Source of the DNA: Crambe crambe | Taxonomy: Eukaryota > Porifera > Demospongiae > Poecilosclerida > Crambeidae | NCBI GenBank assembly: GCA_963924555.1 | Contig: OZ004581.1 | Coordinates: 5,061,338-5,125,337, forward strand | DNA: 64,000 nucleotides | Reading direction: 5' to 3' | Part shown: positions 1-64,000 of the stretch, one piece after another | How the letters are laid out: each line of letters starts with the position of its first letter | Numbering within the stretch: position 1 is the stretch's first letter | Notes under the pieces: generated by a model | Seen by the model: the letters and a program-made list of their open reading frames with translations, nothing else | Databases searched by the model: none | Told to the model about the DNA's origin: nothing | Translations under genes and position numbers: made by a program

Positions 1-49
1 ATTTCTAATTTTGCTAGTTCTACCTTCATACCTTTGAACATGCTTGCAG

Positions 50-562
50 CCTCCTCCATCATCTTATCAGCAACCTCCTCAACCATCTGACAAGGTGCCC
101 CATTCCAAGGTGAAAACATGCACTTCCATAGGGGGAGGAAGGTCATCTATTTTGGGTGGGCTGAGTGTAAAAAAGTGTGACCATACTAGCACGCAAAGCG
201 TGCCATCTAAGGGGGTCTGGGGGTATTTTGGATTTTAAGCCTCGCATTCTCTGAGGTTCTAGGGTGATGTCTCAAATATTGAGGGGGCTCAGCCCCCACC
301 TTCTGAACATTGGGGGGGGGGGGACTTTAGCCCCTCCAGCCCCCACCTTCCGCCTCCTATGACTTCTAATTTTGCTAGTTCTGCCTTCACTTTGAACATG
401 CAGCCTCTGGATCCCCCACCACCCTATCAGCAACCACCTGACAAGCACCCCCATTCCAAGGTAAACATGTATTTCCAATTTAGTTCTGTTTTTAATATGC
501 AGCCTTCTCTATCACCCTATCAGCAACCACTTCAACCATCTGACAAGCAGCCCCATTACAAG
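50..562 (+). repeat. Triplicated proline/glutamine-rich exon with its intron
   Basis: Three exons of 60, 57 and 60 bases (50-109, 404-460, 503-562) encode near-identical peptides built around YQQPPQPSDK and ending PHSK or PHYK. Each is bounded by AG and GT and is phase 0 on both sides, so copies can be added without breaking the frame. The upstream intron ends are also alike (TTTGCTAGTT before copies 1 and 2), so whole exon-intron units were duplicated. They form a flexible N-terminal stretch ahead of the USP Cys box. Confidence 0.75.
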
Positions 563-3500
563 GTCCATAGTTATATCTCAGCCAGTCTAGACTTTATAGT
601 GTATAGCTAATACTTCAGAAGTTTTGTGGAATTCCCAATAAAGAGAACAGCTGCTGGTTGATATCAATTGTTCAACTGCTGAATACAACAAGTTTATATC
701 AATTCCTTTATGGTAAGTGTATTTATCGATGAGCCATTTGTGATAATAGTGTGATGTTATTAATTATAAGGAATGAAAAATATGAATCAAGTTCAGGCTG
801 AGTATTGCAGAATTTTCAAAGCATTGAAGTGTCATCAGTCTGTCAATATTCTACTTTTGAAGGTGTGGAAGGTCATATTGATGTATGTAATGATCTTAGG
901 TATAATCATTTATAGTCCATGCTCAAGCCAAGTCTTGCTAATTGTCATCATCAGGACGCTGCAGAGGGTTTGCAATCATTAACAGGCCATTTGGTTGAGA
1001 GCATTGATGTAAGTTATTGTATAGGAATTCACTCACTTATACATAGCTAATATGTAGCTATAAATGCAATTCTTTTACACATGATGATGACAGGAATACA
1101 AGTGTGACAGACTGTTTACTACATCTTATTTGACTCAATCCTATTGTACCTTTTGCCACAATGGAGGAACTCGTGAGGTATAATAATAATAATAATATAA
1201 ATGATTTTAACCTGATCCTTTAGTTCATTGATGGAGTATTGGAAAAGAATCCAATCCTTTATTGTTCGCTCGGTAATAGCCGGAAAGAAATCACTGTAGA
1301 AGATCTGATTATGTTTGATCATAACATTGATAGAGTCATAAAAGGACCAAGTGATAGGTAACAGCTATACTTGAAATTTAGTACATGCAGACTTGTTTGT
1401 ACAATCTATGGTGTATAGACAATGTTCGATCTGCCGAAACTTGGGAGGAATTCATGTATCTTCAAAGCTTAAAACTCTGCCAGAGTATTTGTCTATAGTG
1501 TGTAAGAGAACTTTAATCTATGGAAGAAAACGATCAGGACCATCCAAGCGATCTAATAGACAAGTCATTATTCAGAGGTGCTTGAATAATCATAGTTTGA
1601 CACTAATAGCTAATATGCATATGTATTACACTGTACAGGAACATAAAACTAAAGCTTGATGGTAGGACTATCGAGTATCAATTACAAGGATTTATTGTAA
1701 GTTTCTTAATGAGTATTGAAAAGAGATTATAGCGATTATACTGCAGGTACATCATGGTACTACAGTAACAAGTGGTCACTGTAAGATTGAATATTACTAA
1801 CATTGAATGAATAACTGCATAATTTGTCTTCAATATTCACAGATGATACTTATCTGACTCAGCAAACCTGTTCTTCTTTGGTCCACATTAATGATTTACA
1901 TATTTCAGAAGTGGAAGGCAATACTATTGACTCTACATATATCAAGGTAGCTATAATGAATGTTATTATACTAAGTAACATTAGTTCACTCAAGTGTTTT
2001 AATGCACCTGCACGAGGATGATGCTATAATGCTCGAGATGAGCTGAAGCATCATTCGATGCATTAAAACACATGGAGCTAGATCTAAACAATTTTAGTGT
2101 TGATCACATGACTTTGATCCAATCAAATTCCACCCTAGCTTTACACACATTGGGTTCAGTAAGAATGCTCAAAATTAAAGTTCCTCAAGTGTGCATTAAA
2201 TAGTGCAAATTTAAAGCACATTTTTCAGAGAATCTGATGACCAGCACTAATAGCATGTACATGTGTTAATTATAATCTACGAGTTAAATTTGGCGATGTA
2301 TTAAATTTGATGGTTTGGTGGTCCATCTGTCCAATATCCACCAATATCTATAGATAGCTCTATAGGGCTAGGGGCCGGGGGTGAGGCTTGAGTGTATATT
2401 GTGGAACTATGAGCTGCACACAAGACTACATAATAGCCAGCTAGCTCCGATTCCAGCGTCTCTTTGAGAGTTCTTGAAGAAGGAGGAAGTGAGCAGGCAG
2501 CTGACATCAATCTAAGAATGTTGCCAACTGCGTATGCAAAAATAAAACTCCCAAAATTAACTCCTATATGGTATATCACACTTACTACTCTTATTAGTTC
2601 TGTTAGTTAAGCAGATTACTAAAAGCCTAATTTATTCTGCAGAGAAATGTGGTAATCCTACTATACTCGACCTTGGAAACTTCAGTGAGTGCATTCTTAG
2701 AAAGCTTACAATCCACTTATTGCATTCCTTTTGGTGTTCTTAATTAAAGGTACATATCTTGGAAGTTGATGACAATGATTTTTCACCAGAGTTAAAGGTG
2801 AGCTAGCAGTCCAAAATCCAGCTATTTTTATTCTTCTTCTATATATGTAGGAGTTCAGCATAATCATACCAGATAAGAATGTAAGGACAAGTGGCTATAA
2901 CTTTAGTTCTTAAAATTACAATACTACAGCAGTTGCATACTGAAACTTTGAGTGATCCACTGCTGGAGCCTAGCTTGTGGCGATTGAATGATGGTCAATG
3001 GCTTGATGATATTGTGAGTTGTACTGTAACCTAAATTTATGATAATTACTTGTTACCTCATTTAGATCATTAATAAGTATTTTGCACTATTGAGCCGTGA
3101 AAATGATGCTGTAAGTCCAACGCATTTGCTGTTATGAGTTGTATAATAATAATTAGCTGTGAATAGCTACAAATCGCAGCAGCAAGTACATTCTTTGGTA
3201 TTTCTTTGATGAAGGATGGATATAGAGGTGCAAAGAAATATTTCCCAGAAGTAAAATGAATTTTACTTATAATAATTGATTATGATCATTAATTTTTTTA
3301 TCATTGTCAAGAAAAATGTTTTTAATAAAGATGTAGTTTTAATTCCATGGCATCTTAACAATTCTCATTGGATATTGCTGGTAATTGAAATGTACTATCT
3401 AGCTGATCTATAATTATTGTGACCGATATGTATATAGGTTGTGAAACCACAAGAAAAACTTATTATTTTTATGGATTCATCGTTGGAGCTATCTAATCCT

Positions 3501-4973
3501 AAAATAGAGAATTTAATATGGCAAGTAGCTAACCAGCCAATAAGGCTTCAAAATTATTATTAAATAATTGGCAGGTATTCTATATGTGAATTGAGTAAAG
3601 ATTCTGGATGTGAAGTGGATCAAACAAAGTGGAGGAGATGGAATTCACATGTAATAATAATACCATTAGCTAAGAATGATGTTAATTGTTACTAAGCAGA
3701 GTATGCCACTTCAAAAGAATACATCAGATTGTGGGATCTTCATATGCATGGTAACTCTTATTATACCTAATAGTAATAGTTATAATACATAACTGATAAT
3801 TATTACAGGCTGCTCGCTTTATGGCAATTGGTGAGGTTCCTTCATTTTCTCAGGTTGGTATCATTAGCCAAGAATGTTGATATTGTTTAGCCATTTATCT
3901 TTTAGACTGATATTCCTCATTTAAGAAGAGTGATCCATGAGGAGTTGATTCATGGAAAACTGTTACCAATAAAGTTCAAAGATGGTAAACTTTGATTCTT
4001 GAATCCTGCATACTAATTATGCTGTCTATTAGATTTAGATTTAAGTGATGAAAAGTCTGGTAGTCCCTCGATACCATTGAAGCAGATTAATATTCCTTCA
4101 GAATACATATTTCCTTCTTTCCATCAAAGAAAAAACATTGAAGATGAAGATGATGTCTTTATATTTGATCATAGAACAGTCAAGGAAATATGGTTTGATG
4201 TAGCTAAGACATACTTCCGTGAGCACAGAGATCCTATCATTTCAGATCGGTAAATAAAGTAGGTACTTACATGAAGGGGGCTTATGGCACAATAATTGAA
4301 GTTACGTTTCAACAAAGCTTGGTTCTATAAGCCAGAGGCCCTTTTCTTGGGTACTTCATTAGTTACGTTACATGATGGAATGAGGATTATGACATCCTTG
4401 ATTATAGTGACTGTATATTCAAAAGAGAGTTTGTGAGGAGAGTACTGAAAGAAAATGAAGTAAGTTCATAATAAATTGTACACCTTGATCATAACAGTCA
4501 CCATGGCAGGACTTATGGAGGAAAATTGTCAGTGGAAAAATTCGTAGCCCTTACAGTGTCAATCCAACTAAGCAATTGAAGAGGAAAATAATGACACAAT
4601 GGCCCATAGAGTTGAATGACTTGGTAGAGCAAATAGCTATAGTTTAATTAGCACGTTAATAATTATACTAAATTACGTTGCAGGGATTTGAAGTAGAGAC
4701 ATATCTGAAAGCACTCCAGTGTGATGTACAGAACGTGAAAATGATCACAGGTCTCCAGATAGCAGAATATATTTTATGGCCAGAGGTAAACTCAATTTTA
4801 TGAACTTACATAATATATTCATCAAATTTTACTGTACATACTTAATTATGCAGGCAATGGTTCTCCTTTTGAGTAAATTGCTCAGTATCGACAGGAGAGC
4901 AGCCAAGAATATTTATGATAATCATGATAACGATAAATTACAAACTTTGATTATAAAGAAGCTAGCTAACTAA
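50..4973 (+). CDS. Spliced USP-Ulp1 (C19-C48) double protease gene, 3' part
   Basis: Seen: a chain of small exons with GT/AG borders joins in phase: 50-109, 404-460, 503-562, 646-712, 771-862, 955-1008, 1094-1177, 1224-1350, 1391-1577, 1639-1696, 1747-1780, 1843-1946, 2643-2684, 2750-2797, 2851-2880, 2930-3013, 3066-3110, 3167-3250, 3312-3380, 3438-3520 (GC donor), 3575-3650, 3700-3750, 3809-3853, 3906-3984, 4033-4249, about 4302-4350, 4385-4459, 4510-4623, 4684-4785, 4854-4973. The gene starts left of the window. USP marks: Cys box NSCWL (Cys 652-654), QDA-like DAAEGL, two CxxC zinc pairs (YCTFC, QCSIC), LPEYLSIVCKR, SGHY (His 1777-1779), IND (1887-1895). Ulp1 marks: NNSHW (His 3366-3368), FMDSS (Asp 3474-3476), PLQKNTSDCG (Gln 3712-3714, Cys 3730-3732). 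The C-terminus (4033-4973) is unrecognised. Family knowledge: USPs remove ubiquitin; Ulp1/SENP enzymes remove SUMO or related modifiers. Both triads look intact. The exon 1224-1350 donor and the exon near 4302-4350 are the least certain joins. Confidence 0.8.
1947..2642 (+). other. Long intron with a small hairpin repeat
   Basis: This is the only long intron of the USP-Ulp1 gene (about 700 bases against the usual 50-90). It splits the end of the USP domain (STYIK) from RNVVILLYS. It holds an inverted pair at 1995-2070 (TGTTTTAATGC and its complement), probably a small MITE. A 92-codon minus-strand reading at 2301-2579 has no recognisable motif and is not called as a gene. Confidence 0.5.
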
Positions 4974-5774
4974 CTAATGAAAGTTATGTTTCTACAGGCC
5001 CATAGCACCCATGATTGAGATGCACCTCGTTGCACTGCCTCTGTATTACCATGCTCTCAAACGGCTCCCCAAAATAATCCATCGAAGAGTGGTGGCCAAA
5101 AGCACCAATGTCTCGATGGCCACTGGTATAAAGGTATGGCATGGTTTGGGGAAAGGCTAGTGTACTTCTGTTGCTTTCCCAATGCTTCACCTAGGCCCTG
5201 AAGGGGCATATAATTATATCACAGCATGTCAGACAAGCAGGTGCCCTAGTCTCGCTAGCCAGCTGCACTTGTGCATGCGACTACAGATGCCCATCGTGCC
5301 AGTGATATTCCATCTTGCCTCTTTCCAACAGTTCTCATCAGGCCCATTGACTATAGTCTGGAAGGAATGTGGGCTGAGACAGCCGAGGGCATGTCTTCCC
5401 AAAGCATCCACATTGGCAGTATAGTGGTGTGGACCACAGATTGCAGTGCCCAGGTACAGCAATTTCAGGCCCAATGCAAGTGATTGGTAAGGCATGCAAC
5501 CAAGCACCAGAGTCCTTAGTCGAAACTGAGCAGTAGCTAGTTGCAGAGTTTTATGATTTGCACTTTAGCCGTCTCAAAGTCACCGTCACCTTTGAGGGGG
5601 TTACACCACTAATCACCAGATGACAGAAATCTGTATAAGAGCAGACAGCAGTGGCAATGTGTTCGCATCTGACTGCAACATGTCCTTCAGGTGTTGTCCT
5701 GTCTGGTCTCCAGCAGCACACCCACTCTTTTGCTATGTCTTCTGTCTTCTGTAGAGATCCAGCTGAACTGAACT

Positions 5775-5805
<31 letters not shown>

Positions 5806-6179
5806 ATACAGTAATCAGGGTGGACTGATGGATGTTTGGACTGCTCGTTATGCTCAGCTAAAACATCCTCTAAAATCACCTTCAACTACATGGACACTCT
5901 GCAGGCCAAATCCTTTAGATGGTCTGCTGCACTTTATGAGGTGGTCTTTCATCCACAATCTGCTCCCTTACAATGCTGGCCAAGGATTGCTTGTTTGAAA
6001 CCTCTGTCTACCTCTTTGTCTCAACGTGTGACAGTGAGGCACCCTCAGACATCTTGCCCCAAACTGAAACAGCTATAGCCTATTATTGTGATTTATATAC
6101 ATATACCTACAAGGTAGTTCTCAGACTGATTTTTTTCCCCAAGCTAGAAATACTAAATTGAGGAGCTAGTTAACAATCT
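4974..6179. other. No gene recognised; decayed sequence with a 30-base G run
   Basis: Short overlapping open frames occur on both strands at 4984-5507 and 5651-6161, but none carries a motif I recognise and frames change often. It may be an old element. A run of 30 G lies at 5775-5804; such runs can be slippage-prone or mis-assembled. Confidence 0.4.
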
Positions 6180-6605
6180 GAAAAATCCCTCTAATTCATC
6201 TCCTATTACGTGTCATTCAGTTCAACTGCAACCAGGTTGGGTTCCCTCAAACTAGATCCATCTCCAACTCCCACAGACAGACAGTACTATTTCAACAGAC
6301 TGCCTAGACTATTCCACTCTCTGCCACCAATTGATATAACCTTAGGTGCTCCTACCATCAAATCCAAACTCAAAGATTACTTTTGGTCAGTTTTTCTGAG
6401 AAGTTTTGAAGCTAGTAACATGTAGTTACACTCCATCTTGTTGTCAAAACTGTATGTCAAGTCCCAAGCCGCCCAATTATATAATTCTATGCTCACATCA
6501 CATCACATCAATAATCAATCTCTTTGATTGTTCATTTTTTATTGTCTTTTTAATCCTCTCCTGGTCGCCAGGCCAGTCCTGGTGGACCCTCAGCCTGCTC
6601 TAATT
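6180..6605 (+). mobile_element. 3' end of a non-LTR retrotransposon (LINE)
   Basis: The reading at 6210-6425 has the typical C-terminal tail of LINE ORF2 proteins: YYFNRLPRLFHSLPPIDI, then IKSKLKDYFW, and just after it a frame with a Cys-rich end (CSYTPSCCQNC). The T-rich sequence to 6605 fits a 3' UTR. Only the tail is present, as expected from 5' truncation, and the Cys-rich end lies in a different frame, so the copy is dead. The exact clade cannot be set from this piece. Confidence 0.65.
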
Positions 6606-6756
6606 ACTCCATCTTCTTTTTTGTTATCTTATTTCTTAAACGTCATCTTGTGCTGTAAATCTTTAATTAATTTCAGGAAGTTACTACATACTTGCTGAGC
6701 TATAGCTATACTTGGCCAGAGCTGGCTACTTTGGCCTCCATAGACAAAGCTGGCTG

Positions 6757-6915
6757 GGGTCCCCATATCTACGCAGGGGTCCCCATATCTACCGTAGATA
6801 TGGGGACGGAGGTTCCCATATCTGCGTAGATTTAGGGACGGGGATCCCCATATCTACGTAGATTTGGGGACGGGGATCCCCATATCTACGTAGATTTGGG
6901 GACGGGGGTCCCTGA
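6757..6915. repeat. Short tandem repeat with internal dyads (about 33-bp unit)
   Basis: Four to five copies of a unit with the core CCCCATATCTACGTAGAT followed by TGGGGACGG. Each unit is itself nearly palindromic (ATCTACGTAGAT). It abuts the left edge of the Harbinger element. No coding potential. Confidence 0.7.
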
Positions 6916-7708
6916 AATAGGGGGTCCCCAAAACATTATGACACCGGGTTCAATCCGGATTCAATCCGGATACAAGGTCTGTCCACACGCTTTTTTGTGG
7001 GAGTGGATTAGCTAAGGTGCTCAACATTTAGAATTATGCAAGAAGATAACTGCAAGGAGGATCCTAGGACTGTTTGATGGTGTTTGGTGGAGGATCGTGA
7101 TGGATCTTGAGAGAGTGACACTAACTAAAGTAAGCTCTAGCATAGATATAAGATGTTTACGGGATTGGAAACGGATCACGTGCTCTCGTTAGCAACTAAC
7201 AACCGAGGCGCGTTGACAGCTGAATGACATAGCACTTTTGTCAAAGTTGCTGTTCTGACAAGATCCGTGAGGTAAGACTTATGCCAATGATACTATAATA
7301 CACTAGGGCATAGATTTACTGTATGAAATAAATTTCAGCTCAGATTTTCAAGTTTATTCCTACAAATACTACTGTGGTGGTTAATGGGACTGTAATCCCT
7401 CTCACGCTTGATGGAATCAATTGCTGTTGCCCATTTTCTGATCAAAAGGCATGTAAACTTTAGCTACGTACATGGAATAGTAATGTTAGTTTTTGTATTA
7501 GCTGACATATATTGTCTCTAGCATTTGCAAGTGGTGTTAAAACTGTAATCCCTCTCCCAAGAAATAGATTAACAATATTGCAACTGTATTAGTGATTTCA
7601 GGGAAAGGATAGAACAGTAAATGGAATTGGTGCATTCGTTTTCTATACAATAATCATCCTCAATAGAATTAGTTCTCATAAAATTAGCTTATGAAACAAA
7701 CCACCAAC

Positions 7709-7739
7709 GTTTCGACCAGAATACTCTAGCCTTCATCAG
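7709..7739 (-). ncRNA. Hammerhead-ribozyme-like core, left arm
   Basis: The exact inverse copy of the right-arm core: CTGATGA, the same 7-bp stem and GAAAC on the minus strand. Both strands of this repeat would therefore carry the motif near the base of the hairpin. Confidence 0.4.
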
Positions 7740-8034
7740 GGTGATACAAAAAATGCACACAGAAACGTCCTTATATAGCTAGCTACGTATTATATTATAG
7801 CATGCCAATACCTGAAGTCGTAAACACTATTTCCCTAAGGCTTTAAGCGTAGAAACCCAGCAACCTTGAAGTTCTAGACCTACATCCCTACGCTTAAAGC
7901 CTTAGGGAAATAGTGTTTACGACTTCAGGTATTGGCATGCTATAATATAATATCCATAGGCGTATGCATGTGCGTTGTCTAGATAACGAGCGTAGCTATA
8001 TAAGGACGTTTCTGTGTGCATTTTTTGTATCACC

Positions 8035-8065
8035 CTGATGAAGGCTAGAGTATTCTGGTCGAAAC
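8035..8065 (+). ncRNA. Hammerhead-ribozyme-like core, right arm
   Basis: CTGATGA (8035-8041) is followed by a 7-bp stem (GGCTAGA with TCTGGTC, two G-U pairs, loop GTAT) and then GAAAC (8061-8065). This matches the conserved hammerhead order CUGAUGA, stem II, GAAA. Known: such ribozymes occur in Penelope-like and other retroelements. I could not assign stem III and the cleavage triplet with confidence, so activity is unproven. Confidence 0.4.
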
Positions 8066-9031
8066 GTTGGTGGTTTGTTTCATAAGCTAATTTTATGAGA
8101 ACTAATTCTATTGAATTTTTATCATGTTAGCTGAGAATAAGCAGAGAATAATCATCCTATGGAGATGGCAAGCTTACTATATTTCCCCCCTAATATCCAT
8201 AGGGTCCACAGGACAGCTGACTGAGCCGAATTCTTGAGATGGATGGTGTCAAAATCCAACAGCCAAAAGCTGGAAGTATTGCAATAATGCTGATGAGGGC
8301 GAACTGAGCAGAAACTGGCGGATAACTTTGGGGCAAAATTATCTAGCTATAATAATAATGAATTTATGTCTAATTTTAATACCAAAAGTCATTCTGGCCT
8401 TTCTTTCAAATCAATCACATAAAATTAATGTATAATGAGTAATGATAGGTACTCATAGTTATAATTACAAGGAAAAAAGTTATGAATAATTAATAACTTC
8501 CTTCCTCAGACTCTCCAACTTCAACTCTCTGACTCTTCACTTCTTCAATACCTTCCCCTTAGCTTACTTGTACTATTCTGTGAGCTGTAGGGGCAGAACA
8601 TCACTTTAACTGCCTTGAAAGGAGTGAATATTGATCTCCTTTCACGGCCATTAATATAATTAATGCTGCATGCGCGTGCGCATCTGTCAACGCGCCTCGG
8701 TTGTGCAGTTCATTGGGCGTTTCCAATCCCGTAAAACCTCTTATATCTATGGCTCTAGTTAGTATACGTTTAGAAAGCATGCGCATAAGGTGATTCCTTG
8801 GCAACTGTAGCTACTGTACTATTAGAAAATCTGCTCGCTGGTACACGGTTGACATTTTAGCTGAAGATGGAAGGCTTTCTCGAGTATGTAGTGTTTAATA
8901 TGGCAAGGAAGCACAGGCAAAAGTCCACAGACAAATTGATTGAATATAAAAAAAAGCAAGAGCAGTACGGAGAAAGCAATTTGCTAAAAGACAAGCCCAG
9001 GAATTCACACTATTTATAACCCTGGTAACTG

Positions 9032-10087
9032 ATGTCTTCTCTGCCTGTGTTCTTGCCAAGAATGGTATGGATGAGAAAAAGAAGTGGCCATTGGTGGGAA
9101 GAAATAGTAAAACGATTTACACCACAAGATTGGTTGAATAATTTTCGTGTGTCACCTGCCACATTTCAATACCTCTGTACGGAACTGAGCCCATATATAT
9201 CCAGAAAGGACACTATTATGAGGAAGGCAATAGAAATGGAGAGAAGACTAGGCCTTGTTTTATGGTTTTTGGCAACCGGAGCAGATTTTAGGACTATTGC
9301 TCATCTTTTTGGGGTGTCTAAATCCACAGTTTCCCTGGCTATCAAGGAAGTGTGTGAAAGCTTAGTGAAGCATTTGCTTCCTGTGTATATTCAAGTACCA
9401 ACTGGAAATGCCCTCAAGGAGGTGGTTGATGGTTTTCATGTTAGCTATGGTTTTCCTCAGTGCTGTGGTGCAATCGATGGAACACATATTCCTATAGTTT
9501 CTCCAAATGAATGTCCAGCTGACTATTACAACAGAAAGGGGTGGCATTCCATCCTAATGCAGGGTACAGTGGACCACAAAGGTCGATTTATAGATATTTA
9601 TGTTGGTTGGCCAGGTCGAGTGCATGATGCCAGAGTGTTTGCAAATTCAAGTTTATTCAAGAGGGGCCAGAGTAAAACTTTGCTTCCCAACTGGGTGAAA
9701 AGTATATCTGGCAAAAATATTCCTTTAGTCTTCCTTGGTGATCCTGCATACCCTTTGTTAGATTGGCTAATGAAGGCATTTCCCGACAGTGGTAACCTTA
9801 CAGCTAATCAGAAGTGGTTCAACTATTGCTTAAGTAGAGCTAGAGTTGTGGTTGAGCATGCTTATGGCAGGTTGAAGGGAAGGTGGCAATGCTTGATGAA
9901 AAGGTTGGATGTTAGTGTGTGTGATGTGCCTGAGTTAGTAGCTGCTTGCTGTGTTCTACATAATGTGTGTGAGGTTCATGGTGACAGATTTAACAATGAG
10001 TTGAAGATACGCATGGGTCCAACTCATCATATCATCCATCTCTTCAACCTGGAGAGAATGCTGTTAACATTAGAAATGCACTTATGA
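9032..10087 (+). CDS. PIF/Harbinger DDE transposase, apparently full length
   Basis: 351 codons, unbroken. The DDE triad sits in the usual Harbinger contexts: GAIDGTHI (Asp149), FLGDPAYPL (Asp237) and VVEHAYGRLKGRW (Glu275), with spacings of 88 and 38 residues. The N-terminal part has WLNNFRVSPATFQYLC and a helix-turn-helix-like AHLFGVSKSTVSLAI (about residues 95-110). Length fits the family (about 350-450). It cuts and pastes the element together with the Myb/SANT partner encoded convergently next to it. The first ATG of the frame is used; a short upstream exon (8925-9020) is possible but unsupported. No break is seen, so the copy may still be active. Confidence 0.92.
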   Translation: MSSLPVFLPRMVWMRKRSGHWWEEIVKRFTPQDWLNNFRVSPATFQYLCTELSPYISRKDTIMRKAIEMERRLGLVLWFLATGADFRTIAHLFGVSKSTVSLAIKEVCESLVKHLLPVYIQVPTGNALKEVVDGFHVSYGFPQCCGAIDGTHIPIVSPNECPADYYNRKGWHSILMQGTVDHKGRFIDIYVGWPGRVHDARVFANSSLFKRGQSKTLLPNWVKSISGKNIPLVFLGDPAYPLLDWLMKAFPDSGNLTANQKWFNYCLSRARVVVEHAYGRLKGRWQCLMKRLDVSVCDVPELVAACCVLHNVCEVHGDRFNNELKIRMGPTHHIIHLFNLERMLLTLEMHL

Positions 10088-10175
10088 CATACTTCTCCCA
10101 TTGAACATAATGTACTATGTACTGGAATAATTATTACACCTATACGTATGCTGTTATTCAAACTTATGTATGTTA

Positions 10176-11483
10176 TTACTGATCATAATAGTTATCACTG
10201 TACTCAAAGGGATTTGAGGAATAACCTCTCTGGAATATCTGCCCCATCATTTGTAGCATCCTCAATTCATGCTCTCTATCCTCTTTCCTCCTTTTCTCTT
10301 CCAATTCCATTTCCTTTTTCCACCGTTCTTCTTCCTGCTTCTGAAATCTTTCTTCTGCTTCACTCTGATATGCTATAAAGGCATCTATAGCTCTGTCTAT
10401 GTTTTTCTCTGCTCTGCTTTTTTTTTCTATTTTTCTTTTTTTGCTACATGGTGCTCCTGTACACATTATAGCAAAATAAGTACATGAAAGGAATTTATCA
10501 CATATTTTCCTCACCCTTAGATTCACTATCAGCAGTATCACTTGAAGTGGTGGGCATGAGTGCAGCATCAATTGGTGACTCTGCTTGAATATCAGCTCCT
10601 TCTGTGAGCACATTTAAAGTTAGTTTACCAATAATTACTAGGTTGTTCAATTTTGGGTTTCTTATGTAGTTATTCAGGCATCCCTAAAAGGAGCACAGCA
10701 GTCATTAGGAGGGGCGTAATATCAAGAGCATGTTAACATTCCCAATCCTTGTGAGCTCATGGGTTGACAGAATAATAATCCTATGTGACTTCACTAGGGT
10801 ATGTTCGTGTAACATTCTATTGGTAAGCAGAGCAACATACTCCTGTCTCAAAGTTTCATATTTGCTCTGTTTTCTAATTTCTTTGATCAAGCCCTGGATT
10901 TCTGAGGCAAATCTAGCAATGATGTTGAACTGACGTATTGCTATATTTTTTCCCCCCATTACAGTAATATGATTAGAGAATGGCTCACTTCGCTCTCTTA
11001 ATTACTATACAAGCCCTCTCCCATCTTAAGGCAGGAAAGGGCTTGTATGACGACTGGCATTACAAATTAATATAATATACCATTTATTTCAGAAGTTGTC
11101 TCCTGTGGGCTATCTTGATTGCCAGTGTCCAGAATAACAGCTGGGACTGATGCTGGCCGATGTCCAAGAATGGCATCAAGTTCATCATAAAACTTGCAAG
11201 ATTTTCTTCCCCTTCCAGTCTCTCTGTTGTTATCTTTCACTACTCTGTACTGCTTTTTTAAGTTCTTTATCTTATTTTTGCACTGTTCCCAGTCCCTATC
11301 ATAACCTATTTCATTAATTTTTTTTGCTATCTTAAGGAATATTGTTTTATTTCTGACAGCACCATCAAGTTCATCCTGAATGTTCCTTTCTCCCCATATT
11401 GCTATCAATGCCTTTACCTCTTCATCTGGCCACAAATTTCCTCTGCTAGCCGTTGCAGACTGTTCAATACTAGTAGTACTCAT
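10176..11483 (-). CDS. Harbinger Myb/SANT-like (trihelix) DNA-binding partner, 3 exons
   Basis: Exons on the minus strand: 11483-11081, 10601-10515 and 10456-10176. All joins are phase 1 and give 256 residues ending YSDNYYDQ. The N-terminal part is a trihelix Myb/SANT domain: LWPDEEVKALIAIW, then YDRDWEQCKNKIKNLKKQYR, with a GRKSCKFYDELDAILG third helix. Exon 2 is acidic and Ser/Thr-rich. Exon 3 is basic then a charged coiled coil (EEERWKKEMELEEKRRKE). Known: this protein helps nuclear import and target binding of the Harbinger transposase. It is intact and convergent with the transposase gene, 88 bases apart. Start chosen at the ATG opening MSTTSIEQS; an in-frame ATG lies nine codons earlier. 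Confidence 0.85.
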
Positions 11484-11699
11484 GATGTAAACACTTAAGT
11501 TACAAACCACAGCTGTACAGTAGCTTAATCCAGATACAGCTGTTTACACGTACAATTTAACCGCTTAATCCGGATTCAATCTACATCAGAATGTAGGTTG
11601 AATCCGGGTTGAGTTAATCCGGATAATTGGTGTTTACACGTATCCACTTATACGTTAATCCGGATTGAATCCGGATTAAAACCCTCGTGTAAACGGGAC

Positions 11700-12972
11700 T
11701 TATGTTCTACCCTTACTCTATAGGTTCTCAGAAGGCTACAGTGAATTATTACATCTACAAAGAAGAGAGGAGAATGTTCCAAAACCAAAAATTCATTCGC
11801 TAACATATCAGAGAGTGCGGTAGCACTCTCTAAGTAGGGATGGCAGGTCAAAGTCCATAGGACAGTATAAACTAAAAACTCTTCTTTCTCTTCTACCCTT
11901 ACTCTACAGGTTCTCAGAAGGCTACAGTGAATTATTATATCTACAAAGATGAGAGGAGAATGTTCAAAAGCCAAAAATTCATTCGCCAACATAAGAAAAA
12001 AACGAGTTCTAAAATTGACTTTTCGTTCTTTTTCTTTATCAGAGAGTGCGCTAGCACTCTCTAAATAGGGATGGCAGGTCAAAGGTCATAGGACTGTATA
12101 AACTAAAACTCTTCTTTCTCTTCTACCCTTGCTCTACAGGTTCTCAGAAGGCTACAGTGAGATACTACTTCTACAAAGAAGAGAGGAGAGTGTTCAAAAA
12201 TCAAAAATTCATTCGCTAACATAAGAAGAAAACGAGTTCTAAAATTGACTTTCGTTCATTTTCTTTATCAGAGAGTGCGCTAGCACTCTCTAAGTAGGGA
12301 TGGCGGGTCAAAGGTCATAAGACTGTATAAACTAAAAACTCTTCTTTCTCTTCTACCCTTACTCTACAGGTTCTCAGAAGGCTACAGTGAATTATTACAT
12401 CTACAAAGAAGAGAGGAGAATGTTCAAAGACCAAAAATTCATTCGCTAACATGAGAAAAAAACGATGTCTAAAATTGACTTTTGTTCTTTTTCTTTATCA
12501 GAGAGTGCGGTAGCACTCTCTAAGTAGGGATGGCAGGTCAAAGTCCATAGGACAGTATAAACTAAAAACTCTTCTTTCTCTTCTACCCTTACTCTACAGG
12601 TTCTCAGAAGGCTACAGTGAATTATTATATCTACAAAGATGAGAGGAGAATGTTCAAAAGCCAAAAATTCATTCGCCAACATAAGAAAAAAACGAGTTCT
12701 AAAATTGACTTTTCGTTCTTTTTCTTTATAATAATAAATAATAATCAGAGAGTGCGTTAGCACTCTCTATGTAGGGATGGCGGGTCAAAGGTCATAAGAC
12801 TGTATAAACTAAAAACTCTTCTTTCTCTTCTACCTTTATTCTGCAGGTTCTCAGAAGCCCTGGTCCAAGACCTACATCTACACAGAAGTGGGAAGAATGT
12901 TTAAAAACTCCAAATTCATTTGATAACATCAGAATAAAACGATTTCTAAAATTGACTTTTGTTCTTTTTCTT

Positions 12973-12975
<3 letters not shown>
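11700..12975. repeat. Tandem array of 230-bp hairpin-ended units (five full, one partial)
   Basis: Full copies: 11809-12039, 12040-12268, 12269-12498, 12499-12729 and 12746-12975, with a partial copy at 11700-11808. Each starts with a hairpin (AGAGAGTGC, 4 bases, then GCACTCTCT) followed by AAGTAGGGATGG, and ends TTCTTTTTCTTTAT. Copies 2 to 5 join with no spacer; the last two are separated by TAA-rich bases. Further copies lie at 27250-27480, 30776-30998, 31002-31231, 45479-45695 and 49163-49378. No protein is coded; long frames through them are chance. Confidence 0.85.
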
Positions 12976-13007
<32 letters not shown>

Positions 13008-13009
13008 GA
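12976..13009. repeat. (TAA)n microsatellite at the Helitron 5' edge
   Basis: About ten TAA copies. The same repeat borders nearly every hairpin unit and Helitron-family unit in this window, so it looks like the preferred insertion site or a product of insertion. Confidence 0.85.
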
Positions 13010-13312
13010 TCGACGTACCGACTCACTGGCCATACTTGTCACAATTCTGTTATGGCCATCTGTTACAGCGGTACATAGAGACTGATCTTTTGCTATTAGT
13101 TTCGACTAAGGTTCCATTTTGCAAATCAGTCAGTGCTATCGATAGCTTTAGTTTTCTCCGCCATAAAAGCTTCGCACGCGCGTATTACGTAGCAACGCAA
13201 ACGCGCATATTGTTCGCGCAGCTGCTTTTGACACTGCCAGACTTCAGACATTGCATGCAGTTTCTTTCTGTCAATATTTGGAACTACTTTGTTGACTCAG
13301 GTCAGACACAAT

Positions 13313-13775
13313 TGCAAGGTCTGCTCTCCAGCTGTTTGTTCAACAAGGTACGTTATAGTTTTACTAGCTTTCTTTGACTTCTTCATTCTCTGACCAGCTG
13401 CTTGCTACTTTCAGTTTTGATTTGAAACTCGTCCCATTCTTCAGACACACCTTCAGTGCTCTCTCCAAAGCAATATTTGAAACTACTTTGTTGACTAAGG
13501 TCAGACACAAGGTCTGCTCTCCAGCTGTTTGTTCAACAAGGTGTGTTATATCTTTTACTAGCTTTCTTTGACTTCTTTCTCTGACCAGCTGCTTGCTACT
13601 TTCAGTTTTGGGATTTGAAACTCGTCCCATTCTTCAGCCCTCTCCAAAGCAACTAGACACTGCCACGTTACAGTATTCTATACTTCAGACGTTGCAGCTT
13701 CTTTCTGAAACTCTTTGTTGACTCAGGTCAGACACAACGTCTTCTCTCCAGCTGCTTGTTGAACAAGGTACGTTA
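13313..13775 (+). repeat. Tandem duplications in the Helitron leader, each with a splice-donor-like end
   Basis: A segment of about 190 bases (GTCTGCTCTCCAGCTG through GAAACTCGTCCCATTCTTCAG) occurs twice and in part a third time. Each copy ends ACAAGGTRYGTTAT, which looks like a splice donor. A (CT)n tract follows at 13885-13928. This may be a multi-exon untranslated leader. Confidence 0.6.
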
Positions 13776-13974
13776 TAGGTGTACATTCAGGTCATAACCA
13801 TGTTCACTATTTCATCAGTGTTTCTTTCTCTGATTTCACAGTTCTTCAGCTATTCACTCAGTTTGGAACTACCTGCCTCCTTCACTGATTCTCTCTGTCT
13901 CTCTCTCTCTCCCTCTCTCTCTCTCTCTACACTTATTCAAAGTTTGTAATTTCAGTGAGTTTGTGTAAATAAGT

Positions 13975-14658
13975 ATGCCCTCAAAACAGCAAAAGAGGAA
14001 GGTTAATAGGAGAGAAACAAATAAAAGATATTACCAAAAAAAACAACAGGAATTAAAAACTAAATTTCAACAATACAATATAGCTCACAGACAAGAATTG
14101 ATAGGTAAATCACAAGAATACAATAGAGCTCATAGACAAGAATTGAAAATACGATCACAAGAGTACAATAGAGCTCATAGAGAAGAATTGAAAGTACAAT
14201 CACAAGAATACAATAGAGCTCATAGACAAGAATTAAAATCACGATCACAAGAATACAATAGAGCTAATAGACAAGAATTAAAATCACGATCACAAGAATA
14301 CAATAGAGCTCATAGACAAGAATTGAAATTACGATCACAAGAATACAATACAGCTCATAGACAAGAATTGAAATTAAGATCACAAGAATACAATAGAGCT
14401 CATAGACAAGAATTGAAATTACGATCACAAGAATACAATAGAGCTCATACACAAAAATTAAAAGCTAAAGCACATAAATATAATAGAGCTCACAAAAAAC
14501 AATTATGTGCTTATTACAAGCAATACTATAAAATAAATAGCACACACATCAAAACAGCTCAAAGACATTACTACTCTGTTCATAAAGATAAGAAAATTGC
14601 TGCTGTTAGGAAATATCAGCTAAGAAATGCCAGGAAGATTTTGAAGTGGGCAAGATAG
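13975..14658 (+). CDS. Helitron N-terminal ORF: tandem 13-residue charged repeats
   Basis: 227 codons from an ATG to TAG at 14656-14658. The core is about eight copies of a 13-residue unit, RSQEYNRAHRQEL with small changes, i.e. a 39-base coding minisatellite, within a basic helix-rich protein. Helitron proteins of invertebrates often start with such Lys/Arg/Glu-rich repeats. The frame continues past the TAG without another stop into the 2116-codon Rep-helicase frame (next ATG at 14800), so this is probably the N-terminus of one 2391-residue protein cut by a single nonsense codon, or read through at the TAG. Confidence 0.75.
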   Translation: MPSKQQKRKVNRRETNKRYYQKKQQELKTKFQQYNIAHRQELIGKSQEYNRAHRQELKIRSQEYNRAHREELKVQSQEYNRAHRQELKSRSQEYNRANRQELKSRSQEYNRAHRQELKLRSQEYNTAHRQELKLRSQEYNRAHRQELKLRSQEYNRAHTQKLKAKAHKYNRAHKKQLCAYYKQYYKINSTHIKTAQRHYYSVHKDKKIAAVRKYQLRNARKILKWAR

Positions 14659-14799
14659 TATTATGCTGAGCATCGTGCACGCATTGGTGCTGATAGGAGG
14701 CGAAGGTATGAACTTACTGAGCCTAAGCCTCTTACTAAACAAAACTATATCAGAGAAATAACCCAAAAATTAATAAGTAATAGTCATGCCTCTAGACAA

Positions 14800-17700
14800 A
14801 TGCTGCAGTCCTTTAAAGATCAGCATGAAAAAATAGCTCTTAAAATGACTGCAGCAACCTCTAGACGAGCTGCATCCTCTATAGCAGCTACAAGGCTGGT
14901 GAACAAGGTGTTGCAGATACGAAGGCATCTAGCTGGCTCCTTGTTAAAAATGGTAAGAGCAATTAATAAACTAAGCATATCTACTGAGAGTGATTTGGGT
15001 GAGGGTTCACATTGTGTTCATGGTGAACCATATTATTATGAAAGTTCCTATGTTCATAATAGACCAAGCATTATTTGTATTGATGAGCATGGAAAATATA
15101 GATTGCTTGATGACAAAAATACCGTGGAGCATGTGGTTCCACGCTCATGGAAATGCAATGACACATGGACTCTATCACAATCCGATTTGTCATGCATTAT
15201 TGAATTCAAATCAGCATTTAACGAGTCCCTGCAGAAAATACGTAAAGTTTTGGATGAGTGTGATGAATGTCCAAATAGCAAGTATGCTAAGGTAATCATT
15301 GTCCCAGCAAATGAGCCTGATAGTAACGTAGTACACTATAACTCTGTGGAATTAAAGGGACATAGTTTGATCTGTCACATTGGCAGTGATTGCAAAAGTA
15401 AGCTGAGAATCCTAAGAGCAGCATCGACTCACTATCCTGTGTTGAGGTCGTTCTTAAAATGTGTGTACTCAGCATTAAATAGCCATAAAAATATTGCTTC
15501 CCTTGATGAAGCTGTACACCGTGGAGACTTTAACAGCTTAATGAGGGATTTTGAAATCACCTTTGATGATCTATTCAGTAATGAAGTCAATCTGTCTCAT
15601 GAGCTTGAAAGTAGTTTTGCAACATGTGTGCTTAGAAGACCAGATTTAGAAAAGCACTTTCAAATAGAGCACGCCAAAGTGATGGCAAAATATAAAAAAG
15701 AATTAGAAGATTATCCTCAGAATCCTTGCTGTAGCTGTAATATGCTCTTTTGTCTCAAGCAAGGCTCAAAAATTACTTTCAGTACAGAACTCGGCAACGT
15801 GTGGCCGGATTTAAAAGATTTCATCCTTAAGGATGACCCTAATGCTTCAAAAAAGACTCTGTTCATATGCACGTATTGCAGGTCTTATTTGAGGTCCAAT
15901 AAAATGCCACCAAGATGTGTGCTCAATGGTTTACAAACCTCTCCAATACCCAGAGAGCTGAGCGTGTTGGATGAGTTGAGCAAACAGCTCATTCAACGAG
16001 CGAAAGCTTTTCAAACTATAGTCAGGTTGGGCACTTATACAAACAAGGTGCCATCCTACAATTCGCTTAAAGCCTGTAAGGGTAACATGTTTTTCTTACC
16101 CCTACCCCTGGACAAGACTCTAGAGACTCTTGATGGGGTTGAAGGATCTCTTGCTAACCCTGAACTTTACATTATAGTGAACAGTAAGCCCACCAAAGGC
16201 AATGTAGTGTGGCGAAGCTTAGTAGATGTAAATCAGGTAAAGGCTGCTATCAAGAAGTTAAAAGAGTGCAACTGGCTCTACAAAGATGTCTGCGATGAAT
16301 CTGTAGACTCTGCTGCCAAGGAGGTTATTGAAGTGGTAAGTAATACCTCTAGTACTGTGCTGGAAAAAGCCTCAAGTAGTGATATTGCTGGGTTCCAGTG
16401 CTACACACTGAGAGATATGAATGACAAACTCTCCACCAAAGATGACCTACAACAATATAAAATGCTAAGCGTGCAAGAGGAACCTTTGAGTAGCACTCAA
16501 AGGCACCTCGATACCATGTGTTTCCCAGTCCTCTTTCCGGACGGAAACTTTGGTAAGTACCACCCTAGACAGGTGCCAGTATCCCACAGCGAATACGATA
16601 AGTCCCGTCTGTGGAACAGTGACTCTCGCTTTAGAAAAGACCCTCAGTATGTCTTTTATCTCCTAAAGGAGAAGGAGTCAAGGGAGTTAAAAGCTGGTGT
16701 GTATAATTTGCTTAAGACATCAAAATCCATTCCCACAACAGTGACTAACATTCTCCAGAAGGTCACAGCCAGTGATCAAAAACTCGAAGCTAACCTGTCC
16801 ACTATGTTTCAGTCCATTCGTGGCACAAAACAGTATTGGTACAGGAGGAAGGGTGAATTAATGTGCATGTTGCGGGAACTGGGGCCTCAAAGCCTATTCC
16901 TAACCTTCAGCTGTGCAGAATATGAGTCACCTGACATAGCTGAGTACCTAAAAATTGTCAACAATGTTCCAGACAAATACAGCATTAATAAACTCTGCAC
17001 TGAGGATCCTGTTTCGGTATCGAGGCAGTTTTCTCACAAATTTCATGCCTTCTTTCAGGCATTCATTGTAAAGGGTGAAGTCCTGGGTCCAGTAGAGCAC
17101 TTTTACTGGAAAAAAGAGTACCAGGCACGTGGAGCACCACACTATCATGCGGTTCTATGGATAAAGGGTGCACCAATTATAGGTAAAGATGATCCAGATG
17201 TGGTGCTGTCCTGGATTCAGGAAAGAATCACTTGCCACATTCCTGACAAGGAAAACAATCCAGAACTGCACCACATGGTTACAAGGTACCAGTTGCACAA
17301 GTGCAGCGATTACTGTAGAAAGAAACGCAAGCGTGGGTCTGTGTTTCTAACTACGTGCAAGTTTGGATTTCCACGTCCAGAGAGAGAAAGTGCTGTTATA
17401 AATAATGTAGATTCCAGCTGTAAAAAATTTCAAAAAATTTATGAAATAGCACGAGCACCTAGCGAAGTAAGAGTTAATGATTACAATCCCTTGCTTCTTC
17501 TGAACTGGGGGGCAAACATGGATATACAATTTGTGGGTGACAGGGACATGGTTGTATCCACTTATGTCAGTGGATACTTTACCAAATATGAGCATGGTCA
17601 CCTGCAAGAGCAGTATGAGGGCATTACAGATGATAAGAGCCTATGCAGCAAGCTTTTTAGCATTGGCCGCATGGTCTTAAAATCTCGTGAATGCGGAATG

Positions 17701-20700
17701 CATGAAGCTGCTGACCACTTGAGTGGAGACCACCTCTATGAGAAGTCTGTTGCCATTCAATGGGTTGATGTTCGCATGCCTCACAAAAGGCAGCGTAGGG
17801 TAAAAACGCATGCCCAGCTGTTAAAAATGGAATCGGAAGATCCGGATAGTGAAAATATATTTACTCATAATTTCCTATCCACTTACTACCCACAAAGACC
17901 TGACGACTTGGAGGACATCTGCCTTCATGACTTTATTGCCAATTACAGCTGGCATGAAACAGACCATAAGGGGGACAGAATATACAGGAAACTCAACAAA
18001 CCTCGATTGGTCAACCACAAAATGTTTGATCCTGCAAAACAGGAAAACAGAGAAGATTACTATTACTCTCTGATTCTTCTCTTTGTACCCTTCAGAGATG
18101 AGGGTGCTCTTCTAAGAGAAAATGAAACTGCTGAAGAAGCTTTCAATCGTCTCCTGCCCCACAGTGATGATTGTTCCAATTATCACAGGAGGCTACAGAC
18201 GATGCTCAATGCTGAGACTAAGGTGAGAAAAATAAATGAAGCAAGAAAGGCAGAAATCATGAAGAACTTAGAAAACAAAGAGCATGATAACATGCAGATC
18301 CTTGGAGAGGCTAAGCATGCAATGAAGGACATACAGGACATGAATCAGAAAATGCCTGACAACCTCACTCTAGAACAAAGGGAGAACATGTTGAACGCCG
18401 ACCAGAAAAGGGTCTATGACACCATCCGTAATAGTTTGATACACCAGAAACAACATGAAGAGGGCCAGTGTCTCTGTGACTACAAGCCCTTTGCAATGTT
18501 TGTCAGTGGTGTAGGCGGTACTGGTAAGTCTTTCGTAATAGAGGCCGTAAAGGCATTAGTTGACAGCTTATGGACGTCAGAGGGTTTGAAGTGTGCTATC
18601 ACTGCGCCCACTGGCTTGGCTGCGTTCAATGTTGGAGGTGTGACCATACACAGGCTGTTCCAGTTGCCTATCGAACACGAGGGCAAGGAAGCTGGCTATT
18701 GGTCACTGTCAAAGGATGCTCAGAAAGTGATGAAAACGACACTTCGTTCCCTTAAGTTGCTTGTCATTGATGAAGTGTCCATGGTGTCAAGTCTAAACTT
18801 GACCTATGTGCACATGAGAATGCAAGAAATCTTTGGGGAAGATCACTGGTATGGAGGAAAGAATGTCCTCTTTGTTGGGGACTTACTCCAACTCCAACCA
18901 GTCAATGGCAACCCTGTGTTTGAAAAAATGAGTAGGGCTGCCATTGTCCACAAGTTAGGATGCATTGGATCAATAAATATCTGGAAAGACTGTGTCCGTT
19001 ATGACGAGCTCACAATTAACGAAAGACAGAAAAAAGACAGTCAGTTCTCTGATATTCTAGGTAAAGTGAGATGTGGTGGTCTCGCAAAAGAGATTCTTAC
19101 AATTCTGAAAGAGCGCGTTATTAATGTTCCAGTAGTTGAAAAGCTGGTGCAACTGCAGGAGTCGGGAAAAAATCCCGTGTGCCTGTTTCCAACCAGAAAA
19201 CAGTGTGATGTGCTCAATGAGGAAATGCTGCGCAACTTGGAGTCAGAAGTGCATGTCATACCATGCGCCGATGACGTAGACGAGACGCGAAGCACTGCAA
19301 AATGGCACCAAAAGGCAGCCAAACAACTTGAAAAGCTAAATCAGGACTGCAACAACACTGCAGGGTTGGAAGCTGTCCTGAAGTTGGCCGTGGGTGCCCG
19401 TGTAATGCTCAGGCGAAACATTGATGTTAAAGCAGGTTTAGTGAACGGTGCCATCGGCACCGTCCTTGGCGTGTTCTCAGAAAGAGTTTCAATCAAATTT
19501 GACCACTTAGAGAGCACCTGTGATATTGAAAAAATAAAGGGAAAGTTCATGGTACTTAAGAGTTATTATGTGTCCCGTACCCAATTTCCTTTAATCTTGG
19601 CCTATGGGGTTACCATCCATAAATGCCAGGGCCTGTCGTTAGACTGTGCTATCGTAGATCTGTCAGACAAGGTATTTGCAGATGGGATGGCCTATGTAGC
19701 ACTCTCAAGAGTGAGGTCTCTAAATGGACTGTACCTGACTGCATTTGATGCACAATCCATTCGGGTAAGCAAAAATTGTGTAGCAGAAGTAAACAGGTTG
19801 AGACAATTGTTTAGAAAAGATCTCCCTCTTTATGAAACTCCAACTGCATGTGTCTCCAGAAAAAGAAAGCTCACCGGCACGTGTGATGTGGAGCCACAAT
19901 CAAAAAAGATATGTGGTCCCACAACGAAAAAGCTTCAGCCTGAGCCTAAGTCAAAATCAGCAAGGTCTCAGTCTCGCCAGAAGAAAGTATGGCCGTTCAA
20001 ATTCCACTCTGTGGATGAACAGTGGCAACGTACTGCTTGCCACTCACTGAACATAATTTTTAAGCAAAAAAATACAATATTTCAGGGAAGTGGGGAAAGA
20101 CCGCTGACACGTCCAGACATGAGAAGGGTGAAGAGAGTTAAGGGTGATGGAAATTGCATGTTCCGAGCCCTCTCTCTAGTGGTGACTGGGAGTGAAGACC
20201 AGCATCATGCCATTCGTACTAGAATAGTGGAGCACATGAGAAGTATTGCCCACCTCATGCTGGGACACATCAAGAGTCATACTGGTTTTAATACTTGCCA
20301 GAATATTGATGAGTACTTGCAGAAAAGCAAAATGGCTGAATGTAACACTTGGGGATCCGACATTGAATTACTGTGCTTTGCACACTTATGTAAAGTATGT
20401 GTGTTCTCTTATTCTACAGAATCAAGCAACTGGGACAGATATGGTCCCAATAATGTTGACAGAACAATAACTGTAGATGTGACCGCAAAGTCCATATACC
20501 TGTTTCACCCTTCTGGCCATTATGATGTAGTGGGATCCACTCTAAAGCCTCCAAACTCTACACCAGACTGGTTGGAACAATCCAGAAACACTGAGGTATG
20601 GAATGATCTAAGGTTTCACTCTGTTGACTCAGAGTGGCAGTTGGAAGCTTGTAATTTACTAGGCTTGCCATTACACGGTCCAAATGGTGTGAGCCCAGGT

Positions 20701-21150
20701 GGCCCCAATTTAGCCATAACACGTCCTGCTTCTTATAAATCAATCCAAGGAGATGGTAATTGTCTGTTCAGATCCCTTTCATACCTAATAACAGGCTCAT
20801 GTTGTCACTACAGAGAAGTCCGTGAAAGAATTATAGACCACATGCGAAATGTATTTGAGCCGGTTTATGTTAGTGATTATTTAAGGAGCACTAACATGGA
20901 CCAAGATGGGATTTGGGGGACTCATAATGAAATTACAACTCTCTCACATTTACTGAGAACCCCAATATATACTTTTGTGCCTGATTCACATAACTGGGTC
21001 AGAATAACTCCTGAGGCAATGGATCAGGACTTTATCATTCCAATGACGCAAAAGGCAATGTATTTAGAGAATCACAGGAATCATTTCAATGTGGTTATGA
21101 CTGTGAAACCAATCCCTAATATTAGTAGTGACCCTATCGAAATAGATTAA
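14800..21150 (+). CDS. Helitron Rep-helicase with two C-terminal OTU domains
   Basis: 2116 codons, unbroken. Order by residue: Cys-rich region (about 304-370, CCSCNMLFC and CTYC pairs); Rep/HUH nuclease with PHYHAVLW (His781, His783) and a Tyr-bearing YVSGYFTKYE; SF1 Pif1-like helicase with Walker A GVGGTGKS (1237-1244), LLVIDEVSM, LFVGDLLQLQP and YGVTIHKCQG; OTU 1 with GDGNC (Asp1783, Cys1786) and His1907; OTU 2 with GDGNC (Asp1985, Cys1988) and His2095. The two OTU units share the lead FHSVDxxWQxxAC, so they arose by internal duplication. Known: Rep nicks and joins for rolling-circle transposition and the helicase unwinds; OTUs are deubiquitinase-type Cys proteases found in some animal Helitrons. 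The frame is open upstream to the TAG at 14656, so the true start is probably 13975. Confidence 0.93.
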   Translation: MLQSFKDQHEKIALKMTAATSRRAASSIAATRLVNKVLQIRRHLAGSLLKMVRAINKLSISTESDLGEGSHCVHGEPYYYESSYVHNRPSIICIDEHGKYRLLDDKNTVEHVVPRSWKCNDTWTLSQSDLSCIIEFKSAFNESLQKIRKVLDECDECPNSKYAKVIIVPANEPDSNVVHYNSVELKGHSLICHIGSDCKSKLRILRAASTHYPVLRSFLKCVYSALNSHKNIASLDEAVHRGDFNSLMRDFEITFDDLFSNEVNLSHELESSFATCVLRRPDLEKHFQIEHAKVMAKYKKELEDYPQNPCCSCNMLFCLKQGSKITFSTELGNVWPDLKDFILKDDPNASKKTLFICTYCRSYLRSNKMPPRCVLNGLQTSPIPRELSVLDELSKQLIQRAKAFQTIVRLGTYTNKVPSYNSLKACKGNMFFLPLPLDKTLETLDGVEGSLANPELYIIVNSKPTKGNVVWRSLVDVNQVKAAIKKLKECNWLYKDVCDESVDSAAKEVIEVVSNTSSTVLEKASSSDIAGFQCYTLRDMNDKLSTKDDLQQYKMLSVQEEPLSSTQRHLDTMCFPVLFPDGNFGKYHPRQVPVSHSEYDKSRLWNSDSRFRKDPQYVFYLLKEKESRELKAGVYNLLKTSKSIPTTVTNILQKVTASDQKLEANLSTMFQSIRGTKQYWYRRKGELMCMLRELGPQSLFLTFSCAEYESPDIAEYLKIVNNVPDKYSINKLCTEDPVSVSRQFSHKFHAFFQAFIVKGEVLGPVEHFYWKKEYQARGAPHYHAVLWIKGAPIIGKDDPDVVLSWIQERITCHIPDKENNPELHHMVTRYQLHKCSDYCRKKRKRGSVFLTTCKFGFPRPERESAVINNVDSSCKKFQKIYEIARAPSEVRVNDYNPLLLLNWGANMDIQFVGDRDMVVSTYVSGYFTKYEHGHLQEQYEGITDDKSLCSKLFSIGRMVLKSRECGMHEAADHLSGDHLYEKSVAIQWVDVRMPHKRQRRVKTHAQLLKMESEDPDSENIFTHNFLSTYYPQRPDDLEDICLHDFIANYSWHETDHKGDRIYRKLNKPRLVNHKMFDPAKQENREDYYYSLILLFVPFRDEGALLRENETAEEAFNRLLPHSDDCSNYHRRLQTMLNAETKVRKINEARKAEIMKNLENKEHDNMQILGEAKHAMKDIQDMNQKMPDNLTLEQRENMLNADQKRVYDTIRNSLIHQKQHEEGQCLCDYKPFAMFVSGVGGTGKSFVIEAVKALVDSLWTSEGLKCAITAPTGLAAFNVGGVTIHRLFQLPIEHEGKEAGYWSLSKDAQKVMKTTLRSLKLLVIDEVSMVSSLNLTYVHMRMQEIFGEDHWYGGKNVLFVGDLLQLQPVNGNPVFEKMSRAAIVHKLGCIGSINIWKDCVRYDELTINERQKKDSQFSDILGKVRCGGLAKEILTILKERVINVPVVEKLVQLQESGKNPVCLFPTRKQCDVLNEEMLRNLESEVHVIPCADDVDETRSTAKWHQKAAKQLEKLNQDCNNTAGLEAVLKLAVGARVMLRRNIDVKAGLVNGAIGTVLGVFSERVSIKFDHLESTCDIEKIKGKFMVLKSYYVSRTQFPLILAYGVTIHKCQGLSLDCAIVDLSDKVFADGMAYVALSRVRSLNGLYLTAFDAQSIRVSKNCVAEVNRLRQLFRKDLPLYETPTACVSRKRKLTGTCDVEPQSKKICGPTTKKLQPEPKSKSARSQSRQKKVWPFKFHSVDEQWQRTACHSLNIIFKQKNTIFQGSGERPLTRPDMRRVKRVKGDGNCMFRALSLVVTGSEDQHHAIRTRIVEHMRSIAHLMLGHIKSHTGFNTCQNIDEYLQKSKMAECNTWGSDIELLCFAHLCKVCVFSYSTESSNWDRYGPNNVDRTITVDVTAKSIYLFHPSGHYDVVGSTLKPPNSTPDWLEQSRNTEVWNDLRFHSVDSEWQLEACNLLGLPLHGPNGVSPGGPNLAITRPASYKSIQGDGNCLFRSLSYLITGSCCHYREVRERIIDHMRNVFEPVYVSDYLRSTNMDQDGIWGTHNEITTLSHLLRTPIYTFVPDSHNWVRITPEAMDQDFIIPMTQKAMYLENHRNHFNVVMTVKPIPNISSDPIEID

Positions 21151-21344
21151 GACAAAAGAGATAATTATTCACTTAAAGCTTGAATAAATCAATGTGCTAT
21201 GTACTTCTCTCCCAAGTGCAGGAGTAAATTGATGACTTTGAGAAGAGAGAGAACGATGAAAATCTCAAGTTCATCCTCGTATCCTTATTAAAGAGATATG
21301 CAACTGTTGTTGCAGTGTAATCAGTGGCAAGTAGACCTCAAATT

Positions 21345-21485
21345 GTAACAGTCACGTTTGTACATGCTGGGTGTTGTGTACCCAGCTCGTGACTTGCACA
21401 TGCATCTAAGCATGTGTCAGGTGTTGTGTACCTGATTATGTCATGTTTGTACATGCCAGGTGTTGTGTACCTGAGCTCATGACAA
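21345..21485 (+). repeat. Three tandem units with small hairpins 3' of the Helitron ORF
   Basis: Near-copies of CAGGTGTTGTGTACCTG (or TGGGTGTTGTGTACCCA), each a 5-bp stem with a 7-base loop, are spaced about 50 bases apart. They lie 200-330 bases after the stop codon and could be transcript-end or Helitron subterminal structures. Confidence 0.5.
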
Positions 21486-21967
21486 AAAAAAAGGCAATTT
21501 AAGAACTACACATTGCCACTGTTAATTATTATATAAGTTAAAATTAGCATGGGTATGCCATGCTGACGAGCTGAAACAACAGTGAAACAAAACGATCCAA
21601 GATTAAAATCTGGGTCATTTTGTCCATGGCTCCCTGTTAATGTTAGTGTATGTATGTATGCTTTTGTCTACTTTATGCAGGTGTGATTCAACGACTATAA
21701 CGGATAGAAAAAAGTTTTGAATGGGTATTTCCAACATATTTATTAATGCCCACCTAATGGCTAGGACCATAAATTGAAGGGGAGGCAGGGGGAAATGATC
21801 AGTTTTACACACTTAGCTAGAAAACGTATCCTGTTGCTATATACTATTGTTAGTATCCATGGTTTCAGCAAAAAAATGTTTACCGTAGCATTAGGGAACA
21901 TAAAATTTAAAGATTTAAAGATTTAAGGATTTACCATGTACAAAATGAGCTGTCTACGTACATTACA

Positions 21968-22440
21968 GCTAAGTATAACTCCTGAGGCAATGGATTAGGA
22001 CTTTATCATTCCAATAACACAAAAGGAATCACAGGAATCATTTCAATGTGGTTATGACTGTGAAACCAATCCCTAATGCTAGTAGTGACCCTATCGAAAT
22101 CGATTGACAGAAGAAATAATTGTTCACTTAAAGCTATGTACTTGAATAAATCAATGTGCTATGTACTTCTCTCCCAAGTGCAGGAGTAAATTGATGACTT
22201 TGAGAAGAGAGAGAATGATGAAAACCTCAAGTTCATCCTCGTATCCTTATTAATGCTATTGTATATGTATCTAAATGCGATTCTACTACTATAACAGTGA
22301 ATAGTATTTCTTAATGCCCACCTAGCTAATGGCTAGGACCTTAAATTGAAAGGGACGGTTAGTCTAACAGGATTGATCAGAAACCTCACTTGTAAAACTT
22401 ATCCTGTTGTTAGTATCCATGGTTTGAAAAAAAAAAATTG
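21968..22440 (+). repeat. Duplicate of the Helitron 3' coding end and trailer
   Basis: 21968-22250 repeats about 21000-21290 (the last 50 codons plus trailer) and 22290-22440 repeats about 21735-21890, with a few percent change and small gaps. The coding part is already broken here. It may be a relic of a second Helitron copy in tandem, or a local duplication. Confidence 0.75.
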
Positions 22441-22703
22441 TTGCATTACTATGGTTACTGTTAAATTTTGGGTGTGTATCATTTGGAGTACTGGACAGTG
22501 TGGCTCAAACCACTACAATTATTCATGTATGGTAGTACTTGTACTACAAGTATATTGTTCTCATTTACTGCTGGCCTGCTAGACTTAGTGACTCCATGGT
22601 AAAAATTAACCCTCTTATACCTACATGCAGGGGTTAACATGTATACTGAATGATTTCTATTTAAGCAAGCATGTTGTGCTAAATGTATCATTTCTGGCTA
22701 AAT

Positions 22704-23152
22704 ATGGACAACGAAGGTTAGTAGTTATTGGATCTACACATTTTCAATTCTTCATGCTTTCTATATCAATATAGACTCAAATAATGAGAGCGGCAGCCAT
22801 TCAGGTAAAATTAATAATTTGTTGTAGTTATCGTTTTCATTTAATTACAGCATTGTTGTGTTTATTACATTGATCATTGCTTTTGTAGGAAACAAAGAAA
22901 ATACTGAAAAAGAAGATCGAGAAATACCCCCAAAGAAAAAAAGTAAGTAGTATTCACCTTCTTCCATAATAGCTGCTTCACAAAATTGGAATCAAGTAGT
23001 TTGCAGATATTGGTTGAGGGGGAAATGTAAATTTGGTGAAAAATGTGTCTATAAACGTAAGTTTAAGGCTATAGCTGTCTCTATAATACTAATTTTCCTA
23101 CTCTCTTTACCCTACAGATTCAGCTAGTTTCCCCCAAAAAGAGCTGGAATAA
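22704..23152 (+). CDS. Tiny five-exon CCCH zinc-finger gene, possible Helitron cargo
   Basis: Exons 22704-22716, 22775-22804, 22889-22942, 22997-23056 and 23118-23152 join with all introns in phase 1 and give about 63 residues from ATG to TAA. An acidic linker with PPKKK is followed by a finger with spacing C-x7-C-x5-C-x3-H (CRYWLRGKCKFGEKC, then VYKH); the His codon is split across the last intron. The pattern matches Makorin/RNA-binding type CCCH fingers. Exon 4 has a tandem acceptor (CAAGTAG) that would add or drop one residue. It lies between the Helitron ORF and its 3' palindrome, so it may be captured cargo or an accessory gene. No single exon is long enough to show up in an ORF search. 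Confidence 0.72.
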
Positions 23153-23713
23153 AAAAAGAATATTACATATTTAAAAAAGTTGACAAACTAATAATAGAAA
23201 AAAAATAAGTATGTAGCTACAATTATTATAAAAAAATTATGTACAATTATTAATCCATCGAAATGCTGTAGCACCTAGCTAGCTAGCTAGCTAGCAACAA
23301 GCATGGACATGCCTAGCTTAAAATGATTATGCAGAGAAGGAGAATACAGCTGGCCATGGCATGCACCAGCCAGCTAGCTTGCTAGCAATTGCGGAGGAGG
23401 GCAGTAGAGCTCTGTTGCACATGCACCAAAAATTTGAAATTCCCGCGGAATCTTGCAAAATGCTGAGTGTGCATTCTCTTGCTTGTGCCTTGAAAAATCT
23501 CACTCGAGAAGGTTAATTGTACACCAAAGGTAGTCACCAGTCAGCTCTTGAAGTCCAAATTCGAGTGTAATTTCAAAAGTTCAACAGTACGCATGCGTAG
23601 TAGTCAGTTTACGGGCCCGGGCTGTTGCAAAACTATGACGGTGTATGATATCACAGCATGTAACTACGCGAATGAGCATGCGCTTAGAGCACTCTAAGAA
23701 AAAAGGATGGAAA
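23153..23713. other. Non-coding tail of the Helitron
   Basis: AT-rich trailer, a CTAG run near 23276-23294, then unremarkable sequence. No gene seen. Confidence 0.5.
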
Positions 23714-23946
23714 CAAGTAAGTGCAAAAAATTTCCTCTAAATAAAAATGTTATGTAGGGATGGCTCTAAAATCTATGAATCGCAGCCTCGTATCGAAACA
23801 ATCACTACATTTACAACTGCCAATAGCTAGCTGTAGGCAGTGGATGTAAATGTAGTGATTGTTTCGATACGAGGCTGCGATTCATAGATTTTAGAGCCAT
23901 CCCTACATAACATTTTTATTTAGAGGAAATTTTTTGCACTTACTTG
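23714..23946. repeat. Helitron 3' terminal palindrome
   Basis: Arms of about 110 bases run from CAAGTAAGTGCAAAAAATTT inward and back, with a loop of about 12 bases. Each arm has a GTAGGGATGGC box about 45 bases from the end; the inner edge has a near copy of it. It ends TTACTTG before TAATAATAA. The same design closes the short units. Confidence 0.85.
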
Positions 23947-23981
23947 TAATAATAATAATAAGGATAATAATAATAATAAGA

Positions 23982-25418
23982 TCGACGTACCGACTTACTG
24001 GCTATAGTCATCAAAATTCTGCTTTGGCCATCTGTTAGAGCGGCACCTAGAGGCTGATCTTTTGCTATTAGTTTTGACTAAGGCTCTACTTCACTATTCG
24101 ATAGCACTCGGAACACAGCTTCTACGCCATTTTGAAGGGGGCGGGGCTTATGGGCGGAGCCACGTAAGCTTAAGTTTAGCTATAGCCAAGGTCTTCATTC
24201 ATTATCTGAGATGTTCCAGTCACTCCTTGCTGAATTACAGTACAGATGCTCATCCTATAGTAGCATTATAGCCAGTACTTGGCTGTAGTGTAGTCAGCTC
24301 ACTTCACCATGCCGTGTACATGTCATTTACATTGCTGTTGCTGTAAAGTTTTATATCAACAAAACTTAAATAGCTAAACAAATTCTTCAACCAGAGACAC
24401 TGTATGTACCTACAAAAGAGGTTTATGTAGAGCTGGCTTTGTATAGTACTGTACTGTAGCCTTCCTCATTCAACTTCAAGCACTAAGAAAAAGGATAGAA
24501 ACAAGTGAGCGTAAAAAATAAAAAGGTTAAGTAGGGATAGCCTAAAATCTAGCTGGGCTATCTATAATGTGCTGCAGCCTCGTATGAAAAAAATCTTCGC
24601 GATATTACCTCATAAAAGGGGTGGGGCAATTAATAGCAGTTCTCCTCATATAACACCTGCACAGGATGTGGCCATTTGATTGCATCCACTATTATGATCA
24701 CTACACCAAATGCATAAACTCCCCATACTCCTCCCTCAAGCAAGACATACGTACCATCTCAATAATTATTTCAGTGATCACATATGTAACAATTAGCTAA
24801 TGCTGTTCACTTTTTAAAATGTTCACTCCTTTCAGTACTCCATTACACTGCAGATGATCATCCTTCAAACTCTCCTCCCTCAACAGAATGAAATACTGAT
24901 CATTAAATTTAGTTCAATCAAGGAAGCCTTTAGTGTCTATCAATTTTCATAATCACAAAGAAAAAGAATGCAAACAAGTGAATGCAAAAAATTTCTTCGA
25001 AATAAAAATGTGAAGTAGGGATGCTATTATAACTGCAGCTTCATTATGAAAACCAAGTACTGCAGCATCGAAGCAGTATGGCCCAAAAATCTAGCTGGAA
25101 TATGTATTATAACTGCATGCAAGAGAGTGAACTTAGTGAAGTGACCCTTACCCATCATCAAGTACAAGATACTATTCCTACTTCACTCCCATGATCAGGC
25201 CAAGGGAGTGAAGTAGGAATAGTATCTCGTACTTGATGATGGGTAAGGGTCACTTCACTAAGTTCACTCTCTTGCATGCAGTTATAATACATATTCCAGC
25301 TAGATTTTTGGGCCATACTGCTTCGATGCTGCAGTACTTGGTTTTCATAATGAAGCTGCAGTTATAATAGCATCCCTACTTCACATTTTTATTTCGAAGA
25401 AAATTTCTGCATTCACTT

Positions 25419-25419
<1 letters not shown>
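23982..25419 (+). mobile_element. Non-autonomous Helitron-family unit 1
   Basis: It starts TCGACGTACCGAC like the autonomous element and ends in a palindrome (24975-25419) closing with TTCACTTG less the first T in part. Half of an older palindrome type remains at 24500-24610, followed by new sequence and a second palindrome type. Flanked by (TAA)n on both sides. No coding capacity. Confidence 0.8.
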
Positions 25420-25453
<34 letters not shown>

Positions 25454-25457
25454 CAGA

Positions 25458-26354
25458 TCGACGTACCGACTTACTGGCTATAGTCATCAAAATTCTGCTT
25501 TGGCCATCTGTTAGAGCGGCACCTAGAGGCTGATCTTTTGCTATTAGTTTTGACTAAGGCTCTACTTCACTATTCGAGCACTCGGAACACTAGCTAATCT
25601 TTCGACGCCATTTTGAAGCGCACGTCGGTAGGGGGCGGGGCTTATGGGCGGAGCCACGTAAGCTTAGCTAGCTAGCTACGTCTTCGTTTAGCTAGCTATT
25701 ATTCTTATCTGATGATGTTCCAGTCACTCCTTGCTGAATTGCAGTACAGATGCTCATCTTATAGTAGTATTAATATAGCCAGTACTTGCTGTAGTGTAGT
25801 CAGCTCACTTCACCATGCCATGCACATGTCATTAAGCTACATTGCTGTTGCTGTAAAGTTTTTTATATTATTAAATAATAGACAAAACTTCAACCAGAGA
25901 CTGTGTATGTACCTACAAAAGAAAAAGATAAGTTTTATGTAGAGCTGGCTTTGTATAGTACTGTACTGTAGACTCGTGTCAAATTAATAATCACTGCATG
26001 CATACTCTCAGTTGAAGTGACAGTCAATACTGCCACTCAATTCTTTACATACACAACTTACATTCAACTTCAAGCACTAAGAAAAAAGGATAGAAACAAG
26101 TGAATGCAAAAAATTTCTTCTAAATAAAAAGGTTAAGTAGGGATAGCTTAAAATCTAGCTGGGCTATATAATGTACTGCAGCCTCGTATGAAAACAATCC
26201 CTACTTTTACAACTGCCATAGCTAGCTATAGGTAGTGGATGTAAATGTAGGGATTGTTTTCATACGAGGCTGCAGTACATTATATAGCCCAGCTAGATTT
26301 TAAGCTATCCCTACTTAACCTTTTTATTTAGAAGAAATTTTTTGCATTCACTTG
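25458..26354 (+). mobile_element. Non-autonomous Helitron-family unit 2
   Basis: 897 bp, same 5' end as the autonomous Helitron. Its 3' palindrome (26097-26354) is of the same type as the autonomous one, with TAGGGATAGC boxes and the end CATTCACTTG. Flanked by (TAA)n. Confidence 0.82.
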
Positions 26355-26392
26355 TAATAATAATAATAATAATAAGGATAATAAATATCAGA

Positions 26393-27239
26393 TCAACGCC
26401 CCGACTTACTGGCTATAGTCATCAAAATTCTGCTTTGGCCATCTATTAGAGCGGCACCTAGAGGCTGATCTTTTGCTATTAGTTTTGACTAAGGCTCTAC
26501 TTCACTATTCGATAGCACTCGGCACTAGCTAATCTTTCTACGCCATTTTGAAGCGCACGTCGGTAGGGGGCGGGGCCTATGGGCGGAGCCACGAAAACTT
26601 CAAACTGTTCAGTAGCTCTGCTAGCTATAGAGGCTTAGGTCTTCAGTTTAATCGTTTAGCTAGCTATTTATTCTTATCTGATGATGTTCCAGTCACTCCT
26701 TACTGAATTACAGTACAGATGCTCATCCTATAGTAGTATTATAGCCAGTACTTGGCTGTAGTGTAGTCACCATGCTCATTTACATTGCTATTGCTGATAT
26801 TCAATAGCTAATAGACAAAACTGAATAGCTAAACAAATTCTTTAACCAGTGACCCTACAAAAGAAAAAGATAAGGTTTATGTAGAGCTGGCTTTGTACTG
26901 TACTGTAGCTTCATCACTGCATACTCTCAGTTGAAGTGACAGTCAATGCAAGCACTAAGAAAAAGGATGGAAACAAGTAAGCACAAAAAATTTCTTCTAA
27001 ATAAAAAGGTTAAGTAGGGATAGCCTAAAATCTAGCTGGGCTATGTAATGTACTGCAGCCTAGCTCGTATGAAAACAATCCCTACTTTTACAACTGCCGT
27101 AGCTAGCTATAGGTAGTGGATGTAAATGTAGGGATTGTTTTCATACGAGCTAGGCTGCAGTACATTACATAGCCCAGCTAGATTTTAGGCTATCCCTACT
27201 TAACCTTTTTATTTAGAAGAAATATTTTGTGCTTACTTG
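26393..27239 (+). mobile_element. Non-autonomous Helitron-family unit 3
   Basis: 847 bp; the 5' end has drifted to TCAACGCCCCGAC. The 3' palindrome ends GCTTACTTG. Internal sequence is like units 1 and 2 with gaps. Confidence 0.8.
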
Positions 27240-27249
27240 TAATAATAAT

Positions 27250-27480
27250 CAGAGAGTGCGGTAGCACTCTCTAAGTAGGGATGGCAGGTCAAAGTCCATA
27301 GGACAGTATAAACTAAAAACTCTTCTTTCTCTTCTACCCTTACTCTACAGGTTCTCAGAAGGCTACAGTGAATTATTATATCTACAAAGAAGAGAGGAGA
27401 ATGTTCAAAAGCCAAAAATTCATTCGCCAACATAAGAAAAAAACGAGTTCTAAAATTGACTTTTCGTTCTTTTTCTTTAT
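27250..27480. repeat. Single 230-bp hairpin unit between two Helitron units
   Basis: A copy of the unit of the 11700-12975 array, with CAGAGAGTGC hairpin start and TTCTTTTTCTTTAT end, set between TAA runs. Confidence 0.85.
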
Positions 27481-27508
27481 AATAATAAGGATAATAATAA
27501 TAATAAGA

Positions 27509-28963
27509 TCGACGTACCGACTTACTGGCTATAGTCATCAAAATTCTGCTTTGGCCATCTGTTAGAGCGGCACCTAGAGGCTGATCTTTTGCTATTAGTT
27601 TTGACTAAGGCTCTACTTCACTATTCGATAGCACTCGGAACACAGCTGCTAATCTTTCTACGCCATTTTGAAGGGGGCGGGGCTTATGGGCGGAGCCACG
27701 TAAGCTTAAGTTTAGCTATAGCCAAGGTCTTCATTCATTATCTGATGATGTTCCAGTCACTCCTTGCTGAATTACAGTACAGATGCTCATCCTATAGTAG
27801 CATTATAGCCAGTACTTGGCTGTAGTGTAGTCAGCTCACTTCACCATGCCGTGTACATGTCATTTACATTGCTGTTGCTGTAAAGTTTTATATCAACAAA
27901 ACTTAAATAGCTAAACAAATTCTTCAACCAGAGACACTGTATGTACCTACAAAAGAGGTTTATGTAGAGCTGGCTTTGTATAGTACTGTACTGTAGCCTC
28001 CCTCATTCAACTTCAAGCACTAAGAAAAAGGATAGAAACAAGTGAGCGTAAAAAATAAAAAGGTTAAGTAGGGATAGCCTAAAATCAAGCTGGGCTATCT
28101 ATAATGTGCTGCAGCCTCGTATGAAAAAAATCTTCGCGATATTACCTCATAAAAGGGGTGGGGCAATTAATAGCAGTTCTCCTCATATAACACCTGCACA
28201 GGATGTGGCCATTTGATGGCATCCACTATTATGATCACTACACCAAATGCATAAACTCCCCATACTCCTCCCTCAAGCAAGACATACGTAGCTACCATCT
28301 CAATAATTATTTCAGTGATCACATATGTAACAATTAGCTAATGCTGTTCACTTTTTAAAATGTTCACTCCTTTCAGTACTCCATTACACTGCAGATGATC
28401 ATCCAAACTCTCCTCCCTGAACAGAATGAAATACTGATCATTAAATAAATTTAGTTCAATCAAGGAAGCCTTTAGTGTCTATCAATTTTCATAATCACAA
28501 AGAAAAAGAATGCAAACAAGTGAATGTAAAAAATTTCTTCGAAATAAAAATGTGAAGTAGGGATGCTATTATAACTGCAGCTTCATTATGAAAACCAAGT
28601 ACTGCAGCATCGAAGCAGTATGGCCCAAAAATCTAGCTGGAATATGTATTATAACTGCATGCAAGAGAGTGAACTTAGTGAAGTGACCCTTACCCATCAT
28701 CAAGTACAAGATACTATTCCTACTTCACTCCCTTGGCCCTTGATCATGGGAGTGAAGTAGGAATGGTATCTTGTACTTGATGATGGGTAAGGGTCACTTC
28801 ACTAAGTTCACTCTCTTGCATGCAGTTGTAATACATATTCCAGCTAGATTTTTGGGCCATACTGCTTCGATGCTGCAGTACTTGGTTTTCATAATGAAGC
28901 TGCAGTTATAATAGCATCCCTACTTCACATTTTTATTTCGAAGAAATTTTTTACATTCACTTG
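27509..28963 (+). mobile_element. Non-autonomous Helitron-family unit 4
   Basis: 1455 bp, nearly identical to unit 1 including the leftover half palindrome and the second palindrome type, so units 1, 4 and 5 are recent copies of one variant. Confidence 0.82.
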
Positions 28964-28987
28964 TAATAATAATAATAATGTATAAGA

Positions 28988-30439
28988 TCGACGTACCGAC
29001 TTACTGGCTATAGTCATCAAAATTCTGCTTTGGCCATCTGTTAGAGCGGCACCTAGAGGCTGATCTTTTGCTATTAGTTTTGACTAAGGCTCTACTTCAC
29101 TATTCGATAGCACTCGGAACACAGCTGCTAATCTTTCTACGCCATTTTGAAGGGGGCGGGGCTTATGGGCGGAGCCACGTAAGCTTAAGTTTAGCCATAG
29201 CCAAGGTCTTCATTCATTATCTGATGATGTTCCAGTCACTCCTTGCTGAATTACAGTACAGATGCTCATCCTATAGTAGCATTATAGCCAGTACTTGGCT
29301 GTAGTGTAGTCAGCTCACTTCACCATGCCGTGTACATGTCATTTACATTGCTGTTGCTGTAAAGTTTTATATCAACAAAACTTAAATAGCTAAACAAATT
29401 CTTCAACCAGAGACACTGTATGTACCTACAAAAGAGGTTTATGTAGAGCTGGCTTTGTATAGTACTGTACTGTAGCCTCCCTCATTCAACTTCAAGCACT
29501 AAGAAAAAGGATAGAAACAAGTGAGCGTAAAAAATTTCTTCAAATAAAAAGGTTAAGTAGGGATAGCCTAAAATCTAGCTGGGCTATCTATAATGTGCTG
29601 CAGCCTCATATGAAAAAAATCTTCGCAATATTACCTCATAAAAGGGGTGGGGCAATTAATAGCAGTTCACCTGCACAGGATGTGGCCATTTGATGGCATC
29701 CACTATTATGATCACTACACCAAATGCATAAACTCCCCATACTCCTCCCTCAAGCAAGACATACGTACCATCTCAATAATTATTTCAGTGATCACATATG
29801 TAACAATTAGCTAATGCTGTTCACTTTTTAAAATGTTCACTCCTTTCAGTACTCCATTACACTGCAGATGATCATCCTTCAAACTCTCCTCCCTCAACAG
29901 AATGAAATACTGATCATTAAATAAATTTAGTTCAATCAAGGAAGCCTTTAGTGTCTATCAATTTTCATAATCACAAAAAAAAAGAATGCAAACAAGTGAA
30001 TGCAAAAAATTTCTTCGAAATAAAAATGTGAAGTAGGGATGCTATTATAACTGCAGCTTCATTATGAAAACCAAGTACTGCAGCATCGAAGCAGTATGGC
30101 CCAAAAATCTAGCTGGAATATGTATTATAACTGCATGCAAGAGAGTGAACTTAGTGAAGTGACCCTTACCCATCATCAAGTACGAGATACTATTCCTACT
30201 TCACTCCCTTGGCCCTTGATCATGGGAGTGAAGTAGGAATAGTATCTCGTACTTGATGATGAGTAAGGGTCACTTCACTAAGTTCACTCTCTTGCATGCA
30301 GTTATAATACATATTCCAGCTAGATTTTTGGGCCATACTGCTTCGATGCTGCAGTACTTGGTTTTCATAATGAAGCTGCAGTTATAATAGCATCCCTACT
30401 TCACATTTTTATTTCGAAGAAATTTTTTGCATTCACTTG
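28988..30439 (+). mobile_element. Non-autonomous Helitron-family unit 5
   Basis: 1452 bp, same variant as units 1 and 4. Followed directly by the last 47 bases of a hairpin unit (30440-30486) and TAA repeats. Confidence 0.82.
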
Positions 30440-30504
30440 TTAAGAAAAAAACGATGTCTAAAATTGACTTTTGTTCTTTTTCTTTAATAATAATAATAAT
30501 AAGA

Positions 30505-30775
30505 TCGACGTACCGGCTTACTGGCTATAGTCATCAAAATTCTGCTTTGGCCATCTGTTAGAGCGGCACCTAGAGGCCGATCTTTTGCTATTAGTTTTGA
30601 CTAAGGCTCTACTTCACTATTCGAGCACTCGGAACACTAGCTAATCTTTCGACGCCATTTTGAAGCGCACAAAGGTAGGGGGCGTGGCTTATGGGCGGAG
30701 CCACGTAAGCTTCTTAAGCTAGGTATCTGATGATGTTGCAGTCACTCCTTGTTGAATTACAGTTGCTCATCTTAT
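30505..30775 (+). mobile_element. Cut Helitron-family unit 6
   Basis: Only the first 270 bases are present; a hairpin unit begins at 30776. A shorter scrap of the same 5' end (ATCGATGTACCGA) is at 31241-31253. Confidence 0.75.
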
Positions 30776-31231
30776 CAGAGAGTGCGTTAGCACTCTCTAT
30801 GTAGGGATGGCAGGTCAAAGGTCATAGAAACTGTATAAACTAAAAAATATTCTTTCTCTTGTACTCTTATTCTACAGGTTCTCATAAACCCTGGTCCTGG
30901 CCCTACATCTACACGGAAGAGGGGGAAATATTCAAGAATTCCGAATTCATTCGATAACATCAGAAAAAAAAAGATTTCTAAAATTTCTATTTCTTTATAA
31001 TCAGAGAGTGCGCTAGCACTCTCTAAGTAGGGATGGCGGGTCAAAGGTCATAAGACTGTATAAACTATAAACTTTTCTTTCTCTTCTATCCTTACTCTAC
31101 AGGTTCTCAGAAGGCTACAGTGAATTATTACATCTACAAAGAAGAGAGGAGAACGTTAAAAAATCAAAAATTCATTCGCTAACATAAGAAAAAAACGAGT
31201 TCTAAAATTGACTTTTGTTCTTTTTCTTTAT
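30776..31231. repeat. Two hairpin units, one diverged
   Basis: 30776-30998 is a diverged copy and 31002-31231 is a standard copy of the 230-bp unit. They close the array with a TAA run. Confidence 0.75.
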
Positions 31232-31253
31232 AATAATAAGATCGATGTACCGA

Positions 31254-31780
31254 AAAATGTAATCCAACTTGCAATGCAATGCATACGTAGATAGACTCTT
31301 ACAATGAACTTCACAATGATATATACATAAAATGACTGAACAACAGTTAATCAGTGTTCTCCTACGTACAACCAAGTTTTGATGAATGATACTTCACCCT
31401 CAAGTTCATTCCACACCTAACAAACTTCTAAATAGAGAAATAGTTTCCATTATTTAAGTCAATGCTAGTGACACTTTAAGAAGGACATACCTGGTATACG
31501 TAGTGTACAGTGGACTATAGATTTAACAACTCCACATCTATCAAAGCTATTTAGACAGAAAAAAAGTTTTCCACTATTAAAGTGCATGTTCAGGACAGTA
31601 TATGACATGTGTGGAATAGAAATATGTTCTTAGTCTCAGAATCACTCATTTCACATCTATCAAAGTAAACAGACACACCTGGAAGTGAATAAAAAGATTT
31701 GGACTGAAACCTGGTTAGCACCTGTTAGAGTGACGGTGGAGATAATTCATGGAGGCAACACCATAAGATGACTAAGATAC
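31254..31780. other. No feature seen
   Basis: AT-rich sequence with stops in all frames. It leads into the satellite; early degenerate repeats may already lie here. Confidence 0.4.
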
Positions 31781-33720
31781 CAAAAATGGATTAGTTTGCA
31801 CCTGTTAGGAGACAATTCATAGAGGGCATACCTTGTGTGTCCTTAGCAGAGCCAGAGGATGACTAAGAAAAATAGAAACCTGCATGAGTAAAACAAGTCT
31901 TAGTTTGCACTTGGTTGAAGACAATTAATGGAGGGAATACCTCGTTTTAAAAGGTAAATGTGTCCTTAGTTTGGTAGCACGTACGATAGAGCCAGACAAT
32001 AAAAAAATATACTTCTTACAGTGATGCTGGAGACAATTTATGGAGGGAATACCTCATTTTAAAAGGTGAGATATATCAATGTGTCCTTAGTCCGGTAGCA
32101 CTTACGATAGAGCCAGAGGATGTCTAAGAAATAGCAATAAAAAATAGGATTAGTTTGCACTTGTTAGCTGAAAATAATTAATGGAGGGAATACCTCGTTT
32201 TAAAAAGCGGAATATACCGATGTGTCCTTAGTCTGGTAGCACTTACAATAGAGCCAGAGGATGACTAAGAAATAGAAATCTGTACAATAAAAAATAGGAT
32301 TAGTTTGCACTTGTTAGAGTGATGCTGGAGACAATTTATGGAGGGAATACCTCGTTTTAAAAGGTGGAATATATCGATGTGTCCTTAGTCGAGTAGCACT
32401 AACGACGAAGCCAGAGGATGTCTAAGAAATAGAAATCTGTACAATAAAAAATAGGATTAATTTGTATTTGTTTGAGTTATGCTGGAGACAATTTATGGAG
32501 GGAATACCTTGTTTTAAAAGGTGGAATGTATCGATGTGTCCTTAGTCCGGTAGCACTTACGATAGAGCCAGAGAAATAGAAATCTGCACAATAAAAAATT
32601 GCACTTATTAGAGTGTTGCTGGAGACAATTTATGGATTTTAAAAGGTGGAATATACCGATATGTCCTTAGTCCGGTAGCACTTACGCTAGAGCCAGAGGA
32701 TGATTAAGAAATAGAAATCTTTACACTAAAAAACAGCACTTGTTAGAGTGATGCTGGAGACAATTTATGGAGGGAATACCTCGTTTTAAAAGGTGGAATA
32801 TTCCAATGTGTCCTTAGTCCGGTAGCACTTACGATAGAGCCAGAGGATGTCTAAGAAATAGAAATCTGTACAAAAAAAATAGGATTAGTTTGCACTTGTT
32901 AGAGTGATGCTGGAGACAATTTATGGAGGGAATATCTTGTTTTAAAAGGTGGAATATATCGATGTGTCCTTAGTCCAGTAGCACTTACGATAGAGCCAGA
33001 GGATGATTTAGAAATAGAAATCTGTACACTAAAAAATAGGATTAGTTTGCACTTGTTAGAGTGATGCTGGAGATAATTTATGGAGGGAATACCTCGTTTC
33101 AAAGGTAGAATATTCCAATGTGTCCTTAGTCCGGTAGCACTTACGATAGAGCCAGAGGATGTCTAAGAAATAGAAATCTGTACAATAAAAAATAGGATTA
33201 GTTTGCACTTGTTAGAGTGATGCTGGAGACAATTTATGGAGGGAATACCTCGTTTTAAAAGGTAGAATATTCCAATGTGTCCTTAGTCCGGTAGCACTTA
33301 CGATAGAGCCAGAGGATGTCTAAGAAATAGAAATCTGTACAATAAAAAATAGGATTAGTTTGCACTTGTTAGAGTGATGCTGGAGACAATTTATGGAGGG
33401 AATACCTCGTTTTTAAAGGTGGAATATACCGATGTGTCCTTAGTCCGGTAGCACTTACGATGATGACTAAGAAATAGAAATCTGAACAATAAAAAATAGG
33501 ATTAGTTTGCACTTGTTAGAGTGATGCTGGAGACAATTTATGGAGGGAATATCTCGTTTTAAAAGGTGGAATATACCGATGTGTCCTTAGTCCGGTATCA
33601 CTTACGACAGAGGCAGAGGATGACTAAGTATGATTAGTTTGCACTTGTTAGAGTGATGCTTATGGAGGCCATACCAAGGTGAAATATAACGTATCCTTAA
33701 TTAATCCAGTATCACTTACA
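31780..33720. repeat. Satellite of about 155 bp, roughly 13-14 copies
   Basis: Recurring landmarks are GTGTCCTTAGTCCGGTAGCA, ACGATAGAGCCAGAGGATG, GTTTGCACTTGTTAGAGTG and TTATGGAGGGAATACCTCG. Centre copies are spaced 155-159 bases; edge copies are shorter and more diverged, as expected from unequal exchange. Not coding. Confidence 0.9.
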
Positions 33721-35353
33721 ACAGAGCTGACTAAACCTGTACAACTGAAACTGTTATAGTAATATATCCATTATAGTCCAACAGAGCTGGTCATTTAGTG
33801 ATGCTGGAATTTGATAATTTCGTCAGTCCATTCTGATATAGGGAGTGGATTTATTTAGCTAATAGCTAGCTACCCATGCAGCTAAAACCTACCTATGGAG
33901 CATCCTTCAGTAGCTCCTCCCTCCAGTATAGTATAGTAATAGCTAGAATTTAGTGTTGATGGGGTTATACCTTAGGACGAGGACGGAGTTAATGTGTCCT
34001 TGGTACCTGCCTTTGAATTTAACATATTCTTAAGACTGTTGAAGCTAGTTTCTAGTTTGTATAGACCACCCAGTAATCCACCCATCATGGAACTGAAGAC
34101 ATGTTGTCTTGACAGAGTGAGTGTCTGGGGCACTTATGATCATTGATGATCTTTTACATCCATGTCACACTGACCCATATGGATTCTCTCTCCCTTGGTA
34201 GGGTTCAAGCCCCCCTCCCTTCAAATATCAGCATCTCGTGACCCACCACTTTCAGTCTAGATGGAACTTTTTACATGAAAATCTTTACCCTATAGCGTAA
34301 TGTGGCAGTGCAGGAATTTTGTTGAGGTGTCTATCCATCCATCAAGTTCAGAAAGGTTGTGAGATTGGGAAGGTGTCCTTTTATTTGTTGATCTTCATGT
34401 ATCTCTGTGTATTACTGTAGAGACATGTTGGAATTGTGGTGTTTGGAGAGAAGTTCAAGTATCCATGCCATACTGAAAAAGTGCAGTGCAACAGCCTATC
34501 ATAGACTACTCCTTTGTCTAGCTGAATTTCCAATTGGGATTAGGACTGTATGTCCAGACAATAATGATTATAAACCACCTCATGTATTTTTACCACTGTA
34601 TTAGGTCTTTCTCCCTTGATTGGGTTCCTGCATGCCTGGGAATACGTCCCCCTATTATTATAGGAGTTGCTGGAAGAGCTTGGAGAGAGATCTCCATAAG
34701 TCGACTGGTGTCAGAACTGAATAATGTCAATTGAAGAACCGGTTTAAAGGCATCCATTTCATAACTGCTGGTCACTGGTCATTTTCCAATCATCCAGCTG
34801 TGTTATAATGGCCTCTGCTATTATCCTTTTACCCACTCAATCCTTAAAAGTAAGTTTGCTGTCCATCAAGTTCTCGAAGAGAGGTCGAGACTTTACTAAT
34901 GGTGTACAGGTGCCAACAGGACGGTCCCCATATTTCATTTTTGTCCCCAGGTCCCCAAGGGGTACTGATTTGTCCCCAAAGCTCTTGACTAAGGCTCTTA
35001 TCGCAGTATTTTAGCTTGAAATTTCGAGTCCATGAATGGCTTTGATGACTAAATCTAACTGCTTAGTCAAGTGCATGGTTTCAACCATACCATTTCATGT
35101 TAAATCATAGGTGATAGAATCAGTTTCAACCTGAGCCTACAATAATAATTATTGCACTTGGTAAATTTACTATTATAATTATTTCATTCCAAAAAAAATG
35201 CCTTCTCCTTTCACTATTTCCAAAGCTTCATGATATGCTGTCAGTGTAATGATTTAGCATCTTCAAATCTGTGTGCTTCACTTCTTCCTTTATCAAGCCT
35301 ATTAGCTAGATATTCGTCTTTAGCGAGGTAGAATGGGATCTGATGTCTAATCC
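33721..35353. other. Non-coding; holds a paralogous segment
   Basis: No gene is recognised. 34095-34215 and 34600-34740 match 38930-39020, 39640-39775 and 40300-40400 (landmarks TTGTCTTGACAGAGTGAGT, GAGTTGCTGGAARAGC and GGAGAGAGATCTC), so this is part of a local set of old duplications. Confidence 0.5.
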
Positions 35354-36540
35354 TTAGCTAGTATCTTTCAAAAAAATTGAGTAAAAAAATGACTTCTCAC
35401 ATCTTTGAACTGCCAAATTAGCACTCAGTACAGTATCTTGTATTGTGGTGTTGTTTGACTGAAGTGTAAATAGATATATAGTTGTTCTGCAGCTGAGAAC
35501 ACAAGGTATGAAAGCTTTAGTCCAAAATAGGTCTATGAATTTGTCAAGTGCCTGCAAAAATCCACCAGCTTTCATTCCATACTCATCCCTTTGGCCATTA
35601 TGAATTTCAGTCATTGCTGCTGGCATGGTCCAGCGTGTTGGACAGAGCATTTTGATAGATTGAATCAGGTGAAAGTTGTTCTTGTAGGGTTTTGGATCAT
35701 TTTGGCTAAGATCTATGAACTTTCCCAGTTCCATAACTAAATCCTTAACTTTCTTGGGTAGTACCTGTTTGCAAGCACAGGTTTAAACTGTGTGCCAAGC
35801 AAGCACATATATAGCAGTTTGCTCTTCCTGCTGAATTCTACAAGCTACACCACTGATGTGGTCACTCATAGTAGAAGCTCTGTCATATGCCTGACCACGA
35901 CACTGGGTTATAGAAAGCTGATGGCGAATCAAAAAATCTTTAATAACAGTGGTAATAGCTTCTGCATCTGTCTTAGGTAAGTTGATCAATTCAAGAGTAT
36001 CTTCGATTCATGGATAGCAAAAATGTTTCATCTTCCCATCTAAGTGATATACAGAGCTGTTCTTTGTTGCTTAGCTATATCAGTTGCTTCATCTGCAATC
36101 AAAGCATATATTATGTAAGCTGCATGAATATCTTCTAAAAGTTGTAATAGTTCAACCAATTAAAGCAATCATTTCATTCACAATGATGGTAAGACCTTAC
36201 TATTAATTTTATCTTCCATAATGGGATTGTCCATAAAGTTGAAGGTTTGGACGTCAACCTTTCCACATCATATTCACAGTGAGTGATTGGACACACTTGT
36301 TAGTGGAGTAATAATGTGATCTCCAAGGACACTTGCAGAATATTCTTACTTGTTGCAGGCATCACGACATGCATGGCCTCTAGGAGTCCACTTACCCTGA
36401 AAATTTGTTGGTTAAGAATTTAGAGAGGACATGGAGAATGTGGTTATGAAATCCTTCGTGTGTGTACTGAGCATATGCACTTGTCCCATGATCCTTGCAT
36501 TTCCCTAGTACAGGGGGTTTTGCATCACAAAATTTTTATG
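35354..36540 (-). pseudogene. Decayed hAT-type transposase (TTF/DUF4371 class)
   Basis: Minus-strand pieces in shifting frames read in order: KFCDAKPPVLGKCKDHG near 36535; GKWTPRGHACRDACNK near 36400; YALIADEATDIAKQQRTALY near 36110; ITQCRGQAYDRASTMSDHIS and CRIQQEEQTAIY (35800-35920); then LCPTRWTMPAAM (about 35640). These are the zinc-finger, DDE-core and CPTRW landmarks of hAT/ZMYM-like transposases. Stops interrupt it in several places and the C-terminal dimerisation region is not seen, so it is dead. Terminal repeats were not found. Confidence 0.7.
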
Positions 36541-37515
36541 CGAGCTGTGTATGCTCAAAGTTGCTGATTGGATACTGGGTACAATATCTTTAAGTTTCGA
36601 ACCAACTTATAGGAGGGCCTACGTACACGTTCTAACTGCTGTTTCAGCAGTATTATTCTGTCTGGTAGTAAGGTGAATTTATGAGCATGCACAGCTCGTT
36701 TTCAAATTTGTGGCTCAAAGACGCTGTACATCTCACATACAGTATTGAGGGGACTCTATCGCAGATATGCCCACCATTTTTTGGAGTGCCTGCACCTCTC
36801 CATTATATGCATGGACACGTTCCAGTGCTATATCCATGCAATACCCACAATGACATGTTTGTTTATCAACAATAGGGGTTCTTGATCCCCCAAATGTATC
36901 TTTCAAGCCTGACACATACCAGTAGAGAAGAATGCTGGTCATTGGACTTGTTATTTGCCATGGAAGCCTTTAAAGTGGGTGGAGCTGTCAGTACAGTTAC
37001 AGTGTGTCATTAATACACTTGAAAGAAACTTTGTTTAAATGGAGAATGTGTGGCATGATAATGTCTCAAAATTGTATAAAAATAAATTAAAAATAGTTAT
37101 CTCTAAATTCTAAAATAATTAAGTACTCAACATGAATTAGCAGTTTGACTTAGTTTAGTTGTTATTTCTTTCTTTTCACTGTTGCAATTCAATGTCTTAA
37201 GTTTGCATCTAGATCTAAGCCTGCTGTTGTTATTTGGATTCCAATCTTTGTACCACAATCCGGATGTACCAATCAAAAAGTAAGTTAGCTGGTGCTTCTT
37301 TTCCACTTTTCATACCATATTTGTGGACAGAGATTACTACCAGTGTGGTAAACAGCAGAGAGACCTCTCTCCACATGATGGACTGTCTATACAATATCAA
37401 AGATACACAACCAGTGGAAATGCAGAGTCAGCATATGGTATGGTTCAGGAAGGTTTCCTTGACCTATTATCATAACTGAAACTGCTGAGCGTTCTACTTT
37501 TTTTTTTTCATGTAG
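36541..37515. other. Non-coding; inverted copy of a local repeat
   Basis: 36745-36990 is an inverted partner of about 41370-41600: both encode VDKQTCxCGYC in a short frame, on opposite strands. TTTGCCATGG with AAAGTGGGYGGA also recurs at 36955, 42550 and 43567. Nothing here is clearly a gene. Confidence 0.4.
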
Positions 37516-38703
37516 CCCATGAATGGTAATGGAGATATATCACTAGACTTTGCCCAACATATCAGTTATGTGAGTTGTTTCTTGCAGCAGTCATCTAACA
37601 AACTACCGGGCAAAAGTGAAAAGAATTATTAGCTACATAATGGGGTGATATCAGTTCATTTCTTCATTATTTATATAACATTATCTCCAATCAATAGTAG
37701 AAAAAATGACTGAGAAAAATTTTTTTGTGGGGGGATGCCCCAAATAAAACCCTATTAGCTATATTATATCATAGCAGTCAGCTTTGGGATGAAGATGCAA
37801 CTATTGAAAGCTTACAACTAATCAAACACTTTGACCCTGAAATTGGTGAGCACAGAGAAATCGAAATCCTGGACAACTTGGGAAGAAGATAACCGAGCTT
37901 GTAGGAATCCCACCTTATCGCATCAAATCCAAAAGTCAGAAGTTGATTGCTTACAAGATGTGATTGGAGAAAGGCTGGACAGTGCTCCCCAAATGCCACA
38001 CTTTAAAAATGCTCAGAGAAATGGAGAGGCTTATACAATTTACTGAAGGATGGCCGGCAGGAATATTGGCAGCAGATTTAGAAGCAGCTCTTAATGCTGA
38101 GAAATATTCCATCCGTGGAAATTATGATGAAGGTATGTAGCTACCAGCATTTTATGCTATTGCTAGTACCACTACATACAGATTCAGAAGTACTGCAGTC
38201 ATCTACATCACTATCCAGCCATGCATATCCTCCAACTGCTCCTACTTCACAATCTGAAGGTAAGTTCAACTTTGCCTAATAGCACAGCTACTTTTGCTAT
38301 TCTTAAAGTTGCTTGTCCTATGAAGTGATAGCTAGTTGTAATCATATCCCTTATCTTGCATTTTGTGGTTCCTTGTCTTCATTCCACAGTGTCTTGCCCA
38401 CCTCCAACCATGATGGACATCCTGTGTTTCCCCTTACAAGACTCTAAAGTGAACTTGGCTCGAGAGATTGGGATAAAGCACTTTGAATTTGGAACATTAC
38501 TTCTTGAGGATGAAACTGGTGCCCATATCAGTGCCCTAGAACTCCAACTTCAAATGAATGCTCAAAGTATCAACCGCCATATTTTTCAAGAGTGGTTTAG
38601 TGGGGGTGGGAGACAACCTGTGTCCTGGGAGACTCTGATTTCTGTGCTGGAAGATATTGGATTAGACCAACTTGCTAAATCTATTAGAGATGCCAAACTG
38701 TAG
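37516..38703 (+). CDS. Death-domain protein gene, six exons
   Basis: Exons 37516-37569, 37782-37845, 37905-37959, 38017-38132, 38182-38259 and 38390-38703 join in phase and end in TAG. About 226 residues: an N-terminal helical part (SLDFAQHISY, SLQLIKHFDPEIG), a Ser/Thr/Pro linker (SSTSLSSHAYPPTAPTS), then a C-terminal domain in the last exon: LAREIGIKHFEFGTLLLED, QSINRHIFQEWFSGGG, PVSWETLISVLEDIGLDQLA. The EW...PVSWETLI...L..LA pattern is the sponge style of death domain. Known: death domains pair with one another in apoptosis and innate immune signalling. The start is uncertain; the ATG at 37519 or an upstream exon may be used. Confidence 0.7.
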
Positions 38704-41700
38704 AATTACAATGTTGTTACCCTTTTTGCGCATGCGCATTGTATACGAAGGGTGGGGCTGACTGGTGGTGGGCATTATTTTCATCAGCAGACCCGAGGCA
38801 CACTGTTTTGAAGAGTACAGCTTGCTCGTGGAATGTCTCAGCGAACTTCATATTCAGAGGGAAGTGTTCTGGAGGAACAATCTGTGAGCAAGAAACTCCT
38901 GCCCTTTATGTTAGATCATCCAGTGATCCATGGAGTAAGTTGTCTTGACAGAGTGAGTATCTGGGAAGAACACTTCAGATGATCATGCATTCTATGTCAC
39001 ACTGACCCATTTATATTTATGGTGTGGCTAGAGTACCGGCAGGAAGTTACATATGAGATACAGGGGTGAAGGAGCAACTTGGGCCAACTTGGGTCTGGGG
39101 TGAGATCACACAGTGGGTTAATTTAGTGCATTCTGGAGGAGTTTTGAATTATTATTATAGCATAATTATAATTAATAGAGCTACTACAGTTGGGGAGACC
39201 CCCCTCCCCCCCCCCTCGCGAAGCCAGGAAGTTACATATTATAAAATACAGGGGTGGAGGAGCCAACTTGGGGGGGGGGGGGGGGGGGGGGGGGTGGGTG
39301 AGATCACATAAATTTAGTGCATTCTGGAGGAGTTTTGAATTATTATAACATAATTAATAGAACTACTACAGTTGTGGATGGGGGTTCCCCCTTGTGAGCA
39401 TCCCCTGAAACACAGTTCTCTTTATCCCTAGCCTCACCCTTTACCTATTAATAGTCTGCCAGTACTCTAGACACTCTGTTATACTTATTGAGACTACCTC
39501 AATACCTGCAAGAGTGTCCACCATCAGTCCAGCCAAGCAAGTGACTATCAGTTAGGTCAGTGACTCTTGATTGAAGGTGGGAAAGAAATCTGATCATGTA
39601 TCTGGGCAGAACACTGACCCCTTGCCATACTAACCCATTGAGTTCTCTCTCCCTTGATAGGTTTCCTGTACCATCTGAATGCTTGGGAACTTCCTCCCTG
39701 ATGAACAGGTTGCGGGTTATTAGGAGTTGCTGGAAAAGCTGGAGAGAGATCTCTGTGAGATGACTGGTCAAAATTCATTCACATCAGTCAAACAGGTATG
39801 TGCAATGCATTGACTCTCTCCATCCCCATCAGTATCTGATAAGTACATCTTCTTTTTGTTCCTCCCTCCCTCCCTCTATGTATTGTCCCATCTCACTTTG
39901 TCCCTAGCATGGATAGTGCTGAAGGGGAGTTTGTAGACCTGAGTACCTCATGGCCCACTATTGGAATCTTTGACGTATATCCCATTCATACTTATACTTG
40001 TGACTTTCTTATATTGAAACCCTTTACCCACTCTATCCTTGGCAATAGTCTGTTGAGGAGTCAATCCATCAAGTTCAGAGAAGTCCTCACTTTACTGATG
40101 CGATGGTGTCATTTAATTTGTTGTGGGTTTTACTGTGTCCTTAATTAATTATTTCAGTTCCTTTTGTGTGAACCTTCTCAATTCTGCTCTTTGTTCACTC
40201 TTTCTCTCCTGGACCATAAGGACATTATAGTATTATAGGCCTCTCTATGTGCCCTCTTTAATTTTCTAATAACAGCTTGAATGATAAGACTGGATTGATA
40301 GGGTTACTGCACCATTTGGATGCCTGGGAACTATCCCCATAATTATTATGTCTCCGTGGGTCTAATAGTAGGAGCTGCTGGAAGAGCCAGAAAGAGCTTC
40401 ACATGTGCATCATGGAAGGACTTTCTGTACTCTTGGTCCCTCCACCTCCCTCCCTTATTTCCATAAACTTGGTAGCTAACGATGTCTTATCTTTGCATAG
40501 TTAGTTATGCCATGAATTCATATCACCAGTTTCAGGAGTTAATAAAAGCAGGTGTGGGTTCAGAAGAGGTTAGCAGTAGGATCTGTTGTGCAGATCATGT
40601 GGTTTGAAATGACCCTTTACGTTGTACTATTGATGCTGTGTTATACTACTAGTGTGTCTACCCTTTACCCAATCATGGTGGTGCATGCAGTGAATGTATG
40701 CTGGAGAGAATCCATTTGGTACACTACAGACTGAGAGCACCCTAACCTTTCAACCCTTGCAGGCTCTCTCTCATAAGAGTTGTTGATCTCTATTTATGCT
40801 ATTTGATCCTGTTTTAATAATCTGCTCTAATTTCACCACCAGCAGAGACTCTATGAGCTGAAAATTATTAAATTTTGGTTAGGAATTTAGAGAATGATAG
40901 CTGTTATGTTGAACGGTCAAGGGATACCATGGACATAGGCATACTGAGCTGTTCAAATAGTTGTCAACAGAAAGTGGAACATGGACAATGTGTGAAGAGG
41001 TATGGATGATAGACAAAACCATCAATTGTATTTTTTTTTTTTGAATGAGTTGGCGAGTGAAGAATTTGAGTACCCTGTGCTCAGGCTACGAGTCTTTAGG
41101 AAACAATCGGTGTATACTTGAATACTTGAAATAAACAGCTAGCCAGATAAGCATTCCAATCAAGCTGTAGTGTTTCATGGAGATGGCTATAAAGGGGTGT
41201 GGCAAACTACATCACCAAAACAGTAGAAAATAAAATTAATTTGTTGTCCTCATCTTTGATAAAATCATATTGTGTCTTTGTGTTTAGATGTCTACCAATA
41301 CACTCAGGTCCTCAATACCTCCCCTCCTCTTCCCAAATGGCGCCCCACCCTCCTTCGTCTCTTGCAGCACCCTCACTGTTGATAAACAAACCTGTAGTTG
41401 TGGGTATTGCATTGCCTTATATGGATGTATTACATCATGCGGTACCACTGGAACTGACCAAGCTGTTTCCATGGAAATTATGGCTGCAATGGAGAGCTGG
41501 CTTCCTCACATAGAGGCACTTCAAAAAGGGTGGGGGTTCTTTATCTCTGTTTCCTTTGAGCCTGACATGTACCAATAGAGGGAGAAACTATACATTTGAT
41601 CATTCGATGCTAAGTACATTCATAATGGTGGATATGTAGTGATGTGAAATTCTGTTATAACCCCTCCACCTCCCTCTGTACCTGTTAATACATCCATCAG

Positions 41701-41757
41701 GTTCTTGATATGTAGCAGCATGCTGGTAGGTGGAGGGAACTCCTCCTCTTAATAATA
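38704..41757. other. Non-coding; paralogous and tandem duplicated segments
   Basis: 39050-39200 and 39240-39375 are direct copies (GTGAGATCACA, TGCATTCTGGAGGAGTTTTG). 38925-39020, 39640-39790 and 40300-40420 match 34095-34740. A 25-base G run is at 39270-39294. Short open frames here are not conserved between copies and carry no motif, so no gene is called. Confidence 0.5.
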
Positions 41758-41911
41758 GTTAGACAACGAGACCAAGCGATCTACAGTCTATTTAGAAACC
41801 TGATAGCCCTGGGCTGTAGCGTCCCGAGTGCAGCAAGGGCGCTATTAAGGCGCTATTAAGGCCCAAAGGTTTCTAAACAGACCGTAGATCCCGTTGGTCG
41901 AGGTGTCTAAC
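41758..41911. mobile_element. MITE with 45-bp terminal inverted repeats
   Basis: 154 bp. The ends GTTAGACAACGAGACCAAGC and the inverse at 41864-41911 match over about 45 bases, up to TTTAGAAACCT. The centre has a GGCGCTATTAA direct repeat. Non-coding. Confidence 0.8.
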
Positions 41912-43636
41912 TTATTTAGACTATAGCCAATCACTGGAGTTGTTTAACTTACTTCAACACACACTTGGAAACAATAACCATGGTTTTTAAATGCAGCAAA
42001 CATGAATCAGAGCAGCACCTAGAAACAATAACCGTGGCCACCGCGATGCGTTGCTACAATTGGACCAATTGGAATGACCATCTTTACCGGGTTTACCTAG
42101 GGCAAGTGAATTCTAAGTGCTGTAAGGCGTGATTCTAAGTGAATAGGATTCACCAAATGGACCAATGAGATTCCTTGATTGTGACTAGCTATAGTCTAAT
42201 AATGGTCAGTGGCTCCCCTGCAGACCAGATGTTAGTGTTCCAATCCCCAGTTGGTGGATATGAACCCTCACATGACCCCTAGATACTTATCCTGATAACT
42301 CCACATAATGGTAGACATGTAGACTCTAACAATCCCTCCACCTAAACCCCTTGTACTTTGACCTCTTCTTCCTCCCTTTTCCCTTATACACACATGAATG
42401 ATTGCACTCCATCAGGTTCTCTAGATGTTGTGGTTCAGGTCTCCATGTTCATCCGCTATGTATAAAAAAGATCTCCACTTTTCCAGTGGAATAGCAAACA
42501 GCTTAGAGCTATGTGTCATCAGATAAAAACGATGATGTCAGTTGTAGTGGGTGGTTATTGTGTATTCATTGACTTGATATTTGCCATGGTAACCTTAAAG
42601 TGGGCGGAAGTGTCAGTTGTAGTGGGTAACCTTAAAATGCAGTTGTAGTGGGTGGTTATTGAGTGTTTTCATGGCAAGTGTATCTGATGTGTGCATGTCC
42701 TCAACTAGCATTTGTTGTGCTTCACTGTCAACTCATCTAACATGCTGGAGAGAATCCATTTGGCACACTAAGCATTTGGCTGTTCAAGTGTTGTATTAAT
42801 ATGGCTGATAATGGTCATTACGTAGCATACTTAATCTGTTCCTGTCCTCCTGAGGAGGAGGTTGAGAGTTATCAAGTGGGACGTGGTCATGCTGTTGTAC
42901 TGTTCTGTTAAGGTGGCGGGGGAGTGTTCACTCATGTATAATTCATGAGGGTTGTTGCACCGGCTAAGAGATGCTGCAGTTGAAAACTACAGTTTCATAC
43001 TGACTAGCACTTCCTACTCTACAACTGAGGGCAAACCAGACACTCAACTACTACCATTGCAGAGAAACTCAACCGCTAAGCAGCTATTTTTCTCATGTCA
43101 ATTTTCTAGAACTGCAGCCATGTGCTGACCATATAATGTACTTATTCTTATTATATGAACCAGTGGGCAGGGCAAAACTCCTTGCTTTGAGCCTGACATG
43201 TTTCGGTAGAGAGATGTGCTGGTAGGTGAAGGTACATCCATCTGGTGCTAACAAAGTCCAGTACATTCATAATGGTGGATTAATTGTGGCTTTAGATTTG
43301 GGCTACTTAAAAGGAAGCTAGGTTTGGTGCAAGATCACTGCAATCCACTGTAACAGTGGATTATAGTAATCTTGTAACATGAAATACAGACTCTTACTTG
43401 TGGCTTTAGAGCTGGGTGAAGCTATGTAAATTTTGGTTTGGTGTTCTGAAGTTCATGTTGCAAAATTGCTGCAATGCATCTTTGAGGAGTTTTAGTTGGA
43501 AATCAGATAAGGCAACAGTTAGTTACTAACAATGCATGAATGTTTTTGTGATGATGAATTCATTGGTGTTATTTGCCATGGTAACCTTAAAGTGGGTGGA
43601 AGTGATGAGTAGTTTAAAGTGAGAACATAGTTACTA
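41912..43636. other. Non-coding
   Basis: Contains more copies of the local repeats (TTTGAGCCTGACATGT at 41556 and 43187; TTTGCCATGGTAACCTTAAA at 42550 and 43567). No gene recognised. Confidence 0.4.
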
Positions 43637-45478
43637 CAAGTGAGCGCAAAAAATGTCTTCTAAATAAAAAGTTAAGTAGGGATAGTCTAAAATCTAACTG
43701 GGCTGTATAATGTACTGCAGCCTCATATGAAAACAATCCCTACATTTACATTCACTGCAAATGTATGGATTGTTTTCATATGAGGCTGCAGTACATTATA
43801 CAGCCCAGTTAGATTTTAGGCTATCCCTTTTTATTTGGAAGAAATTTTTTGCGCTCACTTATTTCTATCCTTTTTTTAGTGCTTGAAGTTGAAAGTAAGT
43901 TTGTGTAAGTAAAGAATTGAGGGTGGCAGTATTTATCATCACTTTAACTGAGAGTATGCAGTGATTATACATGAGTCTACAGTACAGTACTATAGTCTAT
44001 AAGGGAAAAAGCATTTCGTGAAATGAAAAAAAGATGTAGGGATGACCACTACTCAAAAAAGTAAGGAAACAAGAAGGATGGAAATGGGATCAATCTTTGT
44101 TCTGTATATCCAGCCAACAATCCCTACATATACACACATTACTACACTATAATCTGAAGTTACCTGACGTATATGTAGGGATTGTTGGCTGGATATACAG
44201 AACAAAGATTGATCCCATTTCCATCCTTCTTGTTTCCTTACTTTTTTGAGCAGTGGTCATCCCTACATCTTTTTTTCATTTCACGAAATGCTTTTTCCCT
44301 TACTTGTTCCTGGTCTTTTTTCCTCTCTTTTATGGTTTTAGCTATGATTAGAGTTCATTCTTCTATGCGTATGCAGGGACAGATGAAAGAAGTTCTCCAA
44401 TAGTTCTCCAATAGCATACCAGCCCAATCATTATCGAGTCAAGGTGTTGTGTTGTTGAGCCATACTTGGAGGTCGAAGATGCTGAAATAGAGTCTACCGT
44501 GGTGAATCTAAATCCCCGAATCGATACAGTAGTGTATCATCATCATTATCCAGAGCTAGAGCTAGCTAGCTAGAGACAGCTGAGTAATATTATAATTTCG
44601 AATAATTGGATATTCAAATACATGCGCATGCGTATTATAGAAAAGATGGCTTCCTAATTGAATTAGTCGAGTGCTGCGCTCCATAGTGTCTCCTTTTTCA
44701 TCGACTCTTTCGAGGATCAACGAGTAGAAAAGATCGTAGTTGGTAGAATTTGGAGTGGATTTGTCCAGAAATCATGGCTGTAGCTTGAGTGGTTCGAGAG
44801 ATATGGTTGTCTAAGAAGAAGAAGAATAATAATAGAGAAGAAGAAGAATATAGCGATTTACCTGCTTGCCGTATTTCTGAAACGGTAAGCTCCCTGGTCC
44901 TGAAACTTGGTCTGCACATTGTAGTAGGCTCTAGTAGGCTGGATAATCATTCACAGTAGCTATTATTAGGTCTAAGTGGGGGAACTGGAATTTCACTTTT
45001 GTATTAGTCTATAGGCGGTGCGCGCGGCCGTCCGAGTCATCCCTACATAGAGAGTGCTACCGCACTCTCTGATACAAAGCCAGCTCTACATAAACCTATC
45101 TTTTTTCTTCTGTAGGCACATACACAATCTCTGGAAGAATTTATTCAGCTATTTATATTATTTAATATAAAACTTTACAGCAACAGCAATGTAAATGACA
45201 TGTGCATGGCATGGTAAAGTGAGCTGACTACACTACAGCCAAGTACTGGCTATAATACTACTATAGAATGAGCATCTGTGCAAGGATCAAGTGTCAGGAA
45301 GATCATCAGATAAGAATAAATAGCTAGCTAAACGATTGAACTGAAGACCTAGAGCTACTGAACTGATTAGGCTGCACTGTAGCCACATAATAATTATGCA
45401 CTATACGTGGCCCCACCCATACGCTCCGCCCCTTACTGACGTGTGCTTCAAAATGGCGTAGAATGATTAGCCAGTGGA
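43637..45478 (-). mobile_element. Inverted Helitron-family unit split by another element
   Basis: 43637-43973 is the 3' palindrome plus adjacent sequence, and 45073-45478 continues the same unit (TTTACAGCAACAGCAATG, then TTCAAAATGGCGTAGAA). The sequence between them (43974-45072) is an insertion. The unit's 5' end is cut at 45479 by a hairpin unit. Confidence 0.78.
43974..45072 (+). mobile_element. Element X: fold-back palindrome at one end, hairpin terminus at the other
   Basis: It starts TATAAGGGAAAAAGCATTTC, has a palindrome at 43992-44303 (arms with ATGTAGGGATGAC and a shared inner ATCCCTAC), and ends CATCCCTACATAGAGAGTGC with the hairpin partner GCACTCTCT and GATA. Its limits are given by the Helitron unit it interrupts. 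The middle (44310-44940) recurs inverted at 55709-56213 and the outer parts at 63371-63625. No protein. Confidence 0.7.
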
Positions 45479-45695
45479 ACAAAAGTCAATTTTAGAACTC
45501 GTTTTTTTCTTATGTCAGTGAATGAATTCTAGACTTTTAAACATTCTTCCCTCTTCTGTGTAGAAGTAGTATTTCACTGTAGCCTTCTGAGAACCTGTAA
45601 AGCAAGGGTAGAAGAGAAAGAAGAGTTTTAGTTTATACAGTCTTATGACCTTTGACCTGCCATCCCTACTTAGAGAGTGCTAATGCACTCTCGAT
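45479..45695 (-). repeat. Inverted 230-bp hairpin unit
   Basis: Same unit as at 11700-12975, in reverse, ending with the AGAGAGTGC hairpin near 45672-45692. Confidence 0.8.
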
Positions 45696-46316
45696 AATTA
45701 TGAAGTTTCCTGTGTTTTTAAGGTAAAGTAGTACTCTCCTGAATAAGAGCGCTATTTTGCACTACATGTACACATGATCTTGTGAGTTCCCAGATATGCG
45801 AGTTCCTGTGAACAGCTGGTTCATGTATATTATACTTTTTTGAGCAATGGTCATCCCGGAAATATTTTTCCCTTACTTGTATGTAAGTGTGCTGGTGCAC
45901 GGGCATCTATGTATCATTCAATAGGCTCCAGTATGGGTCACATTATGCAGGAATGTAGAATCATCCATGAATTTCAGTAGGTGTAGAATGAGGAGCAACA
46001 ATTGTGCAGCTATGCAGAGACCATACCATCATTATTGTAATAATTTTTATTTTGGTTATTACAGCTTACTTCTAATTGAGCTTTTACCTTATGTACAAGG
46101 TAATTGTTGTTGAACATGACCACAATAATAAATTAACACTGAATATTTAGGTATGTCATTGGGTACCTCCTATGATATTTTATGCTGAGCTAAACAATGT
46201 CATTCCCACCTGCTTCTCTGATTATGATTATCAATACATAATACTATAATACTAACTCAAAGTATTCACTGAAAATTAAGGATGTTACATTGACTGAGTA
46301 GCATTGACTATTATTA
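45696..46316. other. Non-coding; scrap of an element X palindrome arm
   Basis: 45838-45881 matches part of the element X arm (GAGCAATGGTCATCCC, TTTTTCCCTTACTTG). The rest shows nothing. Confidence 0.5.
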
Positions 46317-48160
46317 GTCAGGTCAATTCTGTCAGATTTTTCATGAAATTGAAAAAAACTGGACCAAAGTGTATAAACTTGCACAGTGATTTATCATTGT
46401 ATACTGAAGCTTTTTGGAAGGGGTGCCATTTATTTCTTCTCACAGGATCAGAAATATGAAGTTTCCAACATTTGTATCTTCCGTTGCGATATGCGCGAAA
46501 ATTTTATTTTTCGCGCGACCAGTACAATGTATGGTGAAAATGCGCGAATATTACAAAGCGCGAAAATATATTAGGCGGTTTGCAGGTGTCAAAGTGATTG
46601 ATGGTCCTGCGATTGTACATTCATTGTCCACCTCCACTGTTAAAACACTTGACCAATATGCTGATGAAATATTTGTACCGTGGACTGTAGACGCACTTCA
46701 CAACTGCGATAGGATCGACATTGTTTGGGATCTTTACAAAATGTCCAGCCTCAAAGAATCAACCAGGCAGAAGAGAGGCAAAGGTATCAGAAGAAAAGTT
46801 AGTGGACAAGTCAAGCTACCAACTAATTTTCCAGACTTTCTTCGTGATGCAAAGAACAAAGAAGAACTTTTTAGTTTCCTTTCTAGCAGAGCATCCACCC
46901 ACATTTACCCTGTTGGGAAAGAAGTTTATATCACATCAGGTATGATACTAATTGTAGATTTGCAAATTACAGTCATGAATATTATGTTCACTTAATTTAC
47001 AGGTTCATCTGTAGTCTGCCAAGGAACCAGTAGAACTATGATGGAATGTGATCATGAAGAAGCAGACACCAGAATCTGTGTACATATAATGGATGCATTG
47101 GATAATGGAGCAAAGAAAGTCTATGTAAGAACTGTAGATACAGACGTCATTGTTGTACTTGTGGGAGTTTTCAGTGAACTACAGAAGAAATGCACAGATA
47201 TTGATGTATGGGTAGGCACTTTCACTTCTACCACATTAATACCATCTGCCAGCATCTTGGTGAACGGAAATCCAAAGCCTTATATACCTTATTTTCATGC
47301 TTTCACCGGCTGTGATACGAATTCTCAATTTCTTGGTAAAGGGAAAAAATCAGCATGGACATGCTGGAAATCGCTAGATGCTGCTACTGAAGCATTTCTT
47401 CATGCTTTTGAAAATCCATTTCAGTTATTGGAGATATCTTCACCCACATTTACTCTGCTTGAGAACTTTACATGTATCCTGTATGATAAAACTACCTGTA
47501 TTTGTCATGTGAATGAATTGAGACAAGAGCTTTTTTCCAAGAGAGCAAAATTGATGGAAAACATTCCACCAACACAGGTATTGCTATACCCCTAATCATA
47601 CTCTTTGTGTTTGTTCACCATGTTTTATTATTTTAGGCTGCATTAGTTCAGCATTGTAATAGAGCTCTTTACCAGGCATCAATATGGACTACCTCTCTGA
47701 GAGCACAACAGAATTGCCCATTGCCTGATGGATTTGGCTGGAAGGTGGAAGACAATAAATGAAAACCAGTGTGGACAGATTTACCAGAAGTAGCAAAAGC
47801 CTGCCAAGAACTCTTGAAGTGTGGCTGTAAGGCTCATCCTCTGTGTACCAGAAGATGCAAGTGCAGAGATGCAGGTCTCTCTTGCACAGCATTGCGTAAT
47901 TGTGGGGGACATTGTGACATGTGAACAATATAATTATTATTTTCGTTTTTTTTAAATTTCGCTATATAAAGTCTATTGATCGCGAAAATTTAAAAGATCG
48001 CGCATATCGCAAAACAATTGATAAACTTCCTCTGTGCCTCATTTCTCACCAAAAAAGCTAAGCAGGTGGCACCCCTTCCAAATTGCTTTAGTATAGGCTA
48101 GTAAATAAAATTTTATGCTTTGGTCCAGAAATTTTTGATCAAAATCAGAATTGACCTGAC
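46317..48160 (+). mobile_element. DNA transposon with about 190-bp terminal inverted repeats and a nuclease-like/CXC gene
   Basis: The left end GTCAGGTCAATTCTG is mirrored at 48146-48160. Further inverted matches lie inward: CTGGACCAAAG, TTTGGAAGGGGTGCCA and GTTGCGATATGCGCG. TA lies on both sides, fitting a TA target duplication. The coding exons sit between the repeats, so the gene is probably part of the element. The superfamily is not known to me. Confidence 0.72.
46586..47924 (+). CDS. Transposon-borne protein: nuclease-like core with C-terminal CXC (tesmin-type) domain, 5' part absent
   Basis: Exons 46586-46939, 47003-47577 and 47637-47924 join in phase. Landmarks in order: IDGPAIVHSL, DRIDIVWDLY, STRQKRGKGIRRKV, CDHEEADTRIC, VDTDVIVVLVGVF, YFHAFTGCDTNSQFLGKGKK, LYDKTTCICHVNELRQELF, ENIPPT, then CGCKAHPLCTRRCKC...C..C...C. 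The acidic HEEADTR and VDTDV sites resemble FEN/PIN-type nucleases (inference). I know this protein as a repeated family in cnidarian and sponge genomes, with a long N-terminal region not present here. An in-frame TGA at 47760-47762 stands where the family has Trp. The phase 1 start with no upstream exon suggests an internal deletion, so the copy is probably non-functional. Confidence 0.7.
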
Positions 48161-48285
48161 TATAGGGAATATCATCTCTCTCACAGTCAATGTGTGTCAC
48201 TCAGGTTGCACAACACAACACACACATGTCATGCGTGAGGTTGGTAAGACCTTTGTCCATTGCTTTATCACAGGTAGAGGTCATA

Positions 48286-49135
48286 CTTATGAGCGCAAAA
48301 AATTTCTTCTAAATAAAAAGGTTAAGTAGGGATAGCCTAAAATCTAGCTGGGATATGTACTGCAGCCTTGTATGAAAACAATCCCTACATTTACATCCAC
48401 TACCTATAGCTAGCTATGGCAGTTGTAAAAATAGGGATTGTTTTCATACGAGGCTGCAGTACATATCCCAGCTAGATTTTAGGCTATCCCTACTTTTTAG
48501 AAGAAATTTTTTGTGCTCACTTGTTTCTTTTCTTTTTTCTTAGTGCTTGAAGTTGAAAGTAAGTTTGTGTATGTTATAAGGAATTGAGGGTGGCAGTATT
48601 GACCGTCACTTCAACTGAGAGTATATGTAGTGATTATTAACTTGACATGAAGCTACAGTACGTACAGTACAAAGGTATACCTTATCTTTTTCTTTTGTAG
48701 GTACATACACAGTCACTGGTTGAGCTATTCAGTTTTGTCTATTAGCTATTTAATATCAAAATTTACAGCAACAGCAATGTAAATGATATGTGCATGGTAT
48801 GGTGAAGTGAGCTGACTATACTACTGGCTATAATACTACTATAGGATGAGCATCTGTACTGCAATGCAGCAAGGAGTGACTGGAACATCATCAGATAAGA
48901 ATAAATAGCTAGCTTAAACTGAAGACCTAGCTTATACATGGCTCCGCCCATAAGCCCGCCCCCTACCGACGTGCGCTTCAAAATGGCGTAGAAAGATTAA
49001 GCTAGTGTCTGTTATTATCAAATAGTGAAGTAGAGCCTTAGTCAAAACTAATAGCAAAAGATCAGCCTCTAGGTGCCGCTAACAGATGGCTAAAGCAGAA
49101 TTTTGATGACTATAGCCAGTAAGCCGGTACGTCGA
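48286..49135 (-). mobile_element. Inverted Helitron-family unit, near complete
   Basis: The palindrome at 48290-48530 is followed by the usual interior and the inverse of TCGACGTACCGGC ending at 49135. The terminal CAAG has decayed. It is followed by an (ATT)n run (49139-49159). Confidence 0.8.
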
Positions 49136-49162
49136 TCTGATTATTATTATTATTATTATCCT

Positions 49163-49378
49163 TATAAAGAAATTGAACAAAAGTCAATTTTAGACATCGT
49201 TTTTTTTCTTATGTTAGCGAATGCATTTTTGGTTTTTGAACATTCTCCTCTCTTCTTTGTAGATGTAATAATTCACTGTAGCCTTCTGAGAACCTGTAGA
49301 GTAAGGGTAGAAGAGAAGAAGAGTTTTTAGTTGGTACAGTCTTATGACCTTTGACCTGCCATCCCTACTTGAGATAGT
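49163..49378 (-). repeat. Inverted 230-bp hairpin unit
   Basis: Starts TATAAAGAAATTGAAC and ends CCATCCCTACTTGAG; the hairpin arm has decayed. It keeps the order Helitron unit, TAA run, hairpin unit seen elsewhere. Confidence 0.75.
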
Positions 49379-49900
49379 GTGATTGTGAGATGATTCTACT
49401 AGCTAGTAGTTTGAGTTGTTTTTTTTTGTTTTTTTATGTTTTTTTAAAATATTTTTTTGAGAACTTAATTGAGAGCTTCTTATCCGGTCATCAGGGGAGA
49501 ACCCAGTTCGATCATCACCAACCATAAGTTTCGGTCCCATTAGTCTCCCGACCTATGGCCAGCTACGAAAAGGGTGGGACCACTCCCACAGGAGTCCGGA
49601 CTGTAGGATATGTCTCTCGAACTTGACTGTTGTTTTTCTGTCTTGAGTGACACATTAGTCTATTGGCTTTTGGTGTGCAAATTACCACATTGGTTGATTT
49701 TTCCTATCTAATGTGAGTCTGAGTAGTTGTTATACTACATAGACTTAAATTATGTACCTGATGGCTGAGGATTCTCATATCTGATTCAGCTTTTCTTTTT
49801 TCTGTCACCATGTGCTCTACTGCACATGTCATTTTAATTTCATGCATAATGTATAAGTTTGTGGTATGTAGTGTAAATTAACTGGTTGTAGCATAACTTA

Positions 49901-49937
<37 letters not shown>

Positions 49938-50265
49938 ATGCACCACTTCTCCCCATGCTGCTTAATACCCACAATAGAGCTTGCCCTGCCCCTTATGCAG
50001 GTATGTGGTATCACGCCCCTTTCATCTCTAAATTAAGTGCAAGCCCAGCAAATGAATTTATAGCACATGCACATTTTACATGTTCTCTTATCTGTGTTGC
50101 TGTAATTGAAATTTTACCCTGATAAAACATTCATTCAATGTGTCCACACTTATTATAATGGTGGACATGTAGTGATCTAGCACTCCCTCCATCTCTACTT
50201 GTTGACCTTTCCACTTATACATACATGGCATTTATCATTTTCTTAACAATGGTAAATGGTATATA
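49379..50265. other. Non-coding; (GT)n run at 49903-49936
   Basis: A T-rich stretch, a conserved-looking patch at 49480-49620 of unknown kind, and a 34-base GT microsatellite. No gene seen. Confidence 0.5.
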
Positions 50266-50406
50266 CAGCGAAACCTCCAAATAACAGGGACAGGTTTTTA
50301 GAGAGGTTGGCACTTTTTAGAGGTTATAATTATTATAGGAAAGGTCATTTCTTCCATCGAGTTGTTTGGCTTCTTTTCGGAGTCCCCTTGTTCGGAGGTT
50401 TCACTG
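50266..50406. mobile_element. MITE of Tc1/mariner-pogo type
   Basis: 141 bp with inverted ends CAGCGAAACCTCC and GGAGGTTTCACTG, flanked by TA on both sides (50264-50265 and 50407-50408). CAGYGAAACCTC ends and a TA duplication are usual for pogo/Tigger-like MITEs. Confidence 0.85.
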
Positions 50407-50909
50407 TAATCATGGCAGTTGTTTTATGAGGACTTTCTTGTGTTTATGTAGGAGTTCCTGTGGAGAGCTGGTTCATGGATGATTCTAATTCCCATTCCTG
50501 GAATCACCACCATACTGGATTGTCCACAGACATTTGGGACTAGTGGCATATGCATGCACTATGTATTAGCTATCATGCACCAGCACATTAATTATTCATC
50601 AAGTTGGTGGTTGCAACATTAACCATAATTATAATTTTGACATTCTTTGTGGTAATACTGTACATTACATGGGAGGGGCTACTAACTGCATTGCGTATAT
50701 AAAATTGACTACTTGCCATTTCTTTCTTCGCCCTCTCCTCTGTAGCGTGTCGGCTATTTGCAGGCTCACGGGTATAGATTACTAAAACTGTCCGTTGTGA
50801 CTAGTTCTGGAGAATAGGAGGACGGTTAAACTTCTTAACTAGCAAAGAATTATATATTGGTGAGTGAACTGTTGAGATCAGTAGATCTGGTAGCTACATT
50901 AAGAGTTTT

Positions 50910-50941
<32 letters not shown>

Positions 50942-51436
50942 GGAGGTTGACCCTGGGATGCTTTTGGGTCCATTAGATTAAGCTTATACCAGGACCATTA
51001 TTATTATCAGCTACTGTACATCAACTTAAAGTTTGTAGCTATGATCTTGTGGATGTGTAATTAGTTCTTCACCCTTTTTTTTTAGTTTGGTGACTATCAA
51101 ATCATGTCAAAGTATGGTAAGCTACCTGTACAGTTACGACTTACAATATTATTGCTAGCTATGTCTCATGTCTCAGGCACAAGTCTTAGTTGAACTGAGT
51201 TGTAGCTAGCTACAATTTCTGGGCTTTACCTAGACTGGCCAGCTATCGTGGGAGCAAAGGGCCAGGGGGTTTCAATGGAAACCACAGAAACCACTCTAAA
51301 TCCGCCACTGATATGCGGCGTGCGTCATCCCTACATAGAGAGAGCTGCCGCTCTTACTCCGTACAAATGTGAAACACTTTCAGATATCCTTCTACAGCAA
51401 ATTCAATCATTGTCTCGTACATAATGCAGACCAGTA
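50407..51436. other. Non-coding; T run and repeat ends
   Basis: A 28-base T run lies at 50914-50941. 51325-51355 has CATCCCTACATAGAGAG with a weak hairpin, a loose copy of the hairpin terminus. AAATCCGCCACTG at 51299-51311 looks like a lone MITE end. No gene. Confidence 0.5.
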
Positions 51437-52262
51437 GCGTAGGCTACCGATTATCGAACGGCACCTATTGTCGGCCGTATTATCGACTACTTAGTATACG
51501 GAAAGTCTACGGTAAACAAACGTAAACGGAGTCTAAGAAATGGCTGCACTGAAAAATATATGGGGAAAACTTAAGCTCTAGAGAGAAACAGGATTTCAAC
51601 AGCAAGTATTTATCGACTGCAGTATGAAAGTAAGTTACTAGCTCACGTTACCCATCGCCATTGGCTCCGGAAGATCGCTAAAAGCTACGAAAGCTATCGA
51701 CTTAGAATCGAATTTGGTGCTTGTTTAGTGAGGACTGTATGGATAGATTATGACTGGATTCTGTAGAATATGTAACACAGACCAATGAAGACTGTGTCTG
51801 AAAAGTATCACCTGAATCCAGCGAAAAGGAGAGCTTCTGCAGCAGTTCCATTCCACCATTAAATTGTGAAGCAGTTTATGATTGAAAAGCTTCGTTCATT
51901 TTTTATATAATTTGTTATGATGATGTATTTTATAGCATAAAATAGTATAACAGTGTCTTTTTAAGGGCCCTAACATATAGTGGAGCAAAACTGAAAGAAA
52001 GAATGGAACAGACGATGATTGATATTATGATTTTCAACGGGTGGTCGAAAATAGGTAATGGTGGTCGATAAATGATTTCACACTTGACGTAGCAGATTCA
52101 GCATAGCAAAATTTCTATCCAATTGTGAGAAAAATAATTCATATGACGTTATAGAGAAATGAAATTATCTTTCCTATGGTTGTTGTTTGAGACTTTGACG
52201 ACCATCGGTGAGGGAGTTATGGTGCGAAAAATAACTTCTGGCCGTTAATCGGTAGGCTACGC
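51437..52262. mobile_element. Non-autonomous DNA transposon, 826 bp, TA-flanked
   Basis: The inverted ends GCGTAGSCTACCGATTAWCG match over about 20 bases, with TA on each side. The interior has no open frame with a known motif. Confidence 0.7.
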
Positions 52263-52439
52263 TATGCATGCCTAATTGAAATTACGGGGCTTCCATGGTA
52301 ATAACAACAATAATAATAATAGCTGCCTGAAGGAATCAGAGCTACATGATATGCATGCAAATCGAAACAACAGAATTGAGTGATTATAGTGATGATATGA
52401 GAGCCTGTATCAAAGAGGAAGTAGAAGATGATAATGGAA

Positions 52440-54062
52440 TGATTTTGGTTGCTACAAAAGATGTCAGCCAACAGGGATGTAGGTCTGGAAGTGAAAGTAA
52501 CCTCGGAAGGTAGGCTTCCTCTTGGGGCTCCACTTGGTACACCTGAGTATATCAAAAAATTTGTCGTATCAAAAGTATCTGAGTGGTCAGAGGAAATTGA
52601 ACTTCTTAGTAAGATTGCTAAAACCCAACCTCATGCTGCTCATGCTGTACTTACTCATGGGTTATGTAGTAAGTGGCGTTACCTCTCACGTGTTACTCCT
52701 GATATATTATGTGCTCTTATCCATCCACTTGAAGAAATTATCCAAACAAGATTTGCTCCAAATCTAACTAACCAACCTCCTTTTAATGACAATGAACGTG
52801 ACCTTCTATCCTTACCAGCTAGATTGGGTGGCATTGCTTTAACCAATCCCCTGAAAGATTCTGATTCTCAGTTCTTGGCTTCTCTCAAAGTCACTGAGCC
52901 ATTGAAAAAGGCTATTTTATCACAAGTTCCTGACTATACATATGAAATCATGAGTGAGCAGATGAAAGCCAAGGCTGAAGTACACAACTTGAATTGTGCA
53001 AAATCCTCTACAGAAGCCTCTCGAATAAAGTAATTTCTTCCAGACAATCTTAAGAGAGCTATGGATCTTGCTTCTGAAAAAGGTGCCTCCAGTTGGTTAA
53101 CCACATTGCCAATTGATGAGTATGGATTTGCTCTTCATAAAGGTGCCTTCCATGATGCTTTAGCCCTAAGATATCAGGGGCGGATCTAGCCCTTGAAATT
53201 GATAGTCTTCCACCTGTCACTTGCGCGCGCGGGGCCACGCCCGCCTTTGCTTAGCCACGTCTATTTCACAATATTTAAACAGTATCATGTCAGGCAGCTG
53301 TCTACCTACAGCTAGCTAAACTTCTAGTAGCTGTAGCTTGTAGCTAGCTGCTAGCAATAAACTGTACTGGCTGAAACTAAGTGGCTGCTTATCCAGCGCA
53401 CGCGCTGACGATCTTTACCTAATATCCAAAATAATTGACCGTCTTCTGGAATACGGAAGAAGACTGCCTAAATCCGCCCCTGGATATGGATGGCAATTTT
53501 CATAATTGTGATTGCGGGAAAAAAATTTTCGAGTGAACATTCACTTTCATGTCCAAGAGGGGGTTTTCCTATCATTAGGCATAACGAGATAAGAGATGTT
53601 ACTGCTAATTTGCTCTCTGAAGTTTGTAATGATGTGAAGATAGAACCTGGCCTGCAAGCTCTCACTGGGGAAGTGCTTTCCGGAGCTAGTGCAATTGGAG
53701 ATGATGGTGCCCGTCTAGATATTTCAGTCAACGGGTTTGGGGTGGAAGACATGAGAAAACCTTCATAGATGTGAGGATATTCAACCCGCATGCTCCTTCA
53801 AATAAGAAATCCACCCTGTCATCTTGTTATAGGAACCATGAGAGACTTAAGAAAAGAGCATATGAACAGAGGGTAAGAGAAATCGAGCATGCTTCCTTTA
53901 CTCCACTGGTTCTCTCAGCTACTGGTGGTTTTGCAAGAGAGGCAACTATATTCTATAAACGTCTGGCTTCCTTACTAGCTACAAAATGGGAACAACCGTA
54001 TAGTTTAACCATTGACTGGCTGAGATGCACCATCACTTTCTCTCTACTCAGATCTGCTGATA
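52440..54062 (+). mobile_element. RLE-type non-LTR retrotransposon remnant (3' coding part)
   Basis: Pieces read GAPLGTPEYIKKFVV, KTQPHAAHAVLTHGLCSKW, LPARLGGIAL, then CGKKFSSEHSLSCPRGGFP with IIRHNEIRD, VKIEPGLQ, DDGARLDISV, FIDVRIFNPHAP and LVLSATGGFAREA. The CxC...H...C knuckle, the RHNE motif and the D...DVR acidic sites fit the restriction-like endonuclease end of R2/R4-class LINEs (inference). The copy is broken, with a MITE inserted in it and a few frame breaks, and the RT core is not in view. Confidence 0.6.
53175..53482. mobile_element. MITE inserted in the LINE remnant
   Basis: 308 bp with inverted ends CAGGGGCGGATCTAG and the inverse of CAGGGGCGGATTTAG. GATAT is repeated on each side. 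It splits the LINE reading between [14 protein letters not shown] and YGWQF. Confidence 0.85.
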
Positions 54063-55065
54063 TATATATATATTAATAATAATTATTGTTCAAATCGAGT
54101 TCGAAAGTTATCAGAAGAGTATTATGATTTTGTTAACAGCATACTAGATTGGTCATCAGCTCAGAAAGCCTGTTTTTACATCTTGTATGCAAATATCTCA
54201 CCTTTGATCAGAGGCATGGACTTTAAATTTGCTACAGCCTTTAACATACCCTAGCATTTGTTAGTGCAAACTTTGGAGTGGAAATATCAAACCTTATGTG
54301 AAATACAGACTCCAACATTTGTATTATTTTCAGTAGGGATTGTACGATGAATTCCCTCTATGACATCACAAGTAAGCCCCGCCCCAAACAGCATATAAAT
54401 GAAATGACCAACTTCTACTGCTATTTTCTCAGTGAGACTTTCACCAATGTTTCTCATATTTCTTTCCCGCATGCAGAACAACCTAAAAATGTAAAATGAT
54501 TTTTTCATTTCAGTTACCCTTTAAGTGTCTTGGGTGAAACGTGAACACTTTTACAGATCTCTTCAAGTGTTGGAGAAGTAAGGTAAAAGTGGGTGTGGTG
54601 AGGCAAAAAAATATTTTCCGCGCATAAATAGCTGAAACTCCCTCTAGATCCGCCACTGCATATCAAAGTGAAAAAATTCTAGCTCCCTGGCCTCACGCTA
54701 ATAATCCTGGCTTTCTTATTCACCAGATTGTGTTATTTCTGGCATGTAGTCTATGTTCTCTCAGTGTTCTTGGTTTTCCTTGTGCCTGGCTATTAATTAT
54801 GGTCTGTAGCATGCACCTTGTCGAAATGTTCACTTGTGATGACATCACGAATTCGCCTAGACTGTCGTTCTGTCCGTTACTCTTGGTCCATTCGCTGAGA
54901 TTTGTATGTGTTCTGCTTGAATCTACTAAAGTAACAGCTGGTGGCTAGGCCTACTCCATTTTTTTTTTCAATCCTATCCGTCATGTTGGTGCAAGTATTG
55001 CGTGGGTGTACATGAATGTGCGCGGTGTGCTATTATTACGTACCACCATCATGCATAGAGTCGAT
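54063..55065. other. Non-coding; repeat pieces
   Basis: A MITE end (CTAGATCCGCCACTG) is at 54643-54657. 54937-55080 matches 62966-63100 (CAGCTGGTGGCTAGGCCTAC, GTGGGTGTACATGAATG), a copy of an unnamed repeat. No gene. Confidence 0.5.
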
Positions 55066-55540
55066 CCCAGCACTTAGTCTGGCATCTGCCAGCCCAGTTT
55101 TTCTTCTTTTGGGGGGATGAGGAAGAAAGTGGTCTGGGAGCTCTAGCATCAACTACTTGTGATGCCTGCATGCTAGCTCTCAAAAATGATTTAAATTGTG
55201 CGCGTTCAATAATTTTCCGAAGGCAGTCGGTAGAATTACCGATTGCCCTTGAAAATCGCTGATACAACTTCCAGCCATTCAGGCTTCAGGCCAGGTATTC
55301 CTAGCTCTTTAAACACAGCTCTTGGTTACTTCTAGCTCTGCCAACCTGGAATAAATCGTGGGTGTGTCTCGCCAACATTAATACTACTTCACACGATTGA
55401 ATAGAGCAATCTGATTGGCATGCAACTATAGCTGCGCGCATGGGCAACACAAATAGTTGATGCTAGAGCCACCGGACCACTTTTCTTCCCAAAAAGAAGA
55501 AAAGCTGGGCTGGCGATGCCAGACTACCCAGCACTGTGTC
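55066..55540. mobile_element. MITE with about 105-bp terminal inverted repeats
   Basis: The ends CAGCACTTAGTCTGGCATC and the inverse of CAGCACTGGGTAGTCTGGC type pair over roughly 100 bases with small gaps. It sits inside the repeat that starts at 54937. A perfect small hairpin (GTCTCGGCAC, 4 bases, GTGCCGAGAC) follows at 55538-55561. Confidence 0.65.
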
Positions 55541-55708
55541 TCGGCACTTTGGTGCCGAGACAAAAAATTGACCAATTTTAGCAGCTGTTTCTAATAGCCG
55601 GTGGAAACAAACTACAGTGAATCAGGAGCTGAAACTCTGTGATGTTGTAGCCAGAAGGTCTGCATTTTGTCAGAAGGTGTAAAAATCTAGAATTCATTCG
55701 CTACTAAG

Positions 55709-56213
55709 TGCAGACCAAGTTTCAGGACCAGGGAGCTTACCGTTTCAGAAATATGGCAAGCAGGTAAATTGCTGAATTCTTCTCTAGTATTCTTCTTCTT
55801 CTTCTTAGACAACCAAATCACTCAAGCTACAGCTATGATTTCTGGATAAATCTGCTCAAAATTCTACCATCTATATGATCTTTTGTACTCGTCAACCCTT
55901 GAAATAGTCGATGTAAAAGGAGACACTACGGAGCACAGTACTCGACTAACTTAATTATTGGAAGCCATATTTTCGATAATACGCATGCGCATAATTGATA
56001 TCCAATTATTCGAAATTATAATATTAAACTCAGCAGCTAGCTAGGAGCTAAAGATTATGTGCGTGCTAGGTCATAGACTACTCAATCAATTCGGGGATTT
56101 ACATTTACCAATCCATCTACTGGTAGACTCTTCTGCATCTTTGACTGCTCAACACTCAAGCCTTGACTCGCTGATAATAATCATTGGGCTGCTATGCTAT
56201 TAGAGAACTATTC
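55709..56213 (-). mobile_element. Element X, second copy (part)
   Basis: The inverse of 44390-44935 with about 15-20 percent change by eye (CAAGTTTCAGGACCAGGGAG, ACCGTTTCAGAAATA). It continues after the LTR element at 59315-59580, where a shortened fold-back palindrome remains. Confidence 0.75.
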
Positions 56214-59200
56214 TGTAATGTTCTCACTCTTTTAGCTAAGCTACCAAAACTATAGTTTGAACTTTTGTTGTAATCTGATTATTCTCGAGAAAAAGGTTAT
56301 ATAAAAATGAGTAACACGATTAACAAAAAACCACATCCACATTTTATCATAACTAATTAATAATTACAGTTCATATAGTTCCATACATCACATCTCCTCC
56401 ACCCTAATATCTACTATTGCGCGGTCCATAGTAAGTAAACCTGTTAGGGGGATTCACAGTACGAGTGGGTCTGGTGTAACCACTGGTGTCAGCCACTAAG
56501 GGCCTCTCTGGTTCTGGAGTAACGATTGCATTCGGACTTTGAAAATATGGTTGCATGGAAGTATTAACACTGTTTGGCCACCCAGTTTTAACATACTGTA
56601 GCACTTTTGCGAGAATAGGGTTCTTGTGGGTACTCTGGGCCACCTGTTTGACAGTGACTTGTATATCTTCTACAGTAGTTTGCAGAACAATTGTCATGGA
56701 TCAGGCAGGGATAGGTGGTGGCCTTGAAGTATTTGTGGCTTGGGAACAATAAAATGTTTTTATAGTCCTATCGTTCTTAGCCACTAGCTATTGCCTATAT
56801 CTGCCTTATGCATGACAACTGTTCTGCAAACTACTGTATTTGCTTCAGCTGCAAAAGAGAAACACTACTGTCACTAACCCACTCTCCTTGCCCTTGTGGT
56901 AACCTAGACAAAGCATGGAATTTCCAGATTCCCCAAACAATACTCATGCTTCTCTCTCAATTTGCGAATAATTCTTCTCAGCTTTCATTAAACTTCTCGA
57001 TGCATATGCCACTGGTTTCTCTGTTCCATCTGGTTGTATGTGTGATAAAACTTCTCCTATCCCTACTGAAGAGGCATCACAATCCAGCTTCAGTGGTGCA
57101 GTAGGGTCATAATACCCTAGCTGACACCAGATCTTTCTTCAGCGTCAGAAATGCCTTCTCCTGTTCCTGACTCCACTTCCAGGGAATTCCCTTTTGGCGC
57201 AGTTCCCATAATAATTAACCATGCCTAAAAAGATTGCAGTTGCTCCACACTTTCAGGCGTTGGTGCAGCCACCAAAGTGGTCACTTTTTCTTCCACTGGG
57301 TGGATCCCCTTTCTGGTGATTACATGCCCTAAATATTGTACGGAATCTTTGAAAAAGGCGCACTTACTCAGCCTAGCTCGAAGGCTAAACTGACTTCTTC
57401 CAAATTTTGGAAGTGTTCTTCATCTGTGGTACCACTATCGTCTAGGTACCAAACCACTTGTGGTAATCCTTGCATTATGCTGTCCATAATACCTTGAAAT
57501 ATGGCTGGACTTGCTGCTATTCCGTAAGGTAATTGACTCCATTGAAAAAGTCCCTTATGGGTATTGATGGTTGTCAACTCTCGTGACTGCTCATCCAGGG
57601 TGACTTGGTTGTATGCCTGAGCTAAATCAATCTTTAAGAATTTCTTTCCTCCATTCATAACTTGGATGTTGTTGGACTTGCAAACGGGGATTTAGTGTGA
57701 CTTTGTAGTCACCACAAACTCGTACAGTTCCATCAGGTTTGGCCACAGGGACTACTGGCGTAGCCCAGGAGCTATATTCCACTTTCTCCAAATTTCCTTC
57801 TTGGACCATTTTCTCTATGGCTTCGCCCAACTTTGGTTTCAATGTAAATGGAACTTGCCTTGGCTTGCAAAACTTTGGCTGTACCCTCTCCTTCAGATTG
57901 AGATGTGCTTGGATGTCTTTCAATCGGTCTAAACCTGTCTTGAATACGGTCTCTTCGTACTTCTTCAACAATCATTCCAGTCTCTCTGAAGTATTTTGCT
58001 CATGCACAGCACTAACTGGCTGCTGCTTTAGCGTTTCAAACCAGTTGTCTCCAAAGAAAGCTCTTATCCAGTCCCTTCTAAACAAGGAAGGGCAGTTCCT
58101 TTTGGCCACAAAAATGGTGAGATCTTTTGTCTTCCCTTAATAGAGCTTTGACTTTGGCCTGTCCCACCAATTCCAGCACTTGACCTGTGGCTGATTTCAA
58201 GACCTTGTTAGTCTTCTGGGTCTGGACTCGTAAAACATTTTCTGACACTACTGTGACTGCTGCACCGGTATCCACTTCCATAATCATCGATTCCCCATTC
58301 ATGTTCACATCGATCATGAACCTGTCTTGCAGTGATTTGATTTGGTTTTCCTCTAGCCCATTGAGTTGTAATAGGATATCTGTTGGCTCTTCCAGTTCTT
58401 CCAATAGCTTTTGCTTGACTATGTGTTCTTTGGGTTTTTTTCCAAGAAACATGCACTGGCTATGTGGCCTTTCTTGTCACACTTGAAACACTCAGCTTCA
58501 GTTCTGAGGCTTATGGCCCTTCTTGCCACAGCGATGACAGGTATTGGCACTGCCTTCAGCTTGCGTTCTTCGTCCTTTTCCTTTCTTCCCAGTTAGGCCA
58601 CGAAGCGTATTCATGCTCTGACTCTTGGGTAACTGCATTACCGCAGTCTCCTTGCCTGCAGCTTCCATCGCTACAGCAAGCTCACAAGCCTTTTCGACCT
58701 TCTTGATTAGAAGTCTTCACTTCGTAGCATCAAAGAACAATCTGCAAACTAATCTGTCTCTCAATGCTTGTTCAAGAAAGTTTTCAAACTGAGAGTCCTT
58801 GGAGAGCGAGCGCAGAGCTGCCAAATACTCGAGCACGGTTTCTCCTTGTCTCTGATTTCGCTGATGGAATCGGTACTGCTCGGCAATAACAGTTGGTTTG
58901 GGCTGGTAATGTTCCTTTAGTTTCTCTTGAAACTTTTAGTATTTGGCTGGTCAGGTGCAAATAATGCTCGTAGGAGCTCATAGTTCTTAGTGCCTACTTC
59001 ATTGAGTAAGATCGCTACCTTTCTTTTAGCATTGTCTATCGCATTGGCTATAAAAAATTCTGACATTCTCTCGGCATAGGAAGTCCACTGCATTGTAGCA
59101 GGATCATATGGACCTGGAGCACCCACTATACTCGTCGCCATTGTAATGTTCTCACTCTTTTAGCTAAGCTACCAAAACTATTGTTTGAACTTTTGATTAT

Positions 59201-59314
59201 TCTCGAGAAAAAGGTTACGTATATAAAAATGAGTAACATGATTAACAAAAAATCACATCCACATTTTGTCATGACTAATTAATAATTACAGTTCACATAG
59301 TTCCATACATCACA
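56214..59314 (-). mobile_element. Ty3/Gypsy LTR retrotransposon fossil
   Basis: LTRs at 56214-56392 and 59142-59314 begin TG and end CA and are closely alike. TATTC is repeated on both flanks, a 5-base target duplication. Parts recognisable on the minus strand: a gag-like region (about 58784-59141), an aspartic protease site VDTGAA (about 58270) and reverse transcriptase (about 57370-57970, with YLDD). At 3.1 kb it is shorter than whole family members (about 4.5-6 kb). It is broken, with several breaks. Like LTRs and a clean target duplication suggest a fairly recent insertion, into an older element X copy. Confidence 0.85.
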
Positions 59315-59580
59315 TATTCTCTGCATACACATCTATACATAAAACCATAAAACTTAATAGAGAGAAAAAAAGACCAGGAACAAGGGAAAAAAACATTTCC
59401 ATGAAATGAAAAAAATGTAGGGATGACCATTGCTCAAAAAAGTAAGGAAACAAGGAAGGATGGAAATGGGATCAGTCTTTGTTCTGTATATCCAACCAAC
59501 AATCCCTACATATACACACTGGGATTGTTGGCTGGATATACAGAACAAAGACTGATCCCATTTCCATAGCTGTCCCATCA
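59315..59580. repeat. Element X end with fold-back palindrome (shortened)
   Basis: Left arm ATGTAGGGATGACC to CAACAATCCCTACATATAC, then the inverse arm GGGATTGTTGGCTGGATATA, which stops early at TTTCCAT. Continues the element X copy begun at 55709. Confidence 0.75.
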
Positions 59581-59667
59581 TCACTTTCCTCGAGACCATG
59601 TTATGTGGTGATTACATAATCGATGTCAAAGTCCAATGATATGATTAAGTATAGGTAATTACATGCT

Positions 59668-59792
59668 TTTGAGTGTAATTTGGGTATATATAATTGCATG
59701 AGGAACTGGCTAGGTAATTGCACGAGGCGAGGTGAAGCCAGTGCAATTTTAGACAGTTCCGAATGCAATTATACCCAAATTACAAGAAAAAG
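59668..59792. repeat. Fold-back repeat, arms about 55 bp
   Basis: TGTAATTTGGGTATA with ATTGCATGAGGAACTGGCT is mirrored by AGCCAGTGCAATTT, CAGTTCCGAATGCAAT and TATACCCAAATTACA. A MITE-sized hairpin. Confidence 0.75.
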
Positions 59793-61230
59793 CCTATTAA
59801 TCATAATTATGGTAAATTACTTGTATCAGCCAGGCAGCTGCATGTAGGAAGCTGTTTATGTGAAACTGTAATGCTTGCCACAAAACACTTACTTCAGCCT
59901 AGCGGTGGCCTACTAGGCCAACAATCCACATAGATAAGCCTAGCACCTACAATTCACCCTGAAAAACCACTGTAGAAATCAATCAAGCTTGCCTACAATC
60001 TTCAAAAATGTCGTTACTAGGTTAGTCTGCACATGCGCAGTAGGTAGGAGTGAAATTATGAACTAAGAGTGAAATTAAGTACTAGTAAATATCAACCATA
60101 TCATTAAGTTAACGTTGTTACACACTGAACGCACAAAACAAGTGGGCAAGTTGTCAATAACACATCCATAGGGACTTACTGTAACACTCTCGACTGTGGC
60201 TTACGCTGCATCTTCCAATGGGTGTTCATTATCGCTGATGTTCAGCAACCAATTTCAGAGCAATTGTTTTACGTTATTACAACCTCCTCATGGACATGAG
60301 CACAATGCACTAACACAGTTGAAAGTCCAAAGAATAGTGTCACAAGTCAGTGTCCAATGATGCTCCTCACAAACTCCATAAAGATTTCATATAATTATAG
60401 CTCTCCTGGCTGAATTTCCTACCATCACTCAACATGTTATAAACAAAAATCCAATAGTCAAGCTGCTGCCTGAGACTCCCATAATAGCAACAGCTCTCAG
60501 GTTCCTAAAATAGTGAAACTCCTCGTGCAATAACCTATACTTAATCACATGTAACACAGTCATTCATTTTTGTGTAGTCTTATTTCTGCAGACTTTTTTA
60601 GGAAATTTAATCTAAGGTCCTAAAATAGTGAAACTCCGAGACTGAGGGCATTAACCAACTTAGCGTAGTGGTTACAACATAACATAGGCTCAATGAGTCC
60701 CTTTTATACTGTCAAACATTCAGAAGTCTTGTTGGGTTTCTACAGGATGTAATTAGTGATCATGAATATGATTAATTTTTATTTTCACTCTACACTTTTC
60801 TACACTTTTTTTTACACTTTTCAAGCAATTAAAGTATGTAGTTTTTGATGCCACTATTTATTAGTGAAGTTTAAAGAAATGCAAAATATCATATTCATAA
60901 TTGCATTCTTTTTAAACCACAATGAAACTATAAAAACAGCCCTTTGGAATAGCAAGCCTAACTAAGGTGCTAATGCCCTAATGGCTCATAGTTTCACTGT
61001 TTTAAAAACCTCATTGTGGTCAAAACTTCAAAGCATATTATGGATGCCATAGTCTAATGTTAGGTTAGGTAAAGCTTCTACCACAGGACACTAAGAATAT
61101 GACTTTACATTATATCTTCTGAAGATGAACATGTGACCAAACGCAATCTTCAGAAGAAGAGGGGAAGTAGTTTCTTATAATTACATATGTCAGCCTAGCA
61201 TACTTTATAGCTCCCTGATAATAATTGCAG
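59793..61230. other. Non-coding
   Basis: CTAAAATAGTGAAACTCC occurs at 60506 and 60622, and an imperfect inverted pair (ACCACAATGA) at 60916 and 61010, so MITE pieces are likely. No gene recognised. Confidence 0.4.
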
Positions 61231-61622
61231 GTATCCGTCCTTGGGAGGTTGTTGTTGAAGAAATTGATGATACTCCATTCAGTGAGTATGTAATAGCATG
61301 TGTGTAGTTTATTGTTATTTTTTAATAGCTATAATGTATGCTGTACATAATTATCTGTCAAAAGGATTTTTTTGTAATCCAGCAATGAATGATATATCTG
61401 CTATAACAAAGGAATGTTCCGAAGTTAATGTACAGTATCTTGCACGAAATCTTAAGATAGATTATGACGACTTTCGTGAAAATCCTTTTGAAGAATGCAT
61501 AAAGCATTGGATCATGAGGAAATATCCTGTGGATGAAATTGGCGAACCAAGTTGGAGGACTTTGGCAAAAGCTGTGAAACGTATAGTTCTTGCTCATCAA
61601 ATCGCTAAAAATCACCCCAAAG
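61231..61622 (+). CDS. Two exons of a second death-domain gene
   Basis: Exons 61231-61281 and 61383-61622 have good splice borders and are phase 1 at all four edges. They encode RPWEVVVEEIDDTPF and then MNDISAITKECSEVNVQYLARNL (shown in part), ENPFEECIKHWIMRKYP and PSWRTLAKAVKRIVLAHQIA. The order of helices, with the W...PSWRTLAKAV end, fits a death domain. No start or stop exon was found nearby, and downstream sequence is repeat-like, so this is either part of a longer gene or a gene fragment. Known role of the domain: homotypic binding in apoptotic or immune signalling. Confidence 0.6.
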
Positions 61623-62965
61623 GTAACTAGATACAAAGGACTACATGTGACTATATCAGATGTAAATTCCTATTGCATGTTCTACCATACAGCAGGTATA
61701 TTTTGAGGGGCAAAAGTTTCACGGATTTCGTGATTTCTCTTCTGTCCACGAATATTTAACCATGCAAATCACTTTGGCAAATGGCCAGACTCTCAGACTA
61801 ATCACTAGAGTTGCATCTAGTTCATGTGTCTGTGACTCTACAATGAATAGACTCACCTCACTGAAAATGCATGTGATCGTGACGTTCACGCGTGACAAAC
61901 GACGTCATTAATTTCAAAATGGCTGACAATATCGTTTGTAATGAAAAGTCGTTCGATATGACTGATTATTTTGAGTAAAACTGTGTGAATAACGGTGGTA
62001 AAAGCACATTGTGTGATTATAACTGCACAAGTTGATATGAATTTGATTGTCGTATGTGAAAGGATCATGGAGTTACAGCCTGGCAAGAAGATGAATCTGA
62101 TGATGATGATGAACGAATCATAAAAATTTTTGATTTAGACGGCGGCTGGTGCCGATTGTTGACGCTGTTCTGGAGGAGTTTGAGCGGTCATATCTTCATC
62201 TTCTGCATTGTTTTCCAGATGTAAGAAGTTTTGTTAAGCCTGTAGCAAAAATAGAAGAAATACAGAGAGTCTAGTTCGTATTGTTCTAATGAGAGAAGCC
62301 ATGCCCATTCCGTGCTAACCCTACATATAGAGAGTGCTACCACACTCTCTGATAACTGCCTCGGGGTCTATATAATAACCGCCTCGTGTATATCCTGTAG
62401 AAGCATTAAACTGAAGTTTATCTATAACATATTATATGAGCTGAAATGAATCTGATTCATACAGTTTATAATAAAGATTGCCATTGACCTAATTTTTTAA
62501 GGCCTTTACTGATATGTATCACTGTTGCATCAAAGCTTGATTCATAACCAGACTAGTGCCTAGGGTTTACAGGCCCGTAGCCAGAGTTTTGCGAGGGGGG
62601 TTCTGAAATATCCGTGCGTCAGCGCAGAAAAAGTTTTGGCCTGACCACGCCCACTTTCGTATAATCACACCCTCTTTTGATAAAAACAATGACTTAGCTA
62701 GCAGCTGCAATGCAGCATATGAAGGCAGGGAAAGTATGAAGATGAGTAGATGATGAAGATGGTACGACTTCTTCACAATCTGCTAGCTACCTGTACAGTT
62801 TTTATACTTTATAATCATAGTCTCAGGCACTAAGCCACTAACTGCTCAGTAGGGCTGAGTTATAAGTAAGAATGACCTTTTCTGGACGAAAATAATAAGT
62901 CTCACTCGTTTTTCTCTTGCTTAGAGCTCAGGCCTGCAGGATCGATCGATTACTCGATATTAGCA
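61623..62965. other. Non-coding; hairpin terminus at 62316-62353
   Basis: CCCTACATATAGAGAGTGC with the hairpin partner and GATAA is a lone copy of the hairpin terminus seen in the 230-bp units and element X. GGCCCGTAGCCAGAGTTTTG at 62574-62593 resembles a transposon end. No gene seen. Confidence 0.5.
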
Positions 62966-63355
62966 GCTGGTGGCTAGGCCTACTCCAAAATCCTGTAGCT
63001 GTGCGTCATGCTAGTGCAATCTATTGTGTGGGTGTACATGAATGCATGTTGTGTGCTACTATATGTACCACCATTGCTCATCATAGTCGATTCCAGCACT
63101 GCCTAGGAGTGAAGTAGGAATACGTAGTAGCTAGTTTTGTAATAATATTATTGCTGTGATTCTTGAGTTTGGTGATGGGTATGGGTAAGGGGTTATTTGA
63201 CTCACTTATTGCTGAAGGGGAAGTGAAGAGTAGGGATTTAAGTTGGGTGATATATATAGGCATAGTTATTGAAATTGGGAGCTAGGAGTGATAGGAATGC
63301 ACCTAAATCTTATGGCTATCCCTACTTCACTTTTTAAATTTTTTGCGCTCACTTG
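62966..63355 (+). mobile_element. Helitron-family 3' end without a long palindrome
   Basis: It ends GGCTATCCCTACTTCAC, AAATTTTTTGCGCTCACTTG then T, the same last 45 bases as the palindromic units, but the matching left arm is absent. The part to 63100 matches 54937-55080. Confidence 0.6.
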
Positions 63356-63370
63356 TTATCATAGCTATAA

Positions 63371-63625
63371 GGGGAAAAAACATTTCGTGAAATGAAAAAA
63401 GATGTAGGGAGACTACTGCTCAAAAAAGTAAGGAAACAAGAAGGATGGAAATGGGTTGTTCTGTATATCCAGCCAACAATCCCTATAGCTTGAATGGTTC
63501 GAGAGGTATGGTTGTCTAAAAAGAAGAAGAATAATAGAGAAGAAGAAGAATCCAGCGATTTACCTGCTTGCTGTATTTCTGAAACGGTAAGCTCCCTGGT
63601 CCTGAAACTTGGTCTGCACATTGTA
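63371..63625 (+). mobile_element. Element X, third copy, internally shortened
   Basis: Starts CTATAAGGGGAAAAAACATT, keeps the palindrome's left arm to ATCCCTA, then jumps to the sequence ending CTTGGTCTGCACATTGTAG. It lies just after the Helitron-family end at 63355. Confidence 0.75.
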
Positions 63626-64000
63626 GATAGGCTTATCTAAGTGGATTGTAGGCACTTATCTAAGTGGATTGTAGGCACTAGACTTATCTAAGTGCTTTGT
63701 GGTAAGTACTACAGCTTATGCAGCTGCCTGCCACTTACATCACTCAACAGCAAAGATTTGAAGCACAAATAAATTAGAGCCTATCAGCTCTAAGCCATAG
63801 GAATACTATACTTGCTTCTTGCTCGCTTGTTCGCTGTCAAATGTGACACATTGCTGTAGTATTTAGTGTAGCTATGTATGTGTCGTGCGCTAATATTGCA
63901 CGACACATACGTACGATGTATGCCTGGGGCATTTTGGAGTGTAGACCTAGAGAACAATTTCAATGAGTCATGACCTGAGAGTCAGCTTGCTCGCTCCACT
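63626..64000. other. Non-coding; short tandem repeat and hairpin
   Basis: CTTATCTAAGTGGATTGTAG recurs at 63627, 63656 and in part at 63682. A hairpin ATGTGTCGTGC / GCACGACACAT lies near 63877-63910. No gene. Confidence 0.5.

Follow-up and report, generated by a model that had tools for sequence, protein, structure and literature searches.

A sponge exon chain joining a USP (C19) domain and a SENP1-like C48 domain, a putative eraser of both ubiquitin and SUMO

Ubiquitin and SUMO marks are co-written by SUMO-targeted ligases. The enzymes that erase the two modifiers are named as separate proteins in the available portions of the reviews; hybrid SUMO-ubiquitin chains are reported there to be trimmed by USP11 (PMC6987259), and their roles are described as largely unknown (PMC6987259, PMC10919355). 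In mammals, according to the available text of PMC10777863, SENP3 and USP7 function in associated silencing complexes. The SENPs present variable N-terminal regions and are not known to carry a second protease (PMC10919355). Ubiquitin-directed USPs carry a Tyr after the catalytic His and a conserved His in the VH motif, both missing from USPL1, where Phe follows the catalytic His, Tyr replaces the conserved His and the blocking loops are absent (available portion of PMC8983731). Among mobile elements, Ulp1 and OTU domains are known from the Ginger1, Mutator-like and Helitron types, and in Trichomonas a transposase and a C19 domain are combined in one protein (available portion of PMC2836005). 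No description of a C19-C48 fusion was found in titles and abstract openings among the literature matches listed.

In the stretch of Crambe crambe DNA analysed here (64 kb; hereafter the window), the first-pass annotation had read one gene of short exons, from 50 to 4973, encoding both a USP and a Ulp1/SENP domain with complete catalytic sets. The core of that observation, the presence of the two domains in one exon chain, is confirmed from sequence evidence, and so are the two catalytic sets and the in-phase short exons over 50 to 4253; the end at 4973 is not. In particular, 25 exons on the forward strand (50 to 4253) join in phase into a chain of 661 residues, whose sole stop lies at its end and whose junctions are all phase-compatible. 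Twenty-three of the 24 introns of the spliced model are GT-AG and one is GC-AG; 22 measure 42 to 85 nt, and the remaining two 294 and 696 nt. A single transcript probably spans both domains. The features, all on the forward (+) strand, are as follows, with their evidence in brackets.

50 to 109, +: exon 1, tentative, proline-rich repeat PPPSSYQQPPQPSDKVPHSK (AG/GT, phase 0; repeated in exons 2 and 3)
404 to 460, +: exon 2, tentative, proline-rich repeat (repeat and splice signals)
497 to 562, +: exon 3, proline-rich repeat at 503-562 (repeat and splice signals)
619 to 712, +: exon 4, USP Cys box GIPNKENSCWLISIVQLL, catalytic Cys at 652-654 (Pfam match, catalytic residue check)
771 to 862, +: exon 5, USP domain (splice phase, Pfam match)
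916 to 1008, +: exon 6, USP domain, QDAAEGL (splice phase, Pfam match)
1094 to 1177, +: exon 7, USP domain, first CxxC, CTFC (splice phase, residue check)
1224 to 1357, +: exon 8, USP domain (splice phase, Pfam match)
1419 to 1577, +: exon 9, USP domain, second CxxC, CSIC (splice phase, residue check)
1639 to 1696, +: exon 10, USP domain (splice phase, Pfam match)
1747 to 1780, +: exon 11, USP VHHG and SGH, catalytic His at 1777-1779 (splice phase, residue check)
1843 to 1946, +: exon 12, USP HIND, third catalytic residue, Asn, at 1890-1892 (splice phase, residue check)
1947 to 2642, +: 696-nt intron with a short inverted repeat, arms 1991-2006 and 2059-2074, 94% (splice model, inverted-repeat search)
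2643 to 2684, +: exon 13, RNVVILLYSTLETS, last USP strand and then the start of the linker (extends the UCH match; splice sites)
2750 to 2797, +: exon 14, linker VHILEVDDNDFSPELK, with VHIL resembling a SUMO-interaction motif and an acidic run (splice phase, motif shuffle test)
2851 to 2880, +: exon 15, linker (splice phase)
2930 to 3013, +: exon 16, C48 start, LNDGQWLDD, with the equivalents of SENP1 Trp465 and Asp468 (SENP1 alignment, residue check)
3066 to 3110, +: exon 17, C48 (splice phase)
3167 to 3250, +: exon 18, C48, STFFG, with the equivalent of SENP1 Phe496 (SENP1 alignment, residue check)
3312 to 3380, +: exon 19, C48, catalytic His (SHW) at 3366-3368 (SENP1 alignment, residue check)
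3438 to 3520, +: exon 20, C48, catalytic Asp at 3474-3476, followed by the GC donor (splice phase, residue check)
3575 to 3650, +: exon 21, C48 (splice phase)
3700 to 3750, +: exon 22, C48, Gln at 3712-3714 and catalytic Cys at 3730-3732, QKNTSDCG (SENP1 alignment, residue check)
3809 to 3853, +: exon 23, C48 (splice phase)
3906 to 3984, +: exon 24, C48 end, IHGKLL aligned with the ends of SENP1 chains (PDB comparison, residue check)
4033 to 4253, +: exon 25, C-terminal tail with an acidic run and TAA at 4251-4253 (stop overlapped by AATAAA at 4253-4258)
4385 to 4973, +: four more open exons, 4385-4459, 4510-4623, 4684-4785 and 4854-4973 (open frames)

The N-terminal domain matches Pfam UCH (PF00443) with an E-value of 3.7e-20 in the 661-residue chain and of 4.2e-21 (76.1 bits, profile positions 1 to 254 of 254) as an isolated domain. 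Failure of this model to match had been named beforehand as an outcome that would refute the annotation; the match is strong (E about 1e-20) and covers the whole profile. The residue check agrees with the earlier claim of a complete catalytic set and two CxxC pairs: Cys71, His308 and Asn325, which we take to be the residues of the Cys box, the His box and the third catalytic position, are present, and both CxxC pairs are intact. Tyr309 follows the catalytic His, its codon being split between exons 11 and 12 (1780/1843-1844), and the conserved VH His is retained as His299, aligned with the VHEG of USP28. As judged by its sequence, the domain is divergent: its best PDB match among those listed has an E-value of 4.3e-4, and, of the 29 PDB matches listed (E up to 10), 13 are to unrelated proteins. 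The sponge domain thus shares with C19 enzymes the full-length UCH match, Cys box, SGHY, ND and two CxxC pairs, and differs in its divergence, the lack of a close PDB relative and its fusion to C48. We also considered a SUMO specificity like that of USPL1, with which the domain has in common the USP fold and a link of that fold to SUMO. Pfam includes a Peptidase_C98 model, and no match to it occurred among the Pfam hits at E up to 10, for either the 661-residue chain or the isolated domains. We rejected this specificity on that result and on the presence of Tyr309 and His299, where USPL1 has Phe and Tyr (available portion of PMC8983731).

The second domain matches Pfam Peptidase_C48 with E-values of 1e-23 in the whole chain and 1.2e-24 in isolation, a strong match (about 1e-24) to the other model on which the annotation had been made to depend, and its catalytic His, Asp, Gln and Cys are all present, as first read. 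It is identical to SENP1 at 64 of 196 positions. Ranked by E-value, SENP1 (2.3e-23) is followed by SENP5, SENP2, SENP3 and then yeast Ulp1 (4e-12); SENP7 scores 0.05 and SENP8 is absent among the 26 matches listed, a ranking by which the domain is nearer in sequence to SENP1/2/3/5 than to SENP6/7/8. The SENP1 residues Trp465, Asp468, Phe496, His529 and Trp534 are retained, and Arg511, Lys514 and Glu469 are replaced by Lys, Pro and Ile, respectively; Phe496, Arg511 and Lys514 are SUMO contacts in SENP1 (available portion of PMC12687455). On this comparison, most of the SUMO-type residues checked are retained. With SENP1/2/3/5 the sponge domain shares the His-Asp-Gln-Cys set, the two Trp of the GlyGly tunnel, Phe496, the 64/196 identity and the KLL at the domain end; different from them, the chain carries a whole USP domain N-terminally and 79 residues after C48. 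A bacterial-type CE protease was discarded, the ElaD/SseL-like_C match (E 0.0067) failing its cut-off.

As a control independent of the hand-chosen exons, and bearing on C48 only, human SENP1 was aligned with splicing to the window DNA. It scored 178.6 on the + strand, against 120.6 on what remained of that strand after removal of 2901-4100 and 113.2 on the minus strand; 20 shuffled SENP1 sequences aligned to 1-6000 gave a mean of 77.6 and a maximum of 91.4. Under a similar scheme the hand model scores 163 (243 less 10 per intron), compared to 178.6 for the free best path, which is untraced and ends at 5094, beyond C48.

At the 3' end, the first-pass end at 4973 gives way to the in-frame TAA and overlapping AATAAA at 4251-4258, the later exons being out of phase: an exon running to 4249 ends in phase 2, and inspection revealed no in-phase intron of ordinary length from there to 4385. 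A donor at 4199 does join 4385 in phase, so that a longer isoform is possible, and the exons of 4385-4973 may represent such an isoform, another gene or a relic. Codon usage is too weak for choosing between the 3' ends: the known exons average 0.06 bits per codon (21 held-out blocks) and 192 intron stretches with at most two stops average -0.16, compared with 0.16, 0.13, 0.05 and -0.02 for the four tail exons and 0.20 for the 17 codons before the stop (4200-4250). No Pfam match was found for the exon 25 tail in the scan of the 661-residue chain, and no family above cut-off for the exons of 4385-4973; PDB searches of both tails gave a best E-value of 0.26, and none of 74 pattern matches in viral_contigs was confirmed as a tail relative, by a single-sequence query that finds close relatives only. 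At the 5' end, the three proline-rich exons (50-562) are repeats of one another, with splice signals as their sole support. The in-frame ATG at 497-499, in exon 3, is a possible start, from which a complete ORF of 624 residues would run; the gene may also start outside the window, upstream of exon 1.

The junction between the domains is where an adjacent USP gene and SENP gene could have been misread as one. The 696-nt intron, of which no second copy, inverted repeat included, was found in the window, is more than 10 times as long as is usual in this gene and contains four ATTAAA as well as an AATAAA, the latter at 2541. AATAAA occurs elsewhere inside the gene too, at 637, 3324 and 3968. Exon 13 is 42 nt long, so that skipping it would also preserve the phase, and its strand is worth just 2.3 bits, its addition raising the UCH score from 73.8 to 76.1 bits and moving the profile end from 243 to 254. 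However, among nine open phase-compatible exons in the gap between exons 12 and 14, exon 13 alone has consensus splice sites, and it carries the last USP strand in phase with the adjoining C48 exons. A separate start of the Ulp1 part had been named as an outcome that would refute the annotation; no in-frame Met occurs in exons 13 to 16 or in the open frames that extend them upstream, and this speaks against a start of that kind in these exons. The last USP strand beyond the 696-nt intron and this lack of Met argue together for one protein, and we consider two genes improbable.

Still less probable, in our view, is a gene carried by, or descended from, a transposon that acquired protease domains. 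Besides the mobile-element proteins cited above, a Helitron with an OTU domain and a transposase of the DDE_Tnp_4 family lie in the window, and 21-nt poly-G-rich direct repeats (303-323 and 5768-5788, 86%), which resemble low-complexity sequence, bracket most of the gene. However, the inverted-repeat search of 1-6500, which reaches into the left flank only as far as the window edge, agrees with the earlier remark that no terminal repeats were in view: among 31 pairs no long repeats flank the gene, and the longest (29 nt, 72%) has both arms within it. The Pfam scan of the chain gave UCH, UCH_1 and C48 only, with no transposase; there are 24 introns, compared to 0-4 in the Ginger1 table; and no second copy of residues 1-644 was found within the 64-kb window. 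What the chain has in common with Ulp1-bearing Ginger1 and Mutator-like transposases and OTU-bearing Helitrons is a ubiquitin/SUMO protease domain joined to others; it differs in its many introns and in lacking a transposase or helicase and, in 1-6500, flanking terminal repeats. The absence of flanking inverted repeats in 1-6500 and of a transposase in the chain, the introns and the SENP1-like C48 favour a host origin. That the gene is a pseudogene, dead only recently and with exons that still look intact, as the repeated 5' exons and the tail exons out of phase with the stop-bearing exon could suggest, is hardly credible given 661 codons and 24 introns with no stop or frame break and the retained catalytic residues. 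The most serious alternative, unlikely as we hold it, accepts the fused protein but not the dual activity, one domain being a weak or dead binder or both acting on the same modifier. The divergence of the USP domain and the Lys514 to Pro and Glu469 to Ile changes would fit, and inactive USPs as well as USP and CE-clan proteases of other or double specificity are known (available portions of PMC10919355 and PMC10643670); the intact catalytic residues and CxxC pairs, the ubiquitin-type USP signatures and the SUMO-type residues retained in C48 speak against it.

The best reading is a host-type dual isopeptidase that would clear one and the same target of both ubiquitin and SUMO, perhaps by acting on hybrid chains. 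On balance we consider it probable that a USP domain, a linker of about 50 residues and a SENP1/2/3/5-type C48 domain with this dual role are encoded by one host gene rich in introns, and we infer that both sites are active, ubiquitin being the substrate of the USP and SUMO that of the C48. The mammalian precedents cited above, SENP3 and USP7 in associated silencing complexes and USP11 on hybrid chains, fit this reading. It is possible to hypothesize that the protein meets doubly modified targets, for example SUMO chains that SUMO-targeted ligases have capped with ubiquitin; SUMO would be held by the SENP domain, perhaps aided by the linker motif, the USP would cleave off the outer ubiquitin, and SUMO removal by the SENP domain would follow, clearing both marks in one encounter. 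In a shuffle test designed after the motif had been noticed, a comparable motif with four acidic neighbours arose in 100 of 5000 linker shuffles, and with three in 576 of 5000. The stronger proposal, of a eukaryotic enzyme in which a working deubiquitinase, a working SUMO protease and a SUMO-binding linker are dedicated to erasing SUMO-targeted ubiquitin signals in one step, is a tentative one that we consider rather doubtful. In searches for relatives of the fusion, with a single-sequence query that finds close relatives only, none of 6 pattern matches in viral_contigs and none of 31 in genome_contigs was confirmed, and NCBIfam gave no useful match. If true, a natural fusion of this kind would be direct evidence for deubiquitination and deSUMOylation of shared substrates, and would offer a ready-made reagent to trim hybrid chains.

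The plus strand at the start of the window was translated in three frames, and open pieces flanked by AG and GT were selected manually, giving a spliced model of 25 exons (50-4253, + strand) in which all phases are compatible and the sole stop is the final codon. Twenty-three introns are of the GT-AG type and one is GC-AG; 22 of the 24 are uniform in size (42 to 85 nt), the outliers measure 294 nt, where the intron separates two of the repeated proline-rich exons, and 696 nt, where it separates exons 12 and 13. The GC-AG intron, with a GCAAGT donor at 3521-3526, lies within the C48 part and was adopted to maintain the frame.

The Pfam scan of the 661-residue chain, up to an E value of 10, returned three families, namely, UCH (3.7e-20), Peptidase_C48 (1e-23), and UCH_1, which exceeds its cut-off by 0.1 bit. 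With the isolated domains, the E values were 4.2e-21 for UCH, covering the entire profile, and 1.2e-24 for C48, in agreement with the USP and Ulp1 domains proposed in the first-pass annotation. The catalytic sets it had described as apparently complete are indeed present (model numbering): Asn66 and Cys71 in GIPNKENSCW, His308 in SGHY, and Asn325 in HIND for the USP, which also has CxxC pairs at residues 170-173 and 227-230, and His473, Asp490, Gln535, and Cys541, together with Trp407, for the C48 domain. The catalytic roles of these residues are well established in the two families. In the predicted translation, a single reading chain holds two complete protease domains. Since the exons had been chosen by eye, the catalytic domain of SENP1 was also aligned to the DNA with splicing allowed and independently of those exons, a check that concerned the C48 part and gave best-path scores only. 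The score was 178.6 on the plus strand of the window, compared to 113.2 on the minus strand and 120.6 on the plus strand without 2901-4100; the top score of 20 shuffled SENP1 sequences against 1-6000 was 91.4.

At the 5' end, three exons are near-copies of one another, and the sequence upstream of the first two is also partly repeated; window positions 1-562 record a recent exon duplication, in which the proline-rich exon is present in three nearly identical versions and part of the upstream intron was copied along with two of these. An ATG at 497-499 is in frame with the third proline-rich exon, and a complete 624-residue reading frame (497-4253) is possible, as is a longer N terminus extending outside the window. 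The reading frame ends at a TAA codon (4251-4253) whose last base is also the first of an AATAAA (4253-4258), earlier than the 3' end at 4973 that had been proposed. Just beyond lie four open exons (4385-4973), mutually in phase and well spliced together, with no above-chance match in Pfam or PDB. An in-phase junction with the upstream exon requires that exon to end at 4199. The four exons were excluded from the core model.

The 696-nt intron (1947-2642) is the decisive place for the question of whether a USP gene and a neighboring SENP gene have been read as one. Its unusual length, the one AATAAA (2541) and four ATTAAA that it contains, and the fact that exon 13 can be skipped without loss of phase would fit two genes. 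However, adding 22 residues from beyond this intron moved the end of the UCH match from 243 to 254, the last profile position, and raised it from 73.8 to 76.1 bits, so that exon 13 (RNVVILLY...) is predicted to provide the final USP strand. Because this gain is small, all candidate linking exons in the gap (open, 24 to 240 nt, bridging exons 12 and 14 with matching phases) were also enumerated; among the nine found, exon 13 alone has a CAG/TAG acceptor and a consensus donor. The first-pass annotation had held that a separate start for the Ulp1 part would speak against a fusion, but no in-frame Met occurs in exons 13 to 16 or in their open upstream extensions, and a separate SENP gene would therefore require an additional first exon of its own. 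Two genes are thus unlikely, and we infer that USP and C48 are carried on one transcript.

It is also possible to ask whether this single gene is carried by, or derived from, a transposon. Protease domains of this kind are known on mobile elements: Ginger1 and Mutator-like elements carry Ulp1, Helitrons carry OTU, and in a Trichomonas protein C19 is joined to a transposase (PMC2836005). An OTU-bearing Helitron lies in the same window, among the following elements:

6753-6920, tandem 20- and 32-nt units, partly palindromic themselves
7660-8114, large foldback, a perfect inverted repeat with 122-nt arms (7660-7781 and 7993-8114) and a nested perfect 65-nt pair
9029-10084, + strand, DDE_Tnp_4 transposase, open frame
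11070-11543, - strand, Myb/SANT DNA-binding ORF near the DDE_Tnp_4 frame, on the opposite strand
14659-21147, + strand, Helitron, single 2,163-aa ORF that combines Helitron_like_N and a PIF1 helicase with two stretches of OTU protease
58081-58476, - strand, fragment of a retroelement aspartyl protease (24 bits for gag-asp_proteas against a cut-off of 28.2, and 20.6 bits for RVP against 20.7)

The pair at 9029-11543 resembles the arrangement of Harbinger-type elements. Against a mobile origin, the chain has no transposase domain in Pfam, the 64-kb window holds no second copy, the gene has 24 introns, and no long inverted repeats flank it within 1-6500; the first-pass annotation had likewise seen no terminal repeats. 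The sole bracketing repeat is a poly-G-rich 21-nt direct pair at 303 and 5768, resembling low-complexity sequence. A transposon origin is unlikely, and a host gene is the likelier reading.

With regard to specificity, the best PDB matches of the C48 domain were SENP1 (2.3e-23), SENP5 (7.2e-23), SENP2 (6.7e-21), and SENP3 (2e-20), with weaker matches to yeast Ulp1 (4e-12) and SENP7 (0.05); SENP8 was absent among the 26 PDB sequences listed up to an E value of 1. In the alignment with SENP1, 64 of 196 positions are identical; Trp465, Asp468, Phe496, His529, His533, Trp534, Asp550, Gln597, and Cys603 are kept, while Arg511 is replaced by Lys, Trp512 by Tyr, Lys514 by Pro, and Glu469 by Ile. Phe496, Arg511, and Lys514 are SUMO contacts according to a review (PMC12687455). 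The ranking and the kept and altered residues suggest a SUMO-type domain with one contact region altered.

The USP domain is divergent: its best PDB match was a USP30-derived construct (4.3e-4), followed by USP28, and 13 of the 29 PDB sequences listed were unrelated proteins. USPL1 is the only SUMO-specific USP known. It has Phe after the catalytic His, Tyr in place of the conserved His of ubiquitin USPs, and lacks two blocking loops (PMC8983731). At the two diagnostic places, we found Tyr309 and His299 instead of the Phe and Tyr described for USPL1; His299 falls opposite the His of USP28 VHEG in the alignment. Ubiquitin is therefore the likelier substrate.

In the linker, VHIL is followed by EVDDND, as is typical of SUMO-interaction motifs; the site is unique in the 602 residues scanned (two patterns, at least three acidic neighbors). 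Shuffled linkers gave such a site in 100 of 5,000 cases with four acidic neighbors and in 576 of 5,000 with three. Since this test was devised after the motif had been noticed, VHIL is a suggestive candidate only.

From these sequence features, we infer that both domains are active, the USP on ubiquitin and C48 on SUMO. The fused protein would then strip both modifiers from doubly modified targets, which may include hybrid chains built by SUMO-targeted ubiquitin ligases. Searches of viral and prokaryotic contigs yielded no relative, a result of little weight for animals, and no description of a C19-C48 fusion was found among the literature matches listed. The C19 and C48 families are both old and well known, and novelty would lie solely in their joining. 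In mammals, USP11 acts on hybrid chains (PMC6987259; PMC11088880), and SENP3 and USP7 function in associated silencing complexes (PMC10777863), so that the double erasure is divided among separate proteins, whereas here both domains are in one chain. The fusion is what would be expected if pairs such as SENP3 and USP7 had merged into one protein.
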